Of a stretch of 64,000 nucleotides of DNA, positions 1 to 64,000 are shown in pieces (position 1 is the stretch's first letter; each line of letters opens with the position of its first letter). This stretch comes from Sinorhizobium meliloti (GTDB lineage: Bacteria; Pseudomonadota; Alphaproteobacteria; Rhizobiales; Rhizobiaceae): the NCBI RefSeq assembly GCF_035610345.1, contig NZ_CP141214.1:652230-716229 (forward strand). Direction: 5' to 3'. A model generated the notes under the pieces. That model made no database searches. It was not told where the DNA came from and was given only the letters and a program-made list of their open reading frames with translations. The translations under genes and the position numbers were made by a program.

Positions 1-72
1 TGCTTCGGCGGCAGAGCCCACGAGTGCCGCCAAGCCGGCGGCGATTGCCTTGTTCGTCCAGTTCTTTGTCAT
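1..72 (-). CDS. Partial secreted protein, N-terminal end only
   Basis: Only the first 24 codons lie in the window; the gene runs off the left edge. The visible peptide begins MTKNWTNKAIAAGLAALVGS and continues AAEA, a typical Sec signal peptide (basic n-region, Ala/Leu-rich core, Ala-X-Ala-like end), so the product is probably exported. It follows the ECF sigma/anti-sigma pair on the same strand and is separated from it by a terminator-like hairpin. It may be a target gene of that sigma factor, but the function cannot be read from this fragment. Confidence 0.6.
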   Translation of the reverse strand, partial: MTKNWTNKAIAAGLAALVGSAAEA

Positions 73-87
73 CTCATCTACTCCTTA

Positions 88-114
88 TGAAAACCGGACC
101 GCTTCTTCGGTCCG
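88..114 (-). terminator. Hairpin terminator after the anti-sigma gene
   Basis: CGGACCG (95-101) pairs perfectly with CGGTCCG (108-114) across a 6-base loop. Read on the minus strand the GC-rich stem is followed by G and four T. It lies 55 bases past the anti-sigma stop codon, between it and the partial secreted-protein gene, so it probably ends or attenuates the sigma/anti-sigma transcript. Confidence 0.5.
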
Positions 115-168
115 CAGGAGTAACGGGCGGTGCGCGCCTCTATTCCATGGCCGCGATTTTTGATGCAC

Positions 169-954
169 TCACCGTTGCGCACCTCGGAGTTCGCCGAGAG
201 CTCTAGCCTCTTCCGCCGCCTCGAGCGGCGCCCCTGCATCGATCGCTGTCAGATAGGCGTCGAGCGTTTCCGTGGAAGATGCAGGAGCATAGCCGCCGCT
301 CGCCACGGGTGCGATGACGGCGAAGGTCACATGCCACTCGGCCCCGGTGCGGCAGGCAACCGAAACCACTGTTGAGCCATCGGCCGAGTCCAGCTCGAAC
401 TCGCGGCACAGCGCCTGCGCATTGTCACGGAATGTCGCAATCGCCCGGAAGCGTTGCGTGGAACCCGGCAGCCGCCGTTCCTCGCCTGCGGCGACCGTGG
501 CGAGCGCCTCATCAAGCGCAGGACTGCCTATGGCGGCAACGCGCAAGCCACCTTCGATCGGTGCCTCGACACTTCCCCGCAGCCAATACCCGCCGAATCC
601 CGCAACGACAGCCGCCAGCGAGGCAGCGACGGGAGCGAGCCATCGGCTTCTGTTAGATCCGTTCGCAACGCGGCGTGGGAAAGGCAGGATGCCCGCGCCC
701 GATACAGGAGGGGGCGACGTCTTCTCCGTCACCATTCTTTCGACCGCACGCTTGAGTCCGGAAGGTACCGGCTCATCGAGCAGCGGCTCCATAGCGGTCT
801 TGGCAGCGTGGCGCGTTTCGATGAAGAGCGCCACCCGCGCGACCAGCTCGTCATCCGATTCCATCGCTCGTTCTACTTCGGCGATCGTCCCGGCGTCGAG
901 CTCGCCGTCGGCGAACCGCATCAGTGTCTCGTCGGAGAAGTCCGTTCCTGTCAT
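169..954 (-). CDS. Anti-sigma factor, single-pass membrane protein
   Basis: This 261-residue protein has an N-terminal cytoplasmic part (1-100) with the anti-sigma-like segment LMRFADGELD near residue 11. One hydrophobic segment follows at about 105-125 and then a periplasmic C-terminal domain. No Cys/His zinc ligands of the ZAS type are visible. Its ATG overlaps the TGA of the sigma gene in an ATGA arrangement, so the two are translationally coupled, as in sigma/anti-sigma operons. It probably holds the ECF sigma factor at the membrane until an envelope signal is sensed. The identity of the periplasmic domain is not recognised. Confidence 0.8.
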   Translation of the reverse strand: MTGTDFSDETLMRFADGELDAGTIAEVERAMESDDELVARVALFIETRHAAKTAMEPLLDEPVPSGLKRAVERMVTEKTSPPPVSGAGILPFPRRVANGSNRSRWLAPVAASLAAVVAGFGGYWLRGSVEAPIEGGLRVAAIGSPALDEALATVAAGEERRLPGSTQRFRAIATFRDNAQALCREFELDSADGSTVVSVACRTGAEWHVTFAVIAPVASGGYAPASSTETLDAYLTAIDAGAPLEAAEEARALGELRGAQR

Positions 955-1493
955 TCGTTTGTGCCCTTTATTGACTGAGAACGTCCGGTCGTCTGTGTTA
1001 TTCCGGCAGCCTCGGCCAAACTCTTGCGTGCCCTCGCCAGTCGGCTCATAACCGTGCCTATGGGAATGCCCATCACATCGGCCGCTTCGCGATAGGATAG
1101 CTCCTCAACGCAGACAAGAAGAACCACCTCCCGCTGCTCGTCCGGCAATTCGGTGATCGCCTCCGCGACGGTTTTGAGGGTCAGCCGCGCTTCGGCTTCC
1201 CGCTCGCCGGATGAACCGGCGATGTCATGACGCTCGGTGATATCGTCCTGCACGCCTGCGGTCTTCTGCCGGCGTACCTGGTCGATCCAGAGATTGCGCA
1301 GGATGCGGAATATCCAAGCGTCGAAGCGCGTGCCCGGCTCGAAGCGCTCGGCACTGGCCAGTGCCCGCTCGCAGGCCGCCTGCACAAGATCATCGGCGAC
1401 ATCACGCGAGCCGCAAAGCGAGATGGCGAAGCGGCGCAGATTGGGCAGGAACGCCATGAGGCGTTCGCCGACATCCTTCACCGCACTGCTCAT
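951..1493 (-). CDS. ECF-subfamily RNA polymerase sigma factor
   Basis: A 180-residue protein with sigma region 2 (DDLVQAACERAL, then FDAWIFRILRNLWIDQ, about 25-75) and region 4 (LPDEQREVVLLVCVEELSYR followed by a helix-turn-helix ending GTVMSRLARARKSL, about 115-160). It lacks regions 1 and 3, which defines the ECF class. ATG at 1493 is preceded by a GGAG-type ribosome site. It is followed by its anti-sigma factor and is divergent from the secreted protease, which is a plausible target. Its ECF group cannot be fixed by eye. Confidence 0.9.
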   Translation of the reverse strand: MSSAVKDVGERLMAFLPNLRRFAISLCGSRDVADDLVQAACERALASAERFEPGTRFDAWIFRILRNLWIDQVRRQKTAGVQDDITERHDIAGSSGEREAEARLTLKTVAEAITELPDEQREVVLLVCVEELSYREAADVMGIPIGTVMSRLARARKSLAEAAGITQTTGRSQSIKGTNE

Positions 1494-1523
1494 GTCCCGA
1501 AACTCCGTAATTGGCTAGAAGAG

Positions 1524-1548
1524 GGAATAGACCGACGACTCAGCCGTT
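1524..1548 (+). promoter_or_regulatory. ECF-type promoter candidate for the protease gene
   Basis: GGAAT (1524-1528), 16 bases, then CGTT (1545-1548). This matches the rhizobial EcfG pattern GGAAC-N16/17-CGTT with one mismatch. It points at the subtilisin gene 110 bases downstream and lies in the intergenic region shared with the divergent ECF sigma gene, so either EcfG or the local ECF factor could use it. Sequence match only. Confidence 0.4.
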
Positions 1549-1558
1549 CTGACACAAT

Positions 1559-1602
1559 CTACAGGTAGCGGTCTCACCGTCTACAGGTAGCGGTCTCACC
1601 GT
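1559..1602 (+). repeat. Perfect 22-bp tandem duplication in the protease 5' leader
   Basis: The unit CTACAGGTAGCGGTCTCACC plus GT occurs twice back to back (1559-1580 and 1581-1602) with no mismatch. It lies between the candidate promoter and the ATG of the subtilisin gene. An exact duplication in a short leader suggests a recent slippage event or a duplicated regulatory site. Confidence 0.9.
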
Positions 1603-1657
1603 CCAAAGGAATGCGCTATCTTCCTATTAGCCTGACCTAGCCGATTGAGGTTTTCAG

Positions 1658-3061
1658 ATGCTGACCACGTCGAAACTGGCCCTGCTCGCGCCCATTGCTG
1701 CAATCGCACTCTTATCCGGCGACATCCTGGCTCCCGGGAACATGATCGTGCGTGACGTGCTCGGAACCGGGCTTGCCCTGGCCGACGATGACGACGACGA
1801 TGACGGTGGGAATGACGGCAACCGCGGCTCGCGCGGTTCCGGCCGCTCCGGCTCCTACGGCGCCGGCGCCGGATGGAGTGGCGGCAAGAGCCTGTTTCCA
1901 TTCCGAGAGTTCCTGCCACGTCGGACCGCCCCGCGGCGCTCGCGCACAGCCGCACCCGCCGCACCGATACGAGCGCCCGATGAGATCGTCGGGCTGGGTT
2001 TCAGTTCGACGGAACTCGGCGGGTTGGCGGCCGCAGGCTTCGAGCTCCTCGAACGGAACACAATGGCTTCCTTCAACGCCGAGGTGATCAAGCTTCGCAT
2101 TCCCCAAGGCCTGACACTGGAAGCCGCTCGGCAGCAGGCCCGCGCCCTGGCGCCTCAAGCGGTGATCGACTTCAACGATTATTTCCGGCCGGAACAGCAT
2201 CGCGATGCCCCGTGCGTCGCAAGCGACTGCCTGGCACGCAACGTGATCGGCTGGCCATCGGCTCAAACCTGGCCTGGCACTTGCGCGGCAGGCGTGCGTA
2301 TCGGCCTTGTCGATACGGCGATCAACCCCGATCACATCGCATTCGAGGCTCGCAACGTAGAGATCGTCCGCCTCGTCGACGAAGAACTGCCGGAGTCCGG
2401 CAGGCAGCACGGCACCGCTGTCGCGGCTTTGCTCGTGGGCTCAGCCACAAGCCGCACGCCGGGCCTGATACCGGGTGGCAAGCTCATCGCCGTGGACGCG
2501 TTTCACCGGGCGGGGCGGCACGACGACCGTTCCGCCGCCTTCGATCTGGCGCGCGCACTCGACCTCCTCGCTGGGCGTCAGGTTCAGGTGATCAATCTCA
2601 GCCTTGCCGGCCCGCCCAATCTCCTGCTCGAACAGGCGGTCAAAAAGGCGGGGGAGCGCGGCATCATCATGGTCGCCGCCGCGGGCAATGACGGTCCGAG
2701 AGCCGAGCCCGCCTATCCGGCTGCCTATGAAGAGGTCATTGCCGTCACCGCGACCGACAGACGCAAACGGCCCTACCGGCGCGCCGGACGCGGGGAGCAT
2801 ATCGACTTCGCCGCCCCTGGCGTGGCGGTCTGGACAGCAGCTTCGGTCAGCGGCGCGCGTCCGAAGACGGGAACCTCTTTCGCCGCCCCTTTCGTGACCG
2901 CGGCGGTGGCGATGATGAAAGCATCTGAAGCGGACCTCGCTCCGGAATTGCTCCGCGACAGGCTGACCGGACACGCCGAAGATCTCGGAGAACCGGGAAA
3001 GGATCCTGTCTTTGGCTGGGGTCTGTTGAACGCGCGAGCGATTTGCAAGACGAAGTCCTGA
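1658..3061 (+). CDS. Secreted subtilisin-like serine protease (S8 family)
   Basis: This 467-residue protein has a signal peptide (about 1-42) followed by seven consecutive Asp (43-49) and a Gly/Arg/Ser-rich low-complexity stretch to about 75. A proregion-like segment (105-180) comes before the catalytic domain. The subtilase triad is complete: Asp219 in GLVDTAINPDH, His251 in RQHGTAVAAL and Ser407 in GTSFAAPFVTA, with oxyanion Asn344 in AAGNDG. The acidic run after the cleavage site may bind metal or keep the zymogen inactive. It stands alone, divergent from the ECF sigma/anti-sigma pair, which suggests envelope-stress control. Confidence 0.9.
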   Translation: MLTTSKLALLAPIAAIALLSGDILAPGNMIVRDVLGTGLALADDDDDDDGGNDGNRGSRGSGRSGSYGAGAGWSGGKSLFPFREFLPRRTAPRRSRTAAPAAPIRAPDEIVGLGFSSTELGGLAAAGFELLERNTMASFNAEVIKLRIPQGLTLEAARQQARALAPQAVIDFNDYFRPEQHRDAPCVASDCLARNVIGWPSAQTWPGTCAAGVRIGLVDTAINPDHIAFEARNVEIVRLVDEELPESGRQHGTAVAALLVGSATSRTPGLIPGGKLIAVDAFHRAGRHDDRSAAFDLARALDLLAGRQVQVINLSLAGPPNLLLEQAVKKAGERGIIMVAAAGNDGPRAEPAYPAAYEEVIAVTATDRRKRPYRRAGRGEHIDFAAPGVAVWTAASVSGARPKTGTSFAAPFVTAAVAMMKASEADLAPELLRDRLTGHAEDLGEPGKDPVFGWGLLNARAICKTKS

Positions 3062-3360
3062 GCTAAGCAGCGTCGTCCGGTGCAAGACGTGCATGGGAAG
3101 GGCCAAACCCACCGGCCGGCCACTCGCAACAGCCGCGCCATCCTCGCTGTGTGAAGACGCTGCGGCGTTGCGAGGCTGATGTGCCTGGCTTTTCGTGCGG
3201 GCGCATTGAATACTTGGTGATCCCGTGCGACTTTCGAAGCACATAATGGGAGCCTCTTCCGTGAGATAGCTCTACGTTCACTGGCGGCCGGGCAGGTGAT
3301 TTCCCAATGTCGGCCGCTTGCGGCCCAAATCCGAATGTTTCCAAGCGAAAGGACCACGCA

Positions 3361-3834
3361 ATGGCGAAGAATACGATTTGCCTATGGTACGATAAGGACG
3401 CCGAGGCTGCCGCTCGTTTCTACTGTGAGATCTTTCCTGACAGCGCGGTGCATGCCGTGCACCGCGCGCCCGGTGACTACCCCGCGGGCAAAGAGGGCGA
3501 CGTGCTGACAGTGGACTTCACCGTTGCAGGCATTCCCTGTATCGGCCTCAACGGGGGTCCCGCATTCAAGCACAACGAGGCTTTCTCCTTCCAGATCGCC
3601 ACCGACGATCAGGAAGAGACCGATCGCTACTGGAACGCCATCGTCGGCAATGGCGGCAAGGAAAGCGCCTGCGGCTGGTGCAAGGACAAATGGGGAATTT
3701 CCTGGCAGATCACTCCGCGCGTACTGACCGACGCGATGGCGGCCGGCGGCGACGAGGCAAAGCGAGCGTTCGAGGCGATGATGGACATGAAAAAAATAGA
3801 CGTCGCTGTGATCGAGGCGGCGCGGCGCGGTTGA
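3361..3834 (+). CDS. VOC-superfamily protein, PhnB / 3-demethylubiquinone-methyltransferase-like
   Basis: A 157-residue protein starting MAKNTICLWYDKDAEAAARF, the usual opening of the PhnB-like branch of the vicinal-oxygen-chelate fold. Other typical segments are GIPCIGLNGGPAFKHNEAFS in the middle and WGISWQITP near residue 118. Proteins of this branch are widespread and their substrates are mostly unknown; the methyltransferase name in databases is historical. ATG 3361 is preferred to an in-frame upstream start because AAAGGA precedes it at good spacing and homology begins there. It is monocistronic. The 300 bases between the protease and this gene show no gene. Confidence 0.8.
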   Translation: MAKNTICLWYDKDAEAAARFYCEIFPDSAVHAVHRAPGDYPAGKEGDVLTVDFTVAGIPCIGLNGGPAFKHNEAFSFQIATDDQEETDRYWNAIVGNGGKESACGWCKDKWGISWQITPRVLTDAMAAGGDEAKRAFEAMMDMKKIDVAVIEAARRG

Positions 3835-3913
3835 TGCTCCACCGGACTGCGACCCGGTTTGCGGCAAAAGCGTCCGCGTGTCCCTGTGCAGACGCTCGGA
3901 CCGCCAGTTAGCT

Positions 3914-4016
3914 GAGCATTTCACTGTTTTATGGAAACGTTGAAATGCTCTAACCCTTTGGTCCAACGCACTTCCGGACGGAAAACCGTTACACACTTTT
4001 CCCGGAAGTGCTCTAG
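3914..4016. repeat. RIME-like double-palindrome element, copy A
   Basis: Two inverted repeats sit side by side. The first is GAGCATTTCA (3914-3923) with TGAAATGCTC (3941-3950). The second is GCACTTCCGG (3968-3977) with CCGGAAGTGC (4002-4011), followed by TCTAGA. A second copy lies at 31195-31301. The two-palindrome layout of about 100 bases fits the Rhizobium-specific intergenic mosaic elements (RIME). The terminal CTAG supplies the TAG stop of the minus-strand GGDEF-EAL gene. Confidence 0.8.
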
Positions 4017-6196
4017 AAGGAGGTTCCTTGAGCCTTGTCTGTCCCAAGAAGCTGACGAAGTGAACTCTTCGGCATCGGTCTGGACAAATGAAAGCCCTGC
4101 AATTCGTCGCAGCCAAGCTTGCGCAGGATTTCGCTCTGCTCCTCGGTCTCCACGCCTTCGGCGGTGATGCGCAGGCCTTTCGCATGTGCGACACCGACGA
4201 TGGACTGCACGACCGCCACGCCGCCACCGGGCCGGTCGAAGGCGTGGACGAAAGAGCGATCGATCTTGATCCGGTCGACCTCAAGGCGCTGCAGCCGCCC
4301 AAATGAGGAGAAGCCCGTACCGAAATCGTCAAGTGCGAACTTGACGCCGAACTCGCGTAGCGCGGTGATGTTTTTTTCGCAGACGCCGGCTTCGTCGAGG
4401 AGAGCCGTTTCGGTGATCTCGAGCTCCAGTCTCGAGGGCTCGACCCCGAACTGCCGCAGCAGTGAGAGAACCTGGGCGGCATAATGCCGTTGTCCAAGCT
4501 CGACCGCGGAGACGTTCACTGCGATGTCGAGGCCAGGAAATTCGCGCGCCGTAGAACAGGCTTCCTTCAGCACGAAAGCGCCGAGCCGATCGATGAGGCC
4601 GGCAGTCTCCGCAAGCGAAACGAAGGCATCCGGTGCTATGTTGCCCTTGCTCGGATGCCGCCAGCGAATAAGAGCTTCCAGCGAGCTTATCTCGTGGGAC
4701 TGCGCCGAATATACGGGCTGGTAGAAGACCTCGAGCTGATTGCCGGCATCCAGGGCCGCTCGCAAATCCTGTTCCAGATCCCGCTTCGTCCTGATCAGTT
4801 CGTCCATGTGAGGGCCAAACACTGCGTATCGGTTCCGCCCGGCCGACTTGGCGTGGTAAAGCGCGATATCGGCTTTCCGCGTGATCTCGACGGGATCGGC
4901 GCCATTCCCGGTCGCGACGGCCACACCTATCGAAAGTCCGATGAGAATCGGCTGTCCGTCTATCTCGAAAGGCCGGCGGATCGAAGCGATCAGCGAGTCA
5001 CAGAGCTTCTCCACCTGGTCCTGGCGGGTGCGTTCGACGATGATGGTAAACTCATCGCCACCAATTCTGGAAATGGCGGCACCAGCAGCGGTTTCCTTAA
5101 GCCGCTTCGCGACCTCGACCATCAGCCGATCGCCAACAGGATGGCCGAGTGTGTCGTTCACTTGCTTGAAGCGGTCGAGATCGAGGTACAGAAGGGCATT
5201 GGCTTGATCGATTGTCGACGTAGCGACGACCCGCGCCAGCAAACCGTTGAAAGACGCACGGTTGGCGAGTCCCGTCAACGGATCGTGACGGGCCAGATGG
5301 TTGAGCTCCGCCTGGCTTTCCTGCAGGCGTCTCGACCGCCTCCCCAGTACGATACTGAGCGCGCTGGTGAGGGCAAAGAGGAGGGCGCCGGCGACCAGAA
5401 GCACCGGCGCCGTGGCCTTCATTACATCGGCCCCGGGCCTGAACGGGAGCCAGGAGAAATACCCTATCGCTTCTCCGGACGATGAAACGATCGGAGCATA
5501 GGACCGCTGCCGACCGAGTTCCGGCAAAACAGAAAAGCGCAGGTCTTCGAAACCATAATCCTCACCGAGATGGGTCAGGAGATCGCCGTCGAGAAAGCGG
5601 ACCGCCAAATGCAGAAATTCCCTGCCGGGCTCCTGAACGATATCACCGGTGTCCGACACGATCGGCTTCACGCTGATAATCGCCGGGCGGCCCCCGATGC
5701 GTACGAGATCGCTCTCGCCGATGGACAGCACCTGCTCGCTCGTTCCTTCCTCGTCGCCTGCTGCGAGCCTCTCTTGCAGCTTGGCGATCAGTTTCATTGC
5801 TTCGGGTTCTATGTAGCTGAAAGCTCCGTCGGTCCGGCCGGCAAGAAAGGCGTATAACGGCTTACGGTCCGGACTGATCACGAATGCGCCGTCGTGTCGG
5901 AAATAGCTGTTCATCCAGCTGCCCAGGTTGGAGTCGACCCACCGCGAATCCCATTCCTGCGAAACCTTTCTGACGGCATCATCCCAGACGGTGACGCTCT
6001 CCTGATCATGGGCGATGCTGCCTTGCATCTTGGAGATGACAAGCTCGACGAGGTGTTGCTGCCGCTTCACCGCCACAGCGTCCGATTGCTGCGCCGACCA
6101 GCGGACGGCCAGGTATATGCCTCCCATCAAAGCCATTGCGATGGCCAAGGGCAGCATCCACCTGAAAACCGCGACTTTGCCAGCCACGAACCTCAT
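4013..6196 (-). CDS. Membrane GGDEF-EAL cyclic-di-GMP enzyme with CHASE4-like sensor
   Basis: This 727-residue protein has a membrane segment at about 10-30, a periplasmic CHASE4-like region to about 245 and a second membrane segment at about 250-275. A GGDEF domain (RIGGDEFTII, intact; no RxxD inhibitory site seen) and an EAL domain follow. The EAL domain keeps EALIRW, NVSAVEL, EITETALL, DDFGTGFSS, KIDRSFV and AEGVETEEQ, so phosphodiesterase activity is likely, and both activities are possible. It probably adjusts c-di-GMP in response to a periplasmic signal. ATG 6196 is chosen over GTG 6202 because of GGAGGAG five bases upstream. The stop codon lies inside the RIME copy. Confidence 0.9.
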   Translation of the reverse strand: MRFVAGKVAVFRWMLPLAIAMALMGGIYLAVRWSAQQSDAVAVKRQQHLVELVISKMQGSIAHDQESVTVWDDAVRKVSQEWDSRWVDSNLGSWMNSYFRHDGAFVISPDRKPLYAFLAGRTDGAFSYIEPEAMKLIAKLQERLAAGDEEGTSEQVLSIGESDLVRIGGRPAIISVKPIVSDTGDIVQEPGREFLHLAVRFLDGDLLTHLGEDYGFEDLRFSVLPELGRQRSYAPIVSSSGEAIGYFSWLPFRPGADVMKATAPVLLVAGALLFALTSALSIVLGRRSRRLQESQAELNHLARHDPLTGLANRASFNGLLARVVATSTIDQANALLYLDLDRFKQVNDTLGHPVGDRLMVEVAKRLKETAAGAAISRIGGDEFTIIVERTRQDQVEKLCDSLIASIRRPFEIDGQPILIGLSIGVAVATGNGADPVEITRKADIALYHAKSAGRNRYAVFGPHMDELIRTKRDLEQDLRAALDAGNQLEVFYQPVYSAQSHEISSLEALIRWRHPSKGNIAPDAFVSLAETAGLIDRLGAFVLKEACSTAREFPGLDIAVNVSAVELGQRHYAAQVLSLLRQFGVEPSRLELEITETALLDEAGVCEKNITALREFGVKFALDDFGTGFSSFGRLQRLEVDRIKIDRSFVHAFDRPGGGVAVVQSIVGVAHAKGLRITAEGVETEEQSEILRKLGCDELQGFHLSRPMPKSSLRQLLGTDKAQGTSF

Positions 6197-6285
6197 CCGC
6201 ACTCCTCCTGATAGGGCTGCTCATCATTGAGCTGAACGTCTTAAAACGGCGTAAGCTTCGCACGTGCCCTTCGGCATCTCACGAT

Positions 6286-8295
6286 CTAGTCCGCTTTGAC
6301 CGTGCTTTCCCTATCCGCACGCTTGCTTCTCCGCATGGCGTATCCGGGTGCGATCTTCGGATGGGCGAGTTTCAAAGACCGAGGCAATTCGTCTGAAAGC
6401 GCCTCGCGGACGGCGTCGCCCATCCCGAATACCACGAAATCCGCCTGCAGCGATTCAACGAGCTGGTCTCTTTCGGTTGTTTCCGGCCGGCCATCCTCTT
6501 GCCACAGAACGATCCCGATGCGCGCCGCAGGGGCCATGCGTTTCAGCCGACGCACGGTAAACTTGGCATGTCTCATGAAATCCTGGTCGAGAACGCTCAG
6601 GACGACGGCGTTTCGCCCCTCGAGCTTCAGAGCCTTTATATTGCCCGCCTTGAGGACGTCGTGACCGGCGTGAGCCGCCTCCGCGCCCTGGATCCATAGG
6701 GTCTGGGCGAGCATCGATGCGGCAACGTCATCGAGATCACTGCGCCCTCCGACGCACAGGACGGACTTGCCGTCGCCGAGGGGAAGATCATATTCGTCCG
6801 CATCATCATCACCATTTTCCTGCGCTTCCGCGCCCGTTTCCTCCTCCTCCTCCTCCTCTTCGCCGGCAATCTCCTCGAGATTGGCGATGAGGGTGTTCGC
6901 ACTCTGGGCAATCTGAGCCGCCTGGGCGTTCGTCAGGGCGCCCCGTGCGCGGTCCCGCTCCGCCAGGAGCAGTGCGGGAATAGCAACCGTGTCGTAGAAC
7001 TCGACGAGATACTTCTCCTCCAGCATGTCTTCCGCATTGTCCGTCGCCTCATCCGGATCTCCGGCGAGCAGACGCTGATAGAGGCGCTCCTTCGGATCGA
7101 GCACCGGCTCGTTGCCCAGCAGTATCTCCAGAAACTCGAATTGCGGGACGTGGCGACCGAGAACGACAAGGCACACGGTGAGCGGCGTCGACAGCACCAG
7201 TCCGACCGGCCCCCAGAGCCATGCCCAAAAGATCGCCGCGACGATGATCGCGAGCGGCGACAAACCGGTGCGGGAACCGTAAAGCCAAGGCTCGACGACA
7301 TTGTTGCTCACGAGCTCGAGGACAATGAACAAGGCCGCCGTCCAGACGAGCAGGCTCCATCCAGGTGCCGCGGCAAACGCCAGGAACAACGGCAGAGCCG
7401 CAGCGATGACCGGCCCGATATAGGGGACGAAGCGCAACACGATGGCGAGCATCCCCCAGAGGACCGCATTGGGGATACCGAGCAGCGAGAGGCCGATGGC
7501 CAGCGGAATGCCGTAGGTGATGTTCACGACCAACTGCATGAGCAGGTACCGGCCGACGCGAGCGCCCGCGTCCTGAAGTGCTTCGGTCGTTCGATGCAGG
7601 TCGCCGTAGCCGACCAGCCGAATGAAACGGTCGCGCAGCTCCTCCCTCTCGAACAGCATGAAGATGACCACGACGATGACGAGGCCGGTCGTCGCCAAGG
7701 GCCCAAGCAGAGGATTGATGATATTCTTCAGTGTTTCGACCGGCCGCTGCGGAGAGAAAATCTCCACGAGCAACGGCTGGGTCTCCGGCGCCGGTTCGGG
7801 TGAGGCGCGCACCTCTGGTTCGGGCCGGCTGATCTCCGTGCTGATCCTCTCTATGACGCGGCCAATCCGTTCAAAAATCTGGCTTTCCGTTCCGGTCTCC
7901 TTCAGGGTCCTGACCTTCTCGACGATGTTGTACTGATAGGTCGGCAGGTTCTGAGCCACCTCGCTCACTTGCATCGCTATGACCGCGCCGAATGCGGACA
8001 GGAACAGAAAAGCCGTCGTCACCGTCCCGACGACGGCCACCGAACGGGGACAACCGACTCGACGCAGCCTCGAAACCAGCGGCGCGAGCGCAAAGGTGAG
8101 CAGAATGGCGATGGCCAGCGGCAGGAAGACGTCCCGGGCGAAATAGAGGACGGCAACCGTGGCAGCGGTTGCGACGAGGGTCGGTAGACGTGACGGCTGC
8201 GCCGCGGCTGCTGCGCTGCGCGCAAACGCGATTTGCTGCAGGCCGCCTGCGGCGGCTGCACGATCCTGGTCAACGCCACGCGAGAACTTCAGCAC
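6286..8295 (-). CDS. AI-2E-family transporter with C-terminal soluble extension
   Basis: The N-terminal 400 residues are a polytopic AI-2E (PF01594-type) domain, from PTLVATAATVAVLYFARDVF through PLVSRL, FVPYIGPVIAAALPLFLAF and GPVGLVLSTPLTVCLV, with seven or eight membrane helices. Unlike standard family members of about 350 residues, it continues for about 270 more: a helical part, a run of Glu, an acidic stretch, and a globular domain (DGKSVLCVGGRSDLDDVAAS onward) resembling a B12-binding or receiver-like fold. The start is uncertain. The frame stays open to 8463, but that N-terminus looks non-coding, while GTG 8295 follows GGAGGG. Substrate unknown. Confidence 0.8.
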   Translation of the reverse strand: MLKFSRGVDQDRAAAAGGLQQIAFARSAAAAAQPSRLPTLVATAATVAVLYFARDVFLPLAIAILLTFALAPLVSRLRRVGCPRSVAVVGTVTTAFLFLSAFGAVIAMQVSEVAQNLPTYQYNIVEKVRTLKETGTESQIFERIGRVIERISTEISRPEPEVRASPEPAPETQPLLVEIFSPQRPVETLKNIINPLLGPLATTGLVIVVVIFMLFEREELRDRFIRLVGYGDLHRTTEALQDAGARVGRYLLMQLVVNITYGIPLAIGLSLLGIPNAVLWGMLAIVLRFVPYIGPVIAAALPLFLAFAAAPGWSLLVWTAALFIVLELVSNNVVEPWLYGSRTGLSPLAIIVAAIFWAWLWGPVGLVLSTPLTVCLVVLGRHVPQFEFLEILLGNEPVLDPKERLYQRLLAGDPDEATDNAEDMLEEKYLVEFYDTVAIPALLLAERDRARGALTNAQAAQIAQSANTLIANLEEIAGEEEEEEEETGAEAQENGDDDADEYDLPLGDGKSVLCVGGRSDLDDVAASMLAQTLWIQGAEAAHAGHDVLKAGNIKALKLEGRNAVVLSVLDQDFMRHAKFTVRRLKRMAPAARIGIVLWQEDGRPETTERDQLVESLQADFVVFGMGDAVREALSDELPRSLKLAHPKIAPGYAMRRSKRADRESTVKAD

Positions 8296-8484
8296 CACAC
8301 CCTCCACCACATCACCCGGCGGTCGACCTGGTTGCGACCAGCAGGCAAGAACCTTGTTCGCAAGTAGGTAGGGCAGTGTTTGGCGCCGCCCAGCAGATGC
8401 TCCGTTGCATGGAACCGCAGCAGTTGCCATTTCCGGTGCCAAAGCCAAGCCGCCCACCAGCATGGCGGCCGGAGCATCGCGCCG

Positions 8485-8509
8485 GGAACCATTCTGCGCC
8501 CGGCGTGTT
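8485..8509 (+). promoter_or_regulatory. EcfG-like promoter candidate
   Basis: GGAAC (8485-8489), 16 bases, then TGTT (8506-8509). This is one mismatch from GGAAC-N16-CGTT. It lies 45 bases upstream of the ATG of the PepSY-like gene, which is cotranscribed with a YflT-like stress gene, so placement and context both fit general-stress control. Confidence 0.5.
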
Positions 8510-8553
8510 TCTGCGACGGGGGATCAATCGCGGTCTTCTGAAGAGGTAACCAC

Positions 8554-8868
8554 ATGAAAAATATGATCATTGCCGCGGCAGCACTGATGAGCGCCGTGGC
8601 CACGACTTCACTCGCGCAGACGACACCTTCACCGGAAGGAGAAACGCCTGCTGTCGCAACGCCCGATTCTGAGAACCCGACGGCACCGGTCGAAGGCGCG
8701 AACAGCTTTACTGAAGCGCAAGCGAAGGAACGGATCGAAGAGGCCGGATACACCGAGGTCAGCGGATTGAAGCTCGACGACAAGGGTGTGTGGCAGGCAA
8801 CTGCGATGAAGGAGGGCAAATCCGTTTCGGTCGCTCTCGACTATCAGGGCAACGTAACGGCGCAGTAG
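8554..8868 (+). CDS. Small secreted PepSY-like protein
   Basis: A 104-residue protein with a clear signal peptide (1-22, ending TSLAQ), a Pro/Thr/Glu-rich linker (23-48), and a C-terminal PepSY-like half. That half has the pattern FTEAQAKERIEEAGYTEVSG, then LKLDDKGVWQATAMKEGKSV and ALDYQGNV. Such proteins are periplasmic and of unclear role. ATG is preceded by GAAGAGGT. The next gene starts 32 bases downstream on the same strand, so the two probably form a stress operon driven by the EcfG-like promoter upstream. Confidence 0.8.
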   Translation: MKNMIIAAAALMSAVATTSLAQTTPSPEGETPAVATPDSENPTAPVEGANSFTEAQAKERIEEAGYTEVSGLKLDDKGVWQATAMKEGKSVSVALDYQGNVTAQ

Positions 8869-8900
8869 TCCACAGACACCAAAGGAAAGGGAGAACGAAT

Positions 8901-9506
8901 ATGAGAACCGTAACAGGGCTCTTTGACGACTATGCAGATGCTCGCGAGGCCGTAAGCGATCTGGAAACGGCAGGCGTTCCTTCAGACAACATCAGCATCG
9001 TCGCGAACAACACGGGAGATCGCTACTCGACGGACGGCTCGAACGCGGCCGAAGGGGCCGGTGCCGGAGCTGGCCTCGGCGCTGCCGGAGGCGGCGTCGT
9101 TGGCCTTCTGACGGGGCTTGGCCTTATGGCCATCCCTGGAGTTGGCCCAGTGGTGGCTGCCGGCTGGCTTGCCTCCACCGCGGCCGGTGCGGCCGCCGGC
9201 GCAATCGCCGGGGGCGCAGCTGGTGGCCTGATCGGTGCGCTGACGGAATCCGGCGTCGATGAAGAAGACGCACATGTCTACGCCGAAGGCGTTCGCAGAG
9301 GGGGCACTCTGGTCACGGCAAGGGTCGAAGACAGTGTCGCACCCCGAGCAGAAGCGATCCTGAAACAGCGCAAAATCGTAGATCCTGCGGCCCGCAGAAG
9401 CATCTATGCCCAGGAAGGATGGTCACGTTTCGACGAAAATGCCGATCCGTACACGCTCGATCAGGTCGAACGGGAGCGTGAGCGGTACCGCGGCATGATG
9501 CCATAA
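8901..9506 (+). CDS. YflT-like general stress protein with glycine-rich hydrophobic core
   Basis: A 201-residue protein beginning MRTVTGLFDDYADAREAVSD, as in YflT-type heat-induced or general-stress proteins. A long Gly/Ala-rich hydrophobic region (about 55-120, with PGVGPVVAAGWLASTAAGAA) could insert into or pack against a membrane. The C-terminal part ends in a charged helix. ATG 8901 is chosen over upstream in-frame codons because GGAAAGGGAG precedes it and the conserved start lies there. Cotranscribed with the secreted PepSY-like gene. The molecular role in this family is not established. Confidence 0.75.
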   Translation: MRTVTGLFDDYADAREAVSDLETAGVPSDNISIVANNTGDRYSTDGSNAAEGAGAGAGLGAAGGGVVGLLTGLGLMAIPGVGPVVAAGWLASTAAGAAAGAIAGGAAGGLIGALTESGVDEEDAHVYAEGVRRGGTLVTARVEDSVAPRAEAILKQRKIVDPAARRSIYAQEGWSRFDENADPYTLDQVERERERYRGMMP

Positions 9507-9601
9507 CGGCAGGGCTGACGTCCGCCGCTGCGGGGGCTGCAAGGGCGGCCGGCCCTCGCAGCTACTTCCGCGGCCGTCGAGCCAAACCGGTAGCGCGCGC
9601 G

Positions 9602-9624
9602 CGCCCCATGCTTCTTCTGGGGCG
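9602..9624. terminator. Convergent hairpin between stress gene and small ORF
   Basis: CGCCCC (9602-9607) pairs with GGGGCG (9619-9624) across a loop of 11 bases. It lies between a plus-strand gene ending at 9506 and a minus-strand gene ending at 9628, so it could end transcription in both directions. There is no clear T run on either side. Confidence 0.35.
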
Positions 9625-9627
9625 TGC

Positions 9628-9915
9628 TCACTTGATTTTCAGAAGCAGCATCTTGCCGGCCATGGTAATGCCGTGAGCCGACTCCTCAGGCGGAACATCC
9701 GTATCGAGCGCCTTCACGAGGTTGTGCTCGCGCAGCTCGTTCAGGGTCGCGGTCGTCAGGAACTTGATCTTCTGCGGCCGTTCCTTGAACCGGTCCTTCC
9801 TTGCATAGGTGACCTGGGCATTCAGGTGCGTCCACCTCTTCCCACCCTGGGGATGGACGTCACCGTCCTTGGCAAGCTTAAGGCCCCGGATCTGCGTTGG
9901 CGTCAATTCAATCAT
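9628..9915 (-). CDS. Conserved small protein of unknown function
   Basis: A 95-residue protein, MIELTPTQIRGLKLAKDGDV at the start, basic, with no signal peptide or membrane segment. The segment HPQGGKRWTHLNAQVTYARK and the Lys-rich middle could suit nucleic-acid binding, but no family is recognised. Its ATG overlaps the TGA of the desaturase gene (ATGA), so it is translated from the same mRNA by coupling. This start is preferred to an upstream in-frame one that would lie deep inside the desaturase gene. Confidence 0.7.
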   Translation of the reverse strand: MIELTPTQIRGLKLAKDGDVHPQGGKRWTHLNAQVTYARKDRFKERPQKIKFLTTATLNELREHNLVKALDTDVPPEESAHGITMAGKMLLLKIK

Positions 9916-10982
9916 GTCGTCGTCTTTCGTACATCTTCGGTAAGGGAGCGGCGCAGCGACCCTGCGGCGTCGTGGAATGAAACCAGCCTCCGGCGCCGGT
10001 CGTCCCAGAGCACGAGCCGGACGCATTTGAGGCTGTCCCACAAGGTGATCCGGCCGATGCCGGCAAGTTGCGGATGGTCACGCAGTACTTCCGGCAGACG
10101 GTAATAGGGGATCCGGCTGGACAGGTGGTGCACGTGATGAATGCCTATATTGCCGGTGAGCCACCGCAGCACCGGCGGAAGATCGTAATGCGAGGCGCCA
10201 TGCAGCGCCGCCTGAGGAAACCGCCAATCCTCGCCCGCCGACCAGTGAGTCTCCTCGAACTGGTGCTGCACATAGAAGAGCCAAACGCCGGCTGCACCTG
10301 CGAGCAGCACGACCGGAAGATGGATCAGGAGAAAAGGTCCCAACCCGACGGCCCACACCATCAAGCCGGCCAGCGTAACGATCGCAAGATTCGTCGCCAT
10401 GGTCGAAATCCAAGGCAGAGCACCCGAGTTCATCATCCCGAACGGCAGGCGTTGCTTGAACAGGAAGAGCCAGGCCGGCCCGATGCCGAACATGACGAGC
10501 GGGTGCCGGTACAGCCGGTAGCCGAGGCGCTTCGTCGGCGAAAGGGCTCGGTACTCAGCAATCGTCAGCGTGGTGATGTCACCAACCCCGCGTTGGTCGA
10601 GATTGCCCGCAGTCGCATGATGGGCGGCGTGTGCACGCCGCCAATAGTCGTAAGGGGTCAGGGTCAGGATCCCGAGCACGCGGCCGGTCCAGTCATCGAG
10701 CCCCCGACGGGCGAAAAACGAGCCGTGGCCGCAATCGTGCTGGATCATGAACAATCGGAGCAGGAAGGCGCTGGCAGGAAGGATCGCGATCAGCCCGGGC
10801 CAGAAGCCGTTGACCAGCGAAAAGCAGGCCGCTGCCCAGAAGATGGCGAAAGGAACGAGAGTGACGAACAGTTCGAAGGCGCTACGCCCCAGACGGGGCT
10901 GCCGGTATTTCGCCAGCGTCTTCAACCACGCTCCAGCATTGTCCTCAACAAGTGAAGCGGGTGGATAGACATGTGCGCTCAT
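9912..10982 (-). CDS. Membrane fatty acid desaturase
   Basis: This 356-residue membrane protein has the three histidine boxes of the FA_desaturase family: HDCGH (82-86), HAAHH (118-122) and HHVHH (282-286), plus QHQFEETHW near 239-247. These ligate the di-iron centre that inserts a double bond into acyl chains. Hydrophobic segments occur at about 38-80 and 165-238. ATG 10982 is chosen because MSAHVYPPASLVEDNAG is a normal family start. It is coupled to a small unknown gene. Lying close to cold-shock and chaperonin genes, it may serve membrane adaptation to temperature. Confidence 0.9.
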   Translation of the reverse strand: MSAHVYPPASLVEDNAGAWLKTLAKYRQPRLGRSAFELFVTLVPFAIFWAAACFSLVNGFWPGLIAILPASAFLLRLFMIQHDCGHGSFFARRGLDDWTGRVLGILTLTPYDYWRRAHAAHHATAGNLDQRGVGDITTLTIAEYRALSPTKRLGYRLYRHPLVMFGIGPAWLFLFKQRLPFGMMNSGALPWISTMATNLAIVTLAGLMVWAVGLGPFLLIHLPVVLLAGAAGVWLFYVQHQFEETHWSAGEDWRFPQAALHGASHYDLPPVLRWLTGNIGIHHVHHLSSRIPYYRLPEVLRDHPQLAGIGRITLWDSLKCVRLVLWDDRRRRLVSFHDAAGSLRRSLTEDVRKTTT

Positions 10983-11068
10983 TATAACCGGTCCGTTTTT
11001 CGCTCGCCCCGTGATTATCTGCCAGGGCAATGGGCTGCGCCCGTGGAACGGGTGCAGGTGTTGAAGTG

Positions 11069-11449
11069 TTACGCCCGGCGGGCTTTGCGGGCCGCATAGC
11101 GGCGGTCGCGTTCGGCCTTGCGGGCCGCTTCGTCGGCGACGACACGCGAGACCCGATCGGCAATTTCTGCCTGGCGGGCTTCGGCTTCAGCCCTTTGCTC
11201 GGCCTCGGCAGCCGCGGCCAACGCAGCGGCTTCCGCCAGAATTCGCTCGTTCTCGGCTGTCTTCAGCGCTTCGCGCTCGGCGCGACGGGCCTCCCTGGCA
11301 CGGTTAGCCGCTTCGCGCGCAGCCAGTTTTTCCTGCATTTCAGGGTCGGTCGGCTTGGGAGCGGATGCAAATTTTGTCAGAAGCCGGCGCTTTGCATCTG
11401 CCGCGGCATTGCGTCGTTCGGCAAAGCCGTTGTCGTTCGGGTGTCTCAA
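11069..11449 (-). CDS. DUF6481-like small Ala/Glu/Arg-rich helical protein
   Basis: A 126-residue, highly charged, almost wholly helical protein: the N-terminus RHPNDNGFAERRNAAADAKR leads into a long coiled-coil-like region rich in Ala, Glu and Arg and a basic C-terminus. This resembles the rhizobial DUF6481 group, of unknown function. The start appears to be TTG 11449, preceded by AGGA at seven bases. It lies downstream of the cold-shock gene but is separated from it by a good terminator, so it probably has its own promoter. Confidence 0.75.
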   Translation of the reverse strand: MRHPNDNGFAERRNAAADAKRRLLTKFASAPKPTDPEMQEKLAAREAANRAREARRAEREALKTAENERILAEAAALAAAAEAEQRAEAEARQAEIADRVSRVVADEAARKAERDRRYAARKARRA

Positions 11450-11494
11450 TCGTTGTTCCTTTGATATCGTTTGGTCGCGAAGACCGCCTTAACG

Positions 11495-11522
11495 GAAAAA
11501 GGCCAGACATCCGCCTGGCCTC
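11495..11522 (-). terminator. Rho-independent terminator after the cold-shock gene
   Basis: AGGCCAG (11501-11507) pairs perfectly with CTGGCCT (11516-11522). Read on the minus strand the stem is followed directly by five T (A run on plus at 11496-11500). It lies about 60 bases past the cspA-like stop codon and ends that short transcript. Confidence 0.8.
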
Positions 11523-11578
11523 TTCGAACCTCTTGCCGCGATGCCAGTACATCCGTGGTCATCAGCGGCGAAAAAGCG

Positions 11579-11788
11579 TCAGGCAGCGCGGAGCTGGCCT
11601 GCGGACATCTTGCCCGATTTGTTGTCGCGCTCGAGCTCGAAGCCGAGCTTCTGACCTTCGACGATCGAATTCATGCCTGCGCGTTCAACAGCAGAGATGT
11701 GAACGAACACATCGGCGCTGCCGTCGTCGGGCTGAATGAAGCCGAAGCCCTTGGTGGAATTGAACCATTTAACTGTGCCAGTGGTCAT
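11579..11788 (-). CDS. CspA-family cold-shock protein
   Basis: A 69-residue single cold-shock domain, [20 protein letters not shown] at the start, with RNP1 (KGFGFIQ) and RNP2 (VFVHI) intact. It binds single-stranded RNA and DNA and acts as an RNA chaperone. ATG 11788 fits the family start; the open frame upstream is not conserved sequence. The region upstream on the minus strand holds a small hairpin (CCGCTG 11818-11823 with CAGCGG 11833-11838) in what should be the 5' untranslated leader, a common place for temperature-responsive structure. Confidence 0.95.
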
Positions 11789-12323
11789 AACGAACCCTTT
11801 CTTAGCAACATTGATCACCGCTGGGCGACGCACAGCGGGGTTTCGATTTTTGAGAGAGGGAAGTTCGTCAAGAGACGCGCAAAGCGCAGCAAAACAAATA
11901 TCGGCAAACCAAGTATCGATGCACTCTCTTAAACGAGAGCGGCGACCACGTCAACCTTCGTTTTCAGGCAAAATCGAACACAACCTTTGGTAGACGCCCC
12001 AGGCGGACGCGTTTCTTTCCATACCGGTGCGCCCGCCGCTAGGCAAATGAGCTGAGTAAACCGGTACGCCTCGAAGTGTTTTTACCTAACGAATGCACAG
12101 TCTCATAATCATCCTAACTAATATCTTGCCGCGGAAAAGGTAATGTAGGTACGTCAAAATATTAAATCATTTCTACCGGGCAACAATCTGCGTAAATTGC
12201 AGACACGGATTTCACGTCATATTCAGCTTCGAATAATATTTCTTGGCACTCCTATTAATCGATTGCCGTCGATGCTATTTAGGAGTTGCAGCCGCCCTAT
12301 ACGCCGGTCGCAGAAAGAATCCC
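11789..12323. other. Intergenic region between divergent csp and groES genes
   Basis: There is no convincing gene in these 535 bases. The csp side carries a 6-bp-stem hairpin (11818-11838). The middle (about 12050-12290) is clearly richer in A and T than the surroundings, as expected for promoters and long leaders of heat- and cold-shock genes. A degenerate CIRCE-like motif lies at 12243-12269. Confidence 0.6.
12243..12269 (+). promoter_or_regulatory. Degenerate CIRCE-like inverted repeat before groES
   Basis: TTGGCACTC (12243-12251), nine bases, then GATTGCCGT (12261-12269). CIRCE is TTAGCACTC-N9-GAGTGCTAA: the left half matches 8 of 9 and the spacing is exact, but the right half matches only 5 of 9. 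It lies about 55 bases upstream of the groES ATG. It could be a weak or decayed HrcA site; RpoH control is an alternative. Confidence 0.35.
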
Positions 12324-12638
12324 ATGACATTTCGCCCGCTCCTCGACCGCGTGGTCATCCGACGCGCCGAAGGTAACATCAAATCGAAGGGCGGGATCAT
12401 CATCCCCGACGCCGCCAAGGAAAAGCCCCAAGAGGGCCAAGTGATCGCCGTCGGTCCCGGCTCCCGCGGCGAAAGCGGAAAGCTGATCCCGCTCGACGTC
12501 AAGATCGGCGACACGATCCTGGTCGGTAAATGGTCCGGAACAGAGGTCACGATCGATGGCGAAGACCTACTGATCATGAAGGAATCCGACATCATGGGCA
12601 TCGTCGCGAACACCGTCGCAACCGCCAATGCTGCCTAA
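12324..12638 (+). CDS. groES: Co-chaperonin GroES
   Basis: A 104-residue Gro[22 protein letters not shown] at the start, the mobile loop around [18 protein letters not shown] (20-40), then VIAVGPGSR and the C-terminal [10 protein letters not shown]. It caps GroEL in the folding cycle. ATG 12324 gives the normal family length; the in-frame codons upstream belong to the leader. groEL follows after 48 bases, so this is a standard groESL operon. In rhizobia several groESL copies exist, and the setting here suggests an accessory copy. Confidence 0.95.
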
Positions 12639-14324
<1,686 letters not shown>

Positions 14325-14331
14325 GAGCAGT

Positions 14332-14360
14332 GCCTGAACCGTTCGGCCCGGTGGTCAGGC
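14332..14360 (+). terminator. Hairpin downstream of groEL
   Basis: GCCTGA (14332-14337) pairs with TCAGGC (14355-14360) eight bases after the groEL stop, and the flanking CC/GG can extend the stem. There is no T run, so it may stabilise the 3' end or attenuate transcription rather than terminate fully. Confidence 0.35.
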
Positions 14361-14397
14361 GGCGAAACGCGAACAACGCCGGAGGGGGAGCCTTCCA

Positions 14398-14790
14398 ATG
14401 GCCATGCAGAACAGCAGCAAGACGTCAATCACCCAGCAATTCAACAGCTACAAGCCATCCAAAGCGATCCTCGTATGGGCGTGCGCCGCGACGGCGGCCG
14501 CAACGATGATCGAAGGCTTCAACTGGGGCGGCTGGGTGACAGGCGGCACGTCTCGCACGGTGGCAGCGGCCGCGGCCGACATCGCGCGCGGTGAACTGGC
14601 ATCCGCCATATGCGTCGAGCGGTTCAACGCCGCGCCGGACGCGGCCGCACAACTGCTCGAGTTCGAGGCAATCACCGACGGTTACAAGAAGCGTCAATTC
14701 GTAAAGGCCGGCGGTTGGGCGACGATGCCGGGCCAGACCTCACCCAACAGCCGCAGCGTTCAAGGTTGCACCACCGCTCTGGCCATCTGA
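14398..14790 (+). CDS. Conserved hypothetical membrane-anchored protein
   Basis: A 130-residue protein with a strong ribosome site (GGAGGGGGAG) before ATG. One hydrophobic stretch at about 22-38 (ILVWACAATAAATMIEGFNW) suggests an N-terminal membrane anchor with most of the protein outside. The pattern LASAICVERFNAAPDAAAQL with two Cys (about 72 and 125) could form a disulfide. It occurs 73 bases after groEL but is not a known chaperonin partner. Function not recognised. Confidence 0.7.
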   Translation: MAMQNSSKTSITQQFNSYKPSKAILVWACAATAAATMIEGFNWGGWVTGGTSRTVAAAAADIARGELASAICVERFNAAPDAAAQLLEFEAITDGYKKRQFVKAGGWATMPGQTSPNSRSVQGCTTALAI

Positions 14791-14804
14791 GCGCAAAATC
14801 TGAA

Positions 14805-14833
14805 AAGCGCTCCCGTGTTCGTTTGGAGCGCTT
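14805..14833 (+). terminator. Nine-base-pair hairpin between two small genes
   Basis: AAGCGCTCC (14805-14813) pairs perfectly with GGAGCGCTT (14825-14833) over an 11-base loop. It lies just after the 130-residue hypothetical gene and 27 bases before the ATG of the next small gene. There is no T run, so an attenuator or mRNA-processing role is as likely as termination. Confidence 0.45.
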
Positions 14834-14860
14834 CAATCTGCCAGATCAGGAGAACGTCAA

Positions 14861-15028
14861 ATGATCCGTTTCGAGAGAAAGCCCGACCCGCAGCCCTCGC
14901 TGAAGGAAGCCGAAACCAATCGTACCAAGCAAATAAGCGAAGCCGCGAAGGAAGAGAACAAGAAATCGGACACAACGGGAGCGCGGCGTCGCGCGCCTCA
15001 AGCGGCTGATGACGACCGGCTCATTTGA
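14861..15028 (+). CDS. Very small charged protein (55 residues)
   Basis: ATG 14861 follows CAGGAGA at good spacing and the frame runs 55 codons to TGA at 15026-15028. The product begins MIRFERKPDPQPSLKEAETN and continues with a Lys/Glu-rich helix and a Gly-Ala-Arg-Arg-Arg patch, ending DDDRLI. It is hydrophilic, probably cytoplasmic and partly disordered. Coding is supported by the ribosome site and by position within a run of small plus-strand genes. Function unknown. Confidence 0.6.
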   Translation: MIRFERKPDPQPSLKEAETNRTKQISEAAKEENKKSDTTGARRRAPQAADDDRLI

Positions 15029-15119
15029 GAGCATATTGGACGCCACGGCCTGTTTCTCATTGGGCCCGCCCGAATGGCGGGTCGGCTTCATCAAATTCAA
15101 CGTCAAAAGGATCGCATCG

Positions 15120-15263
15120 ATGGCTAAAGGACAAGTGAGAGGCAACCGCGAGGCGCGGAAGCCGAAAAAGGAAAAGGCGCCGGTGAAGGTAGAGACGAGC
15201 TTCACCAATCAGCTCAAGAATGCCGAGAAGAGCAGCCCACAGGGTGGTAAACACAAAGGTTGA
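15120..15263 (+). CDS. Small basic conserved protein (47 residues)
   Basis: ATG 15120 is preceded by AAAGGA. The product starts MAKGQVRGNREARKPKKEKA and continues TSFTNQLKNAEKSSPQGGKHKG, and is extremely basic. Similar small proteins with the MAKGQxRGNREARKPKKEK start are, to my recollection, widespread in Rhizobiales and uncharacterised; the charge suggests RNA or ribosome binding. The open frame extends upstream to 15009, but that part overlaps the previous gene and does not look conserved. Confidence 0.7.
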   Translation: MAKGQVRGNREARKPKKEKAPVKVETSFTNQLKNAEKSSPQGGKHKG

Positions 15264-15314
15264 GCCCAAGGGACCGGCGGGGGCGCTGGAAGACTTCGGA
15301 TCCGCGTGCAACGG

Positions 15315-15845
15315 CTATTTTGGCGCTGCGGCCGCGGTTTCGCCCGGCGGCAAGATCCTAAACATAAAGGTTGATACCTTTTCCCCTGGCTTGAACGGGC
15401 CCGGCACCTGATGACTTACCGGCTTCAGGCTTTGAAGGAATGCTGCAATTGCGCTTGCGTCTTCTTTTGTGAGTTGCGCAAATGCGTGCCACGGCATGAT
15501 CGGCGCCAGCATGCGGCCGTCGGGGCGCTGCCCGGTCTGAATGGCAGTCACAATCTGCTCCCTGGTCCAGCTGCCGATGCCGGTCTCCTTGTCGGGCGTG
15601 ATGTTGCGGCCGATGAAAACACCCTCTCCGGGAATTTCGAAGCCTACATCCGACCCGCCGAGAAAGCGTGAGCTGTCGGGTTTTCCAAAAAAGTATCCCG
15701 GTGTGTGGCAGTCGTTGCAGCCGCCGATCGTGACGAGATATTCCCCCCGCGCAATTTCGGGATCGTCGGCAGCAGCGGCCCCGAGCGGCTGTAGCCCAAA
15801 AGCATAGGTGGCGAAACATGCGAACCCGATGCCCAACCGAAACAT
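15315..15845 (-). CDS. Periplasmic c-type cytochrome
   Basis: A 176-residue protein with a signal peptide (1-25, ending GAAAA), one haem-binding CNDCH motif near residue 43-47 and a Met-rich stretch around RMLAPIMPWHAFAQL that probably supplies the distal haem ligand. It ends in a flexible Pro/Ala tail. Such single-haem proteins act as electron carriers or as subunits of periplasmic dehydrogenases. No dehydrogenase gene is adjacent. The 225 bases upstream hold no gene; its promoter is presumably there. Confidence 0.85.
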   Translation of the reverse strand: MFRLGIGFACFATYAFGLQPLGAAAADDPEIARGEYLVTIGGCNDCHTPGYFFGKPDSSRFLGGSDVGFEIPGEGVFIGRNITPDKETGIGSWTREQIVTAIQTGQRPDGRMLAPIMPWHAFAQLTKEDASAIAAFLQSLKPVSHQVPGPFKPGEKVSTFMFRILPPGETAAAAPK

Positions 15846-16070
15846 GCTTGCCTCCTTGAGGTTCGCTGCTGAAGCAAACTGAATATCATAACGGAGTTGA
15901 CCTATATATTAGCCATTTTGAATTATCGGGAGATCGCCGAACCTCTATGTGGTTCAGCCTGACGGAGGTCGCACCATTCGGCGACGACCTTCTCGGAAAG
16001 TGCGGCCGGTAGAGCGCTCCTGGCCAGCGCCCTGCAGCACCTTTGCGACAACAAATTGCGATGCCGCAGG

Positions 16071-16409
16071 CTAATGCTGCTGGCCAATATGCGAAAAGAG
16101 CGACTGCTTCAATTGCTGGCGTACCTCATCAGGCTGCTTCGACAGCGCCGTCGCAATTGTTCTAAGCTCCCGCCTTAGCCCATAGAGCTGATCCAGCAGC
16201 GCAAGTATGATTGGCACAGCGTCATCGTTGACGTTCATGTCGCGCCGGAGCTCACAAACCAGGCGGATTCGAGCGACGTCGAGGTCGTCAAATGAGAGCC
16301 CGCTCTCGCCTTGAGCCGGCACGATCCAGCCACTGTGCACCCACTGGCGCAGCTGTTTGAGAGTTACAGCGTCGCACTGTTCAAGGACTTGCCTCTCCGA
16401 CAATTTCAT
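16071..16409 (-). CDS. cbpM: CbpM-type modulator of the DnaJ-like chaperone
   Basis: A 112-residue MerR-like protein: the N-terminal HTH-like helix pair (QVLEQCDAVTLKQLRQWVHS, then GWIVPAQGESGLSFDDLDVA) is followed by a dimerising helix. CbpM proteins bind the J-domain of CbpA and restrain it. Its ATG overlaps the TGA of the DnaJ-like gene (ATGA), the arrangement of cbpA-cbpM operons. The C-terminal His-Ile-Gly-Gln-Gln-His end is not special. Confidence 0.85.
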   Translation of the reverse strand: MKLSERQVLEQCDAVTLKQLRQWVHSGWIVPAQGESGLSFDDLDVARIRLVCELRRDMNVNDDAVPIILALLDQLYGLRRELRTIATALSKQPDEVRQQLKQSLFSHIGQQH

Positions 16410-17323
16410 GTGGCCCTCCGTAGAGCTTCGCGCGGGTCATAAGCGTGGCTCTGCCGCCACGTTTCCATGAAACGCTCGAGATCGGGTTCGGTCGCATTCG
16501 GCATAACGACCTTCAGCGTGACACGCTGATCCCCGGCGGGGCCGTTTTGAGACTTCACACCTTTGCCCCTGAGACGCAGGATGTCGCCCGTATTTGAACC
16601 CTTGGGGATGGTCATCGATACGCGCCCGGAAATCGTCGGCACTTCGATTTTTGCACCAAGTACGGCTTCATAGAGCGTAATCGGCAGATCCATTTCGATG
16701 TCGTTGCCTTCACGACGGAAGACAGGGTGAGAACGGACGCTGATTTCGATCAAGGCATCGCCGGGTTCCCCGCCAGCAATCCCCGGTGTCCCCTTGCCCC
16801 TCAGCCTGAGCGTGCTGCCGTCACGTGTGCCGGCGGGAATGGCCAAGTCGAGCGTGTTCCCGTCGGGAAAGGTGATGCGGCGTCGGGCGCCGTTTGCCGC
16901 GTCCTGGAACTCGATTTCGAGGTGATAATGTCGGTCCTGCCCACGCGCCTTGAAACGAGCCCCTGCCCCGCCCCGCCCGAAAACATCCGCGAAGATGTCC
17001 GACACATCTTCGAATTCACCGGTTCCGCCCGCTGCCCCATACCGCCGCGCGTGGTCTGCATCGGCGTAGTGCCTGTAAAAGTGCTGCTGCGGCCGTTCTG
17101 CCCCCGACGCATCGATCTCGCCCCGGTCGAACCGGGCCCGCTGCTCGGGATCGCTCAGCAAATGGTGGGCTGCGGAAAGCGCCTTGAATTTGGCTTCCAC
17201 CTCCTTGTCGCCTGGATGCAGATCCGGATGCAGCTCCTTTGCGCGCTTGCGGTAGGCTTTGCGGATCTCATCCGGTTTGGCGGTACGCGGAACGCCGAGT
17301 ATCTGATAGGGATCATCAGTCAC
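16406..17323 (-). CDS. cbpA: CbpA-type DnaJ-like co-chaperone
   Basis: A 305-residue protein with a J-domain at 1-70 carrying the HPD tripeptide (32-34), a Gly-rich linker (about 95-125), and the two beta-barrel C-terminal domains (NGARRRITFPDGNTLDLAIP, then GDALIEISVRSHPVFRREGN). It lacks the CxxCxGxG zinc fingers of DnaJ proper, so it belongs to the CbpA class that stimulates DnaK. It starts at GTG 17323 after GGAGG. It lies 81 bases downstream of the response regulator and may be read through from the kinase promoter. Confidence 0.9.
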   Translation of the reverse strand: MTDDPYQILGVPRTAKPDEIRKAYRKRAKELHPDLHPGDKEVEAKFKALSAAHHLLSDPEQRARFDRGEIDASGAERPQQHFYRHYADADHARRYGAAGGTGEFEDVSDIFADVFGRGGAGARFKARGQDRHYHLEIEFQDAANGARRRITFPDGNTLDLAIPAGTRDGSTLRLRGKGTPGIAGGEPGDALIEISVRSHPVFRREGNDIEMDLPITLYEAVLGAKIEVPTISGRVSMTIPKGSNTGDILRLRGKGVKSQNGPAGDQRVTLKVVMPNATEPDLERFMETWRQSHAYDPREALRRAT

Positions 17324-17404
17324 CGATTACCTCCACCAATTGACGTGCACGTCGACTGCGCGGCTGCGGCAAGCTGCGCGTCAACATCTTCGGGCCTCTG
17401 CTCG

Positions 17405-17767
17405 CTAGACTTCCTTTGAAATCTGCACCAGCGCGGTTTCCAGTTCGCTGTCCAGAAACGGCTTCGTGAGCAAGGGGATGTTCGAGTACTTTGTATCCAG
17501 GCCTTTGCTGCCATAGCCCGTGGCAAAAATGAAGGGTACGTTGCGTTCCGCCAGAACGTCCGCGACGGGATAACTGGGCTCCCCGTCCAGATTGACGTCG
17601 ATGATGGCGATGTCGAACTGACCTTTCCGGGCGATATCGAGCGCCTCCTGCATCCGAGAGGCTATAGCGACGACCTCATGCCCGAGGTCGCCTAGACTAT
17701 CTTCAATCAGCATGGCGATCATGGATTCGTCTTCGACCACGAGTACCCGAAGTCTGCGCTCTGTCAT
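17405..17767 (-). CDS. Single-domain response regulator
   Basis: A 120-residue stand-alone receiver domain: acidic pair in VVEDE, phospho-acceptor Asp57 in IIDVNLDG, switch Thr in FATGYG and Lys102 in LLTKPF. There is no output domain, so it acts by protein contact or as a phosphate sink. It follows the HWE kinase by 26 bases and is most likely its partner, a pairing common upstream of the PhyR general-stress cascade in alphaproteobacteria. Confidence 0.9.
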   Translation of the reverse strand: MTERRLRVLVVEDESMIAMLIEDSLGDLGHEVVAIASRMQEALDIARKGQFDIAIIDVNLDGEPSYPVADVLAERNVPFIFATGYGSKGLDTKYSNIPLLTKPFLDSELETALVQISKEV

Positions 17768-17793
17768 GCGTCAGGCCTGTAGAAGCTTGAACG

Positions 17794-20328
17794 TCATGCC
17801 AGTGGCGCCTCGATGTGAAAGCGCACGCCGTTCGGCGCAAACACAAGATCGACCTTGCCGCCGAGTTCGCGAGCCAAAGCACGTTCGAGCAGCCGGGTGC
17901 CAAAACCCGTCCGCGCTGGGACTTTGACAGATGGACCACCAATCTCCTCCCATTGTAGATGCAGGTGAGATACGCTCTCACTATCGCTGACATGCCAGCT
18001 GACCTTGATGAGACCGCCGTCGTTCGTGAGCGCCCCGTATTTTGCAGCATTCGTGCAAAGCTCATGAAAAGCCATCGACAAGGCCAATGCCATTTTCGGC
18101 CGCAACCGGATTGGCGGACCGGAGGCCTCAACACGCTGCTGGGGTTCCACGCAGATTGGATTGATCGTCGCGTGAAGGACCTCTTGAAGATCCGCACCCT
18201 GCCAGCTCTCCCGAGTAAGCACGTCGTGCGCCCTCGCCAATGCGACGAGCCGGCTTTGGAACCGGCCAAAATCCTGGCTTGCATTTACACCACGGAAGGT
18301 TTGCGCAGCCAGCGACTGAACCGTGGCAAGCGTATTCTTCACGCGGTGGTTCAGTTCGTTGATTAGGAGCTTGCGGTGTTCTTCGCTGCGTCGCCTTTCT
18401 GTAATATCGCGCGCGATCTTTGACGCGCCGACGACGCGACCGCGGGCGTCTTTCAAAGGGGAAACCGTCAAGGACACATCGATCACAGTTCCGTCCTTTC
18501 GAATCCGTACCGTCTCATAATGGTCGATGTGCTCGTCTCGCCGAATTCTCTCAAGAATGCCGGGCTCCTCGTCCTGGCGGTCGGGCGGAATGAGGATGTT
18601 TATAGGCTTTCCAATCACTTCCTCGGCGCTATAGCCGAACAGGCGCTCGGCACCTCTATTCCAAGTCTGGATGATGCCTTGCGTGTCCTTGCTTACGATC
18701 GCATCGTCCGAGAACCTGACAATGGCCGCGAGCCGCTCTGCGTATTCCGCAGCCTTCTCGCGATCGGAGATGTCCACCAGCATGTTGACCGCCCCAACGA
18801 GATTGCCGGCGACATCATGCAGCGGAGTGGGATAGGGTATGAACGGTACACGGGTCCCATCCGGCCGTTCGGCCACGGCTTGTTCGCCACGGACCGGTCG
18901 GTCTTCTTTGAGCGCCACGGCCATTGGACATTGGTCGTGCGGCAGGTAGGTCCCGTCCGGTCTATAGAGACGCCAGGTGACACACCATTTATCTCCAATC
19001 TGTGGGGTGCGGCCGGCCATCTCGACAGCCGCCTTATTGAAGAAAGTGATGCGACCTTCGGCATCTGTGGTGTAGACGGCGGCGGGCAGCGCCTCGAGCA
19101 AATCACGCATATGCTGTTCGCTTTCGCGAAGCCGGTCGTCCATGTGTTTCGCATCGGTGACGTCAAGCAGAACCCGCACGCCATAACGGAACCGACCAAC
19201 GTGATCGCGGACAGTCGAACTGTAAACATCGAGATAAACGACCGTACCGTCGGGCTTCACGGCACGTTTGCGAATTGCATAGGTATCAATCTCTCCGTTG
19301 ACCTGCCGCGCATAGGAGCGGGCTTCCTCACCGCGGTCATCCTCATGCGTATAGTCGAGGAACGTCATAGTCAGGAGTTGTTCGCGCGAGCGGCCCAGCA
19401 TGGTGCAGAATGCGTCATTCACCCGCAGAAGGCGGCCATTCGCATCGGATTCGGCGATCCCGATCGTCGCCGCCTGGTAGGTGGCTGAAAGGCGTTCCTC
19501 GCTCTCACGTCGTGCGTCTTCCGATTCGTACAGGCTGGTAACATCGGTCGTGAAGCATCGGGTGTTGACGAATTTTCCGTCATCGAAGCGGCTGTTGGAT
19601 GTGATCAGCACATGCTTGATCGAGCCATCGCGTGCGCGCAAGCGGGCGGGATAGCGATCGAGTTTTTTGCCACAGGACAGGCGGTCAAGAATGTCGCCGA
19701 TGACAGGCGGATCTGCGTGAAATTCAGCGATGTGCCGGCCTACATACTCGTCCGCCGTATATCCGAGGAGCTCCAGCTCTGCCTTGTTCGCCCGCAGGAT
19801 GATGCCCGCGGCGCTGACGATGTGCAGCCCGATCGCGCTGTTCTCGAAGAAGTCCTCCAGGTCCTTGCTCTTGCGGATGACCTCCGCTTCGATCCGCTTC
19901 TGTTGCGAAATATCCTGGAAGCAATTGATCGCTCCTTGAATTTCTCCCCGATGATCTCGGAGGGGGCGAATGTTCACGAGCGCAAAAATGCGGGATCCGT
20001 CGGGCCTTTCGATAATCACTTCCGCGTTGCGCGTGGAGACACCGTTCTTGACCGCCTTAGCCATAGGGCAGTCCTGATGCTCCAAGAGCGCGCCGTCCGG
20101 AAGGAAAAGACGTTCGGACCCACAAAACCGCTCTCGCGGTGCGCTGAGCGATGGCTGTCTACCCCAAAGCTCGGCTGCCTCCGCGTTGTAGCGCACGAGC
20201 CATCCCTCGTGATCACAGACATAAACGGCTCCCGGGATAGCATCGAGCGCAGTTGGAGCTGACGTGATCAGCGCTTCGTATTCGGTCAGTACGCGACCGG
20301 TAAGCGGAAATTCTTCGACATTCGACAT
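17794..20328 (-). CDS. Multi-PAS HWE-family sensor histidine kinase
   Basis: This 844-residue protein has five PAS-type modules in series and then a kinase core of the HWE family. H-box: ELNHRVKNTLATVQSLAAQT. N-box: HELCTNAAKYGAL. W-x-E signature: LQWEEIGGP. G-box: GFGTRLLERAL. No membrane segment is seen, so sensing is cytoplasmic (light, redox or ligand); a Cys in a LOV-type motif was not found. ATG 20328 is used instead of an upstream TTG. Preceded by a consensus EcfG promoter and followed by a single-domain response regulator, CbpA and CbpM. Confidence 0.9.
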   Translation of the reverse strand: MSNVEEFPLTGRVLTEYEALITSAPTALDAIPGAVYVCDHEGWLVRYNAEAAELWGRQPSLSAPRERFCGSERLFLPDGALLEHQDCPMAKAVKNGVSTRNAEVIIERPDGSRIFALVNIRPLRDHRGEIQGAINCFQDISQQKRIEAEVIRKSKDLEDFFENSAIGLHIVSAAGIILRANKAELELLGYTADEYVGRHIAEFHADPPVIGDILDRLSCGKKLDRYPARLRARDGSIKHVLITSNSRFDDGKFVNTRCFTTDVTSLYESEDARRESEERLSATYQAATIGIAESDANGRLLRVNDAFCTMLGRSREQLLTMTFLDYTHEDDRGEEARSYARQVNGEIDTYAIRKRAVKPDGTVVYLDVYSSTVRDHVGRFRYGVRVLLDVTDAKHMDDRLRESEQHMRDLLEALPAAVYTTDAEGRITFFNKAAVEMAGRTPQIGDKWCVTWRLYRPDGTYLPHDQCPMAVALKEDRPVRGEQAVAERPDGTRVPFIPYPTPLHDVAGNLVGAVNMLVDISDREKAAEYAERLAAIVRFSDDAIVSKDTQGIIQTWNRGAERLFGYSAEEVIGKPINILIPPDRQDEEPGILERIRRDEHIDHYETVRIRKDGTVIDVSLTVSPLKDARGRVVGASKIARDITERRRSEEHRKLLINELNHRVKNTLATVQSLAAQTFRGVNASQDFGRFQSRLVALARAHDVLTRESWQGADLQEVLHATINPICVEPQQRVEASGPPIRLRPKMALALSMAFHELCTNAAKYGALTNDGGLIKVSWHVSDSESVSHLHLQWEEIGGPSVKVPARTGFGTRLLERALARELGGKVDLVFAPNGVRFHIEAPLA

Positions 20329-20355
20329 GAAAACAAGTCCCTCGCGGCTCTTCAA

Positions 20356-20748
20356 GGGATCGATTTAATCTCAGCCGGAGTCATGGAGGGACAACTCTGC
20401 TCGACGCGCGACCCCAGGTGCGCAAAATTGCTTAACCGACACCAACGCACCGGACGTGGTTTTGTTCCCGACATTTTTGACGCGCACATTCTCGGACCGG
20501 CCATCTCATCCCGGCAGACCGTTGACCGGCCCCATTTCCTCTCGATGCAGCGGCGCCACACGAATGGGCAACCTATCGAAAGCTCACATCTAGACCGCGG
20601 CGCTTTAGAGATCTACAGTCGAGCTTCTGTGAGCCTGAAATTGCATCAGGTCCAGCCCTTCGCATCGCCCACCGCAATGAATTGCGGTCGGGCCCGCGCT
20701 TCAGCCCTCAATAAACGCAATCTCACCGTTCAAGCGGGAGGAGTTTCC
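20356..20748. other. Intergenic region between divergent kinase and GFA genes
   Basis: These 393 bases hold no convincing gene on either strand. They contain a consensus EcfG promoter on the minus strand (20444-20468) for the kinase, and the ribosome site GGGAGGAG for the plus-strand GFA gene just before 20749. Nothing else stands out. Confidence 0.6.
20444..20468 (-). promoter_or_regulatory. Consensus EcfG promoter for the HWE kinase operon
   Basis: Read on the minus strand: GGAAC (20468-20464), exactly 16 bases, CGTT (20447-20444). This is a full match to the alphaproteobacterial general-stress promoter GGAAC-N16/17-CGTT. It points toward the kinase gene, whose ATG is 116 bases downstream, so the kinase, response regulator and perhaps CbpA-CbpM should be induced by EcfG. 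Confidence 0.65.
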
Positions 20749-21177
20749 ATGGCCACTGCCCAATGCGCCTGCGGCGCTCTAAGATTGATGCTTAACGAAC
20801 CGCCACAATTGACCGCGCTGTGTCACTGTTTCGCCTGTCAGCGAAGAACTGGTGCACCTTTCAGCGCCAATGCGTTCTACTCTATCGACTGTGTCGAAAT
20901 ATCTGGAGTGTCTACAGAATACATTCGTACTGCCGAGAGCGGTCGCAAGGTCCGGATGCATTTTTGCCCAAGCTGCGGCTCGACCCTCTATTGGAAAGCC
21001 GATGCTTCGCCGTCCTGGATCGGGGTGGCGGTAGGGTCATTTGCCGACCCGAACTTCGCCCCACCTGCCATGTCAGTATTCGAGCAATCGAAACATAAGT
21101 GGGTGCAGCTCGATGAAACGGTAGAGCAATTCCAGAGCCTTCCAATCGGGCAGCAGGAATTGACACGGGGAGGCTAG
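20749..21177 (+). CDS. GFA-family zinc protein
   Basis: A 142-residue protein of the glutathione-dependent formaldehyde-activating (GFA) fold. Its Cys ligands are in CACGALR (5-11), CHCFACQRRTGAPFS (about 25-39) and CPSCGSTLYW (about 70-79), binding two zinc ions. ATG 20749 is preceded by GGGAGGAG and gives the normal family length; the frame open to 20383 is not conserved. Most family members have no proven activity on formaldehyde, so only the fold is assigned. Single gene. Confidence 0.85.
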   Translation: MATAQCACGALRLMLNEPPQLTALCHCFACQRRTGAPFSANAFYSIDCVEISGVSTEYIRTAESGRKVRMHFCPSCGSTLYWKADASPSWIGVAVGSFADPNFAPPAMSVFEQSKHKWVQLDETVEQFQSLPIGQQELTRGG

Positions 21178-21268
21178 AGCCGGTGGGGGCGCACGAACTT
21201 TCCACGCGCTGCAGACGCTCTGCTCACCGCTGAAAGCGACGGCCCGCGGCTCACCAATCTGCTGCTCT

Positions 21269-21613
21269 CTAGCCGCCGCCTGAAACGATCCGAAGCACCA
21301 GTGGATGAGGTTTCTGATTCATCGGTGGTGCCAAGGAATTACCACGGTAAGTCCAGCCGCCTGGAACGGGCTCGCGCGTCGCGGCGATAAATCCCCTGGA
21401 GGCGGCAATGGCGGCTATATATCCGTCGGGCGTCGGAAATCCCTTGCCGGCGGCTCGAGCATAGACAGCTCCGATTTCGAACAGCAGTTCGGCCAAGGTC
21501 ACACTGGCCAGATAACGGGTTTCAGCGACCTGCTCGTTTGACCAGGAGCGCACGGCCGGATCGGCGGCCGGTTTCATCGCCTCGGAGACGACATTCGTAT
21601 CGAGGACAATCAT
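21269..21613 (-). pseudogene. Decayed PIN-domain toxin (VapC/FitB-like)
   Basis: The first 47 residues (MIVLDTNVVSEAMKPAADPA through LAELLFEIGA) are a normal FitB/VapC N-terminus with catalytic Asp5. The sequence then jumps to VYARAAGKGFPTPDGYIAAI, so about 40 central residues typical of the family are missing. After ATRE the frame changes: in another frame the DNA reads PFQAAGLTVVIPWHHR and then TGA (21319-21321), the family C-terminus, so about five bases were lost near 21368. Internal deletion plus frameshift make an active toxin unlikely. Its ATG overlaps the antitoxin stop (ATGA). Confidence 0.8.
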
Positions 21614-21864
21614 TCAAATCTCATCGGCTGCGCAGGCGCCTTGTCACGTACCTCGTCGAACACTGCGAAATCGTCATTGGTCAGGCCCAGTCGCCGGCCG
21701 AGCTCAGCCAGGGCATCGCCCATGCGAACGCGTTGCTCGGGCTTCACTGCACTTTCCAAAATCTCCCGCACTTCCGCCTCGGTGCTGCGGCCGTGCATCG
21801 CCGCTCTCACGCGCAGTGCGCGATGCACTTCATCTGGCACATTCCGAACCGTCAGGATCGCCAT
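21610..21864 (-). CDS. FitA/VapB-type ribbon-helix-helix antitoxin
   Basis: An 84-residue protein beginning MAILTVRNVPDEVHRALRVR, the ribbon-helix-helix start of FitA/VapB antitoxins, with AAMHGRSTEAEVREILESAV as the two helices (20-40). The C-terminal tail (FAVFDEVRDKAPAQPMRFE) is the toxin-binding part. It appears intact and is coupled by ATGA overlap to a toxin gene that has decayed, so it may now be an orphan antitoxin. ATG 21864 is chosen over an upstream TTG because the family start is there. Confidence 0.85.
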   Translation of the reverse strand: MAILTVRNVPDEVHRALRVRAAMHGRSTEAEVREILESAVKPEQRVRMGDALAELGRRLGLTNDDFAVFDEVRDKAPAQPMRFE

Positions 21865-21953
21865 AGTCAAACCCTCGCATTCGCTTTCAATGATAGCAAT
21901 CAAGTTCCTTTGCAGTCACGTTGCAAATTTGGAAGACAGGGCTTTACGCTGGA

Positions 21954-21987
21954 CTAGAGAATTTCCGCTTTCCCGGAATTTCTCTAG
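21954..21987. repeat. Imperfect palindrome at the end of the dipeptide importer operon
   Basis: CTAGAGAATTTCCG at the left pairs with CGGAATTTCTCTAG at the right around a short centre (imperfect). It does not match the inner sequence of the two RIME copies but shares the CTAGAG/CTCTAG ends. Its right end supplies the TAG stop codon (21984-21986) of the minus-strand DppF-like gene. It probably also acts as the operon terminator. Confidence 0.6.
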
Positions 21988-22946
21988 ACGGCTGGCACCA
22001 ATCTCATCCGATGCCCGGGCGCGATCTCGACGAGTTCGGAGGGCGGGGGCGCGGAAAAGACGTCCGGTGGCGTGCTGCCGTCAAGTGCGAAGCGGCGACC
22101 GGCAGGAAGCGGCACATCGGCAAAGTGGTCTTTCGTCCGCGGGTTCAGCGCCGCATCCGGATCGGGAATGGCAGCGATGAGCCGGCGCGTATAGGGATGG
22201 GCGGGCCTTTCGAAGATCTCCCGCCAGCCGCCCTCCTCCACGACCTGTCCGAAGAACATAACCAGCACCCGGTCGCTCATATGCTCCACCACGCTCAGGT
22301 CGTGGCTGATCATCAGGTAGGCGAGGCCGAGCTTTTCCTGCAGGTCCAGCAGCAGGTTGATGATCTGTGCGCGGATCGACACGTCGAGGGCGGATACCGG
22401 TTCGTCCAGCACGACGATTTCCGGTTCGAGGATGAGGGCGCGGGCAATGCCGATGCGCTGGCGTTGGCCGCCGGAGAACTCGTGCGGATAGCGGCTCGCC
22501 TGGTCGGGCGTCAGCCCCACATTGGCGAGCATGATCTCGATCCGGTCGGCGATCTCCGATGCGGCCGTGATGCCGTGCAGCCTGAGCGGCGCAGCGAGTG
22601 AGGTGCGTACCGACTGGCGCGGGTTCAGCGAGGCGTAGGGGTCCTGGAAAACCATCTGCACCGCCTTGGCGCGCTGCATACGTCCGGGCGCACCCGGCCC
22701 GGTGAGCGGCTGACCGCGGTAGCGGATCGTGCCTTCGGTCGGCTCCTGAAGACCGAGAATCGAGAGCGCCGTGGTGGATTTGCCGCAACCGGATTCGCCG
22801 ACGATCGACAGGCATTCGCCCTTGGCGAGCGAGAAGCCGATGCCGTTGACGGCATGCAGCATGCGCCGCCCGGTTCCGAGCAGCCCTCCGCCGGCAACGG
22901 AAAAGCGCACATGCAGGTCGTCCACCTCCAGCAGAGGGTCGGTCAT
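21984..22946 (-). CDS. Dipeptide/oligopeptide ABC transporter ATPase (DppF-like)
   Basis: This 320-residue ATPase has Walker [10 protein letters not shown] (about 56-64), signature [14 protein letters not shown] and Walker [13 protein letters not shown], plus the C-terminal oligopeptide-transporter extension ([15 protein letters not shown]). It energises uptake together with its partner ATPase and two permeases. Its ATG overlaps the TGA of the DppD-like gene. It is the last gene of the five-gene importer, and its stop codon lies in a palindromic repeat. Confidence 0.9.
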
Positions 22947-23854
22947 GGCTGCCCCCTCTCTTCCGCGCTGCGCGGCGCGATGAAGCGGGTCTCGGTGAGC
23001 TTCGAGCGGTCGGCAATGATGCTGTCGATGTCGACCAGCCGTTGGCGGCCGTGCAGACCGCGGCTGCCGAAGCGCGGCAGGGCGCCGAGGAGCCCACGGG
23101 TGTATTCGTGCCGGGGTGCGGCGAAAAGCGCGCGTGTCTCGTTCTCCTCGACGAGGCAGCCGGCATACATGACGCCGACCCGCTGGCAGATGCTGGCGAT
23201 CACGCCGAGATCGTGGCTGATGAAGAGAACCGCCGTACCGCGCTCCGCGCAGAGTTCCTTGATCAGGCGCAGCACCTCGGCCTGCACGGTGACGTCGAGC
23301 GCCGTGGTCGGCTCGTCGGCGATCAGGAGGTCCGGATTGCAGGCGAGCGCCATGGCGATCATCACGCGTTGGCGCAAGCCCCCCGACATCTGGTGCGGAT
23401 AGTTGCGCGCACGCCGGTCGGGATTTGGCACGCGCACGCTGGCGAGCGCGTCGACCGCGAGTTTCTGCGCCTCGTCCCAGCTCTTTGCCTGATGCAGCAC
23501 GAACATCTCGGCGATCTGCCGGCCGATGGTCGAGAGCGGATTCAATGCCGTCATCGGCTCCTGAAAAATCATGGCGATGCGGTTGCCGCGCAGGCGCCGC
23601 ATCTCGCGCTTAGGCAGCGCCAGCAGATTCTGCCCCTTGAACAGGATCTCGCCGCCGCAAACGGCGAGCGGCTTCTTGAGAAGCCCCATGACGGCGAGCG
23701 AAGTCACCGACTTGCCCGAGCCGGACTCACCGACGAGACCATAGGCCTCGCCCGGCATGATCTGGAAGGAGACTCCTTTGAGGAGCGGACGATTGACGGA
23801 GCGGCCGACCGCGACGCCCAGGTGGAGTTCCTTGATGTCCAGAAGCGCGGTCAT
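22943..23854 (-). CDS. Dipeptide/oligopeptide ABC transporter ATPase (DppD-like)
   Basis: A 303-residue ATPase with Walker [10 protein letters not shown] (about 40-48), signature [14 protein letters not shown], Walker [13 protein letters not shown] and the C-terminal peptide-transporter segment ending in [14 protein letters not shown] 23854 overlaps the TGA of the DppC-like permease; longer upstream readings in this frame lie inside that gene and are not real. With the DppF-like partner it forms the nucleotide-binding dimer. Confidence 0.9.
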
Positions 23855-24681
23855 GGGGTGCGCGTCCTCATATGCGGGTCGAGACTGTCGCGCAGGCCGT
23901 CGCCGAGAAGGTTGAAGCCGAGCACCGAAAGGAAGATGGCAAGGCCGGGGAAGATGGCCACCCAGGGCGCGAGCTGGATGAGCTGGCGCGCATCCGTCAG
24001 CATCGAGCCCCAGCTCGGGAACGGCGGCTGGATGCCGAGGCCCAGAAAGGAGAGCGCGGCTTCCGAAAGCACCGCCGAGCCCATGCCGAGCGTCGCCATG
24101 ACGAGGATCGGTCCCATCATGTTGGGCAGGATCTGCGTGAACATGATGCGCAGGTCCCCGTAGCCGAGCGTCTGCGCCGCCTGCACATAGCCCAGCGACT
24201 TCAGGGAAAGTGTGGAAGAGCGGGCGATGCGGCAGGTCCAGCTCCAGTTGGTGAGACCGAGCGCGATGAGCAGCGACGGCAGGCCGGGACCCAGCACCGC
24301 CATCACCGCCAGCGCGAAGATCAGCGAGGGAATGGCGAGCATGACGTTCGTGAAGCCATTCACCAGATCGTCCCACCAGCCGCCCCAGTAACCGGCGGTC
24401 ATGCCGAGCGTGACGCCGATGATCGAGTTGATCACCTGCGAGACGATGCCGACCGTCAGCGAGATCTGCGCGCCGTAGAGGATGCGGGTGTAGACGTCCC
24501 GCCCCTGCCCGTCCGTGCCGAACCAGAAGGTGGCGTCCGGCGGCAGTTCGGAGTTCATCAGGTCCGCGTCGAGCACGGGGTCGAAGGGCGCAATCCACGG
24601 GGCGAGGATGCCGGCGAGGATCACCAGCGTCGTCAGTCCGGCACCGAGCCAGAAATTGAAGCCGAGGCGCATTCCCGTCAC
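23851..24681 (-). CDS. Dipeptide/oligopeptide ABC permease (DppC-like)
   Basis: A 276-residue inner-membrane protein with an N-terminal anchor (LGFNFWLGAGLTTLVILAGI), the OppC-type FWFGTDGQGRDVYTRILYGA motif (about 52-71) and five more membrane segments. The EAA-like loop is SEAALSFLGLGIQPPFPSWG. The start is GTG 24681, overlapping the DppB stop (GTGA), or ATG 24672. It forms the channel with the DppB-like protein. Confidence 0.9.
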   Translation of the reverse strand: MTGMRLGFNFWLGAGLTTLVILAGILAPWIAPFDPVLDADLMNSELPPDATFWFGTDGQGRDVYTRILYGAQISLTVGIVSQVINSIIGVTLGMTAGYWGGWWDDLVNGFTNVMLAIPSLIFALAVMAVLGPGLPSLLIALGLTNWSWTCRIARSSTLSLKSLGYVQAAQTLGYGDLRIMFTQILPNMMGPILVMATLGMGSAVLSEAALSFLGLGIQPPFPSWGSMLTDARQLIQLAPWVAIFPGLAIFLSVLGFNLLGDGLRDSLDPHMRTRTP

Positions 24682-25613
24682 TCCTGCTTGATGCGCGGAT
24701 CGATCGCGGCATAGATCAGATCGACGGCCGTGTTGATGACCAGGAACCAGAGCACGATGACGAGGATCGTGCCCTGCACCACGGGAATGTCGCGGCTCGC
24801 CACGCTATCGACCAGAAGCGAACCGATGCCGGGCCAGGCGAAGAGCTTCTCGATCACGACAGCCTGGCCGATCAGCGAGCCGAATTGCAGGCCGACGGTC
24901 GTGACGATCAGCACCAGCGCGTTGCGCGCCACATGCCAGCGCACCACCTTGGCCTCGCTCATGCCCTTGGAATGGGCGGTGCGGATGAAGTCGGCGTTGA
25001 GGACATCGAGGACGCCGGCCCGCGTGGTGCGCGCGAGAAGTGCAAGGGGCGTGACCCCGAGCGTGACGGCTGGCAGGATCAGGTTCCGGAAGGACCCGTC
25101 GCCGTAACCGAAGCTCGGCAACCAGTTCAGCTGCAGAGCGAAGAGATACATCATCAGGAGACCCAGCCAGAACTGCGGCATCGAGAGGCCGGACACCGCC
25201 CCGATCATGGTCACCGTATCGAGCACCGAGCCGGGCCTCAGCGCAGCAATGAAGCCGAGCGGCACACCGACGACGAGGGCGAAGATCATGGCGGCGAGTG
25301 CCAGTTGCAGCGAGGCCCACATACGGTCGTTGATGAGGTCGATCACCGGCTGACGGGTGCGGAAACTGGTGCCGAGATCGAATTGCGCGAGGTCCGTGAC
25401 ATAGGTCACGAAGCGCTCCATCAACGGCTTGTTCAGCCCGAATTCCTCGTTGAGGCGGGCGATCATCTGGGGGTCGGCGGCGCGTCTGCCATCGGCGAAG
25501 AGGCTTGCGGCGAAGGTCCCTGGTACGACGCTGAAGATGACGAAGATGAGCAACGCCACCACCACGACCGTGGGTATGATCTGCAGGACGCGGCGCAGGG
25601 TAAAACGAAGCAT
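24678..25613 (-). CDS. Dipeptide/oligopeptide ABC permease (DppB-like)
   Basis: A 311-residue permease starting MLRFTLRRVLQIIPTVVVVA, the classic DppB/OppB opening. It has the periplasmic loop with ARLNEEFGLNKPLMERFVTY, six membrane segments and the EAA loop around SKGMSEAKVVRWHVARNALV. ATG 25613 fits the family start; the extra upstream codons do not. It lies 82 bases downstream of the solute-binding protein gene in the importer operon. Confidence 0.9.
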   Translation of the reverse strand: MLRFTLRRVLQIIPTVVVVALLIFVIFSVVPGTFAASLFADGRRAADPQMIARLNEEFGLNKPLMERFVTYVTDLAQFDLGTSFRTRQPVIDLINDRMWASLQLALAAMIFALVVGVPLGFIAALRPGSVLDTVTMIGAVSGLSMPQFWLGLLMMYLFALQLNWLPSFGYGDGSFRNLILPAVTLGVTPLALLARTTRAGVLDVLNADFIRTAHSKGMSEAKVVRWHVARNALVLIVTTVGLQFGSLIGQAVVIEKLFAWPGIGSLLVDSVASRDIPVVQGTILVIVLWFLVINTAVDLIYAAIDPRIKQE

Positions 25614-25695
25614 GAGCGGTCCCGTTCTGGCCGCCCGTACGGGCGGCGACAATCGATAAGGGGGCAGCCGCAGCTACCCCCTCCCCCTCAAGGTC

Positions 25696-27288
25696 TTACT
25701 GGCGCGATGACGGTGCCGTCTCGTCGATCCAGATTTCGTCATAGGGCTGGATCGCCAGTTCCGTGGCGTTCGGAACGAGGCCGTGGATCCACGGCTGGTA
25801 GGCCATCACCGCCTTGTTGTAGTTGAAGAACCAGACCGGAGCGTCGTCCTGCACGATGTTGTTGGCCTGGCGCAGGAGCTCGTTCTGCTTGGCCGGATCG
25901 CGTTCCTGCTGTGCCGCCTCGTAGAGCTTGTCGAATTCCGGGTTTGCATAGCTGGTGTAGTTGCAGGCCGATTGCGCCGTCTTCGAATAGTAGCAACGCA
26001 GCGCGTTCAGCGGGTCGGGGCCGGAGAGGTTCGACCAGATGAAGGCCTGGAAGTTGTTGGTCGTCACCGCCTCGCCAAGCGTGGAGCTTTCGACCGGCTT
26101 CGGCTTCACGGTGACGCCGACCTTCTTCAGCATCGGCAGGATGGCTTCGACGATCGGCACGCCCCAGCTTTCGTTCGGGCTCGCCGTCACCTCGAATTCG
26201 AAGCCGTCGGCATAGCCGGCCTCGGCGAGCAACGCCTTTGCCTTCTCCGGATCATAGGCGTAGGGCGCCTTGTCCTTGTCGAAGGCGGGCGAGGAAATCG
26301 GCAGCCAGCCGGAGGCCGGGTAGGCCTTGTTCTTGACGAGGCGCTCGATGATCAGCGGCGCATTGATGGCATGGTTGATCGCCTGGCGCACCCGCTTGTC
26401 CTTGAAGGGCTCGAAAGCGGGGTTGAAGCCGATGTTGCGGGTATACACCTCGGCAACTTCCAGAAGGTGATCCTTCAGCCCCTCCTCGCCCTGATAGGCC
26501 TGGTACTGGGTGGGGCCGAGGATCGACACGTCGATTTCCTTGTTGCGGAAAGCGACGTCGCGCGCGGCGTCCTCGGCCATCAGCACGATGTTGATGCGGT
26601 CCAGATAGGGCCTGCCCTCCTCGTAGTACTTGTCGAATTTTTCCACGACAACCTGCGAACCGGGCACGTGCTCCTTGAACACGAAGGCGCCGAGGCCGAC
26701 CGGATTCTTGCCGAAGGTCGATTCGTCCTCGACATTCGAAGGGTAGATGACCGTCGTGTTCTGCATCAGCGGGAAGCCGGGGTTGATCGTACCGGTATAG
26801 GTGATCTCCAGCGTATGGTCATCGATCTTCTTCAGCCCCGAAATCTCGTCGGCCTTGCCGGCGATATAGTCCTCGGCGCCCTTGATGACGGCGATGAAGC
26901 TTGCGCCGGGGAAGGCGTTTTCCGGGTTGGCGATGCGCTTGTAGCTGTAGATGATGTCGTCGGCCGTCAGCGGCTTGCCGTTGTGGAACACGGCGTTTTT
27001 ACGCAGGTGGTAGGTGTGGACCCTGCCGTCCTCGGAAACCTCCTCCGAGGAAGCCAGTTCCAGGACGGGCTTGTTCTGGTTCGAATCCCAGCTGTAGAGC
27101 GCACGGTGGATGGCCTGCGTGATGAATTCTTCCTGCGTGTTGGGGCTCGACTGCACGTCAAGCGTGGCGAAGCTCGAGCCGTAGGGTGCGGTAAAGACGA
27201 GCGTACCGCCATGGCGCTCGCCCGCGGCAAGCGCCCCGGCAGCCACGCCGAGGCTGAGCATTGCGGCCAGTGTCAATCTCTTCAGCAT
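25696..27288 (-). CDS. Periplasmic solute-binding protein of a peptide importer
   Basis: A 530-residue SBP_bac_5-type protein (DppA/OppA family) with a signal peptide (1-21, ending GALAA), start GERHGGTLVFTAPYG, the family motif LRKNAVFHNGKPLTADDIIY (about 97-116) and YDPEKAKALLAEAGYADGFE near 340. It delivers the ligand to the DppBCDF-like membrane complex encoded downstream. The amidohydrolase gene upstream and the peptidase and aminotransferase genes nearby suggest peptides or amino-acid derivatives as ligands. ATG 27288 follows AGGGAGA. Confidence 0.9.
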   Translation of the reverse strand: MLKRLTLAAMLSLGVAAGALAAGERHGGTLVFTAPYGSSFATLDVQSSPNTQEEFITQAIHRALYSWDSNQNKPVLELASSEEVSEDGRVHTYHLRKNAVFHNGKPLTADDIIYSYKRIANPENAFPGASFIAVIKGAEDYIAGKADEISGLKKIDDHTLEITYTGTINPGFPLMQNTTVIYPSNVEDESTFGKNPVGLGAFVFKEHVPGSQVVVEKFDKYYEEGRPYLDRINIVLMAEDAARDVAFRNKEIDVSILGPTQYQAYQGEEGLKDHLLEVAEVYTRNIGFNPAFEPFKDKRVRQAINHAINAPLIIERLVKNKAYPASGWLPISSPAFDKDKAPYAYDPEKAKALLAEAGYADGFEFEVTASPNESWGVPIVEAILPMLKKVGVTVKPKPVESSTLGEAVTTNNFQAFIWSNLSGPDPLNALRCYYSKTAQSACNYTSYANPEFDKLYEAAQQERDPAKQNELLRQANNIVQDDAPVWFFNYNKAVMAYQPWIHGLVPNATELAIQPYDEIWIDETAPSSRQ

Positions 27289-27341
27289 TTCGTTCTCCCT
27301 CTCGTGCCGTTCTCGGCATCGTTTCGCAGTCCGGCAGGCCG

Positions 27342-28967
27342 TCAGCGCGCATCATGGACGACGCGGCCCGCAAGCAGGGTCAGCACGCACTTTGTGTCCG
27401 AAAGGATGGTTTCGGGCGCGGCGGCCAGAAGGTCGTTGTCGAAGACGGCGATGTCCGCCCACTGACCGCGCACGAGCCGCCCTTTCACCCCCTCGGCTTT
27501 CTGCGAATAGGCGCCGTATTCCGTATAGGCCTGCAATGCCTCCTCGCGGCTCAGCCGTTCGGATGCCTCCAACACCGTGCCCCTGCCCGTCTGGCGCGTG
27601 AGCATCGCGTGCAGGTTCGGGAACGGATCCGGCGAGCAGACCGGGGAATCCGAGCCGGTCGACGGTTTCAGGCCCATGCGCATCCAGGTGCCGATCGGGT
27701 AGGATGACCGGCCGCGCTCCTCCCCGAGCACGGATATGTAGCTGTCGCCGAAATCGTGGATGAAGGCCATCTGCGGCGCAGGCAGAATACCGGCTGCCTT
27801 CATGCGTGCATTCTGATCCGGTGTGGAAAAGCCGCAATGCTCGACGCGATGGCGGCGATCGGGATCGGGATTTGCGGCAAGCGCCTTCTCGTAGGCCGTG
27901 ATGAGCTGCTCGATCGCGCCGTCGCCGATGGCGTGGCAGACCATCTGATAGCCGCGGTCGTGGCACGCCTTGACGACCGCCTCGACCTCCGCATCCGGCA
28001 GCATCTGCACGCCGATATTGTCCGGCTCGCCCCTGTAGGGCCTCGTCATCCAGGCGGTGCGCCCGCCAGCCGAGCCGTCGAGGAAGACCTTGACGCCGCC
28101 GACGCGTAGCATGTCGTCACCGGCGCCGGAAAGAAGGCCCGCGCGCCAGCAATCGTCGACGATGGAAACGCCGGGATCGCCGAGCAGGGTCAACCAGACG
28201 CGCACCGGCAGCCGGCCGGAAAGCTTGGCCATCTCATAAGCCTGGATTTCGGCAAAACCGGAGACCTGCCCCACGGCCGCATCCATGCAGCTGGTGATGC
28301 CGAAGGAGAGCAGATATCGCCCTGCCCGCTCGATACCGTCGATCAGGTCCTCGGTCGTTGCCGCCGGCATGGCGGCCCTGACGAGGCTCTGGGCGTTTTC
28401 CGCCAGGAAGCCGTTCAGCCGGCCCTCCGTGAGGCCGATTACGCCGCCTTCCGGCACGGCCGTCGCCTCGGTGATGCCGGCAAGCTCCAGAGCGCGGGAG
28501 TTGGCGACCGAGACATGGCCGCAGGCCCGTGTCAGCAGGACCGGGTGATCGGGGGCCACGCGATCGAGATCGTCGCGCGTCGGGTGCCGCCCCGTGTCGA
28601 GCTTGACCTGGTCATAGCCGCGGGCGCGCACCCAACCGCCCTTCGGCGTCGTGGCTGTGCGGTCGGAAATCCGGCCCAGCAGGGCGGCAAGCGTCGGCGC
28701 GCTGGCGGGCGTCGCGTCGACCCAGCCCATGGCCATGCCGGTTGCGATGAGATGCAGGTGGTTGTCGATGAGGCCGGGGGTGGCGAAGCGGCCTTCGAGA
28801 TCGATGACTTCGGTGTGCGGCCCCTTCAGGCCCGAAATGTCCGCATCGCTGCCGGTTGCGAGAACCTTGCCTTGCCACACGGCGAGAGCCTCGCTGATGC
28901 CCTCCTCCCGACCGCGCCAGATCCGGCCATTGATGAGGATAAGATCGGCTTCTATTCCGAGCGCCAT
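27342..28967 (-). CDS. Amidohydrolase family 3 enzyme (YtcJ-like)
   Basis: A 541-residue metal-dependent hydrolase: HLH in LIDNHLHL (near 66-70), GGVKVFLDGSAGGRTAWMTR in the middle, MVCHAIGDGAIEQL and HRVEHCGF (histidine ligands), and GSDSPV late. Members hydrolyse N-acyl or carbamate bonds of varied small molecules. It is the first gene of the importer operon, divergent from a LysR regulator, so it probably attacks the imported compound. ATG 28967 follows GGGGAG. No signal peptide, so it is cytoplasmic. Confidence 0.85.
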   Translation of the reverse strand: MALGIEADLILINGRIWRGREEGISEALAVWQGKVLATGSDADISGLKGPHTEVIDLEGRFATPGLIDNHLHLIATGMAMGWVDATPASAPTLAALLGRISDRTATTPKGGWVRARGYDQVKLDTGRHPTRDDLDRVAPDHPVLLTRACGHVSVANSRALELAGITEATAVPEGGVIGLTEGRLNGFLAENAQSLVRAAMPAATTEDLIDGIERAGRYLLSFGITSCMDAAVGQVSGFAEIQAYEMAKLSGRLPVRVWLTLLGDPGVSIVDDCWRAGLLSGAGDDMLRVGGVKVFLDGSAGGRTAWMTRPYRGEPDNIGVQMLPDAEVEAVVKACHDRGYQMVCHAIGDGAIEQLITAYEKALAANPDPDRRHRVEHCGFSTPDQNARMKAAGILPAPQMAFIHDFGDSYISVLGEERGRSSYPIGTWMRMGLKPSTGSDSPVCSPDPFPNLHAMLTRQTGRGTVLEASERLSREEALQAYTEYGAYSQKAEGVKGRLVRGQWADIAVFDNDLLAAAPETILSDTKCVLTLLAGRVVHDAR

Positions 28968-29147
28968 TCGCAACTCCCCCTGTCGGTCCCGGACAAGCCG
29001 GCACCTATTTCCTCCAGACGCAACGTGGAAGGTTGCAGTTGGCTTGGCCAATTCGCTTTTGGCAACAACCCATGCAGAATCGACATACCTATTTCGATTG
29101 AATGACTTATGATCGGCCGCAGCACGCGTGCAGCGAAGGAAGCGGAT
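28968..29147. promoter_or_regulatory. Divergent promoter region of amidohydrolase and LysR genes
   Basis: These 180 bases between the two divergent starts hold no gene. They contain the 8-bp palindrome TTGGCCAA (29044-29051) and the A/T-rich ATACCTATTTCGATTGAATG stretch near 29087-29106, where a LysR-type T-N11-A box and the LysR promoter would be expected. The actual site cannot be settled by eye. Confidence 0.4.
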
Positions 29148-30089
29148 ATGGAGATCAAGTGGCTGGAGGATTTCGTGACGCTTGCCGACACGTCCAGCTT
29201 CTCGCGCGCGGCCGAGCTGCGCAACGTGACCCAACCCGCCTTCAGCCGCCGGATCAAGCAGTTGGAGAGCTGGCTGGGCGCGACGCTCATCAGCCGCGCG
29301 ACCATGCCGGCCGAACTCACGCCCGCGGGGCGCAATTTCCTGCCCGTGGCACAGGAAGCGATCCGCACCTTCTACGCGGCGCGCGAAGTGCTGCGTCTCC
29401 CGCACGAGCCGGGCCTCATCCGCTTTGCCGCGCTGCATACGCTGACGGTCACCTTCTTTCCGCGCTGGCTGAAGGCGCTGGAAGCGGCGGGTGGATCATT
29501 CAGCACCTCGCTCATTCCGGACCGCGGCGGAATCGAAGCGAACCTCGACGCACTCGTTGGAGATGAGGCGGATTTCTTCCTGACCTATGCGCATCCGGAA
29601 GTGCCGTTTCATCTCGATAGCGGGCAGTTTTCCGCGCTGACCGTCGCCCATGACCGGCTGATCCCGCTGGTCGCGGCGGAGATCGTGCTGTCCGGCGATG
29701 CGCAGCCGGGACTGAACCTCCTCGACCGCGCCATCGCGCAGCCGCGGCTCGCCATCCCTTATCTCAGCTACGGCTTCAATTCCTTCTTCGGGGTCGCCCT
29801 GTCGCGCCTGCTGCTGCGCCGCCCGCCTTTCCGGCGCCGTACGACGCACGAAAACACGATCAGCGCCGGCCTGATGAACATGGCGGTGACGGGCGCGGGC
29901 GTATGCTGGCTGCCGGAGAGCCTGGCCCGCGAGGAAATCGATGCGCGCCGCCTCGTGCCTGCCTCTGCCGACGAGGGTTGGAACCTCGACCTCGAGATCC
30001 GCCTTTACCGCCACGCAGCGAGCCGCAACCGCAAGGTCGAGGAACTATGGGCGACGGCGCAGCGGCTCCTGGAACCCGCACCGGCCTGA
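29148..30089 (+). CDS. LysR-family transcriptional regulator
   Basis: A 313-residue protein with a standard LysR winged helix at 1-60 (MEIKWLEDFVTLADTSSFSR, AAELRNVTQPAFSRRIKQLE) and a C-terminal effector domain. ATG 29148 is preceded by GAAGGA. It is divergent from the amidohydrolase/dipeptide-importer operon and is almost certainly its regulator. It converges on the P1 peptidase gene with only 17 bases between the stops. The inducer is presumably the imported peptide or its product. Confidence 0.9.
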   Translation: MEIKWLEDFVTLADTSSFSRAAELRNVTQPAFSRRIKQLESWLGATLISRATMPAELTPAGRNFLPVAQEAIRTFYAAREVLRLPHEPGLIRFAALHTLTVTFFPRWLKALEAAGGSFSTSLIPDRGGIEANLDALVGDEADFFLTYAHPEVPFHLDSGQFSALTVAHDRLIPLVAAEIVLSGDAQPGLNLLDRAIAQPRLAIPYLSYGFNSFFGVALSRLLLRRPPFRRRTTHENTISAGLMNMAVTGAGVCWLPESLAREEIDARRLVPASADEGWNLDLEIRLYRHAASRNRKVEELWATAQRLLEPAPA

Positions 30090-30106
30090 TCAGACCTTAG
30101 CGAAGA

Positions 30107-31144
30107 TCATGGGGACGGGTTCTCCTTCAGCCAGTCGGCAAGGCAGGGATAGATGCGGCCGTTGCGCGCCAGCATGGCGGAGGCCATGCAGAGCGCGTTC
30201 AGGACCGCCTCCTGCGTCGTCTCGGCGGCGGCGCGGAAGGCGATGTCGATGTGGCCGTCGGCGAGCCGCACCTGCGTGGCGAACGGCGCGGCGGGTTCAT
30301 GGTCCACCGGGTCGGCGGTGGTGAAACAGAGGGCGACATCGCCGCTGCCATGGCCCCAGAAGGCACCGAGCCGGGCAAGGCCCGCGCCGGCGCGCCGCGC
30401 GACCCGCTGCAATTGGCGATCTGCCAAGGGAAGATCGGTCGCCATGACGACGATGACGGAGCCGCGCTCGGGATCGGCCGGCGCTCGCGGATCGGGCCGG
30501 CGCCCGTCCGGCAGGACGAGGTCTCCCGCCGCGCCGAAATTGGCAAGGACCAGCGTGCCGAGCGTGAAGTCGCGCTTGCCGATCCGCATGCGCCGCGAGG
30601 CCGTGCCGATGCCGGCCTTGAATCCGAAGGCGGTCATGCCGGAGCCGGCGCCGACCGCACCCTGCTCCACCGGCCCCGTGCGCGCGGCGTCCAGCGCCGC
30701 CTCCGCGTCGGCGGGCCTTACGGCCAGCGCCTGAATGTCGCTGATGCTGCCGTCATTGCACTCGCAGACCAGCGCATTGACCGTCGAGGTCCTTCGCCCG
30801 ATCTCCGGATTGGCGGCGATGGCGCGGCGGACCAGCGCTTCGGTGCAGGCGGCAACGCCGAAGGTGTTGGTGAGCAGGATCGGCGTCTCGATCGTGCCGA
30901 GTTCGGCCACCTGCATCAGCCCCGCCGATTTGCCGAAGCCGTTGATGACCTCCACCGCCGCCCGCGGCTTCACGCGGAAGACGTCGCCTGCATGCGGGAG
31001 GATCGCCGTGACCCCGGTGAAGAGGCCCTCGCCGCGCAGCGACCGGTGGCCGACCGAAACGCCCGCTACGTCCGTAATGGCATTGCCCGGCCCCGGTTCC
31101 AGCCTGCCCTGCGGGATCAGCTTCAGTTCGCGTGCGGTCTTCAT
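30107..31144 (-). CDS. P1-family (DmpA/BapA-like) self-processing aminopeptidase
   Basis: A 345-residue member of the DmpA (L-aminopeptidase / D-Ala-esterase) family: GPGNAITDVAGVSVGHRSL at the N-terminus, GAGSGMTAFGFKAGIGTASR in the middle. The likely self-cleavage site is Gly228-Ser229 in ERGSVIVVMATDLPL, leaving a beta chain of 117 residues with N-terminal Ser as nucleophile, as in DmpA. Members release N-terminal D- or beta-amino acids. ATG follows GGGAGGGG. A perfect 17-bp palindrome lies 25 bases upstream. Confidence 0.85.
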   Translation of the reverse strand: MKTARELKLIPQGRLEPGPGNAITDVAGVSVGHRSLRGEGLFTGVTAILPHAGDVFRVKPRAAVEVINGFGKSAGLMQVAELGTIETPILLTNTFGVAACTEALVRRAIAANPEIGRRTSTVNALVCECNDGSISDIQALAVRPADAEAALDAARTGPVEQGAVGAGSGMTAFGFKAGIGTASRRMRIGKRDFTLGTLVLANFGAAGDLVLPDGRRPDPRAPADPERGSVIVVMATDLPLADRQLQRVARRAGAGLARLGAFWGHGSGDVALCFTTADPVDHEPAAPFATQVRLADGHIDIAFRAAAETTQEAVLNALCMASAMLARNGRIYPCLADWLKENPSP

Positions 31145-31169
31145 ATCGCCCCTCCCTGCATCGCTTTTT

Positions 31170-31186
31170 CTGGTTCAGTGAACCAG
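31170..31186 (-). promoter_or_regulatory. Perfect 17-bp palindromic operator before the P1 peptidase gene
   Basis: CTGGTTCAGTGAACCAG is an 8-1-8 palindrome centred on one G. It overlaps a TTGACT element (31190-31185 on the minus strand) that could be the -35 box of the peptidase promoter, so a repressor bound here would block it. The regulator is not identified; the LysR gene nearby is a candidate only in the loosest sense, since LysR sites have other geometry. Confidence 0.5.
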
Positions 31187-31194
31187 TCAACGGA

Positions 31195-31301
31195 TCTAGA
31201 CCATTTCAACGTTTCATAGAACACTGAAATGCTCTAACCGTTTGATCCAACGCACTTCCGGACGGAAAACCGTTACACACTTTTCCTGGAAGTGCTCTAG
31301 A
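31195..31301. repeat. RIME-like double-palindrome element, copy B
   Basis: TCTAGA (31195), then CATTTCA (31202-31208) with TGAAATG (31225-31231), then GCACTTCCGG with CTGGAAGTGC and TCTAGA. The second palindrome is almost identical to copy A (3914-4016). The loop of the first palindrome is inverted relative to copy A: it reads as the reverse complement of A. Its last CTAG provides the stop codon of the D-amino-acid-transaminase-like gene. Confidence 0.8.
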
Positions 31302-32148
31302 CCGGAACGCCGGCCGCTTCCAGATAGAGGGCCTGGAGTTTTCGGGTCATCGGACCGGGCTTGCCGTTGCCGACGACCCGGTCGCCGATGCGTACGACGG
31401 GCATGACGAGGCTGGAGGCGGAGGTCTGGAACGCCTCGGCGGCGCCCTGCGCCTCGTGGGGCGCGAAGGGGCGCTCCTCGATCGCGAGACCCTCGGCGGC
31501 ACAGAGCAGTGCGAGGGCACGCTGCGTGCAGCCCGGCAGCGTCGCGCGCGACGCCGCGCGGGTGAGAATGTGTCCGTCACCGGTGATGACATGGGCCGTG
31601 GAGGATGCGCCCTCCGTCACCAGCCCGTTCTCCACCAGCCAGACATCGTCGAAACCGCGGGCGCGCGCTGCCTGTTTCGCCAGGACCTGACCGAGCAGCA
31701 TAGAGGTCTTGATGTCGCGTCGGCTCCAGCGGGGGTCGTCGGCCAGATCGACCGATATGCCGTCCTGCTGAGCCTTCGTGCCGGTCAGCGTCTTCGCCTG
31801 CGTGAAGCCGACGAACCGCGGCACCAGCGCGTCGGAATAGAGAAAGTCGCGATCCGCCTCGCCGCGCGAGACCTGCAGATAGACCGTGCCGTCCCGCAAG
31901 CCGTTGCGGGCGATCAGTTCCGCCTGGACGCCGGCAATCTCCCTGCGCGAGAGGGCAAGCGGAATGGCGAGTTCTCTCAGCGAACGTTCCAGACGGCCAA
32001 GATGCAGATCGTTGTCGATCATCCGTCCGCCGATAACCGCCGTCACTTCGTAGACGGCGTCACCGAACAGGAAGCCGCGATCGAAAAGCCCGATGCGGGC
32101 CTGCTCCTCCGGCAGAAATTGACCGTGGACATAGACGATCCTGCCCAT
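31297..32148 (-). CDS. D-amino-acid-transaminase-like class IV aminotransferase
   Basis: A 283-residue fold-type IV PLP enzyme starting MGRIVYVHGQFLPEEQARIG, with RGFLFGDAVYEVTAVIGG (24-41), PLP lysine 147 in RRDIKTSMLLG and ENGLVTEGASSTAHVI binding the cofactor phosphate. The closest pattern is D-alanine aminotransferase rather than branched-chain aminotransferase, which fits the neighbouring DmpA-type peptidase. ATG 32148 follows AAGGGGAAC; upstream in-frame codons are not conserved. The stop codon lies inside RIME copy B. Confidence 0.85.
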   Translation of the reverse strand: MGRIVYVHGQFLPEEQARIGLFDRGFLFGDAVYEVTAVIGGRMIDNDLHLGRLERSLRELAIPLALSRREIAGVQAELIARNGLRDGTVYLQVSRGEADRDFLYSDALVPRFVGFTQAKTLTGTKAQQDGISVDLADDPRWSRRDIKTSMLLGQVLAKQAARARGFDDVWLVENGLVTEGASSTAHVITGDGHILTRAASRATLPGCTQRALALLCAAEGLAIEERPFAPHEAQGAAEAFQTSASSLVMPVVRIGDRVVGNGKPGPMTRKLQALYLEAAGVPV

Positions 32149-32230
32149 GTGTTCCCCTTGCTGTGCCTGCTGCCCTGCAGCGCCGCGCCTCTTTGGGGCG
32201 CGCAAAGGTCGCTGCAGAATCGTCAACTTG

Positions 32231-32270
32231 CCGCATGTCTCCTTTCACCGGTCCGAAAGGAGACATGCGG
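32231..32270. repeat. Perfect 16-bp-stem hairpin
   Basis: CCGCATGTCTCCTTTC (32231-32246) pairs without mismatch with GAAAGGAGACATGCGG (32255-32270) over an 8-base loop that itself contains ACCGGT. It lies between the aminotransferase start (32148) and the BA14K stop (32402), both minus strand. No T run follows, so it is not a simple terminator. It may be a REP-like element, a processing site or a protein target. Confidence 0.8.
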
Positions 32271-32401
32271 TCATCACGGAACATAGGAGCGACTTGCCGC
32301 GGCTGACCAATTCAATTCGCGCAGCATCCTATGCAAAATTTGCCTGAGATGATTTCAGTCGGATGGAACGGTCTCCTGGTGCAGATCGCCCAGGCGCCTC
32401 G

Positions 32402-33109
32402 TTACCGGCACTGCTTGCGCGGGCCGCCGCTGTAAGGCTGGTAACTATTGTCTTCCGGGCGGTAGGAGCGGTAGCGGCTGAAGCAATAGGCAACGTGTTC
32501 CTGCGTCAGTCTGATTGGCTCGCCACTGTCGGCCCCATTGTCGGCCGAGTATTCCATCTGCGTCGAGGGGTCATCGGCCTCTTCCGCATCGATACCGCGC
32601 GTTACAGGCGAAATATCCTCCGACGGCCCCCACGCCGCATCCATGTAGGGTGAGTTGCAGGTCCGCCGTCCGCCACTGAAAGATCTGTAGCTGTTGTCGA
32701 ACGGACGATAACTGCGATAGCGTTTCGCGCACCATTCCGCATGAGCGGTGGGCACTGTCGACGCCGTCGGCTGCTCCTGCGCCGGCGGCGGTTGAATTGA
32801 AGCGGTGGCCGTCTTGTCCAAAGGCTCCGGGGCGCCTTCCTTCTCGGCCTCGTTGCCCATTGCGGGCGTCTCGGACTCTCTCGAAGCGTTAAGGTCGGAC
32901 GGCGCGGAGCGGGCGGGCAGCCTCTCGAATTGCTGGGCCGCCCTGTCGACTGCTCGCGGCTGCTTGGTCCATATTTCCGCCTGGTTCACGTCCAGCTGTG
33001 GCTGGCGCGCAGGCTTGCCGGTAAGGAACAAGACTGCGACGACCGCTCCGCTCAGGAACAACGCGAGAGACAGGACGAACCCGCCAAATACCGCCAACGC
33101 CGTTTTCAC
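32402..33109 (-). CDS. BA14K-family membrane-anchored protein with two BA14K motifs
   Basis: A 235-residue protein with an N-terminal membrane helix (about 5-29), a disordered Pro/Glu-rich linker (35-120), then two copies of the BA14K cysteine motif: [20 protein letters not shown] (about 126-145) and [20 protein letters not shown] near the C-terminus. BA14K proteins, first known from Brucella as an immunoreactive 14-kDa lectin-like antigen, normally have one motif. The start is GTG 33109 after AGGAGG. Probably faces the periplasm. No operon partner. Confidence 0.85.
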
Positions 33110-33232
33110 TTAAGCCTCCTTCGTCTTCCACGAAGAAATGCAAGGGCTCGGTCTCAAGTTCCGACGATGCCTCAGAATGCTTGAGCTTTCGGGATAGTGA
33201 GCGGCGGTGCCGGTGCTCCGGTCGACGAAAAC

Positions 33233-33631
33233 CTATGCCGCCCCGGGAATGCGCGCGATGACTTTGATCTCGAAATCGAACCCGGCAAGCCAGTTCACGC
33301 CCAGCGCGGTCCAGTTGGGATAGGGTGGAGCGCTGAAGATCTGATTCTTGACGGTCATGATGGTCTCGAACTGGTTCTCGGGGTCGGTGTGGAACGTGGT
33401 CACATCGACTATATCGTCGAAGGTGCAGCCCGCCGCATTCAGCGTCGCCCGCAGATTTTCGAAAGCCAGTTGGACCTGGCGTTTGAAATCCGGTTCCGGG
33501 CTACCATCGGAACGGCTGCCGACCTGCCCGGAGACGAACAGGAGGTCGCCGGAGCGGATCGCGGCTGAATATCCGTGAGCTTCGTACAGGGCATGCCGAT
33601 CGGCGGGAAAGATTGCGTCGCGTCGCGTCAT
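33233..33631 (-). CDS. RidA-family protein
   Basis: A 132-residue RidA/YjgF-type protein: SGDLLFVSGQVGSRSDGSPE (about 27-46), FENLRATLNAAGCTFDDIVD in the centre and the late conserved segment PNWTALGVNWLAG. Family members form trimers that deaminate reactive enamine/imine intermediates. The usual catalytic Arg near the C-terminal end (…R in ExxAxxP-like context) is not obvious, so activity may differ. ATG 33631 follows AGGA. The promoter region holds two palindromes. Confidence 0.8.
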   Translation of the reverse strand: MTRRDAIFPADRHALYEAHGYSAAIRSGDLLFVSGQVGSRSDGSPEPDFKRQVQLAFENLRATLNAAGCTFDDIVDVTTFHTDPENQFETIMTVKNQIFSAPPYPNWTALGVNWLAGFDFEIKVIARIPGAA

Positions 33632-33695
33632 CTGGTCATTCCTTTTCAACGTTTCTGCCGGCGCTGGGTGATTGTCACATCACGCTACCGGCTCT

Positions 33696-33712
33696 ACATA
33701 CGCGGCGTATGT
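33696..33712 (-). promoter_or_regulatory. Palindromic operator 1 of the RidA-like gene
   Basis: ACATACGCGGCGTATGT is a perfect 8-1-8 palindrome lying where the -10 region of the RidA-like gene should be (about 17 bases past the TTGACA box). TetR-family repressors commonly bind such sites. No regulator gene is adjacent. Confidence 0.55.
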
Positions 33713-33743
33713 GAACCAGCGTCTGCAGCGTCTGTCAACTCAA

Positions 33744-33760
33744 ATATACGCGACGTATGT
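33744..33760 (-). promoter_or_regulatory. Palindromic operator 2 of the RidA-like gene
   Basis: ATATACGCGACGTATGT matches operator 1 at 14 of 17 positions and lies 48 bases from it (centre to centre), just upstream of the TTGACA box. Two similar operators bracketing one promoter suggest cooperative repression. Confidence 0.5.
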
Positions 33761-33917
33761 GAAACGCATCGAAATTGTTCGGACGAACTTGGAACAGTCG
33801 ATCGGCCGCTTGCCACCTGCCCCGACACTCGCTGCAATGACACAAGCGTTTGCCCCTATTCGTACCTTGAAAGGGCACGTGCTACGGATTGGCGGCACTC
33901 GGGGAGCAGCGCACAAC

Positions 33918-34250
33918 TCAATCCCTTGATCGAGCGTCGAGCTCGAACAAATGGTGGTGGATGTGGCCTTCGAACATCTCCAACAGACCCTTGGTCAGTT
34001 CGCGGCTCTCGTAGCGCACGGGCGACTCCAATGCTCGCGCCAAAGCAGCGCGATCATCATAGATGGTGGAAAGGATCATCGCGAAAACCGGTGCCCCTTC
34101 ATCCCGGTCGACGGCATGGAGCACCCGGACTTCCCTGACGCCCGGAAAGGCCCGCCACAGAGGCAGCAGCTTCTCCTCGACATAGTCGCGGAATGCCTGC
34201 TCCCGGCCAGGATGGATGGTCCCCTCGAACAGGGCCTGGCGAACGATCAT
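33918..34250 (-). CDS. Small dimeric alpha/beta-barrel-type protein
   Basis: A 110-residue protein with the ferredoxin-like pattern of EthD/antibiotic-monooxygenase domains: beta strand IVRQALFEGTIHPGREQAFR, helix DYVEEKLLPLWRAFPGVREV, then repeated strand/helix and an end with HIHHHLFEL. No clear catalytic residues, and the substrate is unknown. It follows the 2-hydroxyacid dehydrogenase by 15 bases and is probably the last gene of the amino-acid importer operon. Confidence 0.7.
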   Translation of the reverse strand: MIVRQALFEGTIHPGREQAFRDYVEEKLLPLWRAFPGVREVRVLHAVDRDEGAPVFAMILSTIYDDRAALARALESPVRYESRELTKGLLEMFEGHIHHHLFELDARSRD

Positions 34251-34265
34251 GATATCTTCTCCCGC

Positions 34266-35204
34266 TCAGTTGACGGTGTTCGGCGCTCTTTCGCCGGCAA
34301 AGTGGGCGGCGAGATTTGCAAGCACGAGCTTTCCCATGGCCATGCGCGTCTCGACCGTCGCGCTGCCCTGATGCGGCATGAGCACCGTATTCGGCGTGGT
34401 GTGGAATTCGCTTCGGATTGCGGGTTCGTTGACGAAGACATCAAGCCCCGCACCCGCGATCGTTCCGGACCTCAACGCCTCGATCAGAGCCTCCTCGTCG
34501 ACGACGTTGCCACGCGCGACATTTACCACGATACCCTCGGGACCGAGCGCCTGAAGAAGGGATGCGTCGACGATGTTCTGCGTCGCCGCACTCGCCGCCA
34601 CGCAGACGGCCAAAACGTCGCTGTCGCGGGCGAGATCGACTGGACTTTGATGGGCGATCCAGTCGACGCCGGAAAGCGTGGACCGGTTCCAGTATCGCAC
34701 CGACATGCCGAAGGCCTCCGCGCGCGACGCCAATGCCCGCCCGATCTGACCAAGGCCGAGTACGCCGATCCGCTTTCCCTTGGGGCTATGGCCGAGCGGT
34801 AATTGTTCGCCCGCGGCCCAGCGGCCTTCGCGCACCAGCCTGTCGCCATCGCCGACCCTCCGCAGGACGGCGAGCATGAGCGCGATACCGAGGTCAGCGA
34901 CGTCGTCCGCAAGGACACCCGGCGTCGTCGTCACATCGATGTTGCGACTGCGCGCGCGGGCGAGATCCACCTTGTCCGTCCCGACCCCGTTGATTGCGAT
35001 GATCCCCAATGATGGAAGCTTCTCGATCCATTCATTGGAAAGGCCCGCGCCGCCGCCCGTGGCAACAGCGCGGATCGATGGGAGCGCCGCTTCGAGCGCT
35101 GGCCGATCGGCGGCCTGGTAAAGCCTGTGAACCGTATAATTCCGCTGCAGTTCGTCCATGACGAACGGCATCATCGGCTCCACGAGCAATAGATCTGGTT
35201 TCAC
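34266..35204 (-). CDS. D-isomer-specific 2-hydroxyacid dehydrogenase
   Basis: A 312-residue NAD(P)-dependent enzyme with the Rossmann motif GVLGLGQIGRALAS (about 144-157) and the family triad: Arg in NVARGNVVDEEAL, Glu in DVFVNEP and His in MPHQGSAT. It reduces a 2-oxoacid or oxidises a D-2-hydroxyacid; glyoxylate/hydroxypyruvate-type substrates are common. GTG 35204 is chosen (TTG 35219 is possible). It belongs to the amino-acid ABC operon, so it may act on the deaminated ligand. Confidence 0.85.
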   Translation of the reverse strand: MKPDLLLVEPMMPFVMDELQRNYTVHRLYQAADRPALEAALPSIRAVATGGGAGLSNEWIEKLPSLGIIAINGVGTDKVDLARARSRNIDVTTTPGVLADDVADLGIALMLAVLRRVGDGDRLVREGRWAAGEQLPLGHSPKGKRIGVLGLGQIGRALASRAEAFGMSVRYWNRSTLSGVDWIAHQSPVDLARDSDVLAVCVAASAATQNIVDASLLQALGPEGIVVNVARGNVVDEEALIEALRSGTIAGAGLDVFVNEPAIRSEFHTTPNTVLMPHQGSATVETRMAMGKLVLANLAAHFAGERAPNTVN

Positions 35205-35236
35205 GATTCGAAACTCCAATTACCGGGATGTGGCCA

Positions 35237-36016
35237 TCAGGAGATCTGGCCGAGGAAGAAGCGCGTGCGCTCGTGTTGCGGGGCGCCGAAGAAGGCATCG
35301 GGCGGCGCAACCTCCAGGATCTCGCCGCGGTCCATGAAGACGACACGATCGGCGACGCTTCGCGCGAAGCCCATCTCGTGCGTGACGCAAAGCATGGTCA
35401 TGCCTTCGTTGGCGAGATCCACCATCGTGTCCAGGACCTCCTTGACCATCTCCGGATCGAGAGCCGAGGTCGGCTCGTCGAACAGCATGATCTTCGGGTT
35501 CATGCACAGAGCCCGCGCGATCGCGACGCGCTGCTGCTGTCCGCCCGAAAGCTGCGCCGGATACTTCGCGGCCTGCTCGGGGATGCGCACCCGTTTCAGA
35601 TATTTCATCGCCGTCTCTTCGGCCTCTGCCTTGGCGAGACCCCGAACCTTCATGGGAGCCAGCGTGCAGTTCTCCAGCACCGTCATGTGCGGGAAAAGGT
35701 TGAACTGCTGGAAAACCATGCCGGTCTCCTGCCGGACCAGATCGATGTTCCGTCCGCCGGCGGTCAGGTCGTGACCGTCCACGACGATCCTGCCCGAATG
35801 AATGGTCTCGAGCTGGTTGATGCACCTGATCAACGTCGACTTGCCGGAACCCGATGGTCCACAGATGACGATCCGTTCGCCGCGGCCGACTGCCAAATCG
35901 ATGTTCTTGAGCGCGTGAAAGGCGTCATACCACTTGTTGACGCCCTCCATGCGGACGGCCGGGTCCGAAGCCTCGCGCGAATCCGGGGGCGAGGCGTTTT
36001 CGCGTTCCGTGTTCAT
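35237..36016 (-). CDS. Polar amino acid ABC transporter ATPase (GlnQ/HisP-like)
   Basis: A 259-residue ATPase: Walker [19 protein letters not shown] (about 54-71), [20 protein letters not shown] as Q-loop, signature [14 protein letters not shown] and Walker [21 protein letters not shown]. The [15 protein letters not shown] pattern is diagnostic of the polar-amino-acid (PAAT) group. It works with the two permeases and the binding protein encoded just upstream. Confidence 0.95.
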
Positions 36017-36031
36017 CGCGAGGGCTCCATT

Positions 36032-36829
36032 CTATTTCGCTTCAGTGACGAATTCCGGCAGCGGAGAACCGAGCCACTTCTCGTGGATGGCGTTGAGCTG
36101 TCCGTCCGCCTTGACCTTGTCGAGGAAGCCGTTGACGAAGTTCAACATCTCGCTCGATCCCTTGCGAACGGCGATACCCTGAACCTGCTGGCTAAGCTGA
36201 AGCTTCTGATTGAACCGCCCGGGGGCGGCGGCTTCGATCTGGGCGGCGACGACATTGGAAACGCCGATCAGCTCGACCTGTCCGGAAAGAAGCGCTTGCA
36301 CCGCACTGGCGTCGTCGTCGAAGCGTTGAATGTTGGCGTCCTCAGGGGCAATCTTTGTGGTCGCCGTGTCCTGCGTGCTGGCGCGGGCGACGCCGATCGT
36401 CTTGCCGGCCAGATCTTCAGGCTTTGTGACGTCCAGGTCGGCGGCGCCGAACACGCCGATCGAAATGCCTGCGTAAGGTTGCGAGAAGTCGACGTTCTTG
36501 GCCCGCTCCTCGGTGATGCCTAGCGAGGCGACCAGCAGATCCACCTGGTTGCTCTGCAGGTAGGGGATGCGGTTGGGTCCCGTCACCGGCACGATCGTCA
36601 CTTCGACTCCGAGCTCCTTGGCAAGCAGCTTCGCAACGTCGGCATCGTAACCATCCGGCTGGTTGTTCGCGTCCATGATCCCGAATGGCGGGAAATCGAC
36701 CAGCATGCCGATCTTCACCGTTCCGGCCGATTTGATCGCCTCCACCGTCTGCGCTGCGGCGGGCACCACCAAACCCGCGACAATCGCAGCTCCGAGGACA
36801 GATATTGCCATGCGTCTCGAGATATTCAT
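36032..36829 (-). CDS. Polar amino acid periplasmic binding protein
   Basis: A 265-residue SBP_bac_3 protein: signal peptide MNISRRMAISVLGAAIVAGL to about residue 26, then GTVKIGMLVDFPPFGIMDAN, DGYDADVAKLLAKELGVEV and GKTIGVARASTQDTATTKIA. ATG 36829 is preferred to ATG 36847 because GGAAGGG precedes it and it gives a normal signal peptide. Ligand unknown; the nearby 2-hydroxyacid dehydrogenase and LacI-type control do not resemble classical amino-acid importers. Confidence 0.9.
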   Translation of the reverse strand: MNISRRMAISVLGAAIVAGLVVPAAAQTVEAIKSAGTVKIGMLVDFPPFGIMDANNQPDGYDADVAKLLAKELGVEVTIVPVTGPNRIPYLQSNQVDLLVASLGITEERAKNVDFSQPYAGISIGVFGAADLDVTKPEDLAGKTIGVARASTQDTATTKIAPEDANIQRFDDDASAVQALLSGQVELIGVSNVVAAQIEAAAPGRFNQKLQLSQQVQGIAVRKGSSEMLNFVNGFLDKVKADGQLNAIHEKWLGSPLPEFVTEAK

Positions 36830-36875
36830 TAGCCCTTCCCTTCTCATATGCCGGCCCTCCCGCCGGCGGGGCCCG

Positions 36876-37532
36876 TCAACGTGCCGTTGCCCGGGAAAAA
36901 CGGGTTTCCATCCGGCGTGCGATCAGCGACAGCGGCCAGCAAAGCAGAAAATAAACGGCGGCAACGGTGCCGAAGACCAGAAACGGACTGAACGTCGCAT
37001 TGTTGATGATCTGCCCCTGTCGGGTCAGCTCGGTAAAGCCGATGATCGATGCGAGCGAGGTGCCCTTTATGAGTTGCACGAGGAAACCGACAGTGGGCGC
37101 GACGGCGATACGGGACGCCTGAGGCAGGATCACATGACGCATCGACCGAAAATAGCGCAGGCCGAGGGCTGTCGCCGCCTCACGCTGTCCCTTCGGCACG
37201 GCCTCGATGCAGCCCCGCCAGATCTCGCCCAGGAAGGCGCTGGCGTGGAGCGCGAGCGCAATGGTCGCGGCAATCCAAGGATTGATCGAAAAGCCGAAGA
37301 TGTTCATGCCGAAGAAGACCAGAAAGAGCTGCATCAGCAGCGGGGTTCCCTGAAAGACCCGGATGAACCCCGTCGCTAAGAGACGCAACACTCGCGTATC
37401 GGCAACGCGCATCAATGCCACCAGCAGTCCGCCGACGCTGCCGCCGGCAAAGGCGATCGCGGAAAGGGCGATCGTCCACTGTGCCGCGGCGACGATGACG
37501 AGAAACTCGTTCCAGCCGAAGGCTCTGATCAT
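36876..37532 (-). CDS. Polar amino acid ABC permease
   Basis: A 218-residue HisMQ-type permease with five membrane segments, the family motif RVFQGTPLLMQLFLVFFG (about 55-72) and the EAA loop (ALGLRYFRSMRHVILPQASR). ATG 37532 is chosen; the in-frame sequence upstream overlaps the neighbouring permease gene. It pairs with the second permease, ten bases upstream, to form the channel. Confidence 0.9.
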   Translation of the reverse strand: MIRAFGWNEFLVIVAAAQWTIALSAIAFAGGSVGGLLVALMRVADTRVLRLLATGFIRVFQGTPLLMQLFLVFFGMNIFGFSINPWIAATIALALHASAFLGEIWRGCIEAVPKGQREAATALGLRYFRSMRHVILPQASRIAVAPTVGFLVQLIKGTSLASIIGFTELTRQGQIINNATFSPFLVFGTVAAVYFLLCWPLSLIARRMETRFSRATAR

Positions 37533-37542
37533 GACAGTGCTC

Positions 37543-38211
37543 CTAACGGCCGAGGGGATATTTGAAGGCCATTTTCTCGACCGCGTAAAACAGCGCGGAG
37601 AAACCGACCGACAGGGCAAGATAGATCAGAGTGACCGCGATATAGACCTCGAAGCTCGCAAAGGTCGCGGACTGGAGGTCGTTGCCGGCCGCAGCCAGGT
37701 CATCCGCCGAAATCACCGACACGACGCTGGTATTCAGCATCAGATAGATGAACTGGCTGGTGAGCGCGGGATAGACGGTGCGCAAAGCCGGCTTCATGAC
37801 GATATAGCGGAAAATCTGGGCCCTCGACAGCCCAAGCGCCCAACCGGCCTCCACCTGTCCCCTGTGAATGGATTCGATCCCGGCGCGGATGATCTCCGTG
37901 CCGTAGGCGCCGAAGTTGACCACCAGCGCCAGCAGCGCCGCACTGTTCGGCGAAAGCCTCAGGCCAAGCGAAGGCATGCCGAAGAAAATGAAGAAGATCT
38001 GCACGAGGAAAGGCGTGTTGCGGATAATCTCGATATAGCCATCGATCACGGTACGCAGGATCGCCGGTCCTGCTGTCTTTCCCCAGGCGCAGAAGACTGA
38101 CACGACGAGGCCGATCAACATGGCTGCACATGACAGGCGAACCGTGAGCCAGGCGCCGATCAGCAACTGGTCGAAGGACGCGAGCACAGGCGCGAAGTTG
38201 AACTCGTACAT
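37543..38211 (-). CDS. Polar amino acid ABC permease
   Basis: A 222-residue HisMQ-type permease starting MYEFNFAPVLASFDQLLIGA, with EIIRNTPFLVQIFFIFFGM and the EAA loop (WALGLSRAQIFRYIVMKPAL). It is the first gene of the importer operon; the LacI-like operator (38272-38285) lies 60 bases upstream of its ATG. Gene order permease-permease-binding protein-ATPase is unusual for this family, where the binding protein usually leads. Confidence 0.9.
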   Translation of the reverse strand: MYEFNFAPVLASFDQLLIGAWLTVRLSCAAMLIGLVVSVFCAWGKTAGPAILRTVIDGYIEIIRNTPFLVQIFFIFFGMPSLGLRLSPNSAALLALVVNFGAYGTEIIRAGIESIHRGQVEAGWALGLSRAQIFRYIVMKPALRTVYPALTSQFIYLMLNTSVVSVISADDLAAAGNDLQSATFASFEVYIAVTLIYLALSVGFSALFYAVEKMAFKYPLGR

Positions 38212-38271
38212 GCCGGGACCTCCTCCCACACTACCGCCGCCGCACGTCGCGCTTCCCGCGATATGCGTCAG

Positions 38272-38285
38272 TTAGATCGATCTAA
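38272..38285 (-). promoter_or_regulatory. Perfect LacI-type operator at the head of the amino-acid importer operon
   Basis: TTAGATCGATCTAA is a perfect 14-bp palindrome centred on CG, the typical LacI-family geometry. It lies between the LacI gene stop (38337) and the first permease ATG (38211), exactly where the importer promoter should be. Confidence 0.65.
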
Positions 38286-38336
38286 AATGTTTCCTGACGT
38301 GCGTCAACCGCAAATGACGTCCGGGATCGGGCCCGA

Positions 38337-39359
38337 TCAGGCGGGCGGGCCGCAGGACTGCCGAATGTTCAGCGTCGTATCGTTCACCATGCGCCGCGGC
38401 GACAAATCCGGATTGGCGATGCGCTCGACGAGGAGCAGCGCCGCCTTTTCGCCGATCGCAGTCGGGCCGGTCGAGACCGAGGTCAGTCTCGGCCGGATGG
38501 CCTCTGCGTCAGCCACGTCGTCGAAGCCGATCAGCGAGAGATCGCGTCCGATCGTCAGTCCGCAATCGTGAAGTCCTGCGGCAAGGCCAAGAGCGACAAG
38601 ATGATTGAAGCAGATCACGGCAGTGGGCTGTGCAGCCTTTGCAAACAGAAGGTGGGTCGAGCCGGCGATTTCTCCGAGCTGTGCCGGCAAATGGATCAGA
38701 ATCTCGGGATCGAACCCTTTTGCCAGCATGGCGGCACGAAAGCCGTCCACGCGCTCCCGATAGGCAGAATGAACCGGGCCGTGGGCGGCAAAGGCAATCT
38801 TCTCATGACCGAGCGTTGCAAGATAATCCACCGCCTGACGCATGCCGCCGGCATAATCCACGCCGACATAGTCCATATCGGCGGAAATGTGGCGCAATAC
38901 CTGGACGACGGGCATACCCCACGCCGCCAACTGCTCGGACAGGTCAGGTTCGGTGCCCGCGGCAGGGCAAAGAACGACCCCGTCCACCCCATGTTCGCGC
39001 ATGCGCTGGAGCAGCATCGACTGCCGCTCCACCCTCTCCCCGCTATTGGCGAGAATGACCACCTTGCCGGTGGCCCCGATAGCTTCCTCGATACCTGAAA
39101 GGAGTTCCGCGAAGAACGGATTGGTGAGATTTGGAACGATTGCGCCGATGATCTGGCTGCGTTCGACGCGCAGGCGGGCTGCGCCGATGTTGTAGACATA
39201 GCCCAAATCCCGCATCGCCTGCTCGACTCGCGCGCGCGTCTCACTGCCGACCAGCGGGCTCTTGCGAAGAACGAGAGAGGCGGTCGCGCGGGAAACATTG
39301 GCATGCCGCGCGACATCCAGAAGCGTGACGCGAGGCTTCTTTCGTTCTTGGAAAGACAT
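38337..39359 (-). CDS. LacI-family transcriptional repressor
   Basis: A 340-residue LacI-type regulator: DNA-binding headpiece at 9-60 (VTLLDVARHANVSRATASLV, LRKSPLVGSETRARVEQAMR, DLGYVYN) with the hinge helix, then a periplasmic-binding-protein-like effector domain. It lies directly upstream of the amino-acid importer on the same strand with a perfect LacI-like palindrome between them. A sugar or organic-acid-like effector would be the normal expectation. Confidence 0.9.
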   Translation of the reverse strand: MSFQERKKPRVTLLDVARHANVSRATASLVLRKSPLVGSETRARVEQAMRDLGYVYNIGAARLRVERSQIIGAIVPNLTNPFFAELLSGIEEAIGATGKVVILANSGERVERQSMLLQRMREHGVDGVVLCPAAGTEPDLSEQLAAWGMPVVQVLRHISADMDYVGVDYAGGMRQAVDYLATLGHEKIAFAAHGPVHSAYRERVDGFRAAMLAKGFDPEILIHLPAQLGEIAGSTHLLFAKAAQPTAVICFNHLVALGLAAGLHDCGLTIGRDLSLIGFDDVADAEAIRPRLTSVSTGPTAIGEKAALLLVERIANPDLSPRRMVNDTTLNIRQSCGPPA

Positions 39360-39489
39360 TGGATACCGACCGGGTAAAAAAGCGTGGAGAGGACTATAGT
39401 CGACGGGCGAACACTAGGGCAAATCGAGCGAAGCTGCGCAACGGTTTCCGCCCGGCGCGGCGCCCGGGAGCCCGCGGCTGACGACATGC

Positions 39490-40377
39490 TCAGCCAGATT
39501 TCGCGGCGATACGCGTGGAGACGCTCAGCGATTCACCCGGCTCGAGAATCCTGAGGCCGCGGGCTTCGGCCTTGCCGGGAAGGTTGAACGCATCGACCGG
39601 GTGCGTCACCGGTTCGAAGCAGAAGAAGCCGGCGTCGGCAGCGGGTGAGAAGACGACGTATTGGCGCAGCGCCTCGCTCGCATCCACGTCCGCCACGAGC
39701 CCGCGCCTCGGCCAGTGAATGCGGGCCTTGCCGTTCCAGCCGTCGAACCAGTTGTTGATCCATCGCTCCGGCAATGGCTGCGGCCTGCTGAAATCCATAT
39801 CCGGATGTGCGGCTATGGCATCCTGGGCCTTTGGCAGGTGATCGGATTGCTCCAGCCAGACGCCGCGGGCCGGCGCGTGCAGCGTCGTATCCGGCTCGCG
39901 CACGAACCAGGGATGAAAACCGGCGCCATAGGGCAGACGGATCCTGGCGCGGTTGACGAGGCTCAGCTCCATCACCAGGCCGGCGTTCTCCAGGCGGTAG
40001 GACATCCGCGCGTCGTAGCGGAAAGGCCCCGGTCCCTCTGCCGAAAGGGTGAGCGTGATCGAATCCGCGCTCACGGAGGCAACGTGCCACGCGGCCGAAA
40101 AGCCGTTCCCGTGGATCGGGTATGGCTCCGTCTCCACGTTCCGGGGCAGGGCATGAAAGGTTCGGTCAAATGTGAACCCGCCGCCCGAAACCCGGCCGGA
40201 AAAAGGAACGAGCAGAATGTTCGAAAGCGCGAAGGGATGCGCGGTGGAGGGATCGACCCTGCGGAAGATCGGTTGCCAGGAGCCATCGTGCAGCACGTCG
40301 AATGCCGTCAGCCCGGCGCCGAGATCGGGCCGCAGGACGATGCGTGCATCGCCGTTGGAGAGCTCGATCGCCGGCAT
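39490..40377 (-). CDS. Aldose 1-epimerase family protein
   Basis: A 295-residue galactose-mutarotase-like enzyme: PFALSNILLVPFSGRVSGGG (about 49-68, substrate Arg), YPIHGNGFSAAWHV (His), YGAGFHPWFV (catalytic His) and CFEPVTHPVDAFN (catalytic Glu). It interconverts alpha and beta anomers before oxidation at C1. ATG 40377 overlaps the SDR stop by one base (TGATG). It is the last gene of the sugar-import operon. Confidence 0.85.
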   Translation of the reverse strand: MPAIELSNGDARIVLRPDLGAGLTAFDVLHDGSWQPIFRRVDPSTAHPFALSNILLVPFSGRVSGGGFTFDRTFHALPRNVETEPYPIHGNGFSAAWHVASVSADSITLTLSAEGPGPFRYDARMSYRLENAGLVMELSLVNRARIRLPYGAGFHPWFVREPDTTLHAPARGVWLEQSDHLPKAQDAIAAHPDMDFSRPQPLPERWINNWFDGWNGKARIHWPRRGLVADVDASEALRQYVVFSPAADAGFFCFEPVTHPVDAFNLPGKAEARGLRILEPGESLSVSTRIAAKSG

Positions 40378-41132
40378 CACCAGCCGCCGTCGATCGCGAT
40401 GTTCTGGCCGGAAATCATGTCGGAGGCCGGCGAGACGAGGAAGTGGACCAGGTCGGCGACGTCGGAGGGCTGGATGCGCGCCTTCAGCGACTGGTTTTCG
40501 ACGATCCAGTCATTGTACTGTTGCAGGCGGTCGGCAAAGACCCGCTCTTCCGCCTCCGAAACCACCGCGCCCGGCGACACCGCGTTGACACGCACGCCGT
40601 GCGGGCCGAGTTCGCGCGCAAGTGCCTTTGTCAGCCCCAGCATCGCGCCTTTGGACGCCACATAGGGCACATAGCCGTCCCAGCGGCCGTTCAGCGTCAG
40701 GGAGCAGAAGTTCACGATCTTGCCGTAGCGCTTTTGCTTCATGCCGGGCGCGACGGCCCGAGCAAGCGCGAAAGCCGCCGACGAGTTGACGCGGACCTGG
40801 TCCTCGTATTCCTCCAGCGAAAATTCCTCGAAAGGCTTATTGATGATGAGCGCCGCATTGTTGATGAGAATATCGATGCCGCCATGCTCGCGGGAAAGCG
40901 TAGCTGCGCGCTTTTCCGCCGAAGCCAGGTCGTTGAGGTCCTCGCCGACATAGATCGCGCTCACACCGTGAGCCGCAGCGACACGCGCCGCGAAGCCTTC
41001 CCCGGCTTCGGCCCCGGGCCTGTCGAGCAATATCAAGGCGGCGCCGGCGCGCGCCAGCCGCTCGGCCTGGGCCCGGCCGAGGGTGCCGAGCGCACCGGTA
41101 ACGAGGGTGGTCTTTCCGGAAAGCTCTGTCAT
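40377..41132 (-). CDS. Short-chain dehydrogenase, probable aldose 1-dehydrogenase
   Basis: A 251-residue SDR: TGALGTLG cofactor motif (about 13-20), NNAALI, Ser in NFCSLTLNG and active-site YVASK. The C-terminal SDMISGQNIAIDGGW is normal for classical SDRs. Encoded with the sugar importer and the mutarotase, it probably oxidises the imported sugar at C1 to a lactone. It lies seven bases after the ATPase gene. Confidence 0.85.
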   Translation of the reverse strand: MTELSGKTTLVTGALGTLGRAQAERLARAGAALILLDRPGAEAGEGFAARVAAAHGVSAIYVGEDLNDLASAEKRAATLSREHGGIDILINNAALIINKPFEEFSLEEYEDQVRVNSSAAFALARAVAPGMKQKRYGKIVNFCSLTLNGRWDGYVPYVASKGAMLGLTKALARELGPHGVRVNAVSPGAVVSEAEERVFADRLQQYNDWIVENQSLKARIQPSDVADLVHFLVSPASDMISGQNIAIDGGW

Positions 41133-41139
41133 CGTTACC

Positions 41140-41871
41140 TCACAGAAGCGCGTGAACCTCGTCTATCGACGTCTCGGCGGTCGGCTTGTCGAACACGATC
41201 TCGCCGCGTGCCATTGCGACGATGCGGTCGCAGGATTGGAAGACGTGCTGCATGTTGTGCGAGATGAAGATCCCGGTCAGGCTCTGCGCCTTCAATCCGC
41301 GCACGAAGCCGATCACCTTGTCGGTCTCCTTGACCGAAAGATGGTTCGTCGGCTCGTCCAGGATCAGCACCTTCGACTTGAAGTGCATGGCGCGTGCGAT
41401 GGCGACGCCCTGCCGCTGGCCGCCCGAAAGCTCTCCGACCAGCGCATCCGGCGAGCGCAGATGCAGATCGACATCGGCGATGGCACGGATGCTTTCGGCG
41501 CGCATGCGCTTCTGGTCCATGATGCCGATGCCGAAGACCGACCATTTCATCGGCTCGCGGCCGATGAAGAGATTGCGGGCGATCGACATGGATGGGACCA
41601 TGGAATTGTACTGATAGATCGTTTCCAGCCCGTGGCGCATCGCATCCTTGGGGCTGCGAAGAGCCACCTTGCGGCCTTCGATCAGCACGTCGCCGGAATC
41701 CTGATGGTGAACGCCCGAGAGAATCTTGATGAGCGTCGACTTGCCGGCGCCATTGTCGCCGACGAGACCGACGGTCTCGCCGGGGTGGATCGTGAGGTCG
41801 ACATTCTTCAGCGCATGTACGCCGCTGTACCATTTCTGAAGGTTGCGGCATTCGATGATCGGCGTGGTCAT
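41140..41871 (-). CDS. Sugar ABC transporter ATPase, single-domain (FrcA-like)
   Basis: A 243-residue ATPase: Walker A GDNGAGKSTLIKILSG (about 36-51), signature LSGGQRQGVAIARAM, Walker B VLILDEPTNHLS. It has one nucleotide-binding domain, unlike the double-domain RbsA type, and thus matches the FrcA subtype of rhizobial monosaccharide importers. Its ATG overlaps the permease TGA. Confidence 0.9.
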   Translation of the reverse strand: MTTPIIECRNLQKWYSGVHALKNVDLTIHPGETVGLVGDNGAGKSTLIKILSGVHHQDSGDVLIEGRKVALRSPKDAMRHGLETIYQYNSMVPSMSIARNLFIGREPMKWSVFGIGIMDQKRMRAESIRAIADVDLHLRSPDALVGELSGGQRQGVAIARAMHFKSKVLILDEPTNHLSVKETDKVIGFVRGLKAQSLTGIFISHNMQHVFQSCDRIVAMARGEIVFDKPTAETSIDEVHALL

Positions 41872-42851
41872 TTGTGCGCCTCCACCTTGATCTTGCGGGA
41901 CATTTTACCCATCCAGGCATTGGCGATGACGGCAAACATGGTGAGAACCCCGATCGCGAACTTGAACCAGTTGGCATCGACACGGGAAAGGACCAGGCCG
42001 TTGTCGATCGTGCGGATCAGAAGGGTGCCGATGATGGCGCCGAAGACCGTGCCGATCCCTCCTGCGAGCGCCGTACCGCCGATGACGGCCGCGGCGACCG
42101 CCTGCAATTCCAGCCCTTCGCCGATCGACGGCAGCGGCGAACCGAGACGCAGCACCTGAAGCAGTCCCGCAAAGCCCGCCAGTACCGAGCAGAGCATAAA
42201 GCAGACGATCTTCACGCGCTTGACCGGAATGCCCATGGAGGCGGCGGCCTCGTTGAAGCCGCCGGTCGCCCGGATCCAGTTGCCGAAATTGGTGAGCGAC
42301 AGCAGCGCCGCCACGAGTGCGGCAATGACCACGAACCAGAGGAAGGACATGCGGAAGGGCGAGCCCTGCCAGATATAGTCCGTGAAAAGCCAGGTCGGCA
42401 GGTCGGACGGCAGAAGCGGGGGAAAACCCCCTGATATAACGATGGTCAGCGAGCGCGCGATGAAGAGCATCCCCAGCGTGGTGATGAAGCTCGGTATCGA
42501 GAATTGCAGCGTGACATAACCATTGATGAAACCGATCGCCCCGCAGATCATGAGACCGAGCAGCACCGCGACGGTGAAGGGCACGCCGGAATTCAGTATC
42601 ACCGCCATCGACATGGGCATCAGCGCAAAGACGGACCCGACCGACAGGTCGAATTCGCCGCAGATCATCAGGAGCGTCACGCCGATGGCGACGAGCGCCA
42701 TTTCCGGCAGAAGGCCCATTACGCCGCGCATGTTCTCGAAGGAAAGAAGAATGCCGTTCGACTTCGCCTGGAAGACGAGAACGAGGACGATCAGCAGTGC
42801 AAGGCCGGCAAGCTCGGGCTTGTCGAGATAGATTTTCAGAAATCGCTTCAT
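41868..42851 (-). CDS. Sugar ABC transporter permease (FrcC/RbsC-like)
   Basis: A 327-residue BPD_transp_2 permease with about nine hydrophobic segments: the start FLKIYLDKPELAGLALLIVL, the family motif MICGEFDLSVGSVFALMPMS (about 62-81) and the C-terminal VIGGTALAGGIGTVFGAIIG. It carries the sugar handed over by the binding protein encoded 186 bases upstream; a perfect 12-bp hairpin lies in that gap. Confidence 0.9.
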   Translation of the reverse strand: MKRFLKIYLDKPELAGLALLIVLVLVFQAKSNGILLSFENMRGVMGLLPEMALVAIGVTLLMICGEFDLSVGSVFALMPMSMAVILNSGVPFTVAVLLGLMICGAIGFINGYVTLQFSIPSFITTLGMLFIARSLTIVISGGFPPLLPSDLPTWLFTDYIWQGSPFRMSFLWFVVIAALVAALLSLTNFGNWIRATGGFNEAAASMGIPVKRVKIVCFMLCSVLAGFAGLLQVLRLGSPLPSIGEGLELQAVAAAVIGGTALAGGIGTVFGAIIGTLLIRTIDNGLVLSRVDANWFKFAIGVLTMFAVIANAWMGKMSRKIKVEAHK

Positions 42852-42892
42852 GGGCTGCCACTCATGGTTCGGCGTCGTGCCTGACCGATCAC

Positions 42893-42923
42893 GACGATCT
42901 CAGGTCGGGTGCCTGAGATCGTC
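42893..42923 (-). promoter_or_regulatory. Intercistronic 12-bp hairpin between binding-protein and permease genes
   Basis: GACGATCTCAGG (42893-42904) pairs perfectly with CCTGAGATCGTC (42912-42923) over a 7-base loop. In sugar-importer operons such hairpins behind the binding-protein gene stabilise its mRNA or attenuate the downstream genes, giving excess binding protein. No T run follows. Confidence 0.6.
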
Positions 42924-43037
42924 GACGCGATCGATTCCGAGAGCTGGGACGGGATACGGGCGGAAAGCCGCATGAATTCCCCCCGGCTCCGGTTTCGAGC
43001 TCGGGCAAGACGCCTGTTGCTTATCGGGAGCGCCGGA

Positions 43038-44012
43038 TCAGCGCAGACCCTGCTTCGCCAGTTCGAGGATCGTCGGCACATCCTTCGGCGTGACGATGCC
43101 CTGCCCCGTATCGACGTCGGAGGGTGTCAGGCCGGCGGTTTTCCAGAGATAGGCCTGCATGACCGGGATGAAGCCCTGCATGTAGGGTTGCTGGTCGACC
43201 TGCACCTGAACATAGCCGGCCTCCATCTGCTGCAGCACCTCGGGCACGAGGTCGAAGCCGCCGAGCAGGACCTTGCCGGGCTCTATGCCGCGATCCTTCA
43301 GGACCTTGGCGACGCCGGCATGCCAGTAGCCGGTATCGAAATAGGCGGTCGTGTCCGGATTGGCATTGAGATAGGCGCCGATGCGGTCGGCGGTCAGCGC
43401 GAGGTCGGTGGCCGAATCGATGCGGGTGATGTTCACCTCGCGGTCGGAATGCTCGGCCTTGTACTCCTCCAGAAATTTCGTGACGCCGCCGGCGCGCTGC
43501 TCGGACCAGGTCTGGCCCGGCGCGTTGACGCCGACCAGCAGGTTGAGCGGGCCCTCCTTCGGGAAGTTTTCCGACTGGGCCTTGGCGAGCGAATAACCGG
43601 CCGCGGTGAAGCCCTGGCCGATGAAGGCCTTGCGGGCGTTGCCCTTGGCGCCTTCGCTGTCGTCGACATTGACGGCGAGCACCAGGATGCCGGCGTCGAC
43701 GGCTTCCTTGATCACGTTGTCATAGGCATTGTTGTCGACGATCGCGACGAAGATCGCGTCCGGCCTGGAGGCGATCGCCGCCTGCAGATTGGCGACGGCC
43801 TGCTCGACCGCGCCTTCCGTCTGCGTGAGGATCAACTGGCACGAGGCGCCGACCTTTTCGCAGGCGTCGTCATAGCCCTTCTTGACCGCCTGCCAGAACG
43901 TGTTCGAGGCCGACGAATGGCTGACGAAGGCGATGCTGAGACCTTCCGCGCTGGCGGCTGGCGCCATCAGCGTCAGCCCGAGGGCCGTTCCTGCTATCAA
44001 TTTCCTGATCAT
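43038..44012 (-). CDS. Periplasmic sugar-binding protein (Peripla_BP_4)
   Basis: A 324-residue binding protein: signal peptide (1-22, ending ASAEG), then LSIAFVSHSSASNTFWQAVK and VEQAVANLQAAIASRPDAIF. It matches FrcB/RbsB-type binders in length and layout. The ligand is a monosaccharide, presumably the one processed by the SDR, mutarotase, lactonase and dehydratase genes around it. The gap to the permease gene contains a perfect hairpin. Confidence 0.9.
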   Translation of the reverse strand: MIRKLIAGTALGLTLMAPAASAEGLSIAFVSHSSASNTFWQAVKKGYDDACEKVGASCQLILTQTEGAVEQAVANLQAAIASRPDAIFVAIVDNNAYDNVIKEAVDAGILVLAVNVDDSEGAKGNARKAFIGQGFTAAGYSLAKAQSENFPKEGPLNLLVGVNAPGQTWSEQRAGGVTKFLEEYKAEHSDREVNITRIDSATDLALTADRIGAYLNANPDTTAYFDTGYWHAGVAKVLKDRGIEPGKVLLGGFDLVPEVLQQMEAGYVQVQVDQQPYMQGFIPVMQAYLWKTAGLTPSDVDTGQGIVTPKDVPTILELAKQGLR

Positions 44013-44057
44013 GATGCGTTACCTCCCGTTGAACATCGATCATATTGCGGCGGCCGG

Positions 44058-44750
44058 TCACCCCGTGCCGTCGAAGAACTCCGCCCGCGATCGCGCGATC
44101 TCGGGCAAAGATTTCAGAATTTCGCGCAGATGCATGCGCAGCGCCTGCTCTGCCCCGCCGACGTCACCTGCAGCGATCGCATCGACGATCTGCTCGTGCT
44201 GTTCGATCAGCCGACCGATCTGCGGGTCGTCGACGCTCAGAAACCGGACGCGGTCCATCTGCGCCTTGACGCTTTCGATGACGCTCCAGGCATAGGCGCG
44301 GCCGGCGGCCGTCGCGAGCGTGTGGTGGAAGAGTTCGTCCAGCCGCAGGAACGCGGCGCGATCGTCATGCGCCACCTGCTTCTGGCGCGCGATCTGTTCG
44401 CGCAGTTCGTCGACGATCGCCACCTCATGCTCGCCGGCGACCTGGCGCACGATGTCGGCCTCGATCGCCTCGCGCACGAAGCGCACGTCCATGACCGATG
44501 CCGTCGAAATCCGCGTCACATAGGTGCCGCGTTGGGGCAGCACCTGGACCAGCCCCTCCTCTGCCAGCTTGATGAAGGCTTCGCGAACCGGTTGGCGGCT
44601 GATCGAGAGGCTTCTTGCTATCTCGGCTTCGGAAATGCGCGCGCCGGGCACCAGCTCCGCCTGGATGATCTGCTCGCGCAGGATGCGATAGACCTGCGGA
44701 CCGACAGCTTCGATCGCGGACAGAACGCGCTGCGGTTTGATGTTCTGCAT
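44058..44750 (-). CDS. GntR-family (FCD) regulator
   Basis: A 230-residue FadR-type regulator: winged helix at about 17-85 (VYRILREQIIQAELVPGARI, then SEAEIARSLSISRQPVREAF) and an FCD helical ligand domain with metal-binding DELFHHTLA and EQHEQIVDAIAAGD. ATG 44750 is chosen. It lies between the dehydratase and the sugar-binding-protein genes on the same strand, and is therefore inside the operon it may regulate. Confidence 0.85.
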   Translation of the reverse strand: MQNIKPQRVLSAIEAVGPQVYRILREQIIQAELVPGARISEAEIARSLSISRQPVREAFIKLAEEGLVQVLPQRGTYVTRISTASVMDVRFVREAIEADIVRQVAGEHEVAIVDELREQIARQKQVAHDDRAAFLRLDELFHHTLATAAGRAYAWSVIESVKAQMDRVRFLSVDDPQIGRLIEQHEQIVDAIAAGDVGGAEQALRMHLREILKSLPEIARSRAEFFDGTG

Positions 44751-44808
44751 CCGGCCCCCTCCAAGCTCCTGGCAGTATTGGCCTACTACCATACAAGTTG
44801 GTCGAACT

Positions 44809-46005
44809 TCAATCCTTCGAACTGCGCCGCAACACTTCGAATTTCCGGTCGAGATCGGGAGCGAGGTCGACCCCGTGCCCTGCCCCCGGCGGAATGGTGA
44901 TCATGCCGTTCGTCACGGTGGGCAGCTGCGTCGTAAGGTCGGCGTACCAGGTCTTGTAATAGGCACGCACGCTTTCCTGGACGAGCGCATTCGGAGCATT
45001 CAGCGACAGATGCGTCGAGGCTGCGAGCACCACAGGGCCGGTGCAATCATGCGGCGCGACCGGAAGGTGCCAGGCTTCCGCCATGGTGGCGATCTTCTTT
45101 GCCTCGGAAATCCCGCCGCACCAGGAGAGGTCGAGCATGACGACCCCGGCCGCATCCGTTTCCATGAGATCGCGGAATGCCCATCGGGTCGCGAGCGTTT
45201 CCGACGCGCAGAGCGGCGCGCGGCTTGCCGCCGCGTAGCGCTTCAGACTGGAGAGCGAGTCCATCTTGATCGGGTCTTCATGCCAGAAGGTGGCATAGGG
45301 CTCGAGTGCCCGGGCGATCTGGATGGCGGGCGTCAACTGCCACATGGAGTGGAACTCGACCATGATGTCGATGCGGTCGCCGACGCGCTTGCGGATCTTC
45401 TCGAAGGGCTCCAGCGCCTTGCGCAGGTCCGGCCCGGAAATATACTGGCCGCCGCTTTTCTCCGCCGCGATATCGAACGGCCAGATCTTCATGGCAGTGA
45501 TGCCCTCCGACAGGAGGTCCTCGGCGAGTTCGTCCGCCCGTTCCAGAAATCCGTTCAGGTCGTCATAGTCGCGCCGCGGGCCGCCGATGCCGTAGTTTGC
45601 CGTCTGCTGGCCCTTTGCGTCGCGCATGTAAGTGTTGCCGGCGCAGGTGTTGTAGGTGCGGATCTCGCGACGCGAGAAGCCGCCGAGAAGCTGGGCGATC
45701 GGCAGGTTCGTCGCCTTGCCGAAAAGGTCCCAGAGCCCGATATCCACCGCCGAATTGCCGCGCATCTCCGCCCCGGTCGAGCGGAAGCCGAGATAGCCTG
45801 TTAGATCCTTCGAGATGCGGTCGATCTCCAGCGGGTCGCGCCCGACGAGTTTCGGAGCCACCACCTCGTGAATGTAGGTTTCCACGGTCTGCGCCATGAA
45901 GAAGGTCTCGCCAAGTCCGACAAGCCCCTCGTCCGTGTGGATGCGGACCCAGAGAATATTGGGAAAGTCGCGGACGCGGACCGTTTCTAATTCCGTGATC
46001 TTCAT
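44809..46005 (-). CDS. Enolase-superfamily sugar-acid dehydratase
   Basis: A 398-residue mandelate-racemase-type enzyme with an N-terminal capping domain and a barrel: catalytic-strand Lys/Asp in TAMKIWPFD (about 169-177), metal ligands in MVEFHSMW, HEDP and CASETLA, and His in VAPHDCTGP. The pattern is closest to galactonate/gluconate-type dehydratases acting on an aldonate to give a 2-keto-3-deoxy acid. ATG 46005 lies two bases after the GntR stop, so the genes are coupled. Confidence 0.8.
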   Translation of the reverse strand: MKITELETVRVRDFPNILWVRIHTDEGLVGLGETFFMAQTVETYIHEVVAPKLVGRDPLEIDRISKDLTGYLGFRSTGAEMRGNSAVDIGLWDLFGKATNLPIAQLLGGFSRREIRTYNTCAGNTYMRDAKGQQTANYGIGGPRRDYDDLNGFLERADELAEDLLSEGITAMKIWPFDIAAEKSGGQYISGPDLRKALEPFEKIRKRVGDRIDIMVEFHSMWQLTPAIQIARALEPYATFWHEDPIKMDSLSSLKRYAAASRAPLCASETLATRWAFRDLMETDAAGVVMLDLSWCGGISEAKKIATMAEAWHLPVAPHDCTGPVVLAASTHLSLNAPNALVQESVRAYYKTWYADLTTQLPTVTNGMITIPPGAGHGVDLAPDLDRKFEVLRRSSKD

Positions 46006-46007
46006 GC

Positions 46008-46742
46008 TCAATAAACTCCTGCCGCCAAAAGCGCCTTTACCGTCAGATCGAAATGCTCGACCATCGCCTCCTCGCCTTTCGCCGGGTCGCCGTTGGCGAT
46101 GGCCTGCGCGATGGTCATGTGGCCGTCGATACTTTCCTGCCGCGTCTCATTGCTGGCGCGGCTCGCCCAGCCGATGGGCCAGGTATGGCGCGTCACGACA
46201 TGGAAGGAGCCGACGATCAGCGCGAACATCGGGTTGCGGGACGCCGTGCCGATCGCTTCGTGAAAGGCGATATCGTGTTCCATGACCCTGACCGGCTGGT
46301 CGAAATCCCGCTGCATCGCTTCGGCAAGCGCGACGATTTCGGCGGCCTCCTTGTCGGTGCGGCGCATGGCTGCCAGCACGACGGTGCGGCGCTCGACAGT
46401 CCGGCGGACATCGAAAATCTGCTGGATCGTCACCTGATCGGTATGCACGGCATGGTCGGTCACTAGGGCCAGCACGTCCGCCTTGGGCGCGGCCACCCGC
46501 GGACGCCGGCCATTACCGATGTCGATCAGCGTCAGCGCCGCGAGCGAACGATAGGCCTCGCGCACGACGCTGCGGGATACGCCCAGCTTTTCGGCAAAGG
46601 CCCCCTCGCTCGGCAACGAATCGCCGACCTGAAGACCGTTTTCGCGAATATGGACCTTCACGGCAGTCACGACGCCGCCCAGCAGTCCATCCGCGCCGGA
46701 ACGTCCGGATGAGGACTCTTCCTCCGCCTTGAGCTCTATCAA
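46008..46742 (-). CDS. GntR-family (FCD) regulator, head of the sugar operon
   Basis: A 244-residue FadR-type regulator: winged helix at about 25-85 (LPSEGAFAEKLGVSRSVVRE) and an FCD domain with EHDIAFHEAIGTASRNPMFA. The start is TTG 46742, supported by AGGAGG five bases upstream. A perfect 15-bp palindrome (46754-46768) directly abuts the ribosome site and a TTGACA-17-TATTCA promoter lies upstream, so it should repress itself and the following eight-gene unit. Confidence 0.85.
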   Translation of the reverse strand: MIELKAEEESSSGRSGADGLLGGVVTAVKVHIRENGLQVGDSLPSEGAFAEKLGVSRSVVREAYRSLAALTLIDIGNGRRPRVAAPKADVLALVTDHAVHTDQVTIQQIFDVRRTVERRTVVLAAMRRTDKEAAEIVALAEAMQRDFDQPVRVMEHDIAFHEAIGTASRNPMFALIVGSFHVVTRHTWPIGWASRASNETRQESIDGHMTIAQAIANGDPAKGEEAMVEHFDLTVKALLAAGVY

Positions 46743-46753
46743 GTTAACCTCCT

Positions 46754-46768
46754 ACCTATCAGATAGGT
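46754..46768 (-). promoter_or_regulatory. GntR-type operator next to the ribosome site
   Basis: ACCTATCAGATAGGT is a perfect 7-1-7 palindrome. It lies immediately downstream of the predicted transcription start and touches the AGGAGG ribosome site of the GntR gene, a road-block position for autoregulation. Confidence 0.65.
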
Positions 46769-46781
46769 TTGTGATGACCTG

Positions 46782-46810
46782 TGAATAGATTCGCCTTCGG
46801 CTGTTGTCAA
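46782..46810 (-). promoter_or_regulatory. Sigma-70-type promoter of the sugar-import operon
   Basis: On the minus strand TTGACA (46810-46805), 17 bases, then TATTCA (46787-46782). The -35 matches the consensus fully and the -10 at four of six positions. It is placed so that transcription starts just before the GntR-type palindrome. Confidence 0.55.
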
Positions 46811-46870
46811 CGCCGAATTGCAAAAACTGTTTGGGAGGCGCTAGGGAAGCAACCGCTCGACAGAAGCGGC

Positions 46871-47560
46871 CTAACGGGCATCGCCCGCTGTATCTGACGC
46901 GAAATACGCCGAAAACCGCTGAGCAAGCTCGCCCAGATCGACCATCGCGCGCCGAAGATGCAGCCGCATGATCTCCTGGGCCTTGGTCGCGTCCCCTTCG
47001 CTCACAGCCTCGAGAACGCGCCGGTGATCCTCGACCAGCTGGTCGAGTTGCCCCGCCTGTATCGACAGACGGCGGACCCGGTCCATATGCTTCTTGGCAT
47101 CCGAGATGAAGGCCCAGACTCCGTCGCGGCCCGCGAGGCTGCAGTAAAGCGCATGCATGCGTTCGTCGCACTCGAAAAACAGGTCGGGGTTGTCCTCGAG
47201 GACAGCAAGCTCCTGCTCCTCGATGGCTTGCCGTATGCCGAGCAGGACGCGGCGGTTCGATTGCTGCGCCGCTTCGGCAACAATCGCCAACTCCAGCTGT
47301 TCGCGAACGAACTGGGCGGTCCTGACCGCGTCCATGCGGATCGGCGCCACCACGACGCCTGCCCGTGACCGGAGGTCGACAAGTCCTTCCGCACTCAGCC
47401 GCGAAAGGGCCTCGCGCACGGGCGTACGGCTGACTCCCAGCAGCCCGGCCAGCGCATGCTCGCCGATCGGTTCGTTCGGCTTCAGTTCGAGCCCGATGAT
47501 CTTGCGCGAAAGCGTGCGGTAGCAATGCTCCGCGGCCGAGATTTTTATGTCACGCGTCAT
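46871..47560 (-). CDS. GntR-family (FCD) regulator, divergent from the lactonase operon
   Basis: A 229-residue FadR-type regulator: winged helix (YRTLSRKIIGLELKPNEPIG, EHALAGLLGVSRTPVREALS) and FCD domain (FECDERMHALYCSLAGRDGV). ATG 47560 is in frame with the family start. It faces the lactonase-SDR-isomerase-dehydratase operon across 209 bases holding two TTGCAT/ATGCAA palindromes, so it is the probable regulator of both directions. It is the third GntR regulator within 3.5 kb. Confidence 0.85.
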   Translation of the reverse strand: MTRDIKISAAEHCYRTLSRKIIGLELKPNEPIGEHALAGLLGVSRTPVREALSRLSAEGLVDLRSRAGVVVAPIRMDAVRTAQFVREQLELAIVAEAAQQSNRRVLLGIRQAIEEQELAVLEDNPDLFFECDERMHALYCSLAGRDGVWAFISDAKKHMDRVRRLSIQAGQLDQLVEDHRRVLEAVSEGDATKAQEIMRLHLRRAMVDLGELAQRFSAYFASDTAGDAR

Positions 47561-47582
47561 AAATTGAGAGCCCTATGTATTT

Positions 47583-47592
47583 TTGCATGCAA
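47583..47592. promoter_or_regulatory. TTGCATGCAA palindrome on the GntR side
   Basis: A perfect 10-bp palindrome 23 bases upstream of the GntR ATG. It shares the TTGCAT half-site with the element at 47673-47690, suggesting the same regulator binds both. Confidence 0.45.
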
Positions 47593-47654
47593 TCGTTCAT
47601 CGCAAGCAGATTACCCGGACAACGTTTCGTTTGCTACTCGCCATTGAAGCTCCC

Positions 47655-47690
47655 TTGACGCTTTCTGAAATCTTGCATACAAGAATGCAA
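47655..47690 (+). promoter_or_regulatory. Promoter and overlapping operator of the lactonase operon
   Basis: TTGACG (47655-47660), 17 bases, TACAAG (47678-47683) is a plausible sigma-70 promoter toward the plus-strand operon. TTGCAT-N6-ATGCAA (47673-47690) overlaps its -10 box as an inverted repeat, as expected for GntR-type repression. Confidence 0.55.
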
Positions 47691-47710
47691 ACGGGTTTGG
47701 GAGGACACCA

Positions 47711-47773
47711 ATGACCAACCGCAAGCGGCGACGTCCCGCAGCGTTGCATACCGGATTCATGGCGCGGCCATGA
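47711..47773 (+). CDS. Putative 20-residue leader ORF coupled to the lactonase gene
   Basis: ATG 47711 follows a strong ribosome site (GGGAGGACACCA). The frame encodes MTNRKRRRPAALHTGFMARP and stops with TGA at 47771-47773, overlapping the lactonase ATG at 47770 (ATGA). The lactonase itself has no good ribosome site of its own, so its translation may depend on ribosomes ending here. It could be a genuine leader peptide, or the remnant of a gene lost by deletion. Confidence 0.5.
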   Translation: MTNRKRRRPAALHTGFMARP

Positions 47774-48705
47774 GTGCCACGGTTTCCCTGCTCCTCGATG
47801 CGAAGGACATCGTCGGCGAGAGCATTCTCTGGTCCGGGGACGAGAAGGCGCTTTACTGGGTCGATATCGTCGGCAAACGCATCCATCGGCTCGAAGCCGA
47901 AAACGGCCGTCATGACACATGGCCGACCCCGGACTTCGTGACGTCGATCGGCATGCGGGCCGATGGCGGGTTCATCGTCGGCCTCAGCCGCAACGTCTGC
48001 CTGTGGACGCCCGGCGGGCCTTTCGAGGCGTTTGCCGTGCCGGAGCCGGATCTGGCGGAAAATCGCCTCAACGAGGGTCGCGTCGCACCGGACGGCTCCT
48101 TCTGGGTCGCGACGATGCAGAGCAATCTTGACGCAGGCGGCTCTCCGAAGGCCATGGACCGGCAATCGGGCGCGGTCTACCGCATCGATCCCGCCGGTCA
48201 CGTGTCGCAGCTCACGCCCAACGAATACGGCATCACCAACACCATGGGCTGGACGCGGGACAACCGTTTCTTCTTCGCCGACACGCTCGCAAACGAGATC
48301 TACGTGTTCGATTGCGATCTTGCCGCCGGGCGGATCGACAACCGGCGCACCGTCGTGGCCGGCTTCGCCCGCGGCCTGCCGGACGGCTCCTGCCTCGATG
48401 CGGACGACCGGCTCTGGAACTGCCGGGTGGCGGGAGGCGCAGCCGTCGCGGGCTTCGACGGAACCGGCCGTCTCATCCAACTGATCGAGCTGCCGGCAAG
48501 TTGGCCGACGAGCTGCACATTCGGCGGCAAGGATCTTTCCACCCTCTACGTGACCTCGGCGCGTTTCACCATGACGAACGATCATCTCGATAGGCATCCG
48601 CTGGAGGGCGGGCTCTTCGCGGTCGAGGGCGTGGGGCACGGCGTCGAAGAGCCAAAATTCGGGCAGGCGTCCGACAAGTTCCCCTCTGTTACGGAGACAG
48701 CGTGA
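47770..48705 (+). CDS. SMP-30/gluconolactonase-family sugar lactonase
   Basis: A 311-residue six-bladed beta-propeller: metal ligand Glu17 in IVGESILW, then the segments NEGRVAPDGSFWVATM, NTMGWTRDNRFFFADT (Asn) and LPDGSCLDADDRLWNCR (Asp). It hydrolyses sugar lactones to aldonic acids. ATG 47770 is coupled to a short upstream ORF. It heads the plus-strand operon and should act on the lactone made by the SDR of the opposite operon or by the SDR encoded next. Confidence 0.85.
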   Translation: MSATVSLLLDAKDIVGESILWSGDEKALYWVDIVGKRIHRLEAENGRHDTWPTPDFVTSIGMRADGGFIVGLSRNVCLWTPGGPFEAFAVPEPDLAENRLNEGRVAPDGSFWVATMQSNLDAGGSPKAMDRQSGAVYRIDPAGHVSQLTPNEYGITNTMGWTRDNRFFFADTLANEIYVFDCDLAAGRIDNRRTVVAGFARGLPDGSCLDADDRLWNCRVAGGAAVAGFDGTGRLIQLIELPASWPTSCTFGGKDLSTLYVTSARFTMTNDHLDRHPLEGGLFAVEGVGHGVEEPKFGQASDKFPSVTETA

Positions 48706-49490
48706 TGAGCGATTTCAACGGCAAGAACATCGTCGTCACCGGCGGCAGCCTCGGCATGGGTCTCGCGTGTGCCCATCGCTTTGCTGCCGGCGGCGGCAAG
48801 GTGACGATCGTGGCAAACGACAAGGCTTCGGTCGATGAGGCCGTTGCTTCCATCGGCGACAATGCCGCCGGGTTCGTCGGCGACGTCCGCTCCAAGGACG
48901 ACATGGAAGCGGCGGTTCAGGCCGCGGTATCGCGCCATGGGGGCGTCGATATTCTTGCCTGCTGCGCCGGCATCCAGCGCTACGGCACCGTGGTCGACAC
49001 ACCGGATGAGGTCTGGGACGACGTTCTCGACATCAATCTGAAGGGCATCTTCCTCGCCTCCAAATTCGCCATTCCCGAAATGCGCAAGCGCGGCGGCGGC
49101 GCGATCGTCGCCATCTCTTCCGTGCAGGCCTATGCTTCGCAGGCGGGCGTCGCCGCCTATACGGCGAGCAAAGGCGCGATCAACGCACTCGTGCGCGCCA
49201 TGGCGCTGGATCACGCCGGGGACAATATTACTGTCAATGCCGTCTGCCCCGCCTCTGTCGATACCCCGATGTTGCGCTGGGCCGCCGATCTGTGGAAAGG
49301 CGAAGGCACCGCCGAGGCGACCCTGGAAGCTTGGGGAAGAGGACATCCGCTGGGCCGCGTCGGCAAGCCTTCCGAAATTGCCGAACTGGTTGCCTTTCTT
49401 GCTGGCGATAAGGCCCGCTTCATCACGGGCGCCGACATCAAGATCGACGGCGGCGTTCTTTCCAAGCTCGGCATCGTCATTCCAGATTGA
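48705..49490 (+). CDS. Short-chain dehydrogenase
   Basis: A 261-residue classical SDR: TGGSLGMG (about 12-19), active-site Ser in ISSVQAYAS and YTASK. The usual NNAG motif is CCAG, a mild deviation. ATG 48705 overlaps the lactonase TGA by one base. Probably oxidises a hydroxyl of the sugar or sugar acid in the same pathway; a second aldose dehydrogenase in region 4 implies two oxidation steps. Confidence 0.85.
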   Translation: MSDFNGKNIVVTGGSLGMGLACAHRFAAGGGKVTIVANDKASVDEAVASIGDNAAGFVGDVRSKDDMEAAVQAAVSRHGGVDILACCAGIQRYGTVVDTPDEVWDDVLDINLKGIFLASKFAIPEMRKRGGGAIVAISSVQAYASQAGVAAYTASKGAINALVRAMALDHAGDNITVNAVCPASVDTPMLRWAADLWKGEGTAEATLEAWGRGHPLGRVGKPSEIAELVAFLAGDKARFITGADIKIDGGVLSKLGIVIPD

Positions 49491-49503
49491 CCGGAGGCCC
49501 GTC

Positions 49504-50700
49504 ATGAAACCGCTTCCCGATTTCCGCTCGAAAGACTTCCTGCGCGCCCATATGCGCGAGATCATGGATTTCTACCATCCGATCTGCCTCAACGAGGAAG
49601 ACGGAGGCTATTACAACCAATACCGCGACGACGGTCTCATCACCGACCGGAAGACCCAGCATCTCGTCTCCACCACGCGCTTCATCTTCAACTATGCCAC
49701 CGCCGCGGTGCTCTTCGAGCGCCCGGACTTCGCGGAAGCGGCCGCCCATGGCGTAAGGTATCTCGACGAGGTTCATCGCGATCCTAAGCATGGCGGCTAT
49801 TTCTGGCTGATGCGCGGCCGCGATGCGGTGGATGCGACGAAGCATTGCTACGGCCACGCCTTCGTCTTGCTCGCTTATGCGACAGCCATGAAGGCCGGAA
49901 TTCCCGGTATGGATGCCCGGGTTTCGCAGACCTGGGAACTTCTCGAAAGCCGCTTCTGGGAGCCGGACCGCGAACTCTACAAGGACGAAATCAGCCGCGA
50001 CTGGGGGCTGACTTCGCCCTATCGGGGACAGAACGCCAACATGCACATGACCGAGGCGATGCTGGCCGCCTATGAGGCGACCGGCGAGGTCCGTTACCTG
50101 GACCGCGCCGAAACCCTCGCCCGGCGCATCTGCGTCGAGCTTGCCGCCAACGCTCAGGACGTGGTCTGGGAGCACTATCGCGAGGACTGGTCGATCGACT
50201 GGGATTACAACGAGGACGATCCGAAGCACCTCTTCCGGCCCTACGGCTACCAGCCGGGCCACATGACGGAATGGACCAAGCTGCTCCTGATCCTCGAGCG
50301 CTATCGCCCGCAGGACTGGATCCTGCCGAAAGCCCTCCTTCTCTACGAGACGGCCTTGGCAAAGAGCGCCGATCTCGAATTCGGCGGCATGCATTACAGC
50401 TACGGCCCCGACGGCAAGCTCCATGACCTCGACAAATATCATTGGGTCCATTGCGAAACGATTGCGGCCGCGGCCGCGCTCGCCGCACGCACCGGACGGG
50501 AGCGCTACTGGCAGGATTACGACAGGCTCTGGCGCTACAGCTGGCGGCACCTGATCGATCACGAATATGGCTGCTGGTTCCGCATTCTCTCGCCCGACGG
50601 CGTGAAGCAGGGCGACATCAAGAGCCCTCCAGGCAAGACCGACTACCATCCATTCGGTGCCTGCTACGAAATCCTGCGCGTGCTGGGGGAGGCGCAATAG
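49504..50700 (+). CDS. AGE-family (N-acylglucosamine 2-epimerase-like) sugar isomerase
   Basis: A 398-residue alpha/alpha-barrel protein typical of the AGE family: RFIFNYATAAVL, DATKHCYGHAFVLLAYATAM (active-site His), GQNANMHMTEAMLAAYEATG, FRPYGYQPGHMTEWTKLLLI and KYHWVHCETIAAAAALA. Members isomerise aldoses and ketoses (for example mannose/fructose) or epimerise at C2. ATG 49504 follows GGAGG, 13 bases past the SDR stop. Which sugar is isomerised cannot be told. Confidence 0.85.
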   Translation: MKPLPDFRSKDFLRAHMREIMDFYHPICLNEEDGGYYNQYRDDGLITDRKTQHLVSTTRFIFNYATAAVLFERPDFAEAAAHGVRYLDEVHRDPKHGGYFWLMRGRDAVDATKHCYGHAFVLLAYATAMKAGIPGMDARVSQTWELLESRFWEPDRELYKDEISRDWGLTSPYRGQNANMHMTEAMLAAYEATGEVRYLDRAETLARRICVELAANAQDVVWEHYREDWSIDWDYNEDDPKHLFRPYGYQPGHMTEWTKLLLILERYRPQDWILPKALLLYETALAKSADLEFGGMHYSYGPDGKLHDLDKYHWVHCETIAAAAALAARTGRERYWQDYDRLWRYSWRHLIDHEYGCWFRILSPDGVKQGDIKSPPGKTDYHPFGACYEILRVLGEAQ

Positions 50701-50790
50701 CAGGGCGACCGTTTCCGGCCAGCGCCGACGGACACGGCCGGCGCCCCGCACCTTAACCTCCGCACCCGACAGCCTGCATTGGAGCCTCCC

Positions 50791-52038
50791 ATGAAGCGAC
50801 CCAGGATCACCGATATCCGCGCGACCACCGTCACCGTTCCGCTGGAGGCGCCGCTGCGTCATTCCAATGGCGCACATTGGGGGCGGTTCGTCCGTACGAT
50901 CGTCGAGGTGGAAACCGATGTTGGCATCGTCGGTCTCGGCGAAATGGGCGGAGGCGGAGAGAGCGCCGAGGCGGCGTTCCGGGCGTTGAAGCCCTATCTG
51001 GTCGGCCACGATCCCTTCGAGCTGGAAAATCTCCGCTTCATGATCTGCAACCCGACCGCCAGCCTCTACAACAACCGCACCCAGATGCATGCCGCCATCG
51101 AGTTCGCCTGTCTCGACATCATGGGCAAATTTCTCGGCGTGCCGGTCTGCGATCTCCTCGGCGGGAAGATGCGCGATGCGGTTCCTTTTGCCAGCTACAT
51201 GTTTTTCCGCCTTCCCAACAAGGACACCGGCGAGGGCGAGACGCGCACGGCCGATCAGCTCATCGAGCAGACGCTGGCGCTGAAAAAGAAATGCGGATTC
51301 ACCTCGCACAAGCTGAAGAGCGGCGTCTTCGCGCCGGATTACGAGCTGGAGGTCTTTCGCGCATGGGCGAAGGCCCTCGGTCCCGACAGCGTCCGCTACG
51401 ACCCGAACGCGGCGTTCAGCGTCGAGGACGCGATCCGCTTCGCCAAGGGCATCGAGGATCTCAACAACGATTACTACGAGGACCCCACCTGGGGGTTGAA
51501 CGGCATGCGGCGCGTCCGCGAGAACACGACCATGCCGCTCGCCACCAATACCGTCGTGGTGAATTTCGAGCAGCTCGCAGCCAATATCCTCAATCCCGCC
51601 GTGGACGTGATCCTGCTCGACACCACCTTCTGGGGCGGCATCCGCCCCTGCGTGAAGGCGGCGGGCGTCTGCGAAACCTTCCAGCTTGGCATCGCGGTGC
51701 ATTCATCGGGCGAACTCGGCATTCAGCTCGCCACGATGCTGCATCTCGGCGCGGTTCTCCCGAACCTCGTCTTCCACGCGGATGCGCATTATCACCAGCT
51801 GACCGACGATATCATCGTCGGCGGCCCGATGCGCTACGAGAACGGTGCCATCAAGGTACCGACGGCGCCCGGTCTCGGGGTCGAGCTGGATCGCGACAAG
51901 CTCGGGCAGTACGCCGACCTCCATAAGACGCTCGGCGGCTATCCCTACGACCGGGATCCCTCCCGCCCCGGCTGGTTTTCCGTCGTCCCGAACACCCGAT
52001 GGGCGGATCCCAACGACGATCGAACCGTCGATTATTGA
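50791..52038 (+). CDS. Enolase-superfamily dehydratase, glucarate-dehydratase-like
   Basis: A 415-residue enzyme with the glucarate-dehydratase-type Lys-x-Lys in SHKLKSGVF (about 175-183), metal ligands in [12 protein letters not shown] and ATNTVVV, and His in [11 protein letters not shown]. It is distinct from the other dehydratase in this region, whose active-site strand is MKIW. It follows the isomerase gene by 90 bases on the same strand. Dehydration of an aldarate or aldonate to a keto-deoxy acid is the expected reaction. Confidence 0.8.
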
Positions 52039-52265
52039 GGCTGCACCCGGGACCTATTCGCAACCTAAACCGAAATGGAACCCATCCTGCCGAGACCTGA
52101 TCGTCGTCATTCTAGTAACCGGGGCAAACGGAAGAGAATTGCGATGTGTCTCACCTGACGGCCGGCCGCTTGGAGCTGGAAACTGTTCCAACTCTGAAAG
52201 GTGGCTTATCTGCGAGAGCAGCCGGATATCGGCCTGGGGCAACGAAAAAAGCCGATACTCACCGT
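52039..52265. other. Intergenic region between converging sugar operons
   Basis: These 227 bases separate the plus-strand dehydratase from the minus-strand sugar ATPase. No gene and no convincing terminator hairpin was seen. It is the boundary between regions 4 and 5. Confidence 0.5.
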
Positions 52266-53819
52266 TCAGTGCTCCATGAATGCCATGGTCAAAATACGGT
52301 CTTCCGTCATGTCGGCTCGGTCTACGACGCCGGCGAGCCGTCCCTTGGAGAGAACGGCGACGCGATCACACAACGCCAGGATCTCCGGCACCTCCGACGA
52401 AGCGATGAGGACGGTCAGCCCCTTTTCCGCTTCCCTGGCGACGATGTCGTAGAGCTCGGACTTCGCGCCGACATCCACTCCGTGCGTGGGCTCGTCCAGG
52501 AGCAACAATCGCGGTTCGGCCATGAGGGCGCGGGCGAAGATCGCCTTCTGCTGATTGCCGCCCGAGAGCGTCGAGATCGGCTGCGTGTCGCGAACCATGC
52601 GAATGCCGAGCGTTTCGCGATAGAACGCCATACGCCCGGCCTCTCCTGCCCGATCGGAGAACAGGCCCTTCGAAAAACGGCGCAGGCTGCTGATCGCGGC
52701 ATTGTCGCGCACGGAATGCTGCGGCAGGATGCCTGCCGTCTTGCGGCCTTCCGGCACGAGCGCAACCCCCGCCTTCACCGCCTCGCTCGGATCGGCGAAG
52801 GCCACCTTTTCTCCGAACAGCGAGATGTCGCCAGCCTTCGGCCGGTGCACCCCGTGTATAAGCTCCAGCAGCTCGGTGCGGCCGGCACCGACGAGACCGA
52901 ACAGGCCGAAGATTTCGCCTTTGCGAATGTCGAGGCTGATGTCGTCCAGCAGACGATCGTCTGACAATCCCGCGACCGACAGCGCAGGCGTCCCGCTTGC
53001 TAGGGAACGCTGCCTGTACTGGTAGATGGCGGGCTTCCCCGTCATGTCCTTGATCAACTGCTCGCGGCTCGTTTCGCCGGGGCGTCGCTCGCTGACGATC
53101 GCCCCGTTTCGCAGCACGACGACACGGTCGCAAAGGGCCATCGCCTCCTCCAGGCGATGCGTGATGAAGATGATGGCCGCTCCTGCCTCCCGCGCCTCGC
53201 GGACATAGGAGAAGAACCCGGCGACCTCGTGCGGCGTCAGGGATGACGTCGGCTCGTCGAGGATCAGCAGCCGTGGCTTTCTTGCCGCCGCCTTGGCGAT
53301 CTCGACCAGCTGCTGTTCACCCGCCCGCAGGGTCCCTGCTTCCCGGTCCGGCTGGATGTGACCGGCGCCGACCCTTTGAAGCAGGGCACGGGACGCGTGC
53401 TGCATCAAGTCGATATCGATGAGGCCCATACCGGTCCGCGGCATCCGACCGAGATGCAGGTTCTCGGCGACGCTCAGCGCGCCGACGACAGACAGTTCCT
53501 GATGAACGAAGCTGACGCCCGCTTCGATGCCTTCCGACACTGAGCCGAAGCGGACCGACAGGCCGTCCATTTCGATCGTGCCGCCGTCGGCCTGAAGGCC
53601 GCCGGACAGAATATGCATCAGCGTCGATTTGCCGGCGCCGTTTTCACCGAGCAGGCCCACGATCTCGCCCGCCTTCAAGTCGAGGTCGACCGAGTGAAGT
53701 ACGGAATTGCCCGAGAAACTCTTGGCAATCCGGCGCGCGCGAAGGAGCGGCACGGAGACGACGCGCGCTGCTTCTGCGCCAGGCGCAGCCGCCGCGCGCG
53801 GGCTGTTACTTGGCGTCAT
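52266..53819 (-). CDS. Sugar ABC transporter ATPase, double-domain (RbsA-like)
   Basis: A 517-residue fusion of two ATPase domains. The first has Walker A GENGAGKSTLMHILSG and Walker B LLILDEPTSSLT; the second has the reduced P-loop GLVGAGRTELLELIHG and signature SGGNQQKAIFARAL, as usual for RbsA/MglA. ATG 53819 overlaps the binding-protein gene end by 14 bases; a slightly later start is possible. It powers monosaccharide uptake and is the last gene of the ten-gene operon. Confidence 0.9.
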   Translation of the reverse strand: MTPSNSPRAAAAPGAEAARVVSVPLLRARRIAKSFSGNSVLHSVDLDLKAGEIVGLLGENGAGKSTLMHILSGGLQADGGTIEMDGLSVRFGSVSEGIEAGVSFVHQELSVVGALSVAENLHLGRMPRTGMGLIDIDLMQHASRALLQRVGAGHIQPDREAGTLRAGEQQLVEIAKAAARKPRLLILDEPTSSLTPHEVAGFFSYVREAREAGAAIIFITHRLEEAMALCDRVVVLRNGAIVSERRPGETSREQLIKDMTGKPAIYQYRQRSLASGTPALSVAGLSDDRLLDDISLDIRKGEIFGLFGLVGAGRTELLELIHGVHRPKAGDISLFGEKVAFADPSEAVKAGVALVPEGRKTAGILPQHSVRDNAAISSLRRFSKGLFSDRAGEAGRMAFYRETLGIRMVRDTQPISTLSGGNQQKAIFARALMAEPRLLLLDEPTHGVDVGAKSELYDIVAREAEKGLTVLIASSEVPEILALCDRVAVLSKGRLAGVVDRADMTEDRILTMAFMEH

Positions 53820-54780
53820 CGGGCGTCAGCAGCTTTCCGGTCACCGGGATGACCTTTGCGGGCGGTTCCTGGCCGGCGACGATATAGTTGTAGAGCATAA
53901 CGCTCGAATCGAGCGCCTGCTGGTAGGGCGCCTGGTCGATCAGGCCGACCATCTCACCGGTTTTGAGGTACTGGATATTGTCGGGCGTATGGTCGAAGCC
54001 GACGACGCCGACCTTGCCGGTCAGGTTGAGATCCTTGACGGCCTTTGCCGCACCGAACGGCCCGCCGGCGGTCACGTAGACCATCGAGAGATCCGGATTG
54101 GCGGTCATCATGTCCTGAACGAGCGAATAGGCCGATTCCGCCTTGTCCTTGTTCTCGAAAGGACCGACGATCTGAATGTCCGGGGAGTTCGCCTTCAGAT
54201 ATTCCAGCGCGCCGTTCATGCGCTGCGTGTGCTGGGTGGCGCCGAAATAGCCGGTGATGACGCCGAGCTTGCCCTTTCCGTTCATCTTCTTGGCGATGAA
54301 TTCGCCGATCTGCTTGCCGGCCGAGGTCGCATCCTGGCCGATGAAGGCAAGGCGCTGCGATTCCGTCGCACCTTCCGCAATGATGTTGAAGACCGGCACG
54401 CCCTCTTCCGTGGCTTCGTTGATAATGCGCGCCGTGCCGTCGAAGATCGGCACCACGACGATGCCGTCATATTTCTTGGCGAGTGCGCCCTCGATGCCGG
54501 CGACGACCGCCTCGGCGGAGAGCTCGTCCCCGAGATCGACGAAATCGACCTTGGCGTCGTATTTCGACAGATAGTCGTTCGCCGCCCTCGCCCCTTCCGT
54601 GACCGGGGTCCAGAACGGATTGTTCTGAAACGACAGGAAAGCGATCCTCACCGGCCCCTTGGTGTTTTCCACCGCGGCGACGGTGCCGCCCTGCGGTGCT
54701 TCGCCCGCCAGCGAAGGCAATGTGACCGCCGCAACGGCCGCAGCGGCAAAGGCCATGGTTTTAAGTCTCTTGAGCAACAT
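53806..54780 (-). CDS. Periplasmic sugar-binding protein (Peripla_BP_4)
   Basis: A 324-residue binding protein with signal peptide (1-25, ending LPSLAGE), then PVRIAFLSFQNNPFWTPVTE and AAVVGIEGALAKKYDGIVVV-type segments and QTFN-like ligand residues in INEATEEGVPVFNIIAEG. RbsB-type. It is encoded between the permease and ATPase genes. Ligand unknown; it should be the substrate of the upstream dehydrogenase/CoA-type enzymes. Confidence 0.9.
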   Translation of the reverse strand: MLLKRLKTMAFAAAAVAAVTLPSLAGEAPQGGTVAAVENTKGPVRIAFLSFQNNPFWTPVTEGARAANDYLSKYDAKVDFVDLGDELSAEAVVAGIEGALAKKYDGIVVVPIFDGTARIINEATEEGVPVFNIIAEGATESQRLAFIGQDATSAGKQIGEFIAKKMNGKGKLGVITGYFGATQHTQRMNGALEYLKANSPDIQIVGPFENKDKAESAYSLVQDMMTANPDLSMVYVTAGGPFGAAKAVKDLNLTGKVGVVGFDHTPDNIQYLKTGEMVGLIDQAPYQQALDSSVMLYNYIVAGQEPPAKVIPVTGKLLTPDDAK

Positions 54781-54802
54781 GCTTGTCTCCTCCGATAAAT
54801 GA

Positions 54803-55765
54803 TCAGTCGTCGTCGCCGCCGCGCTGCAGCCCGTCCAGCCCGACGGCGAAGATGATGACGAGCCCCTTGGTCACGACCTGCCAGTAGGCAGAGATGCCGA
54901 GAAGCACAAAAGCGTTGTTGAGCAGCGCCATGAGCAAGGCGCCGATCACCACGCCGAGGATCGAACCGCGGCCGCCGCTCAATGCGGTGCCGCCGAGGAT
55001 CACGGCGGCGATGACGTCCAGCTCGTATCCCATGCCGAGATTCGGGTCGGCGCTTGCCAGGTTGCCCGCGAGGATGAGCCCGCCGAGCCCTGCCAGCAGG
55101 CCGCACAGCGCGAAGACGAACAGCCGGGTCGAGCGCAGGTTCACGCCGGCAAGACGGGAGGCCTTGGGATTGTCGCCGATCGCATAGATCTCCCGGCCTG
55201 TGACGGTCCGGCTCGCGAACACATGGACGATCGCGGCGAGCACGATCATCAGCAGGAAGGACACCGGTATGTCGAAGATGCGCCCCGCACCGACGAACTC
55301 GGCAAAGCCGCCGAACGATACAGGGATGCCGCCGGTCATGAGGAGCGCGATCCCGCGCGCGATCGAGAGCGTGCCGAGCGTGGCGATGAAAGGATTGATT
55401 TTCAGCCGCGTGTAGAGAAGTCCGTTGGCAAGACCGCAGGCGAGTCCTGTCAGAAGGCCGCCGAGGAGGCCGACGGTCTCGCTGCCGGTGTCGCGCATCA
55501 GCACGGCTGCGACGACAGCGGAAAGACCGATGACCGAACCCACGGAAAGATCGATGCCGCGCGCGATGATGACCAGGGCCTGCCCCAAGGCGACGATCGC
55601 CACGACCGAGGCCTGGCGGCCGACGTTCAGCAGGTTGCGCGGTTCCAGGAAATAATCGCTGGCGAATGTCAGATAGAGCGCCACGACGGCGAGCATGGCA
55701 AGCACCGATGCTTCGCGATGCCGGCCCAGTCCTCGTGCGAAGGTCAATGCTGACTGCATGGTCAT
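54803..55765 (-). CDS. Sugar ABC transporter permease (RbsC-like)
   Basis: A 320-residue BPD_transp_2 permease with about eight membrane segments: LGQALVIIARGIDLSVGSVI (about 62-81), NGLLYTRLKINPFIATLGTL and ELDVIAAVILGGTALSGGRG. ATG 55765 overlaps the crotonase TGA by one base. It forms the channel with itself as dimer and works with the double-domain ATPase and binding protein downstream. Confidence 0.9.
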   Translation of the reverse strand: MTMQSALTFARGLGRHREASVLAMLAVVALYLTFASDYFLEPRNLLNVGRQASVVAIVALGQALVIIARGIDLSVGSVIGLSAVVAAVLMRDTGSETVGLLGGLLTGLACGLANGLLYTRLKINPFIATLGTLSIARGIALLMTGGIPVSFGGFAEFVGAGRIFDIPVSFLLMIVLAAIVHVFASRTVTGREIYAIGDNPKASRLAGVNLRSTRLFVFALCGLLAGLGGLILAGNLASADPNLGMGYELDVIAAVILGGTALSGGRGSILGVVIGALLMALLNNAFVLLGISAYWQVVTKGLVIIFAVGLDGLQRGGDDD

Positions 55766-56535
55766 CACCGCCTTTCGAAATTGGGGGCGCGCTTCTCCTT
55801 GAAGGCCGCCCGGCCTTCGGCCGCGTCCGCGGTCGCAAAGCAGATCGTCTGCAGATCGCGTTCGTATTCGATAGCCTTGTCGAGCGGCATCGAAACCGCC
55901 GCCTTGAGGTTGGCCTTCGCCGTTTCCGCCGCGATCGGTGCCCGCGAGGCGATGATTTCGGCGATCGCGCCGGCACGTTCCAACAGGTCGGTCTGGGGAA
56001 CGACCTCGCTGACCAACCCCCAGGCCAGCGCCTTGTCCGCCGGTATCGGGTCGCCCGTCATCAGCATGAGCGCGGCATTCGAGGCGCCGATGGAATGCAT
56101 CAGATGTGCCGCCATGCCGCCGCCGCCGATCCATCCGAGCTTGATCTCCGGTGCCGCGAACTGCGCGTTTTCCGAAGCGATCCGGATGTCGCAGGACATG
56201 GCCGTCTCCAGGCCGCCACCGAAGGCATAGCCGTTCACCGCGCAGATCGTCGGCTTGAGCAGGGCGCGGAACGCATCGCAATAGTCCGGCCGATTGCGGA
56301 ACTGCCAGGGCGTACGGTAGGTGTCGAGCTCGCGGATATCGGAGCCGGCGCAGAAGGCGCGATCACCGGCGCCGGTAAGGATGACGCAGCGAATGCGGTC
56401 GCTGTCGTTGCTTTCCTTCACGGCCTCGACGATCGCCTCGGCCATTTCCGGCGTCACGGCATTGAGCTTTTGGGGCCGGTTGAGGGTGATCGTGGCGATT
56501 GCACCGTCCACGGCATAGAGAACGTCGTCGGTCAT
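55765..56535 (-). CDS. Enoyl-CoA hydratase/isomerase (crotonase)
   Basis: A 256-residue crotonase: oxyanion-hole segments CAGSDIREL and AFGGGLETAMSCDIRIAS, and both catalytic Glu of hydratases present (GGGLE and FAAPEIKLG). It should act on an acyl-CoA ester by adding or removing water. Found here between a cytoplasmic binding-protein-like gene and the sugar permease. A CoA-dependent step in a sugar operon is unusual; it fits the CoA-transferase encoded two genes upstream. Confidence 0.85.
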   Translation of the reverse strand: MTDDVLYAVDGAIATITLNRPQKLNAVTPEMAEAIVEAVKESNDSDRIRCVILTGAGDRAFCAGSDIRELDTYRTPWQFRNRPDYCDAFRALLKPTICAVNGYAFGGGLETAMSCDIRIASENAQFAAPEIKLGWIGGGGMAAHLMHSIGASNAALMLMTGDPIPADKALAWGLVSEVVPQTDLLERAGAIAEIIASRAPIAAETAKANLKAAVSMPLDKAIEYERDLQTICFATADAAEGRAAFKEKRAPNFERR

Positions 56536-56539
56536 TTAC

Positions 56540-57688
56540 CTACCTTTCGCCACCGGCTTTGCGATGGCTTGCATAGAGGGCCTGCAAGCTTTCGAGCACG
56601 CCGTCGGCCGGCGCCTTGTCCTCGAAGGCCTGCCGCAGAAGCGGCGAGGCCTTGCCCTGGAAGGCGATGTAGCCGTCGTGGCGCGGGCGCACATAGGCCT
56701 GCTCCAGCGTTTCGGCCGTGTTTTCGTAGAATCCGCCCCAGCGGGCGTTGACGCGTGGATCATGCCAGGCCTCGCGCCGAGACGGCTGGCCGTCATGTGC
56801 GGGGATGAAATCGACCTGGGCCTCGCGGCTCATCAGCCAGAGCAGGTGTTCCTTCAGAGCCGGCGTGATTTCGCAGCGCCGCGAGATGCCGATTCCCGTA
56901 CCCCCGAGCGTCGAACCCGGCCGCCCGCCGGGGATGCGGCGCGGCGCGTCGTGGAAGGCGACCTGATGCCCCGTCTGCGGCGCGGCGTAGTTCACGTAAC
57001 CGTAGACCAGCGGGCAGAGCACGACGTCGTCGTTCGACGCCATGTGATCGAGGATCCCGATCGGGTTCCGGTCGCGCACAGACCGCGGACTGCGGTTCGC
57101 GAGATCGCGCATCAGTTCGTAAACCGAGCGCCCGACGTGCCGGGAGACGAGGACCTCCGGATCCGTCTCTGCCGGAGGGTCGCCGAAGGCCGCGGCTATC
57201 GACAGGAACGAGAGCGCCGCGTGCGGACCGGCGAGCGACAGCGCCACCTTGCCGGTGGTCCGGGAGAGCGCCACGACCTCGTCCCAAAGCTCGGGCACCG
57301 GTGCCTCGAGAAGATCGGCCCGCGCCGCCATCACCTGCGTGGCCGCATCGAGCGGCAGCGCCCAATGAGCGCCGCCGAAGCGGTAGCTCCGCAAGGAGGG
57401 ACCGATGCTCTCCGCCTCGAGCGCCTGGACGGTCGCATCGCCGAACACGTCCTCGAGAGACCGCAGGCAACTTCCGGCCAGAGCTTCCCCGACATGCGGA
57501 TGATCGAGAACCACGAGATCGTAGCGCGCGCAAAGATCGGTGATCGGATGGGATTCGAAGCCTTCGAGCGGCTGCTTCTCCCAATCTATGGCGAGCCCCC
57601 ATTCTGCAAGTTCAGGGCGCGCGGCGGCAGCCGCAAGCGCCTTGTAGCCGCGTGGATGATCCCATGTCAGAGCCTTCAGCCGTTGCAT
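56540..57688 (-). CDS. Solute-binding-protein-like protein without signal peptide
   Basis: A 382-residue protein with the layout of extracellular solute-binding proteins (SBP_bac_1-like): the segments ELAEWGLAIDWEKQPLEGFE, ARYDLVVLDHPHVGEAL and GGAHWALPLDAATQVMAARA are typical of the family. However, the start MQRLKALTWDHPRGYKALAA has no hydrophobic signal core and there is no good upstream alternative, so it is probably cytoplasmic. It lies two bases after the CoA-transferase gene and four before the crotonase gene. Binding or chaperoning a CoA-pathway intermediate is possible. Confidence 0.7.
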   Translation of the reverse strand: MQRLKALTWDHPRGYKALAAAAARPELAEWGLAIDWEKQPLEGFESHPITDLCARYDLVVLDHPHVGEALAGSCLRSLEDVFGDATVQALEAESIGPSLRSYRFGGAHWALPLDAATQVMAARADLLEAPVPELWDEVVALSRTTGKVALSLAGPHAALSFLSIAAAFGDPPAETDPEVLVSRHVGRSVYELMRDLANRSPRSVRDRNPIGILDHMASNDDVVLCPLVYGYVNYAAPQTGHQVAFHDAPRRIPGGRPGSTLGGTGIGISRRCEITPALKEHLLWLMSREAQVDFIPAHDGQPSRREAWHDPRVNARWGGFYENTAETLEQAYVRPRHDGYIAFQGKASPLLRQAFEDKAPADGVLESLQALYASHRKAGGER

Positions 57689-57690
57689 CG

Positions 57691-58884
57691 TCAGACGTCC
57701 TCGGCGGCAATGGCACCGGCGGCTTCGAGTGCGGCGATGCGAGCCTCGTCATAGCCCGCGTCCTTCAATATCTCGCGTGTATGCTGACCGACGACCGGCG
57801 CCCCGCGGTCGACGGTCGAGGGGGTCTTGGAGAACCTGATCGGAAACCCGGGCGTCTTGACGCGGCCTTCGGTCGGATGGTCATATTCGACGAAGGTACC
57901 GTTGTGCCTGATCTGCGCGTCCTCGACGAGGTCCGCATAGCCATAGACCGGGCCGCACCAGATGTCTGCCGCACGAAGCCGTGCCAGCCACTCCTCGGAA
58001 CTTTTCGTCTTCAGCTTCTCGCGTGTCTTCGCGAAGATCTCGTCCCGCCTGGTCCAGGTGTCGACTTCGTCGTCCATGGTCAGGAAGCTTTCCTCGCCGA
58101 TCACCTCTCCCAAGGTCTTGAGCTTGGGAAACGCGACGATGATGAAACCATCGGTGGTGGCGAAAGCGCCGTAGGGTGCGCGGATGTAGACATGGGCGTG
58201 CGGCTCGGCCGAGCGCTTCTGCGGTTTCTGGCCGATCGTGAAGACAGAGAGCTCCTGCATCTGGATCGTGGTGATCGCATCCAGCATATTGACCTGCACG
58301 AGCTGTCCCTCGCCGGTCCGCTCCCGGTGAAAGAGAGCTGCCAGGGCGCCTTCGAATGCGTTGTAGGCGGTGATGGCGTCGACCAGATATTGCCCCGCCG
58401 CCGTCGGCGCCTCGCCTTCGCGTCCCGCCGAAAGCATTGCGCCGGACATGCCCTGGAGAACGAGATCCTGTCCGGGCCGATCGATATAGGGTCCATCTTC
58501 GCCATATCCCGACATCGACACATAGACGAGGCGCGGATTGATGCGGGAGAGCGTGTCGTAATCGACGCCGAGACGTTTCGCGACGCCCGGACGGTAGTTC
58601 TGCAGGAAGATGTCGGCCGTCTTCACCAGGTCGAGAAGAACCTCCTTACCCTCCGGCGACTTCAGGTCGACGGCGAGCGAGCGCTTGTTGCGATTGAGCG
58701 ACAGGAAGGAGACGTTGACCCTGTTGCCTCCGGCTCCCCCCGCGGCGACGTGGCGCTGCCACTCGCCCGTCACGGGCTCGACCTTGATCACGTCGGCGCC
58801 GAGGTCGCCGAGACGCTGTGCCGCAAACGGACCCGCCATGGCGATCGAGCAATCGAGGACGCGAAATCCGCTGAGAATTCCCAT
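57691..58884 (-). CDS. Class III CoA-transferase (CaiB/BaiF family)
   Basis: A 397-residue enzyme with the family layout: FRVLDCSIAMAGPFAAQRLG at the N-terminus, NRNKRSLAVDLKSPEGKEVL, and the catalytic Asp at residue 169 in YLVDAITAYNAFEG, followed by ALFHRERTGEGQ. Asp169 matches the position of the nucleophile in formyl-CoA transferase. It moves CoA onto a carboxylic acid, presumably a sugar-derived acid. Together with the crotonase it implies acyl-CoA chemistry in this operon. Confidence 0.9.
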   Translation of the reverse strand: MGILSGFRVLDCSIAMAGPFAAQRLGDLGADVIKVEPVTGEWQRHVAAGGAGGNRVNVSFLSLNRNKRSLAVDLKSPEGKEVLLDLVKTADIFLQNYRPGVAKRLGVDYDTLSRINPRLVYVSMSGYGEDGPYIDRPGQDLVLQGMSGAMLSAGREGEAPTAAGQYLVDAITAYNAFEGALAALFHRERTGEGQLVQVNMLDAITTIQMQELSVFTIGQKPQKRSAEPHAHVYIRAPYGAFATTDGFIIVAFPKLKTLGEVIGEESFLTMDDEVDTWTRRDEIFAKTREKLKTKSSEEWLARLRAADIWCGPVYGYADLVEDAQIRHNGTFVEYDHPTEGRVKTPGFPIRFSKTPSTVDRGAPVVGQHTREILKDAGYDEARIAALEAAGAIAAEDV

Positions 58885-58912
58885 TCGTTCAGTTCCTTAT
58901 GTATTCAAGCGG

Positions 58913-59707
58913 TCAATGCATCACCCAGCCGCCGTCGACGTTCAGGGTCTGGCCGGTGATGAAGCCCGCAGAGTCGGAGATCAGGAAGGTGAGAGCGGCA
59001 GCGATGTCGGCCGGGCGACCACGGCGTTTGACCGCCTGGTGGTCGAGCACGAAACGCGTATAGCCTTCCGGATCCGGATGGATCTTTTCGGCATCCGTCG
59101 GGAAAGCGCCGGGCGAGATGGCATTGACGGTGATGCCGTAGCCACCGAATTCGCGCGCCCAGGCGCGCGTCAGCCCGACGAGGGCGCCCTTGGACTGCAC
59201 ATAAGGGGCAAGATTGGCCCACCCGCCGGACAGGGTGACGCTGGCGATATTGACGATCCGGCCCCAGCCCCGCTCGCGCATATACGGCAAGGCCGCCTGG
59301 ACGCAGACGATGCCGGCATCGACATTGATCCGCTGCACGCGCTGGAAATCCTCGATCGAATACTCTTCGAACGGCCTCGACGGATAGATCGCGGCATTGT
59401 TGATCACCACATCGAAGCCGCCCGCCTTGGCAGCAGCCTGGTCGAGCGCGGCGCGCAGGCCGCTCAGGTCGGCGAGGTCGATCGCCCGCACCGTGAGGCC
59501 GCCCAGCCCTTCCCTTTCCGAAGCATCCACGAGCGCGCGCGTCTTTGCCTCGTCGTTGTCGATGGCCACGACGCGTGCGCCGGCACGGAGAAAACTCAGT
59601 GTCGTCTCCGCTCCCAGGCCGCCGGCCGCACCCGTATAAAGGATGACCTTGCCGGCGATCGACATTCCGGGGACGACCTCCCCGGCGGTCAAAGGTCCGG
59701 CAATCAT
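58913..59707 (-). CDS. Short-chain dehydrogenase
   Basis: A 264-residue classical SDR: TGAAGGLG cofactor motif (about 25-32), NNAAIYPS, Ser in IASVTLSGG and active-site YVQSK. Its ATG region lies after the DUF4432 gene (ATGA overlap). It resembles aldose 1-dehydrogenases of sugar-oxidation clusters and could produce the acid that the CoA-transferase activates. Confidence 0.85.
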   Translation of the reverse strand: MIAGPLTAGEVVPGMSIAGKVILYTGAAGGLGAETTLSFLRAGARVVAIDNDEAKTRALVDASEREGLGGLTVRAIDLADLSGLRAALDQAAAKAGGFDVVINNAAIYPSRPFEEYSIEDFQRVQRINVDAGIVCVQAALPYMRERGWGRIVNIASVTLSGGWANLAPYVQSKGALVGLTRAWAREFGGYGITVNAISPGAFPTDAEKIHPDPEGYTRFVLDHQAVKRRGRPADIAAALTFLISDSAGFITGQTLNVDGGWVMH

Positions 59708-60885
59708 CGCCGTCCTCCGATGGGCAAGTGATTGCCGGTCGGCCGGGGAAACGCGTCGACGGGTTGTTCGGCGAGGCTGCGGATCCGCCTTTCGCTGGCT
59801 GCTATCGCATCCGCATCGGGAAGGATCCGGAAGGTGGTGTCATATCTCCGTTCGTCACCATGCTCGAGCCAGATCAGTTCGCCGCGCTCGCGCGCAGCAC
59901 CATGGCCGAGGACGTGATTGGTCGACGGCTCTATGCCGAGCGCATACTGCCCGGCTTGCAGGTTCTGCCATTCGTACATGCAGGGAAACTGGTCCTTGCG
60001 GGTGACGACTTCGAAGCCGATGCCGAGCGCATCGTTGACGAGGGCAACCGGAACCCGGCCTTCGCCGTCCGCGGCCATTTCGTGCTGCCAGACCTGCTCG
60101 TGGAAATTGAGCTGCGGAGCCGGCAGCGTATGGTAGCCGACATCCTGCTTCTCGTAGTCGGCGCCGGCATGAGCGGCCCAGACGACGTCCTTGATGGGCG
60201 CCAGGTAGCGGGAATTTTCCGCCAGGACCGGATGGCCGACATTGATGTGGTAACAATACATGTGCGGGGTGCGGTAGAAGCCGCGATTGACCACCCGGTC
60301 GGTGAGCCTGATCTCGTTGGTGCCCGCCTTGATTTCGATGCGGCGCACGAGATCGAGATGCTCTCCGAACACCGTACCCTGGGTGACGACACCCTCGCAC
60401 CAGAGGATGCAGTCGTCGCCCCTCCATTCCTCGCCATAGCCCGTGAGCCTTGCAGGAATCGTTCCGATCCGGCCATGCAGCGAATGGCTGATGGTCCTGC
60501 GCGGGCCGTAGACATAGGTGTCGCCCGGCTCGTCCGCCATGAACAGGATATGGTCGAGACCGCAGGTCACCATGAGTCCCGAGAAGGAGCGCAGCCAGGA
60601 AAGACCGCCCTCGCCTTCATATTCATGCAGGCCGGGATGCTTGAAGCCGGCCGGGGAGTTCCATCCGATCGCCATGCCGCGAAATTCGCAGTCGGCGATA
60701 TCGAGGGCGCGGTCGACGAGCACGGTGAAGCGCAATCCCGTTCCGCTGCGGAATTCCAGCATGCGGATGCCGCGCTCGACGCCGTCTTCGAGCGTCATCA
60801 GGCGCACGCCGGCAAATTGCGAAAAAGACCCGGCCCTGGCGGCGATGTCGCGGCGCGACATCGCCTTCCCGTAGAGTTCGACCAT
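59704..60885 (-). CDS. DUF4432 aldose-epimerase-like protein
   Basis: A 393-residue beta-sandwich protein of the DUF4432 group: RFTVLVDRALDIADCEFRGM (about 53-72), WLRSFSGLMVTCGLDHI, HSLHGRIGTIPARLTGYGEE and YCYHINVGHPVLAENSRYLA. It has the galactose-mutarotase fold. It probably interconverts anomers of, or binds, the operon sugar. ATG 60885 follows an 88-base gap that holds a hairpin (60946-60970). Confidence 0.8.
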   Translation of the reverse strand: MVELYGKAMSRRDIAARAGSFSQFAGVRLMTLEDGVERGIRMLEFRSGTGLRFTVLVDRALDIADCEFRGMAIGWNSPAGFKHPGLHEYEGEGGLSWLRSFSGLMVTCGLDHILFMADEPGDTYVYGPRRTISHSLHGRIGTIPARLTGYGEEWRGDDCILWCEGVVTQGTVFGEHLDLVRRIEIKAGTNEIRLTDRVVNRGFYRTPHMYCYHINVGHPVLAENSRYLAPIKDVVWAAHAGADYEKQDVGYHTLPAPQLNFHEQVWQHEMAADGEGRVPVALVNDALGIGFEVVTRKDQFPCMYEWQNLQAGQYALGIEPSTNHVLGHGAARERGELIWLEHGDERRYDTTFRILPDADAIAASERRIRSLAEQPVDAFPRPTGNHLPIGGRR

Positions 60886-60945
60886 GTGGATGTTCCTGTC
60901 GTATGCCCGGCTCGGGCAGCCCTTTCATGCCTTGGGTAAACGCGG

Positions 60946-60970
60946 CCGGACCCGTGCCCGGCCGGTCCGG
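60946..60970 (-). promoter_or_regulatory. Intercistronic hairpin after the TIM-barrel isomerase gene
   Basis: CCGGACC (60946-60952) pairs perfectly with GGTCCGG (60964-60970), three bases past the isomerase stop codon. There is no T run. It may cut or stabilise the mRNA so that the dehydrogenase and isomerase genes are expressed differently from the rest of the operon. Confidence 0.4.
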
Positions 60971-60973
60971 TGA

Positions 60974-61888
60974 TCAGAGGCCGAGCGCCCGAAGCTTCCC
61001 GTCGAGGAACCTCTTGGCGCGCGGCACATCGCTTTCGTCGAGATGCTCGATGATGACGGGTATGTTCGGATGCTTCTTCGAAAGCCGCTGGAGATAGAGA
61101 TCGTAGTTCAGCGAGCCGAGGCCCGGTGCCGGAAGCTCGATCTCGCCCACGCCGCGGAAGGTATGGCTTTCGAGCGCATCCTCATCACCGATATCGGCAT
61201 GCTTCTCCGTCTTGTCGTCGCCCGAACGCTTGACGTCCTTGGCATGGGCGATCTTGATCCTGTCCTGCAGGGTGTCGAAGACCTGGTTCAGTATCTCGTC
61301 CATGCGGCCGATGTTGTGCGCCTCGAAATAGTTCGTCGGATCCATCAGCAGACCGAGACCGGGGTGATCCACCTGGGCGAACATCTTCACGGTCTCCTCG
61401 ACCGAGCCGACGACGTTGTTCACGTAGGTTTCGAGGAGGAAGACGGCACCATGATCATAGGCGTGCTGGGCAAGATCGGCGATGACCTTGCGGCACTCCT
61501 CGAAGCCTTCTTCGGTCTTGTTCCTCGGGTGATGCACCCAGTCCGACTCCGTGTTGTAGGTGCCGGTTTCCGAGATGACATAGGGCGTGCCGAGATACTG
61601 GGCGTGGCGGATGATCTCCTTGAGGTAACCGACGCGACGCTGGCGCTCTGCCCTGTCCGGATGGATGATGTTGGTGTAGCCGGAAATGCAGGAGATCGGC
61701 AGATGATGATCGCGGAAGGTCTCGCGGATCCGGATGCACTTCTCCCGCGTGATCTGGCCTGCCGACAGATCGACATCCTTGAAATGCATGTCGAGCTGAA
61801 CGGTATTGAAGTCGAGCGCTCTTATTTTTCTCGCCGTCTCTTCCAGGCTGTAGGGGAAATAGCCCGTAAAAATGCCGGTTTGCATCAT
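60974..61888 (-). CDS. TIM-barrel sugar isomerase/epimerase (xylose-isomerase-like)
   Basis: A 304-residue AP-endonuclease-2/xylose-isomerase-like barrel: IRALDFNTVQLDMHFKDVDL, CISGYTNIIHPDRAERQRRV, VISETGTYN (metal Glu), FLLETYVNNVVGSVEET and LGLLMDPTNY (Asp), with late Glu in IPVIIEHLDESD. These residues usually bind a divalent metal in sugar epimerases and isomerases. ATG 61888 follows GGGAGGA. It lies 21 bases after the dehydrogenase gene. Confidence 0.85.
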   Translation of the reverse strand: MMQTGIFTGYFPYSLEETARKIRALDFNTVQLDMHFKDVDLSAGQITREKCIRIRETFRDHHLPISCISGYTNIIHPDRAERQRRVGYLKEIIRHAQYLGTPYVISETGTYNTESDWVHHPRNKTEEGFEECRKVIADLAQHAYDHGAVFLLETYVNNVVGSVEETVKMFAQVDHPGLGLLMDPTNYFEAHNIGRMDEILNQVFDTLQDRIKIAHAKDVKRSGDDKTEKHADIGDEDALESHTFRGVGEIELPAPGLGSLNYDLYLQRLSKKHPNIPVIIEHLDESDVPRAKRFLDGKLRALGL

Positions 61889-61909
61889 GATTGAATTCCT
61901 CCCTTGCAA

Positions 61910-63001
61910 TCAGTCGACCGAGATCTCGGAAAGCTTGACCGTTCGTGCCTCGGCGATGGAGCGGTAGCCCGCCTCCACCAATGCGACGGTTTTGACGTTG
62001 TCGGCCACGGAGAGCGCCGGGGCTTCGCCGGATTTCAGCGCATATTGCAGCTGTTCCATCACCCCGATGAAGGCATGGGGGAACCACATGGTCTCCCATT
62101 CCGGGCTGACCCACTTTCCATCCGTCGTCTTTTTCGACGCGTATGAGAGCGTCGAGGGCGAGCCGTCCGGCCAGCCGATCGTGCCCTGCGCGACGCCTTC
62201 CGTGCCCTCGACCCGCCACTTGATGTAGATGTCGCTGTCGAACCCCTCCTCGCGCGGGCCGGACCAGACGTCTTCCATGGAGACGGCTAGAACGCCGTCG
62301 GGGAAGGTGAGCGTCGAGACCGTGATCCCGTCCGTATGGGCAAATTCGGTGCGTGGATCCGGCCGGGTGACCGTCGTGATCGCGTCCGGTTCGCCGAACA
62401 GGAAGCGCAGCACGTCGAGGTGATGCACGCTCATATTGGCGAGGGTCAGCCGGTCGTATTCCTCGAGAAAACCTTGCCAGTGCGGAATCGCCCGCATCTC
62501 GATGGTCGCTATGACGACCGTGCCGAGCTCGCCTCTGTCGAGGATCTGCTTCAGAACCCGCATAGACTGGTCATAGCGCATATTCTGGTTGACCGAGAAT
62601 ATCTTGCCGGCGCTTGCCGCCTCGTCCCGCAAGGCCTTCGCTTCGTCCAGCGTGAGCGCCAAGGGCTTTTGCGCGAGGATTGCCTTGATATGCGGCTGCG
62701 CAAGTGCTTCGCGGATCAGCGCCGGCTGCTGGTCCGGCGGAAAGGCAATGTCGAGGATCTCGACGTTCGCATCGGCGATCAAAGCGGAAGGCGTCGCATG
62801 AACGGCGGGAATTTCCCAACGGGCGGCGACGGCCTCTGCCCGTTCCTGCGTGCGTGAGGCGATCGCAGCGACGGGAAAGCCCGCCTGCCGATAAGCGGCC
62901 AGATGACATTCGGCCATGATCATGCCGGCTCCGATGCAGCCGATCTTGTATTCTTTCACCCGCACCGGCGGGTCAGGCACGAAGCCATTGGCAGCGCTCA
63001 C
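61910..63001 (-). CDS. Gfo/Idh/MocA-family sugar dehydrogenase
   Basis: A 363-residue NAD(P)-dependent dehydrogenase: Rossmann GCIGAGMIM (about 21-29), then AILAQKPLALTLDEA where the usual EKP is QKP (residues 111-113; catalytic Lys kept), and HLDVLRFLFGEPDAI with conserved His. GTG 63001 is chosen because GGGAGGAG precedes it by four bases; the frame open to 63082 has no comparable site. It heads the ten-gene operon and probably performs the first oxidation of the sugar. Confidence 0.85.
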   Translation of the reverse strand: MSAANGFVPDPPVRVKEYKIGCIGAGMIMAECHLAAYRQAGFPVAAIASRTQERAEAVAARWEIPAVHATPSALIADANVEILDIAFPPDQQPALIREALAQPHIKAILAQKPLALTLDEAKALRDEAASAGKIFSVNQNMRYDQSMRVLKQILDRGELGTVVIATIEMRAIPHWQGFLEEYDRLTLANMSVHHLDVLRFLFGEPDAITTVTRPDPRTEFAHTDGITVSTLTFPDGVLAVSMEDVWSGPREEGFDSDIYIKWRVEGTEGVAQGTIGWPDGSPSTLSYASKKTTDGKWVSPEWETMWFPHAFIGVMEQLQYALKSGEAPALSVADNVKTVALVEAGYRSIAEARTVKLSEISVD

Positions 63002-63344
63002 GAAACTCCTCCCATTCACCTCGCCGGCGGCGCCGCACTCCCGTAGCGGCAAAATTGCGGCCGGCGACTTGTCCGGTTCCATTCTTCCCCGGCACCAAGT
63101 CGAGCGGGATACTCATTCCGATACGCATCAAAGTCAACATCATTATCAATCTTTTTACATCATTTTTTTAGTCTTTATGATGTACCTCCCCAACCCTCCA
63201 TTGTGCCGGCCTGCGGCATGATCGATATTTCAGTGGAAAACCGGGCATTTCTCCTACCCCCTTGTCGCGACGGCCCGGCTCCCTCTTGTTTCTTGGCCAG
63301 GAAGGATTACATCAAAACACATCATTTTAAGCGAAGAGGCGGCT
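63002..63344. promoter_or_regulatory. Divergent promoter region with repeated ACATCAT motifs
   Basis: There is no gene in these 343 bases. The A/T-rich part (63120-63185) contains ACATCATT at 63137-63144 and 63157-63164, and the inverted pair TACATCAT (63156-63163) with ATGATGTA (63177-63184). Further ACATCAAA (63309-63316) and ACATCATT (63319-63326) lie just before the LacI start. These are likely operator sites shared by the LacI regulator and the ten-gene operon. Confidence 0.6.
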
Positions 63345-64000
63345 TTGCGATCCACACTGACTGATATCGCCCGGGAGGCTGGCGTTTCGAGCGCGACCGT
63401 CGATCGCGTCCTTAACAATCGCAGCGGCGTCAAGCACAGGACGCGCGAAATCGTCATGGATGCCGCCCGGCGTCTGGGCTACCTCGGCCTCGCCGCGCAC
63501 AACGCCTCCGCGGAAGGGCGCGTGCGCCTCGACTTCGTGCTGCCGGCAGGCACCAATACCTTCATCGCCAACCTTCTCCGGCAATTGCAAAGCCAGGGCA
63601 CGGCCAGACCTGATCTCGACGTGCGCGTCCACTCCATCGAAGGGTTCAATCCGGACACGCTCGCCGGCACCCTTCAGGAATTGAGGGGCGAGACCATGGG
63701 CGTGGGCGTAATCGCCTTGGACCATCCGACGGTCAGAGAGGCAATGCGTTCACTCGCCTCTTCGGGAGTGCCGATCGTAACGCTCGTATCCGACATCCTG
63801 CACGTACCGCGCACCGGCTATATCGGCATCGACAATCGCGCGGCCGGAAGGCTCGCAGGATACCTGCTCGGACGTTTTCTCGGCCGAGAGACGAAGGGTA
63901 AGATCGCGCTGTTCGCCGGCTCTCTCTCCTACCGAGGCCACGAGGAACGGGAGATGGGCTTTCGTCACATCATCGCTGACGAGTTCCCCGCCCTCGAAAT
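63345..64000 (+). CDS. LacI-family regulator, partial at right edge
   Basis: An open frame of 218 complete codons runs off the right edge. It starts at TTG 63345 (GAGG five bases upstream) with LRSTLTDIAREAGVSSATVD, the LacI headpiece, followed by RVLNNRSGVKHRTREIVMDA and a sugar-binding-like domain (LDFVLPAGTNTFIANLLRQL, and YIGIDNRAAGRLAGYLLGRF). It is divergent from the ten-gene sugar/CoA operon and presumably represses it. No ATG alternative is available in frame. Confidence 0.85.
   Translation, partial: MRSTLTDIAREAGVSSATVDRVLNNRSGVKHRTREIVMDAARRLGYLGLAAHNASAEGRVRLDFVLPAGTNTFIANLLRQLQSQGTARPDLDVRVHSIEGFNPDTLAGTLQELRGETMGVGVIALDHPTVREAMRSLASSGVPIVTLVSDILHVPRTGYIGIDNRAAGRLAGYLLGRFLGRETKGKIALFAGSLSYRGHEEREMGFRHIIADEFPALE

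Follow-up and report, generated by a model that had tools for sequence, protein, structure and literature searches.

The window, a 64,000-nucleotide stretch of Sinorhizobium meliloti DNA, carries ten minus-strand genes at 52266..63001 that are separated by gaps of -14 to 88 bases and, judging from this layout, appear to form one operon. A sequence-only reading had described such a unit, and both its coordinates and, by Pfam, its gene families were confirmed. It begins with a 363-aa Gfo/Idh/MocA-family dehydrogenase (61910..63001; GFO_IDH_MocA), a xylose-isomerase-like TIM barrel protein (60974..61888; AP_endonuc_2), a DUF4432 protein (59704..60885; 331 bits) whose relatives in other genomes are annotated as aldose 1-epimerase family, and an SDR oxidoreductase (58913..59707; adh_short_C2), a candidate aldose 1-dehydrogenase. 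These are followed by a family III CoA-transferase of the CaiB type (57691..58884; CoA_transf_3, 363.6 bits), a protein with a CUT1-type sugar-binding protein fold and no signal peptide (SBP; 56540..57688) and a crotonase of the enoyl-CoA hydratase family (55765..56535; ECH_1). The last three genes encode an importer made up of an RbsC-type permease (54803..55765; BPD_transp_2), an RbsB-type binding protein (53806..54780; Peripla_BP_4, 172 bits) whose N-terminus, on inspection, reads as a signal peptide, and an RbsA-type double ATPase (52266..53819; two ABC_tran stretches). The permease scores 236.5 bits against the NCBIfam ribose permease model, below the equivalog cut-off of 398. The Gfo/Idh reading frame is open up to 63082; its start at 63001 and that of the permease at 55765 were taken from the gene annotation of Sinorhizobium sp. 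K101, whose locus is 98-100% identical gene by gene. For the TIM barrel gene the ATG start was used; a TTG start lies at 61909.

The sugar-side enzymes resemble known systems at a distance. In a profile search the Gfo/Idh protein matched PDB entry 5uhw best (1.7e-31), an oxidoreductase that we take to be the apionate enzyme ApnO, followed by inositol dehydrogenases and DgpA. The TIM barrel protein is well conserved (mean column identity 86% over 12 aligned sequences) and its PDB matches are weak (IolE 3cny, 0.005). The Gfo/Idh-TIM pairing thus recalls IolG/IolE, DgpA, levoglucosan dehydrogenase and 5uhw by distant similarity, missing all curated cut-offs. As the earlier reading had stated, the ten genes include no kinase or aldolase.

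CaiB and the crotonase retain the residues expected of active enzymes, in agreement with what had been read from the sequence. The best PDB match of CaiB is succinate--hydroxymethylglutarate CoA-transferase 9br6 (2.1e-66), and its catalytic Asp169 is the same in all 19 sequences aligned, one of which is the window's. The crotonase is closest to 3-hydroxypropionyl-CoA dehydratase 5zai (2.6e-52), with Glu110 and Glu130 invariant in 16/16 sequences.

Between them lies the SBP, which scores 26.1 bits against SBP_bac_8, just short of the cut-off of 27, and adopts a type II periplasmic-binding-protein fold in a predicted model given a second look by VIA-align. In 69 of 70 pairs the SBP start, as aligned, falls between -16 and +44 nt relative to the CaiB stop (107 nt in the remaining pair), leaving no room for a signal peptide, and strand 1 of the predicted model begins at residue 2. 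The SBP is therefore probably cytosolic. Its start tied to the CaiB stop, the missing signal peptide and eight residues invariant across 36 sequences (Trp9, His11, Arg13, His63, His65, His156, Arg334 and Arg336) set its family apart from CUT1-type SBPs such as LpqY, TMBP and SmoF. Among 8000 candidates scored, 3143 were relatives at E up to 0.001; the signal-peptide check covered the SBPs of the studied loci. A mirror-tree comparison gave no support for a CaiB-SBP partnership, as r was 0.63 for that pair and higher for SBP-DUF4432 (0.89) and CaiB-ECH (0.86), with at least one paralogue (L046) in the CaiB set.

The three genes recur as a block. Using the SBP, we collected 80 loci ranging from Proteobacteria to metagenome-assembled genomes (MAGs) of Acidobacteria and Verrucomicrobia. 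CaiB is present in 76 of these loci and either a crotonase or MaoC in 79; in 67 of the 80, CaiB, SBP and crotonase are contiguous on one strand, and a Streptomyces plasmid also has the block. CaiB and the crotonase hence stay at the locus in relatives, including another S. meliloti locus (L006) that is 97-99% identical. For three of the four loci without CaiB, the genome encodes a CaiB at another site that is 86-87% identical. Four Rhizobium loci (L046, L047, L053 and L054) have no close CaiB beside SBP and crotonase and an 84-87% identical CaiB elsewhere; the Rhizobium search in trans was positive for 6/6 entries, two of which repeat the same genomes (G608, G468). The block is not widespread overall: the SBP occurs in 6 of 385 genomes from the class and in 13 of 299 sampled from the phylum. 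We found no description of it in the literature searched, which included few subscription papers.

What surrounds the block varies. The importer is of Rbs, CUT1, TRAP, Dpp or MFS type and therefore exchangeable, so the block is not bound to RbsABC. In the TRAP-linked loci L036 and L043 neither SDR nor DUF4432 was seen, which is what direct import of the acid would predict, although the L043 stretch stops just past the crotonase. An enolase-superfamily dehydratase-type gene of the L044 kind lies near the block in 15/80 loci (13 at ≥65% identity) and a GH141-like gene in 12/80. Some variants of the block neighbor a pentose-type lower route, others deoxyhexose-type genes. A 360-residue protein of the second variant was considered as a DUF4432 relative and found no support.

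A recurrent further partner is an FAH-family gene, present locally in 34 of the 80 loci. We searched for it in trans for 40 of the 46 loci without a local copy (all except L075, L078, L080, L083, L084 and L085), and 34 of the 38 genomes concerned encode one elsewhere; in four MAGs, three acidobacterial and one verrucomicrobial, the block is present and no FAH gene was found. The window's genome carries its copy on the same contig (about G000:C3:587045-588241, 60% identical), and similarity to 2q18 supports a candidate role as 2-keto-3-deoxypentonate dehydratase. Within the window's family, FAH is found in 18/18 genomes with a close SBP (at least 54% identity, the window's own included) versus 152/279 other genomes (Fisher p 2.9e-5, uncorrected for kinship). 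It is common in the family anyway, at 170/297 overall, 57/73 among genomes whose SBP is only distant and 95/206 among those lacking an SBP. No NCBIfam model matched the FAH proteins. Other FAH-family enzymes cleave C-C bonds, and the specificity assigned here, like the semialdehyde dehydrogenase role below, is suggested by similarity.

According to PMC6336799, the Herbaspirillum COG3970 FAH proteins C785_RS13680 and RS13710 dehydrate D-/L-2-keto-3-deoxypentonate (KDP) to alpha-ketoglutaric semialdehyde. The FAH partner thus points to an end route from KDP to alpha-ketoglutarate, which would explain an operon without aldolase or kinase. Nine of the 30 complete loci (those with FAH, CaiB, SBP and crotonase) encode an NADP-type aldehyde dehydrogenase, a candidate for the last step; its PDB matches favor 3v4c (8.8e-157) and place it at a distance from the alpha-ketoglutaric semialdehyde dehydrogenase of known structure, 5x5t (2.4e-18). 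This lower pathway points to pentonates and does not favor the cyclitol that had been offered as an alternative substrate, the weak resemblance of Gfo/Idh and TIM to IolG/IolE notwithstanding.

In the Weimberg pathway (Route II), as described in PMC6336799 and PMC9795676, aldose oxidation to a pentonate leads via KDP, an FAH-superfamily KDP dehydratase and a semialdehyde dehydrogenase to alpha-ketoglutarate, and the route proposed here would follow the same sequence. For its aldose dehydrogenase/lactonase step, the operon encodes the SDR, a candidate dehydrogenase, and DUF4432. Unlike the Weimberg pathway, the operon has CaiB, SBP and crotonase in place of an IlvD/EDD or enolase-type dehydratase, and the genome's candidate KDP dehydratase is encoded in trans. 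No aldonate dehydratase is hidden in the operon: Pfam finds none of IlvD/EDD, enolase or UxaA type among the ten genes, and an enolase-superfamily gene at 50779-52038 belongs to a separate convergent unit. In 24 of the 30 complete loci, including all 9 with the NADP-type aldehyde dehydrogenase, no IlvD/EDD, enolase-superfamily or UxaA dehydratase was detected within ~20 kb, and 6/30 have one nearby. Such an enzyme could lie elsewhere in those genomes, beyond the ~20 kb searched; in the window's genome an IlvD/EDD gene shares the neighborhood of the FAH gene.

These observations lead us to propose, as a tentative reading that falls a little short of even confidence, that CaiB and the crotonase together dehydrate a sugar acid of the pentonate type through CoA chemistry, as part of a Weimberg-like route in which the SBP is their cytosolic partner. 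RbsABC would import a sugar, on which Gfo/Idh and the TIM barrel protein would act first in loci that have them; DUF4432, as mutarotase, and the SDR, as aldose dehydrogenase, would then yield the aldonate. In the cytosol the SBP would keep the sugar acid bound and deliver it to CaiB, which would transfer CoA onto it from an acyl-CoA donor. As the thioester would make the C2 proton acidic, the crotonase could remove this proton and the C3 oxygen to give a 2-keto-3-deoxy acyl-CoA, and CaiB would hand the CoA on to the next sugar acid, recycling it. Free KDP would pass to the FAH-family dehydratase, in trans here, and an aldehyde dehydrogenase to become alpha-ketoglutarate. The earlier idea of import, oxidation to an acid, activation as a CoA ester and hydration or dehydration is, by sequence comparison, the best fit of the readings tried.

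There is precedent for CoA-recycling dehydration of a hydroxy acid in carnitine metabolism, where CaiB acts with CaiD. The window likewise pairs a family III CoA-transferase bearing the Asp with a crotonase bearing both Glu residues; unlike the carnitine system it is a sugar operon with a signal-less SBP added, the ten genes include no betaine-type transporter, and its CaiB is nearer to succinate--hydroxymethylglutarate CoA-transferase than to the CaiB of carnitine metabolism. L-fucose/L-rhamnose Route III genes neighbor the Sphingomonas, Nitrospirillum and Rhizobium loci and adjoin a MaoC/CaiBc/SBPc variant in many family genomes. Those islands have their own enolase-superfamily dehydratase genes (nearest NCBIfam model L-talarate/galactarate dehydratase, below cut-off), the CoA block being an addition, and the ten genes lack the full Route III set of fuconate dehydratase, KDF 4-dehydrogenase and 2,4-diketo-acid hydrolase, with no enolase-type dehydratase or FAH by Pfam. 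If the proposal is true, bacteria have a second sugar-acid dehydration route, probably without a metal or iron-sulfur center, that ties sugar catabolism to CoA thioester chemistry. It would also give a first job to a signal-less family annotated as sugar transporters, and 'carbohydrate ABC transporter substrate-binding protein' annotations would need correction.

The crotonase could instead split C2-C3 of a 2,3-dihydroxyacyl-CoA made by CaiB, a retro-aldol releasing glycolyl-CoA and an aldehyde that would be oxidized and phosphorylated. Hydroxycinnamoyl-CoA hydratase-lyases are crotonases that perform such a C2-C3 cleavage, the aldehyde dehydrogenase could act on the released aldehyde, and glyoxylate/hydroxypyruvate-reductase-like and P-loop kinase-like genes (below curated cut-offs) beside the Sphingomonas and Nitrospirillum blocks are as expected for C2/C3 products. 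This cleavage and its products nevertheless strike us as rather unlikely, since the retro-aldol would not need the FAH gene linked to the block and the top crotonase match is a dehydratase. Unlikely too, in our estimation, is that the block acts on a substituent or aglycone (e.g. an aromatic or short hydroxy acid) freed from an imported glycoside, likened to CoA-dependent side-chain degradation. In levoglucosan and C-glycoside systems, Gfo/Idh-TIM pairs split glycosides by an oxidation followed by an elimination, and the window's Gfo/Idh weakly matches DgpA and levoglucosan dehydrogenase. Yet the pair occurs together in 25/80 loci and was not seen in 55/80, at least 12 of which may stop before its place, and lactonase-like genes, a sugar-acid feature, are present in 12 (PF10282 type) and 3 (SMP-30 type) of the 80.

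A broader version of the dehydratase proposal, which we regard as doubtful, makes CaiB, SBP and crotonase/MaoC a new class of CoA-dependent eliminase for aldonates refractory to metal dehydratases, with the SBP as a substrate-presenting CoA-transferase subunit moved to the cytosol. Rhamnogalacturonan II contains 2-O-methyl-xylose and 2-O-methyl-fucose, and the O-methylated pentonates and deoxyhexonates of pectin derived from them would be example substrates; where the enolase-type and GH141-like genes lie nearby, plain deoxyhexonates should not need the block. Alternatively, the three genes might be passengers that belong to a fatty-acid-type or amino-acid side pathway and happen to be sited in sugar operons. 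This would suit the widely varying importer and upstream genes, and the same genome has a diverged CaiB-SBP pair whose neighbors include genes for argininosuccinate lyase and amino-acid-type transport. We consider this reading quite improbable, as the same sugar genes accompany the block across phyla (DUF4432 in at least 45/80 fetched loci, SDR, FAH in 34/80) and CaiB is kept in trans where the operon lost it. Racemase-like C2 epimerization of the sugar acid by CaiB via a thioester, with the crotonase acting elsewhere, is very improbable: CaiB's superfamily includes alpha-methylacyl-CoA racemases, but these match at 113 bits versus 227 for CoA-transferases, Asp169 is retained, and the contiguous block joins CaiB and crotonase in 67/80 loci.

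Control of the operon may lie with a divergent LacI-family regulator (63345..64000, plus strand; Pfam LacI and Peripla_BP_4) that is cut by the window end, is 338 aa long in L005 and keeps its position in relatives. A scan for terminators and promoters gave no excess, with 4 hairpins over both strands versus 7.5 expected by shuffling, the sole minus-strand hairpin (62764-62750) lying within the first gene. There were no TGATGT sites upstream of the in-trans FAH gene and at most one upstream of each separate CaiB gene (17 loci). Between LacI and Gfo/Idh (63002-63344), TGATGT half-sites, candidate LacI operators, number 5 versus 0.19 expected from window density (63137-, 63157-, 63178+, 63309- and 63319-, spanning 63137..63324). 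Apart from L066 and L067, all of the related LacI/Gfo or LacI/DUF4432 intergenic regions examined (12 of 14) contain TGATGT.

We confirmed the ten-gene minus-strand unit proposed by the sequence-only reading, with every protein family as stated. Its ORFs run from 63001 to 52266, spaced from a 14-base overlap to 88 bases, and encode a Gfo/Idh dehydrogenase, a TIM-barrel protein, DUF4432, an SDR, a CaiB-type CoA-transferase, a CUT1-type solute-binding protein without a signal peptide (SBP, 56540..57688), a crotonase and RbsC, RbsB and RbsA. The genome carrying it comprises 6.6 Mb in four contigs, and gene-by-gene identity is 97-99% in S. meliloti 4H41 and 98-100% in Sinorhizobium sp. K101. A LacI-type gene at 63345 diverges from the unit across 343 bases; the intergenic region contains five TGATGT half-sites (63137-63324) against 0.19 expected, and 14 related intergenic regions were examined, 12 of which share the motif. 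The divergent LacI gene and the half-site excess would fit a single regulated promoter for all ten genes. Some of the half-sites form direct repeats with a spacing of 10 or 20 bases, atypical for a LacI-family operator.

The TIM-barrel protein (60974-61888) shows the highest conservation among these proteins, with a median identity of 88% across 25 loci, and has almost no solved relatives. Convergent with the operon, a second sugar-acid unit on the plus strand (47770-52038) encodes SMP-30, an SDR, an AGE epimerase and an enolase-superfamily protein, in a gene order identical in K101. The epimerase is D-mannose-isomerase-like by NCBIfam and the enolase-superfamily protein is nearest to glucarate dehydratase, both below cut-off.

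We searched 84,980 species genomes with an SBP alignment, confirmed 121 loci and took the best 80, each up to about 21 kb. The suggestion that CaiB, the signal-less SBP and the crotonase form a conserved block was borne out: they are contiguous on one strand in 67 of these best 80 of 121 loci, with a CaiB-family gene in 76 and a crotonase or MaoC in 79. One stretch (L080, SBP identity 48%) contains no CaiB, crotonase or MaoC. DUF4432 occurs in at least 45 of the best 80 and Gfo/Idh together with the TIM-barrel gene in at least 25, both lower bounds because at least 12 stretches end near the expected place of those genes. Four Rhizobium loci (L046, L047, L053 and L054) keep SBP and crotonase in the operon and lack an adjacent close CaiB, and a CaiB 84-87% identical is encoded elsewhere in their genomes (6/6 entries, two genomes being entered twice). 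CaiB is retained even after relocation.

The importer beside the block is exchangeable. Among the best 80 of 121 loci we counted Rbs genes in 19, CUT1 in 34, Dpp in 12, a TRAP membrane gene in 6 and MFS in 12, counts that may include genes of neighbouring units, and found none of these types in 11 stretches. The loci fall in what we take, from genus names in record titles, to be Alpha-, Beta- and Gammaproteobacteria, and the titles also include Acidobacteria and Verrucomicrobia MAGs; a Streptomyces plasmid carries DUF4432, SDR, CaiB, SBP, crotonase and a fumarylacetoacetate-hydrolase-family (FAH) gene. Distribution is patchy, with the SBP in 6 of 385 sampled genomes of the class, 13 of 299 of the phylum and 91 of 297 of the window's family, where 18 copies are close (at least 54% identity) and 73 distant (29-43%). 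Our literature searches found no description of the block.

In many relatives the crotonase adjoins an FAH gene whose product of about 380 residues matches Pfam FAA_hydrolase and none of the NCBIfam models searched. Two COG3970 FAH proteins of Herbaspirillum huttiense dehydrate D-/L-2-keto-3-deoxypentonate to alpha-ketoglutaric semialdehyde (PMC6336799); the archaeal enzyme and pathway have been reviewed (PMC9795676). We infer that the FAH gene of these loci is a putative 2-keto-3-deoxypentonate dehydratase of the Herbaspirillum type. It is present in 34 of the best 80 of 121 loci. Among 38 examined genomes whose locus has none, 34 encode it elsewhere (E 1e-30 or better); the four that do not are all MAGs. 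The window's operon has no FAH gene; its genome carries one elsewhere on that contig, at a distance of about 116 kb, with genes for an aldehyde dehydrogenase and an IlvD/EDD dehydratase nearby. Across the family, FAH occurs in 18/18 genomes with a close SBP, 57/73 with a distant SBP and 95/206 with none (close versus all others, 18/18 versus 152/279, Fisher p 2.9e-5, uncorrected for kinship).

Nine full-block loci among the best 80 of 121 (Azospirillum, Paracoccus, Yoonia) contain an NADP-type aldehyde dehydrogenase as well as importer genes, an SDR-type gene, CaiB, SBP, crotonase and FAH. The one dehydrogenase examined has 3v4c as its nearest match, and its similarity to the solved semialdehyde dehydrogenase 5x5t is distant. 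Using tblastn with one to three reference proteins per type, we detected no canonical aldonate dehydratase (IlvD/EDD, enolase superfamily, UxaA/GarD) within about 20 kb in these nine loci, or in 24 of 30 loci with full block and FAH; the other six (L030, L050, L056, L058, L059 and L067) have one. By elimination, the CoA block would provide the dehydration, and we tentatively favor CaiB and crotonase as a CoA-dependent dehydratase for a pentonate-type sugar acid, at a likelihood just short of even.

In such a mechanism the CoA thioester would acidify the C2 proton of the sugar acid, the crotonase would eliminate the C3 hydroxyl, and the family III transferase CaiB would recycle CoA. CaiB and CaiD act on carnitine by the same logic, and the proposed chemistry is reasonable. 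Asp169 of CaiB is conserved in 19/19 sequences and both crotonase Glu residues in 16/16, and the top solved match of the crotonase is 3-hydroxypropionyl-CoA dehydratase. Two loci (L036 and L043) combine a TRAP importer, MaoC, CaiB, SBP and crotonase and lack SDR and DUF4432, as expected if the acid itself is imported, the L043 stretch stopping just past the crotonase. The sequence-only reading had an imported sugar oxidized to an acid, activated as a CoA ester and hydrated or dehydrated; this direction appears largely right, and the end of the route is now better defined.

The neighbors of the main block in Sphingomonas, Nitrospirillum and their relatives include beta-helix genes of GH141-like and GH28-like type as well as L-fucose-type genes (a fuconolactonase-like gene below cut-off, rhamnose mutarotase, enolase superfamily). 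Glyoxylate/hydroxypyruvate-reductase-like and P-loop kinase-like genes also adjoin the block in Sphingomonas and Nitrospirillum (L044:4999-6793, L059:13136-14885), and the dehydratase reading leaves them unexplained. A second variant, in Shinella HZN7 and relatives, encodes ECHb, SDR, SMP-30 lactonase, SBP and CaiB in a different order, plus a conserved 360-residue protein (L096:8993-10075) with no Pfam or NCBIfam match. On another contig, the window's genome carries a diverged CaiB-SBP pair (L004:9255-11542, 37-38% identical) near argininosuccinate-lyase, MmgE/PrpD and amino-acid-type ABC transport genes, with sugar genes absent. Many genomes of the family hold a third variant (L128-L143), CaiB-SBP or often MaoC-CaiB-SBP, neighbored by an IclR gene, a CUT1 importer, a rhamnose-mutarotase-like gene, Gfo/Idh, SDR, enolase-superfamily genes and a small FAH. 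Deoxyhexose-type genes lie nearby, and a second MaoC often adjoins the Gfo/Idh gene.
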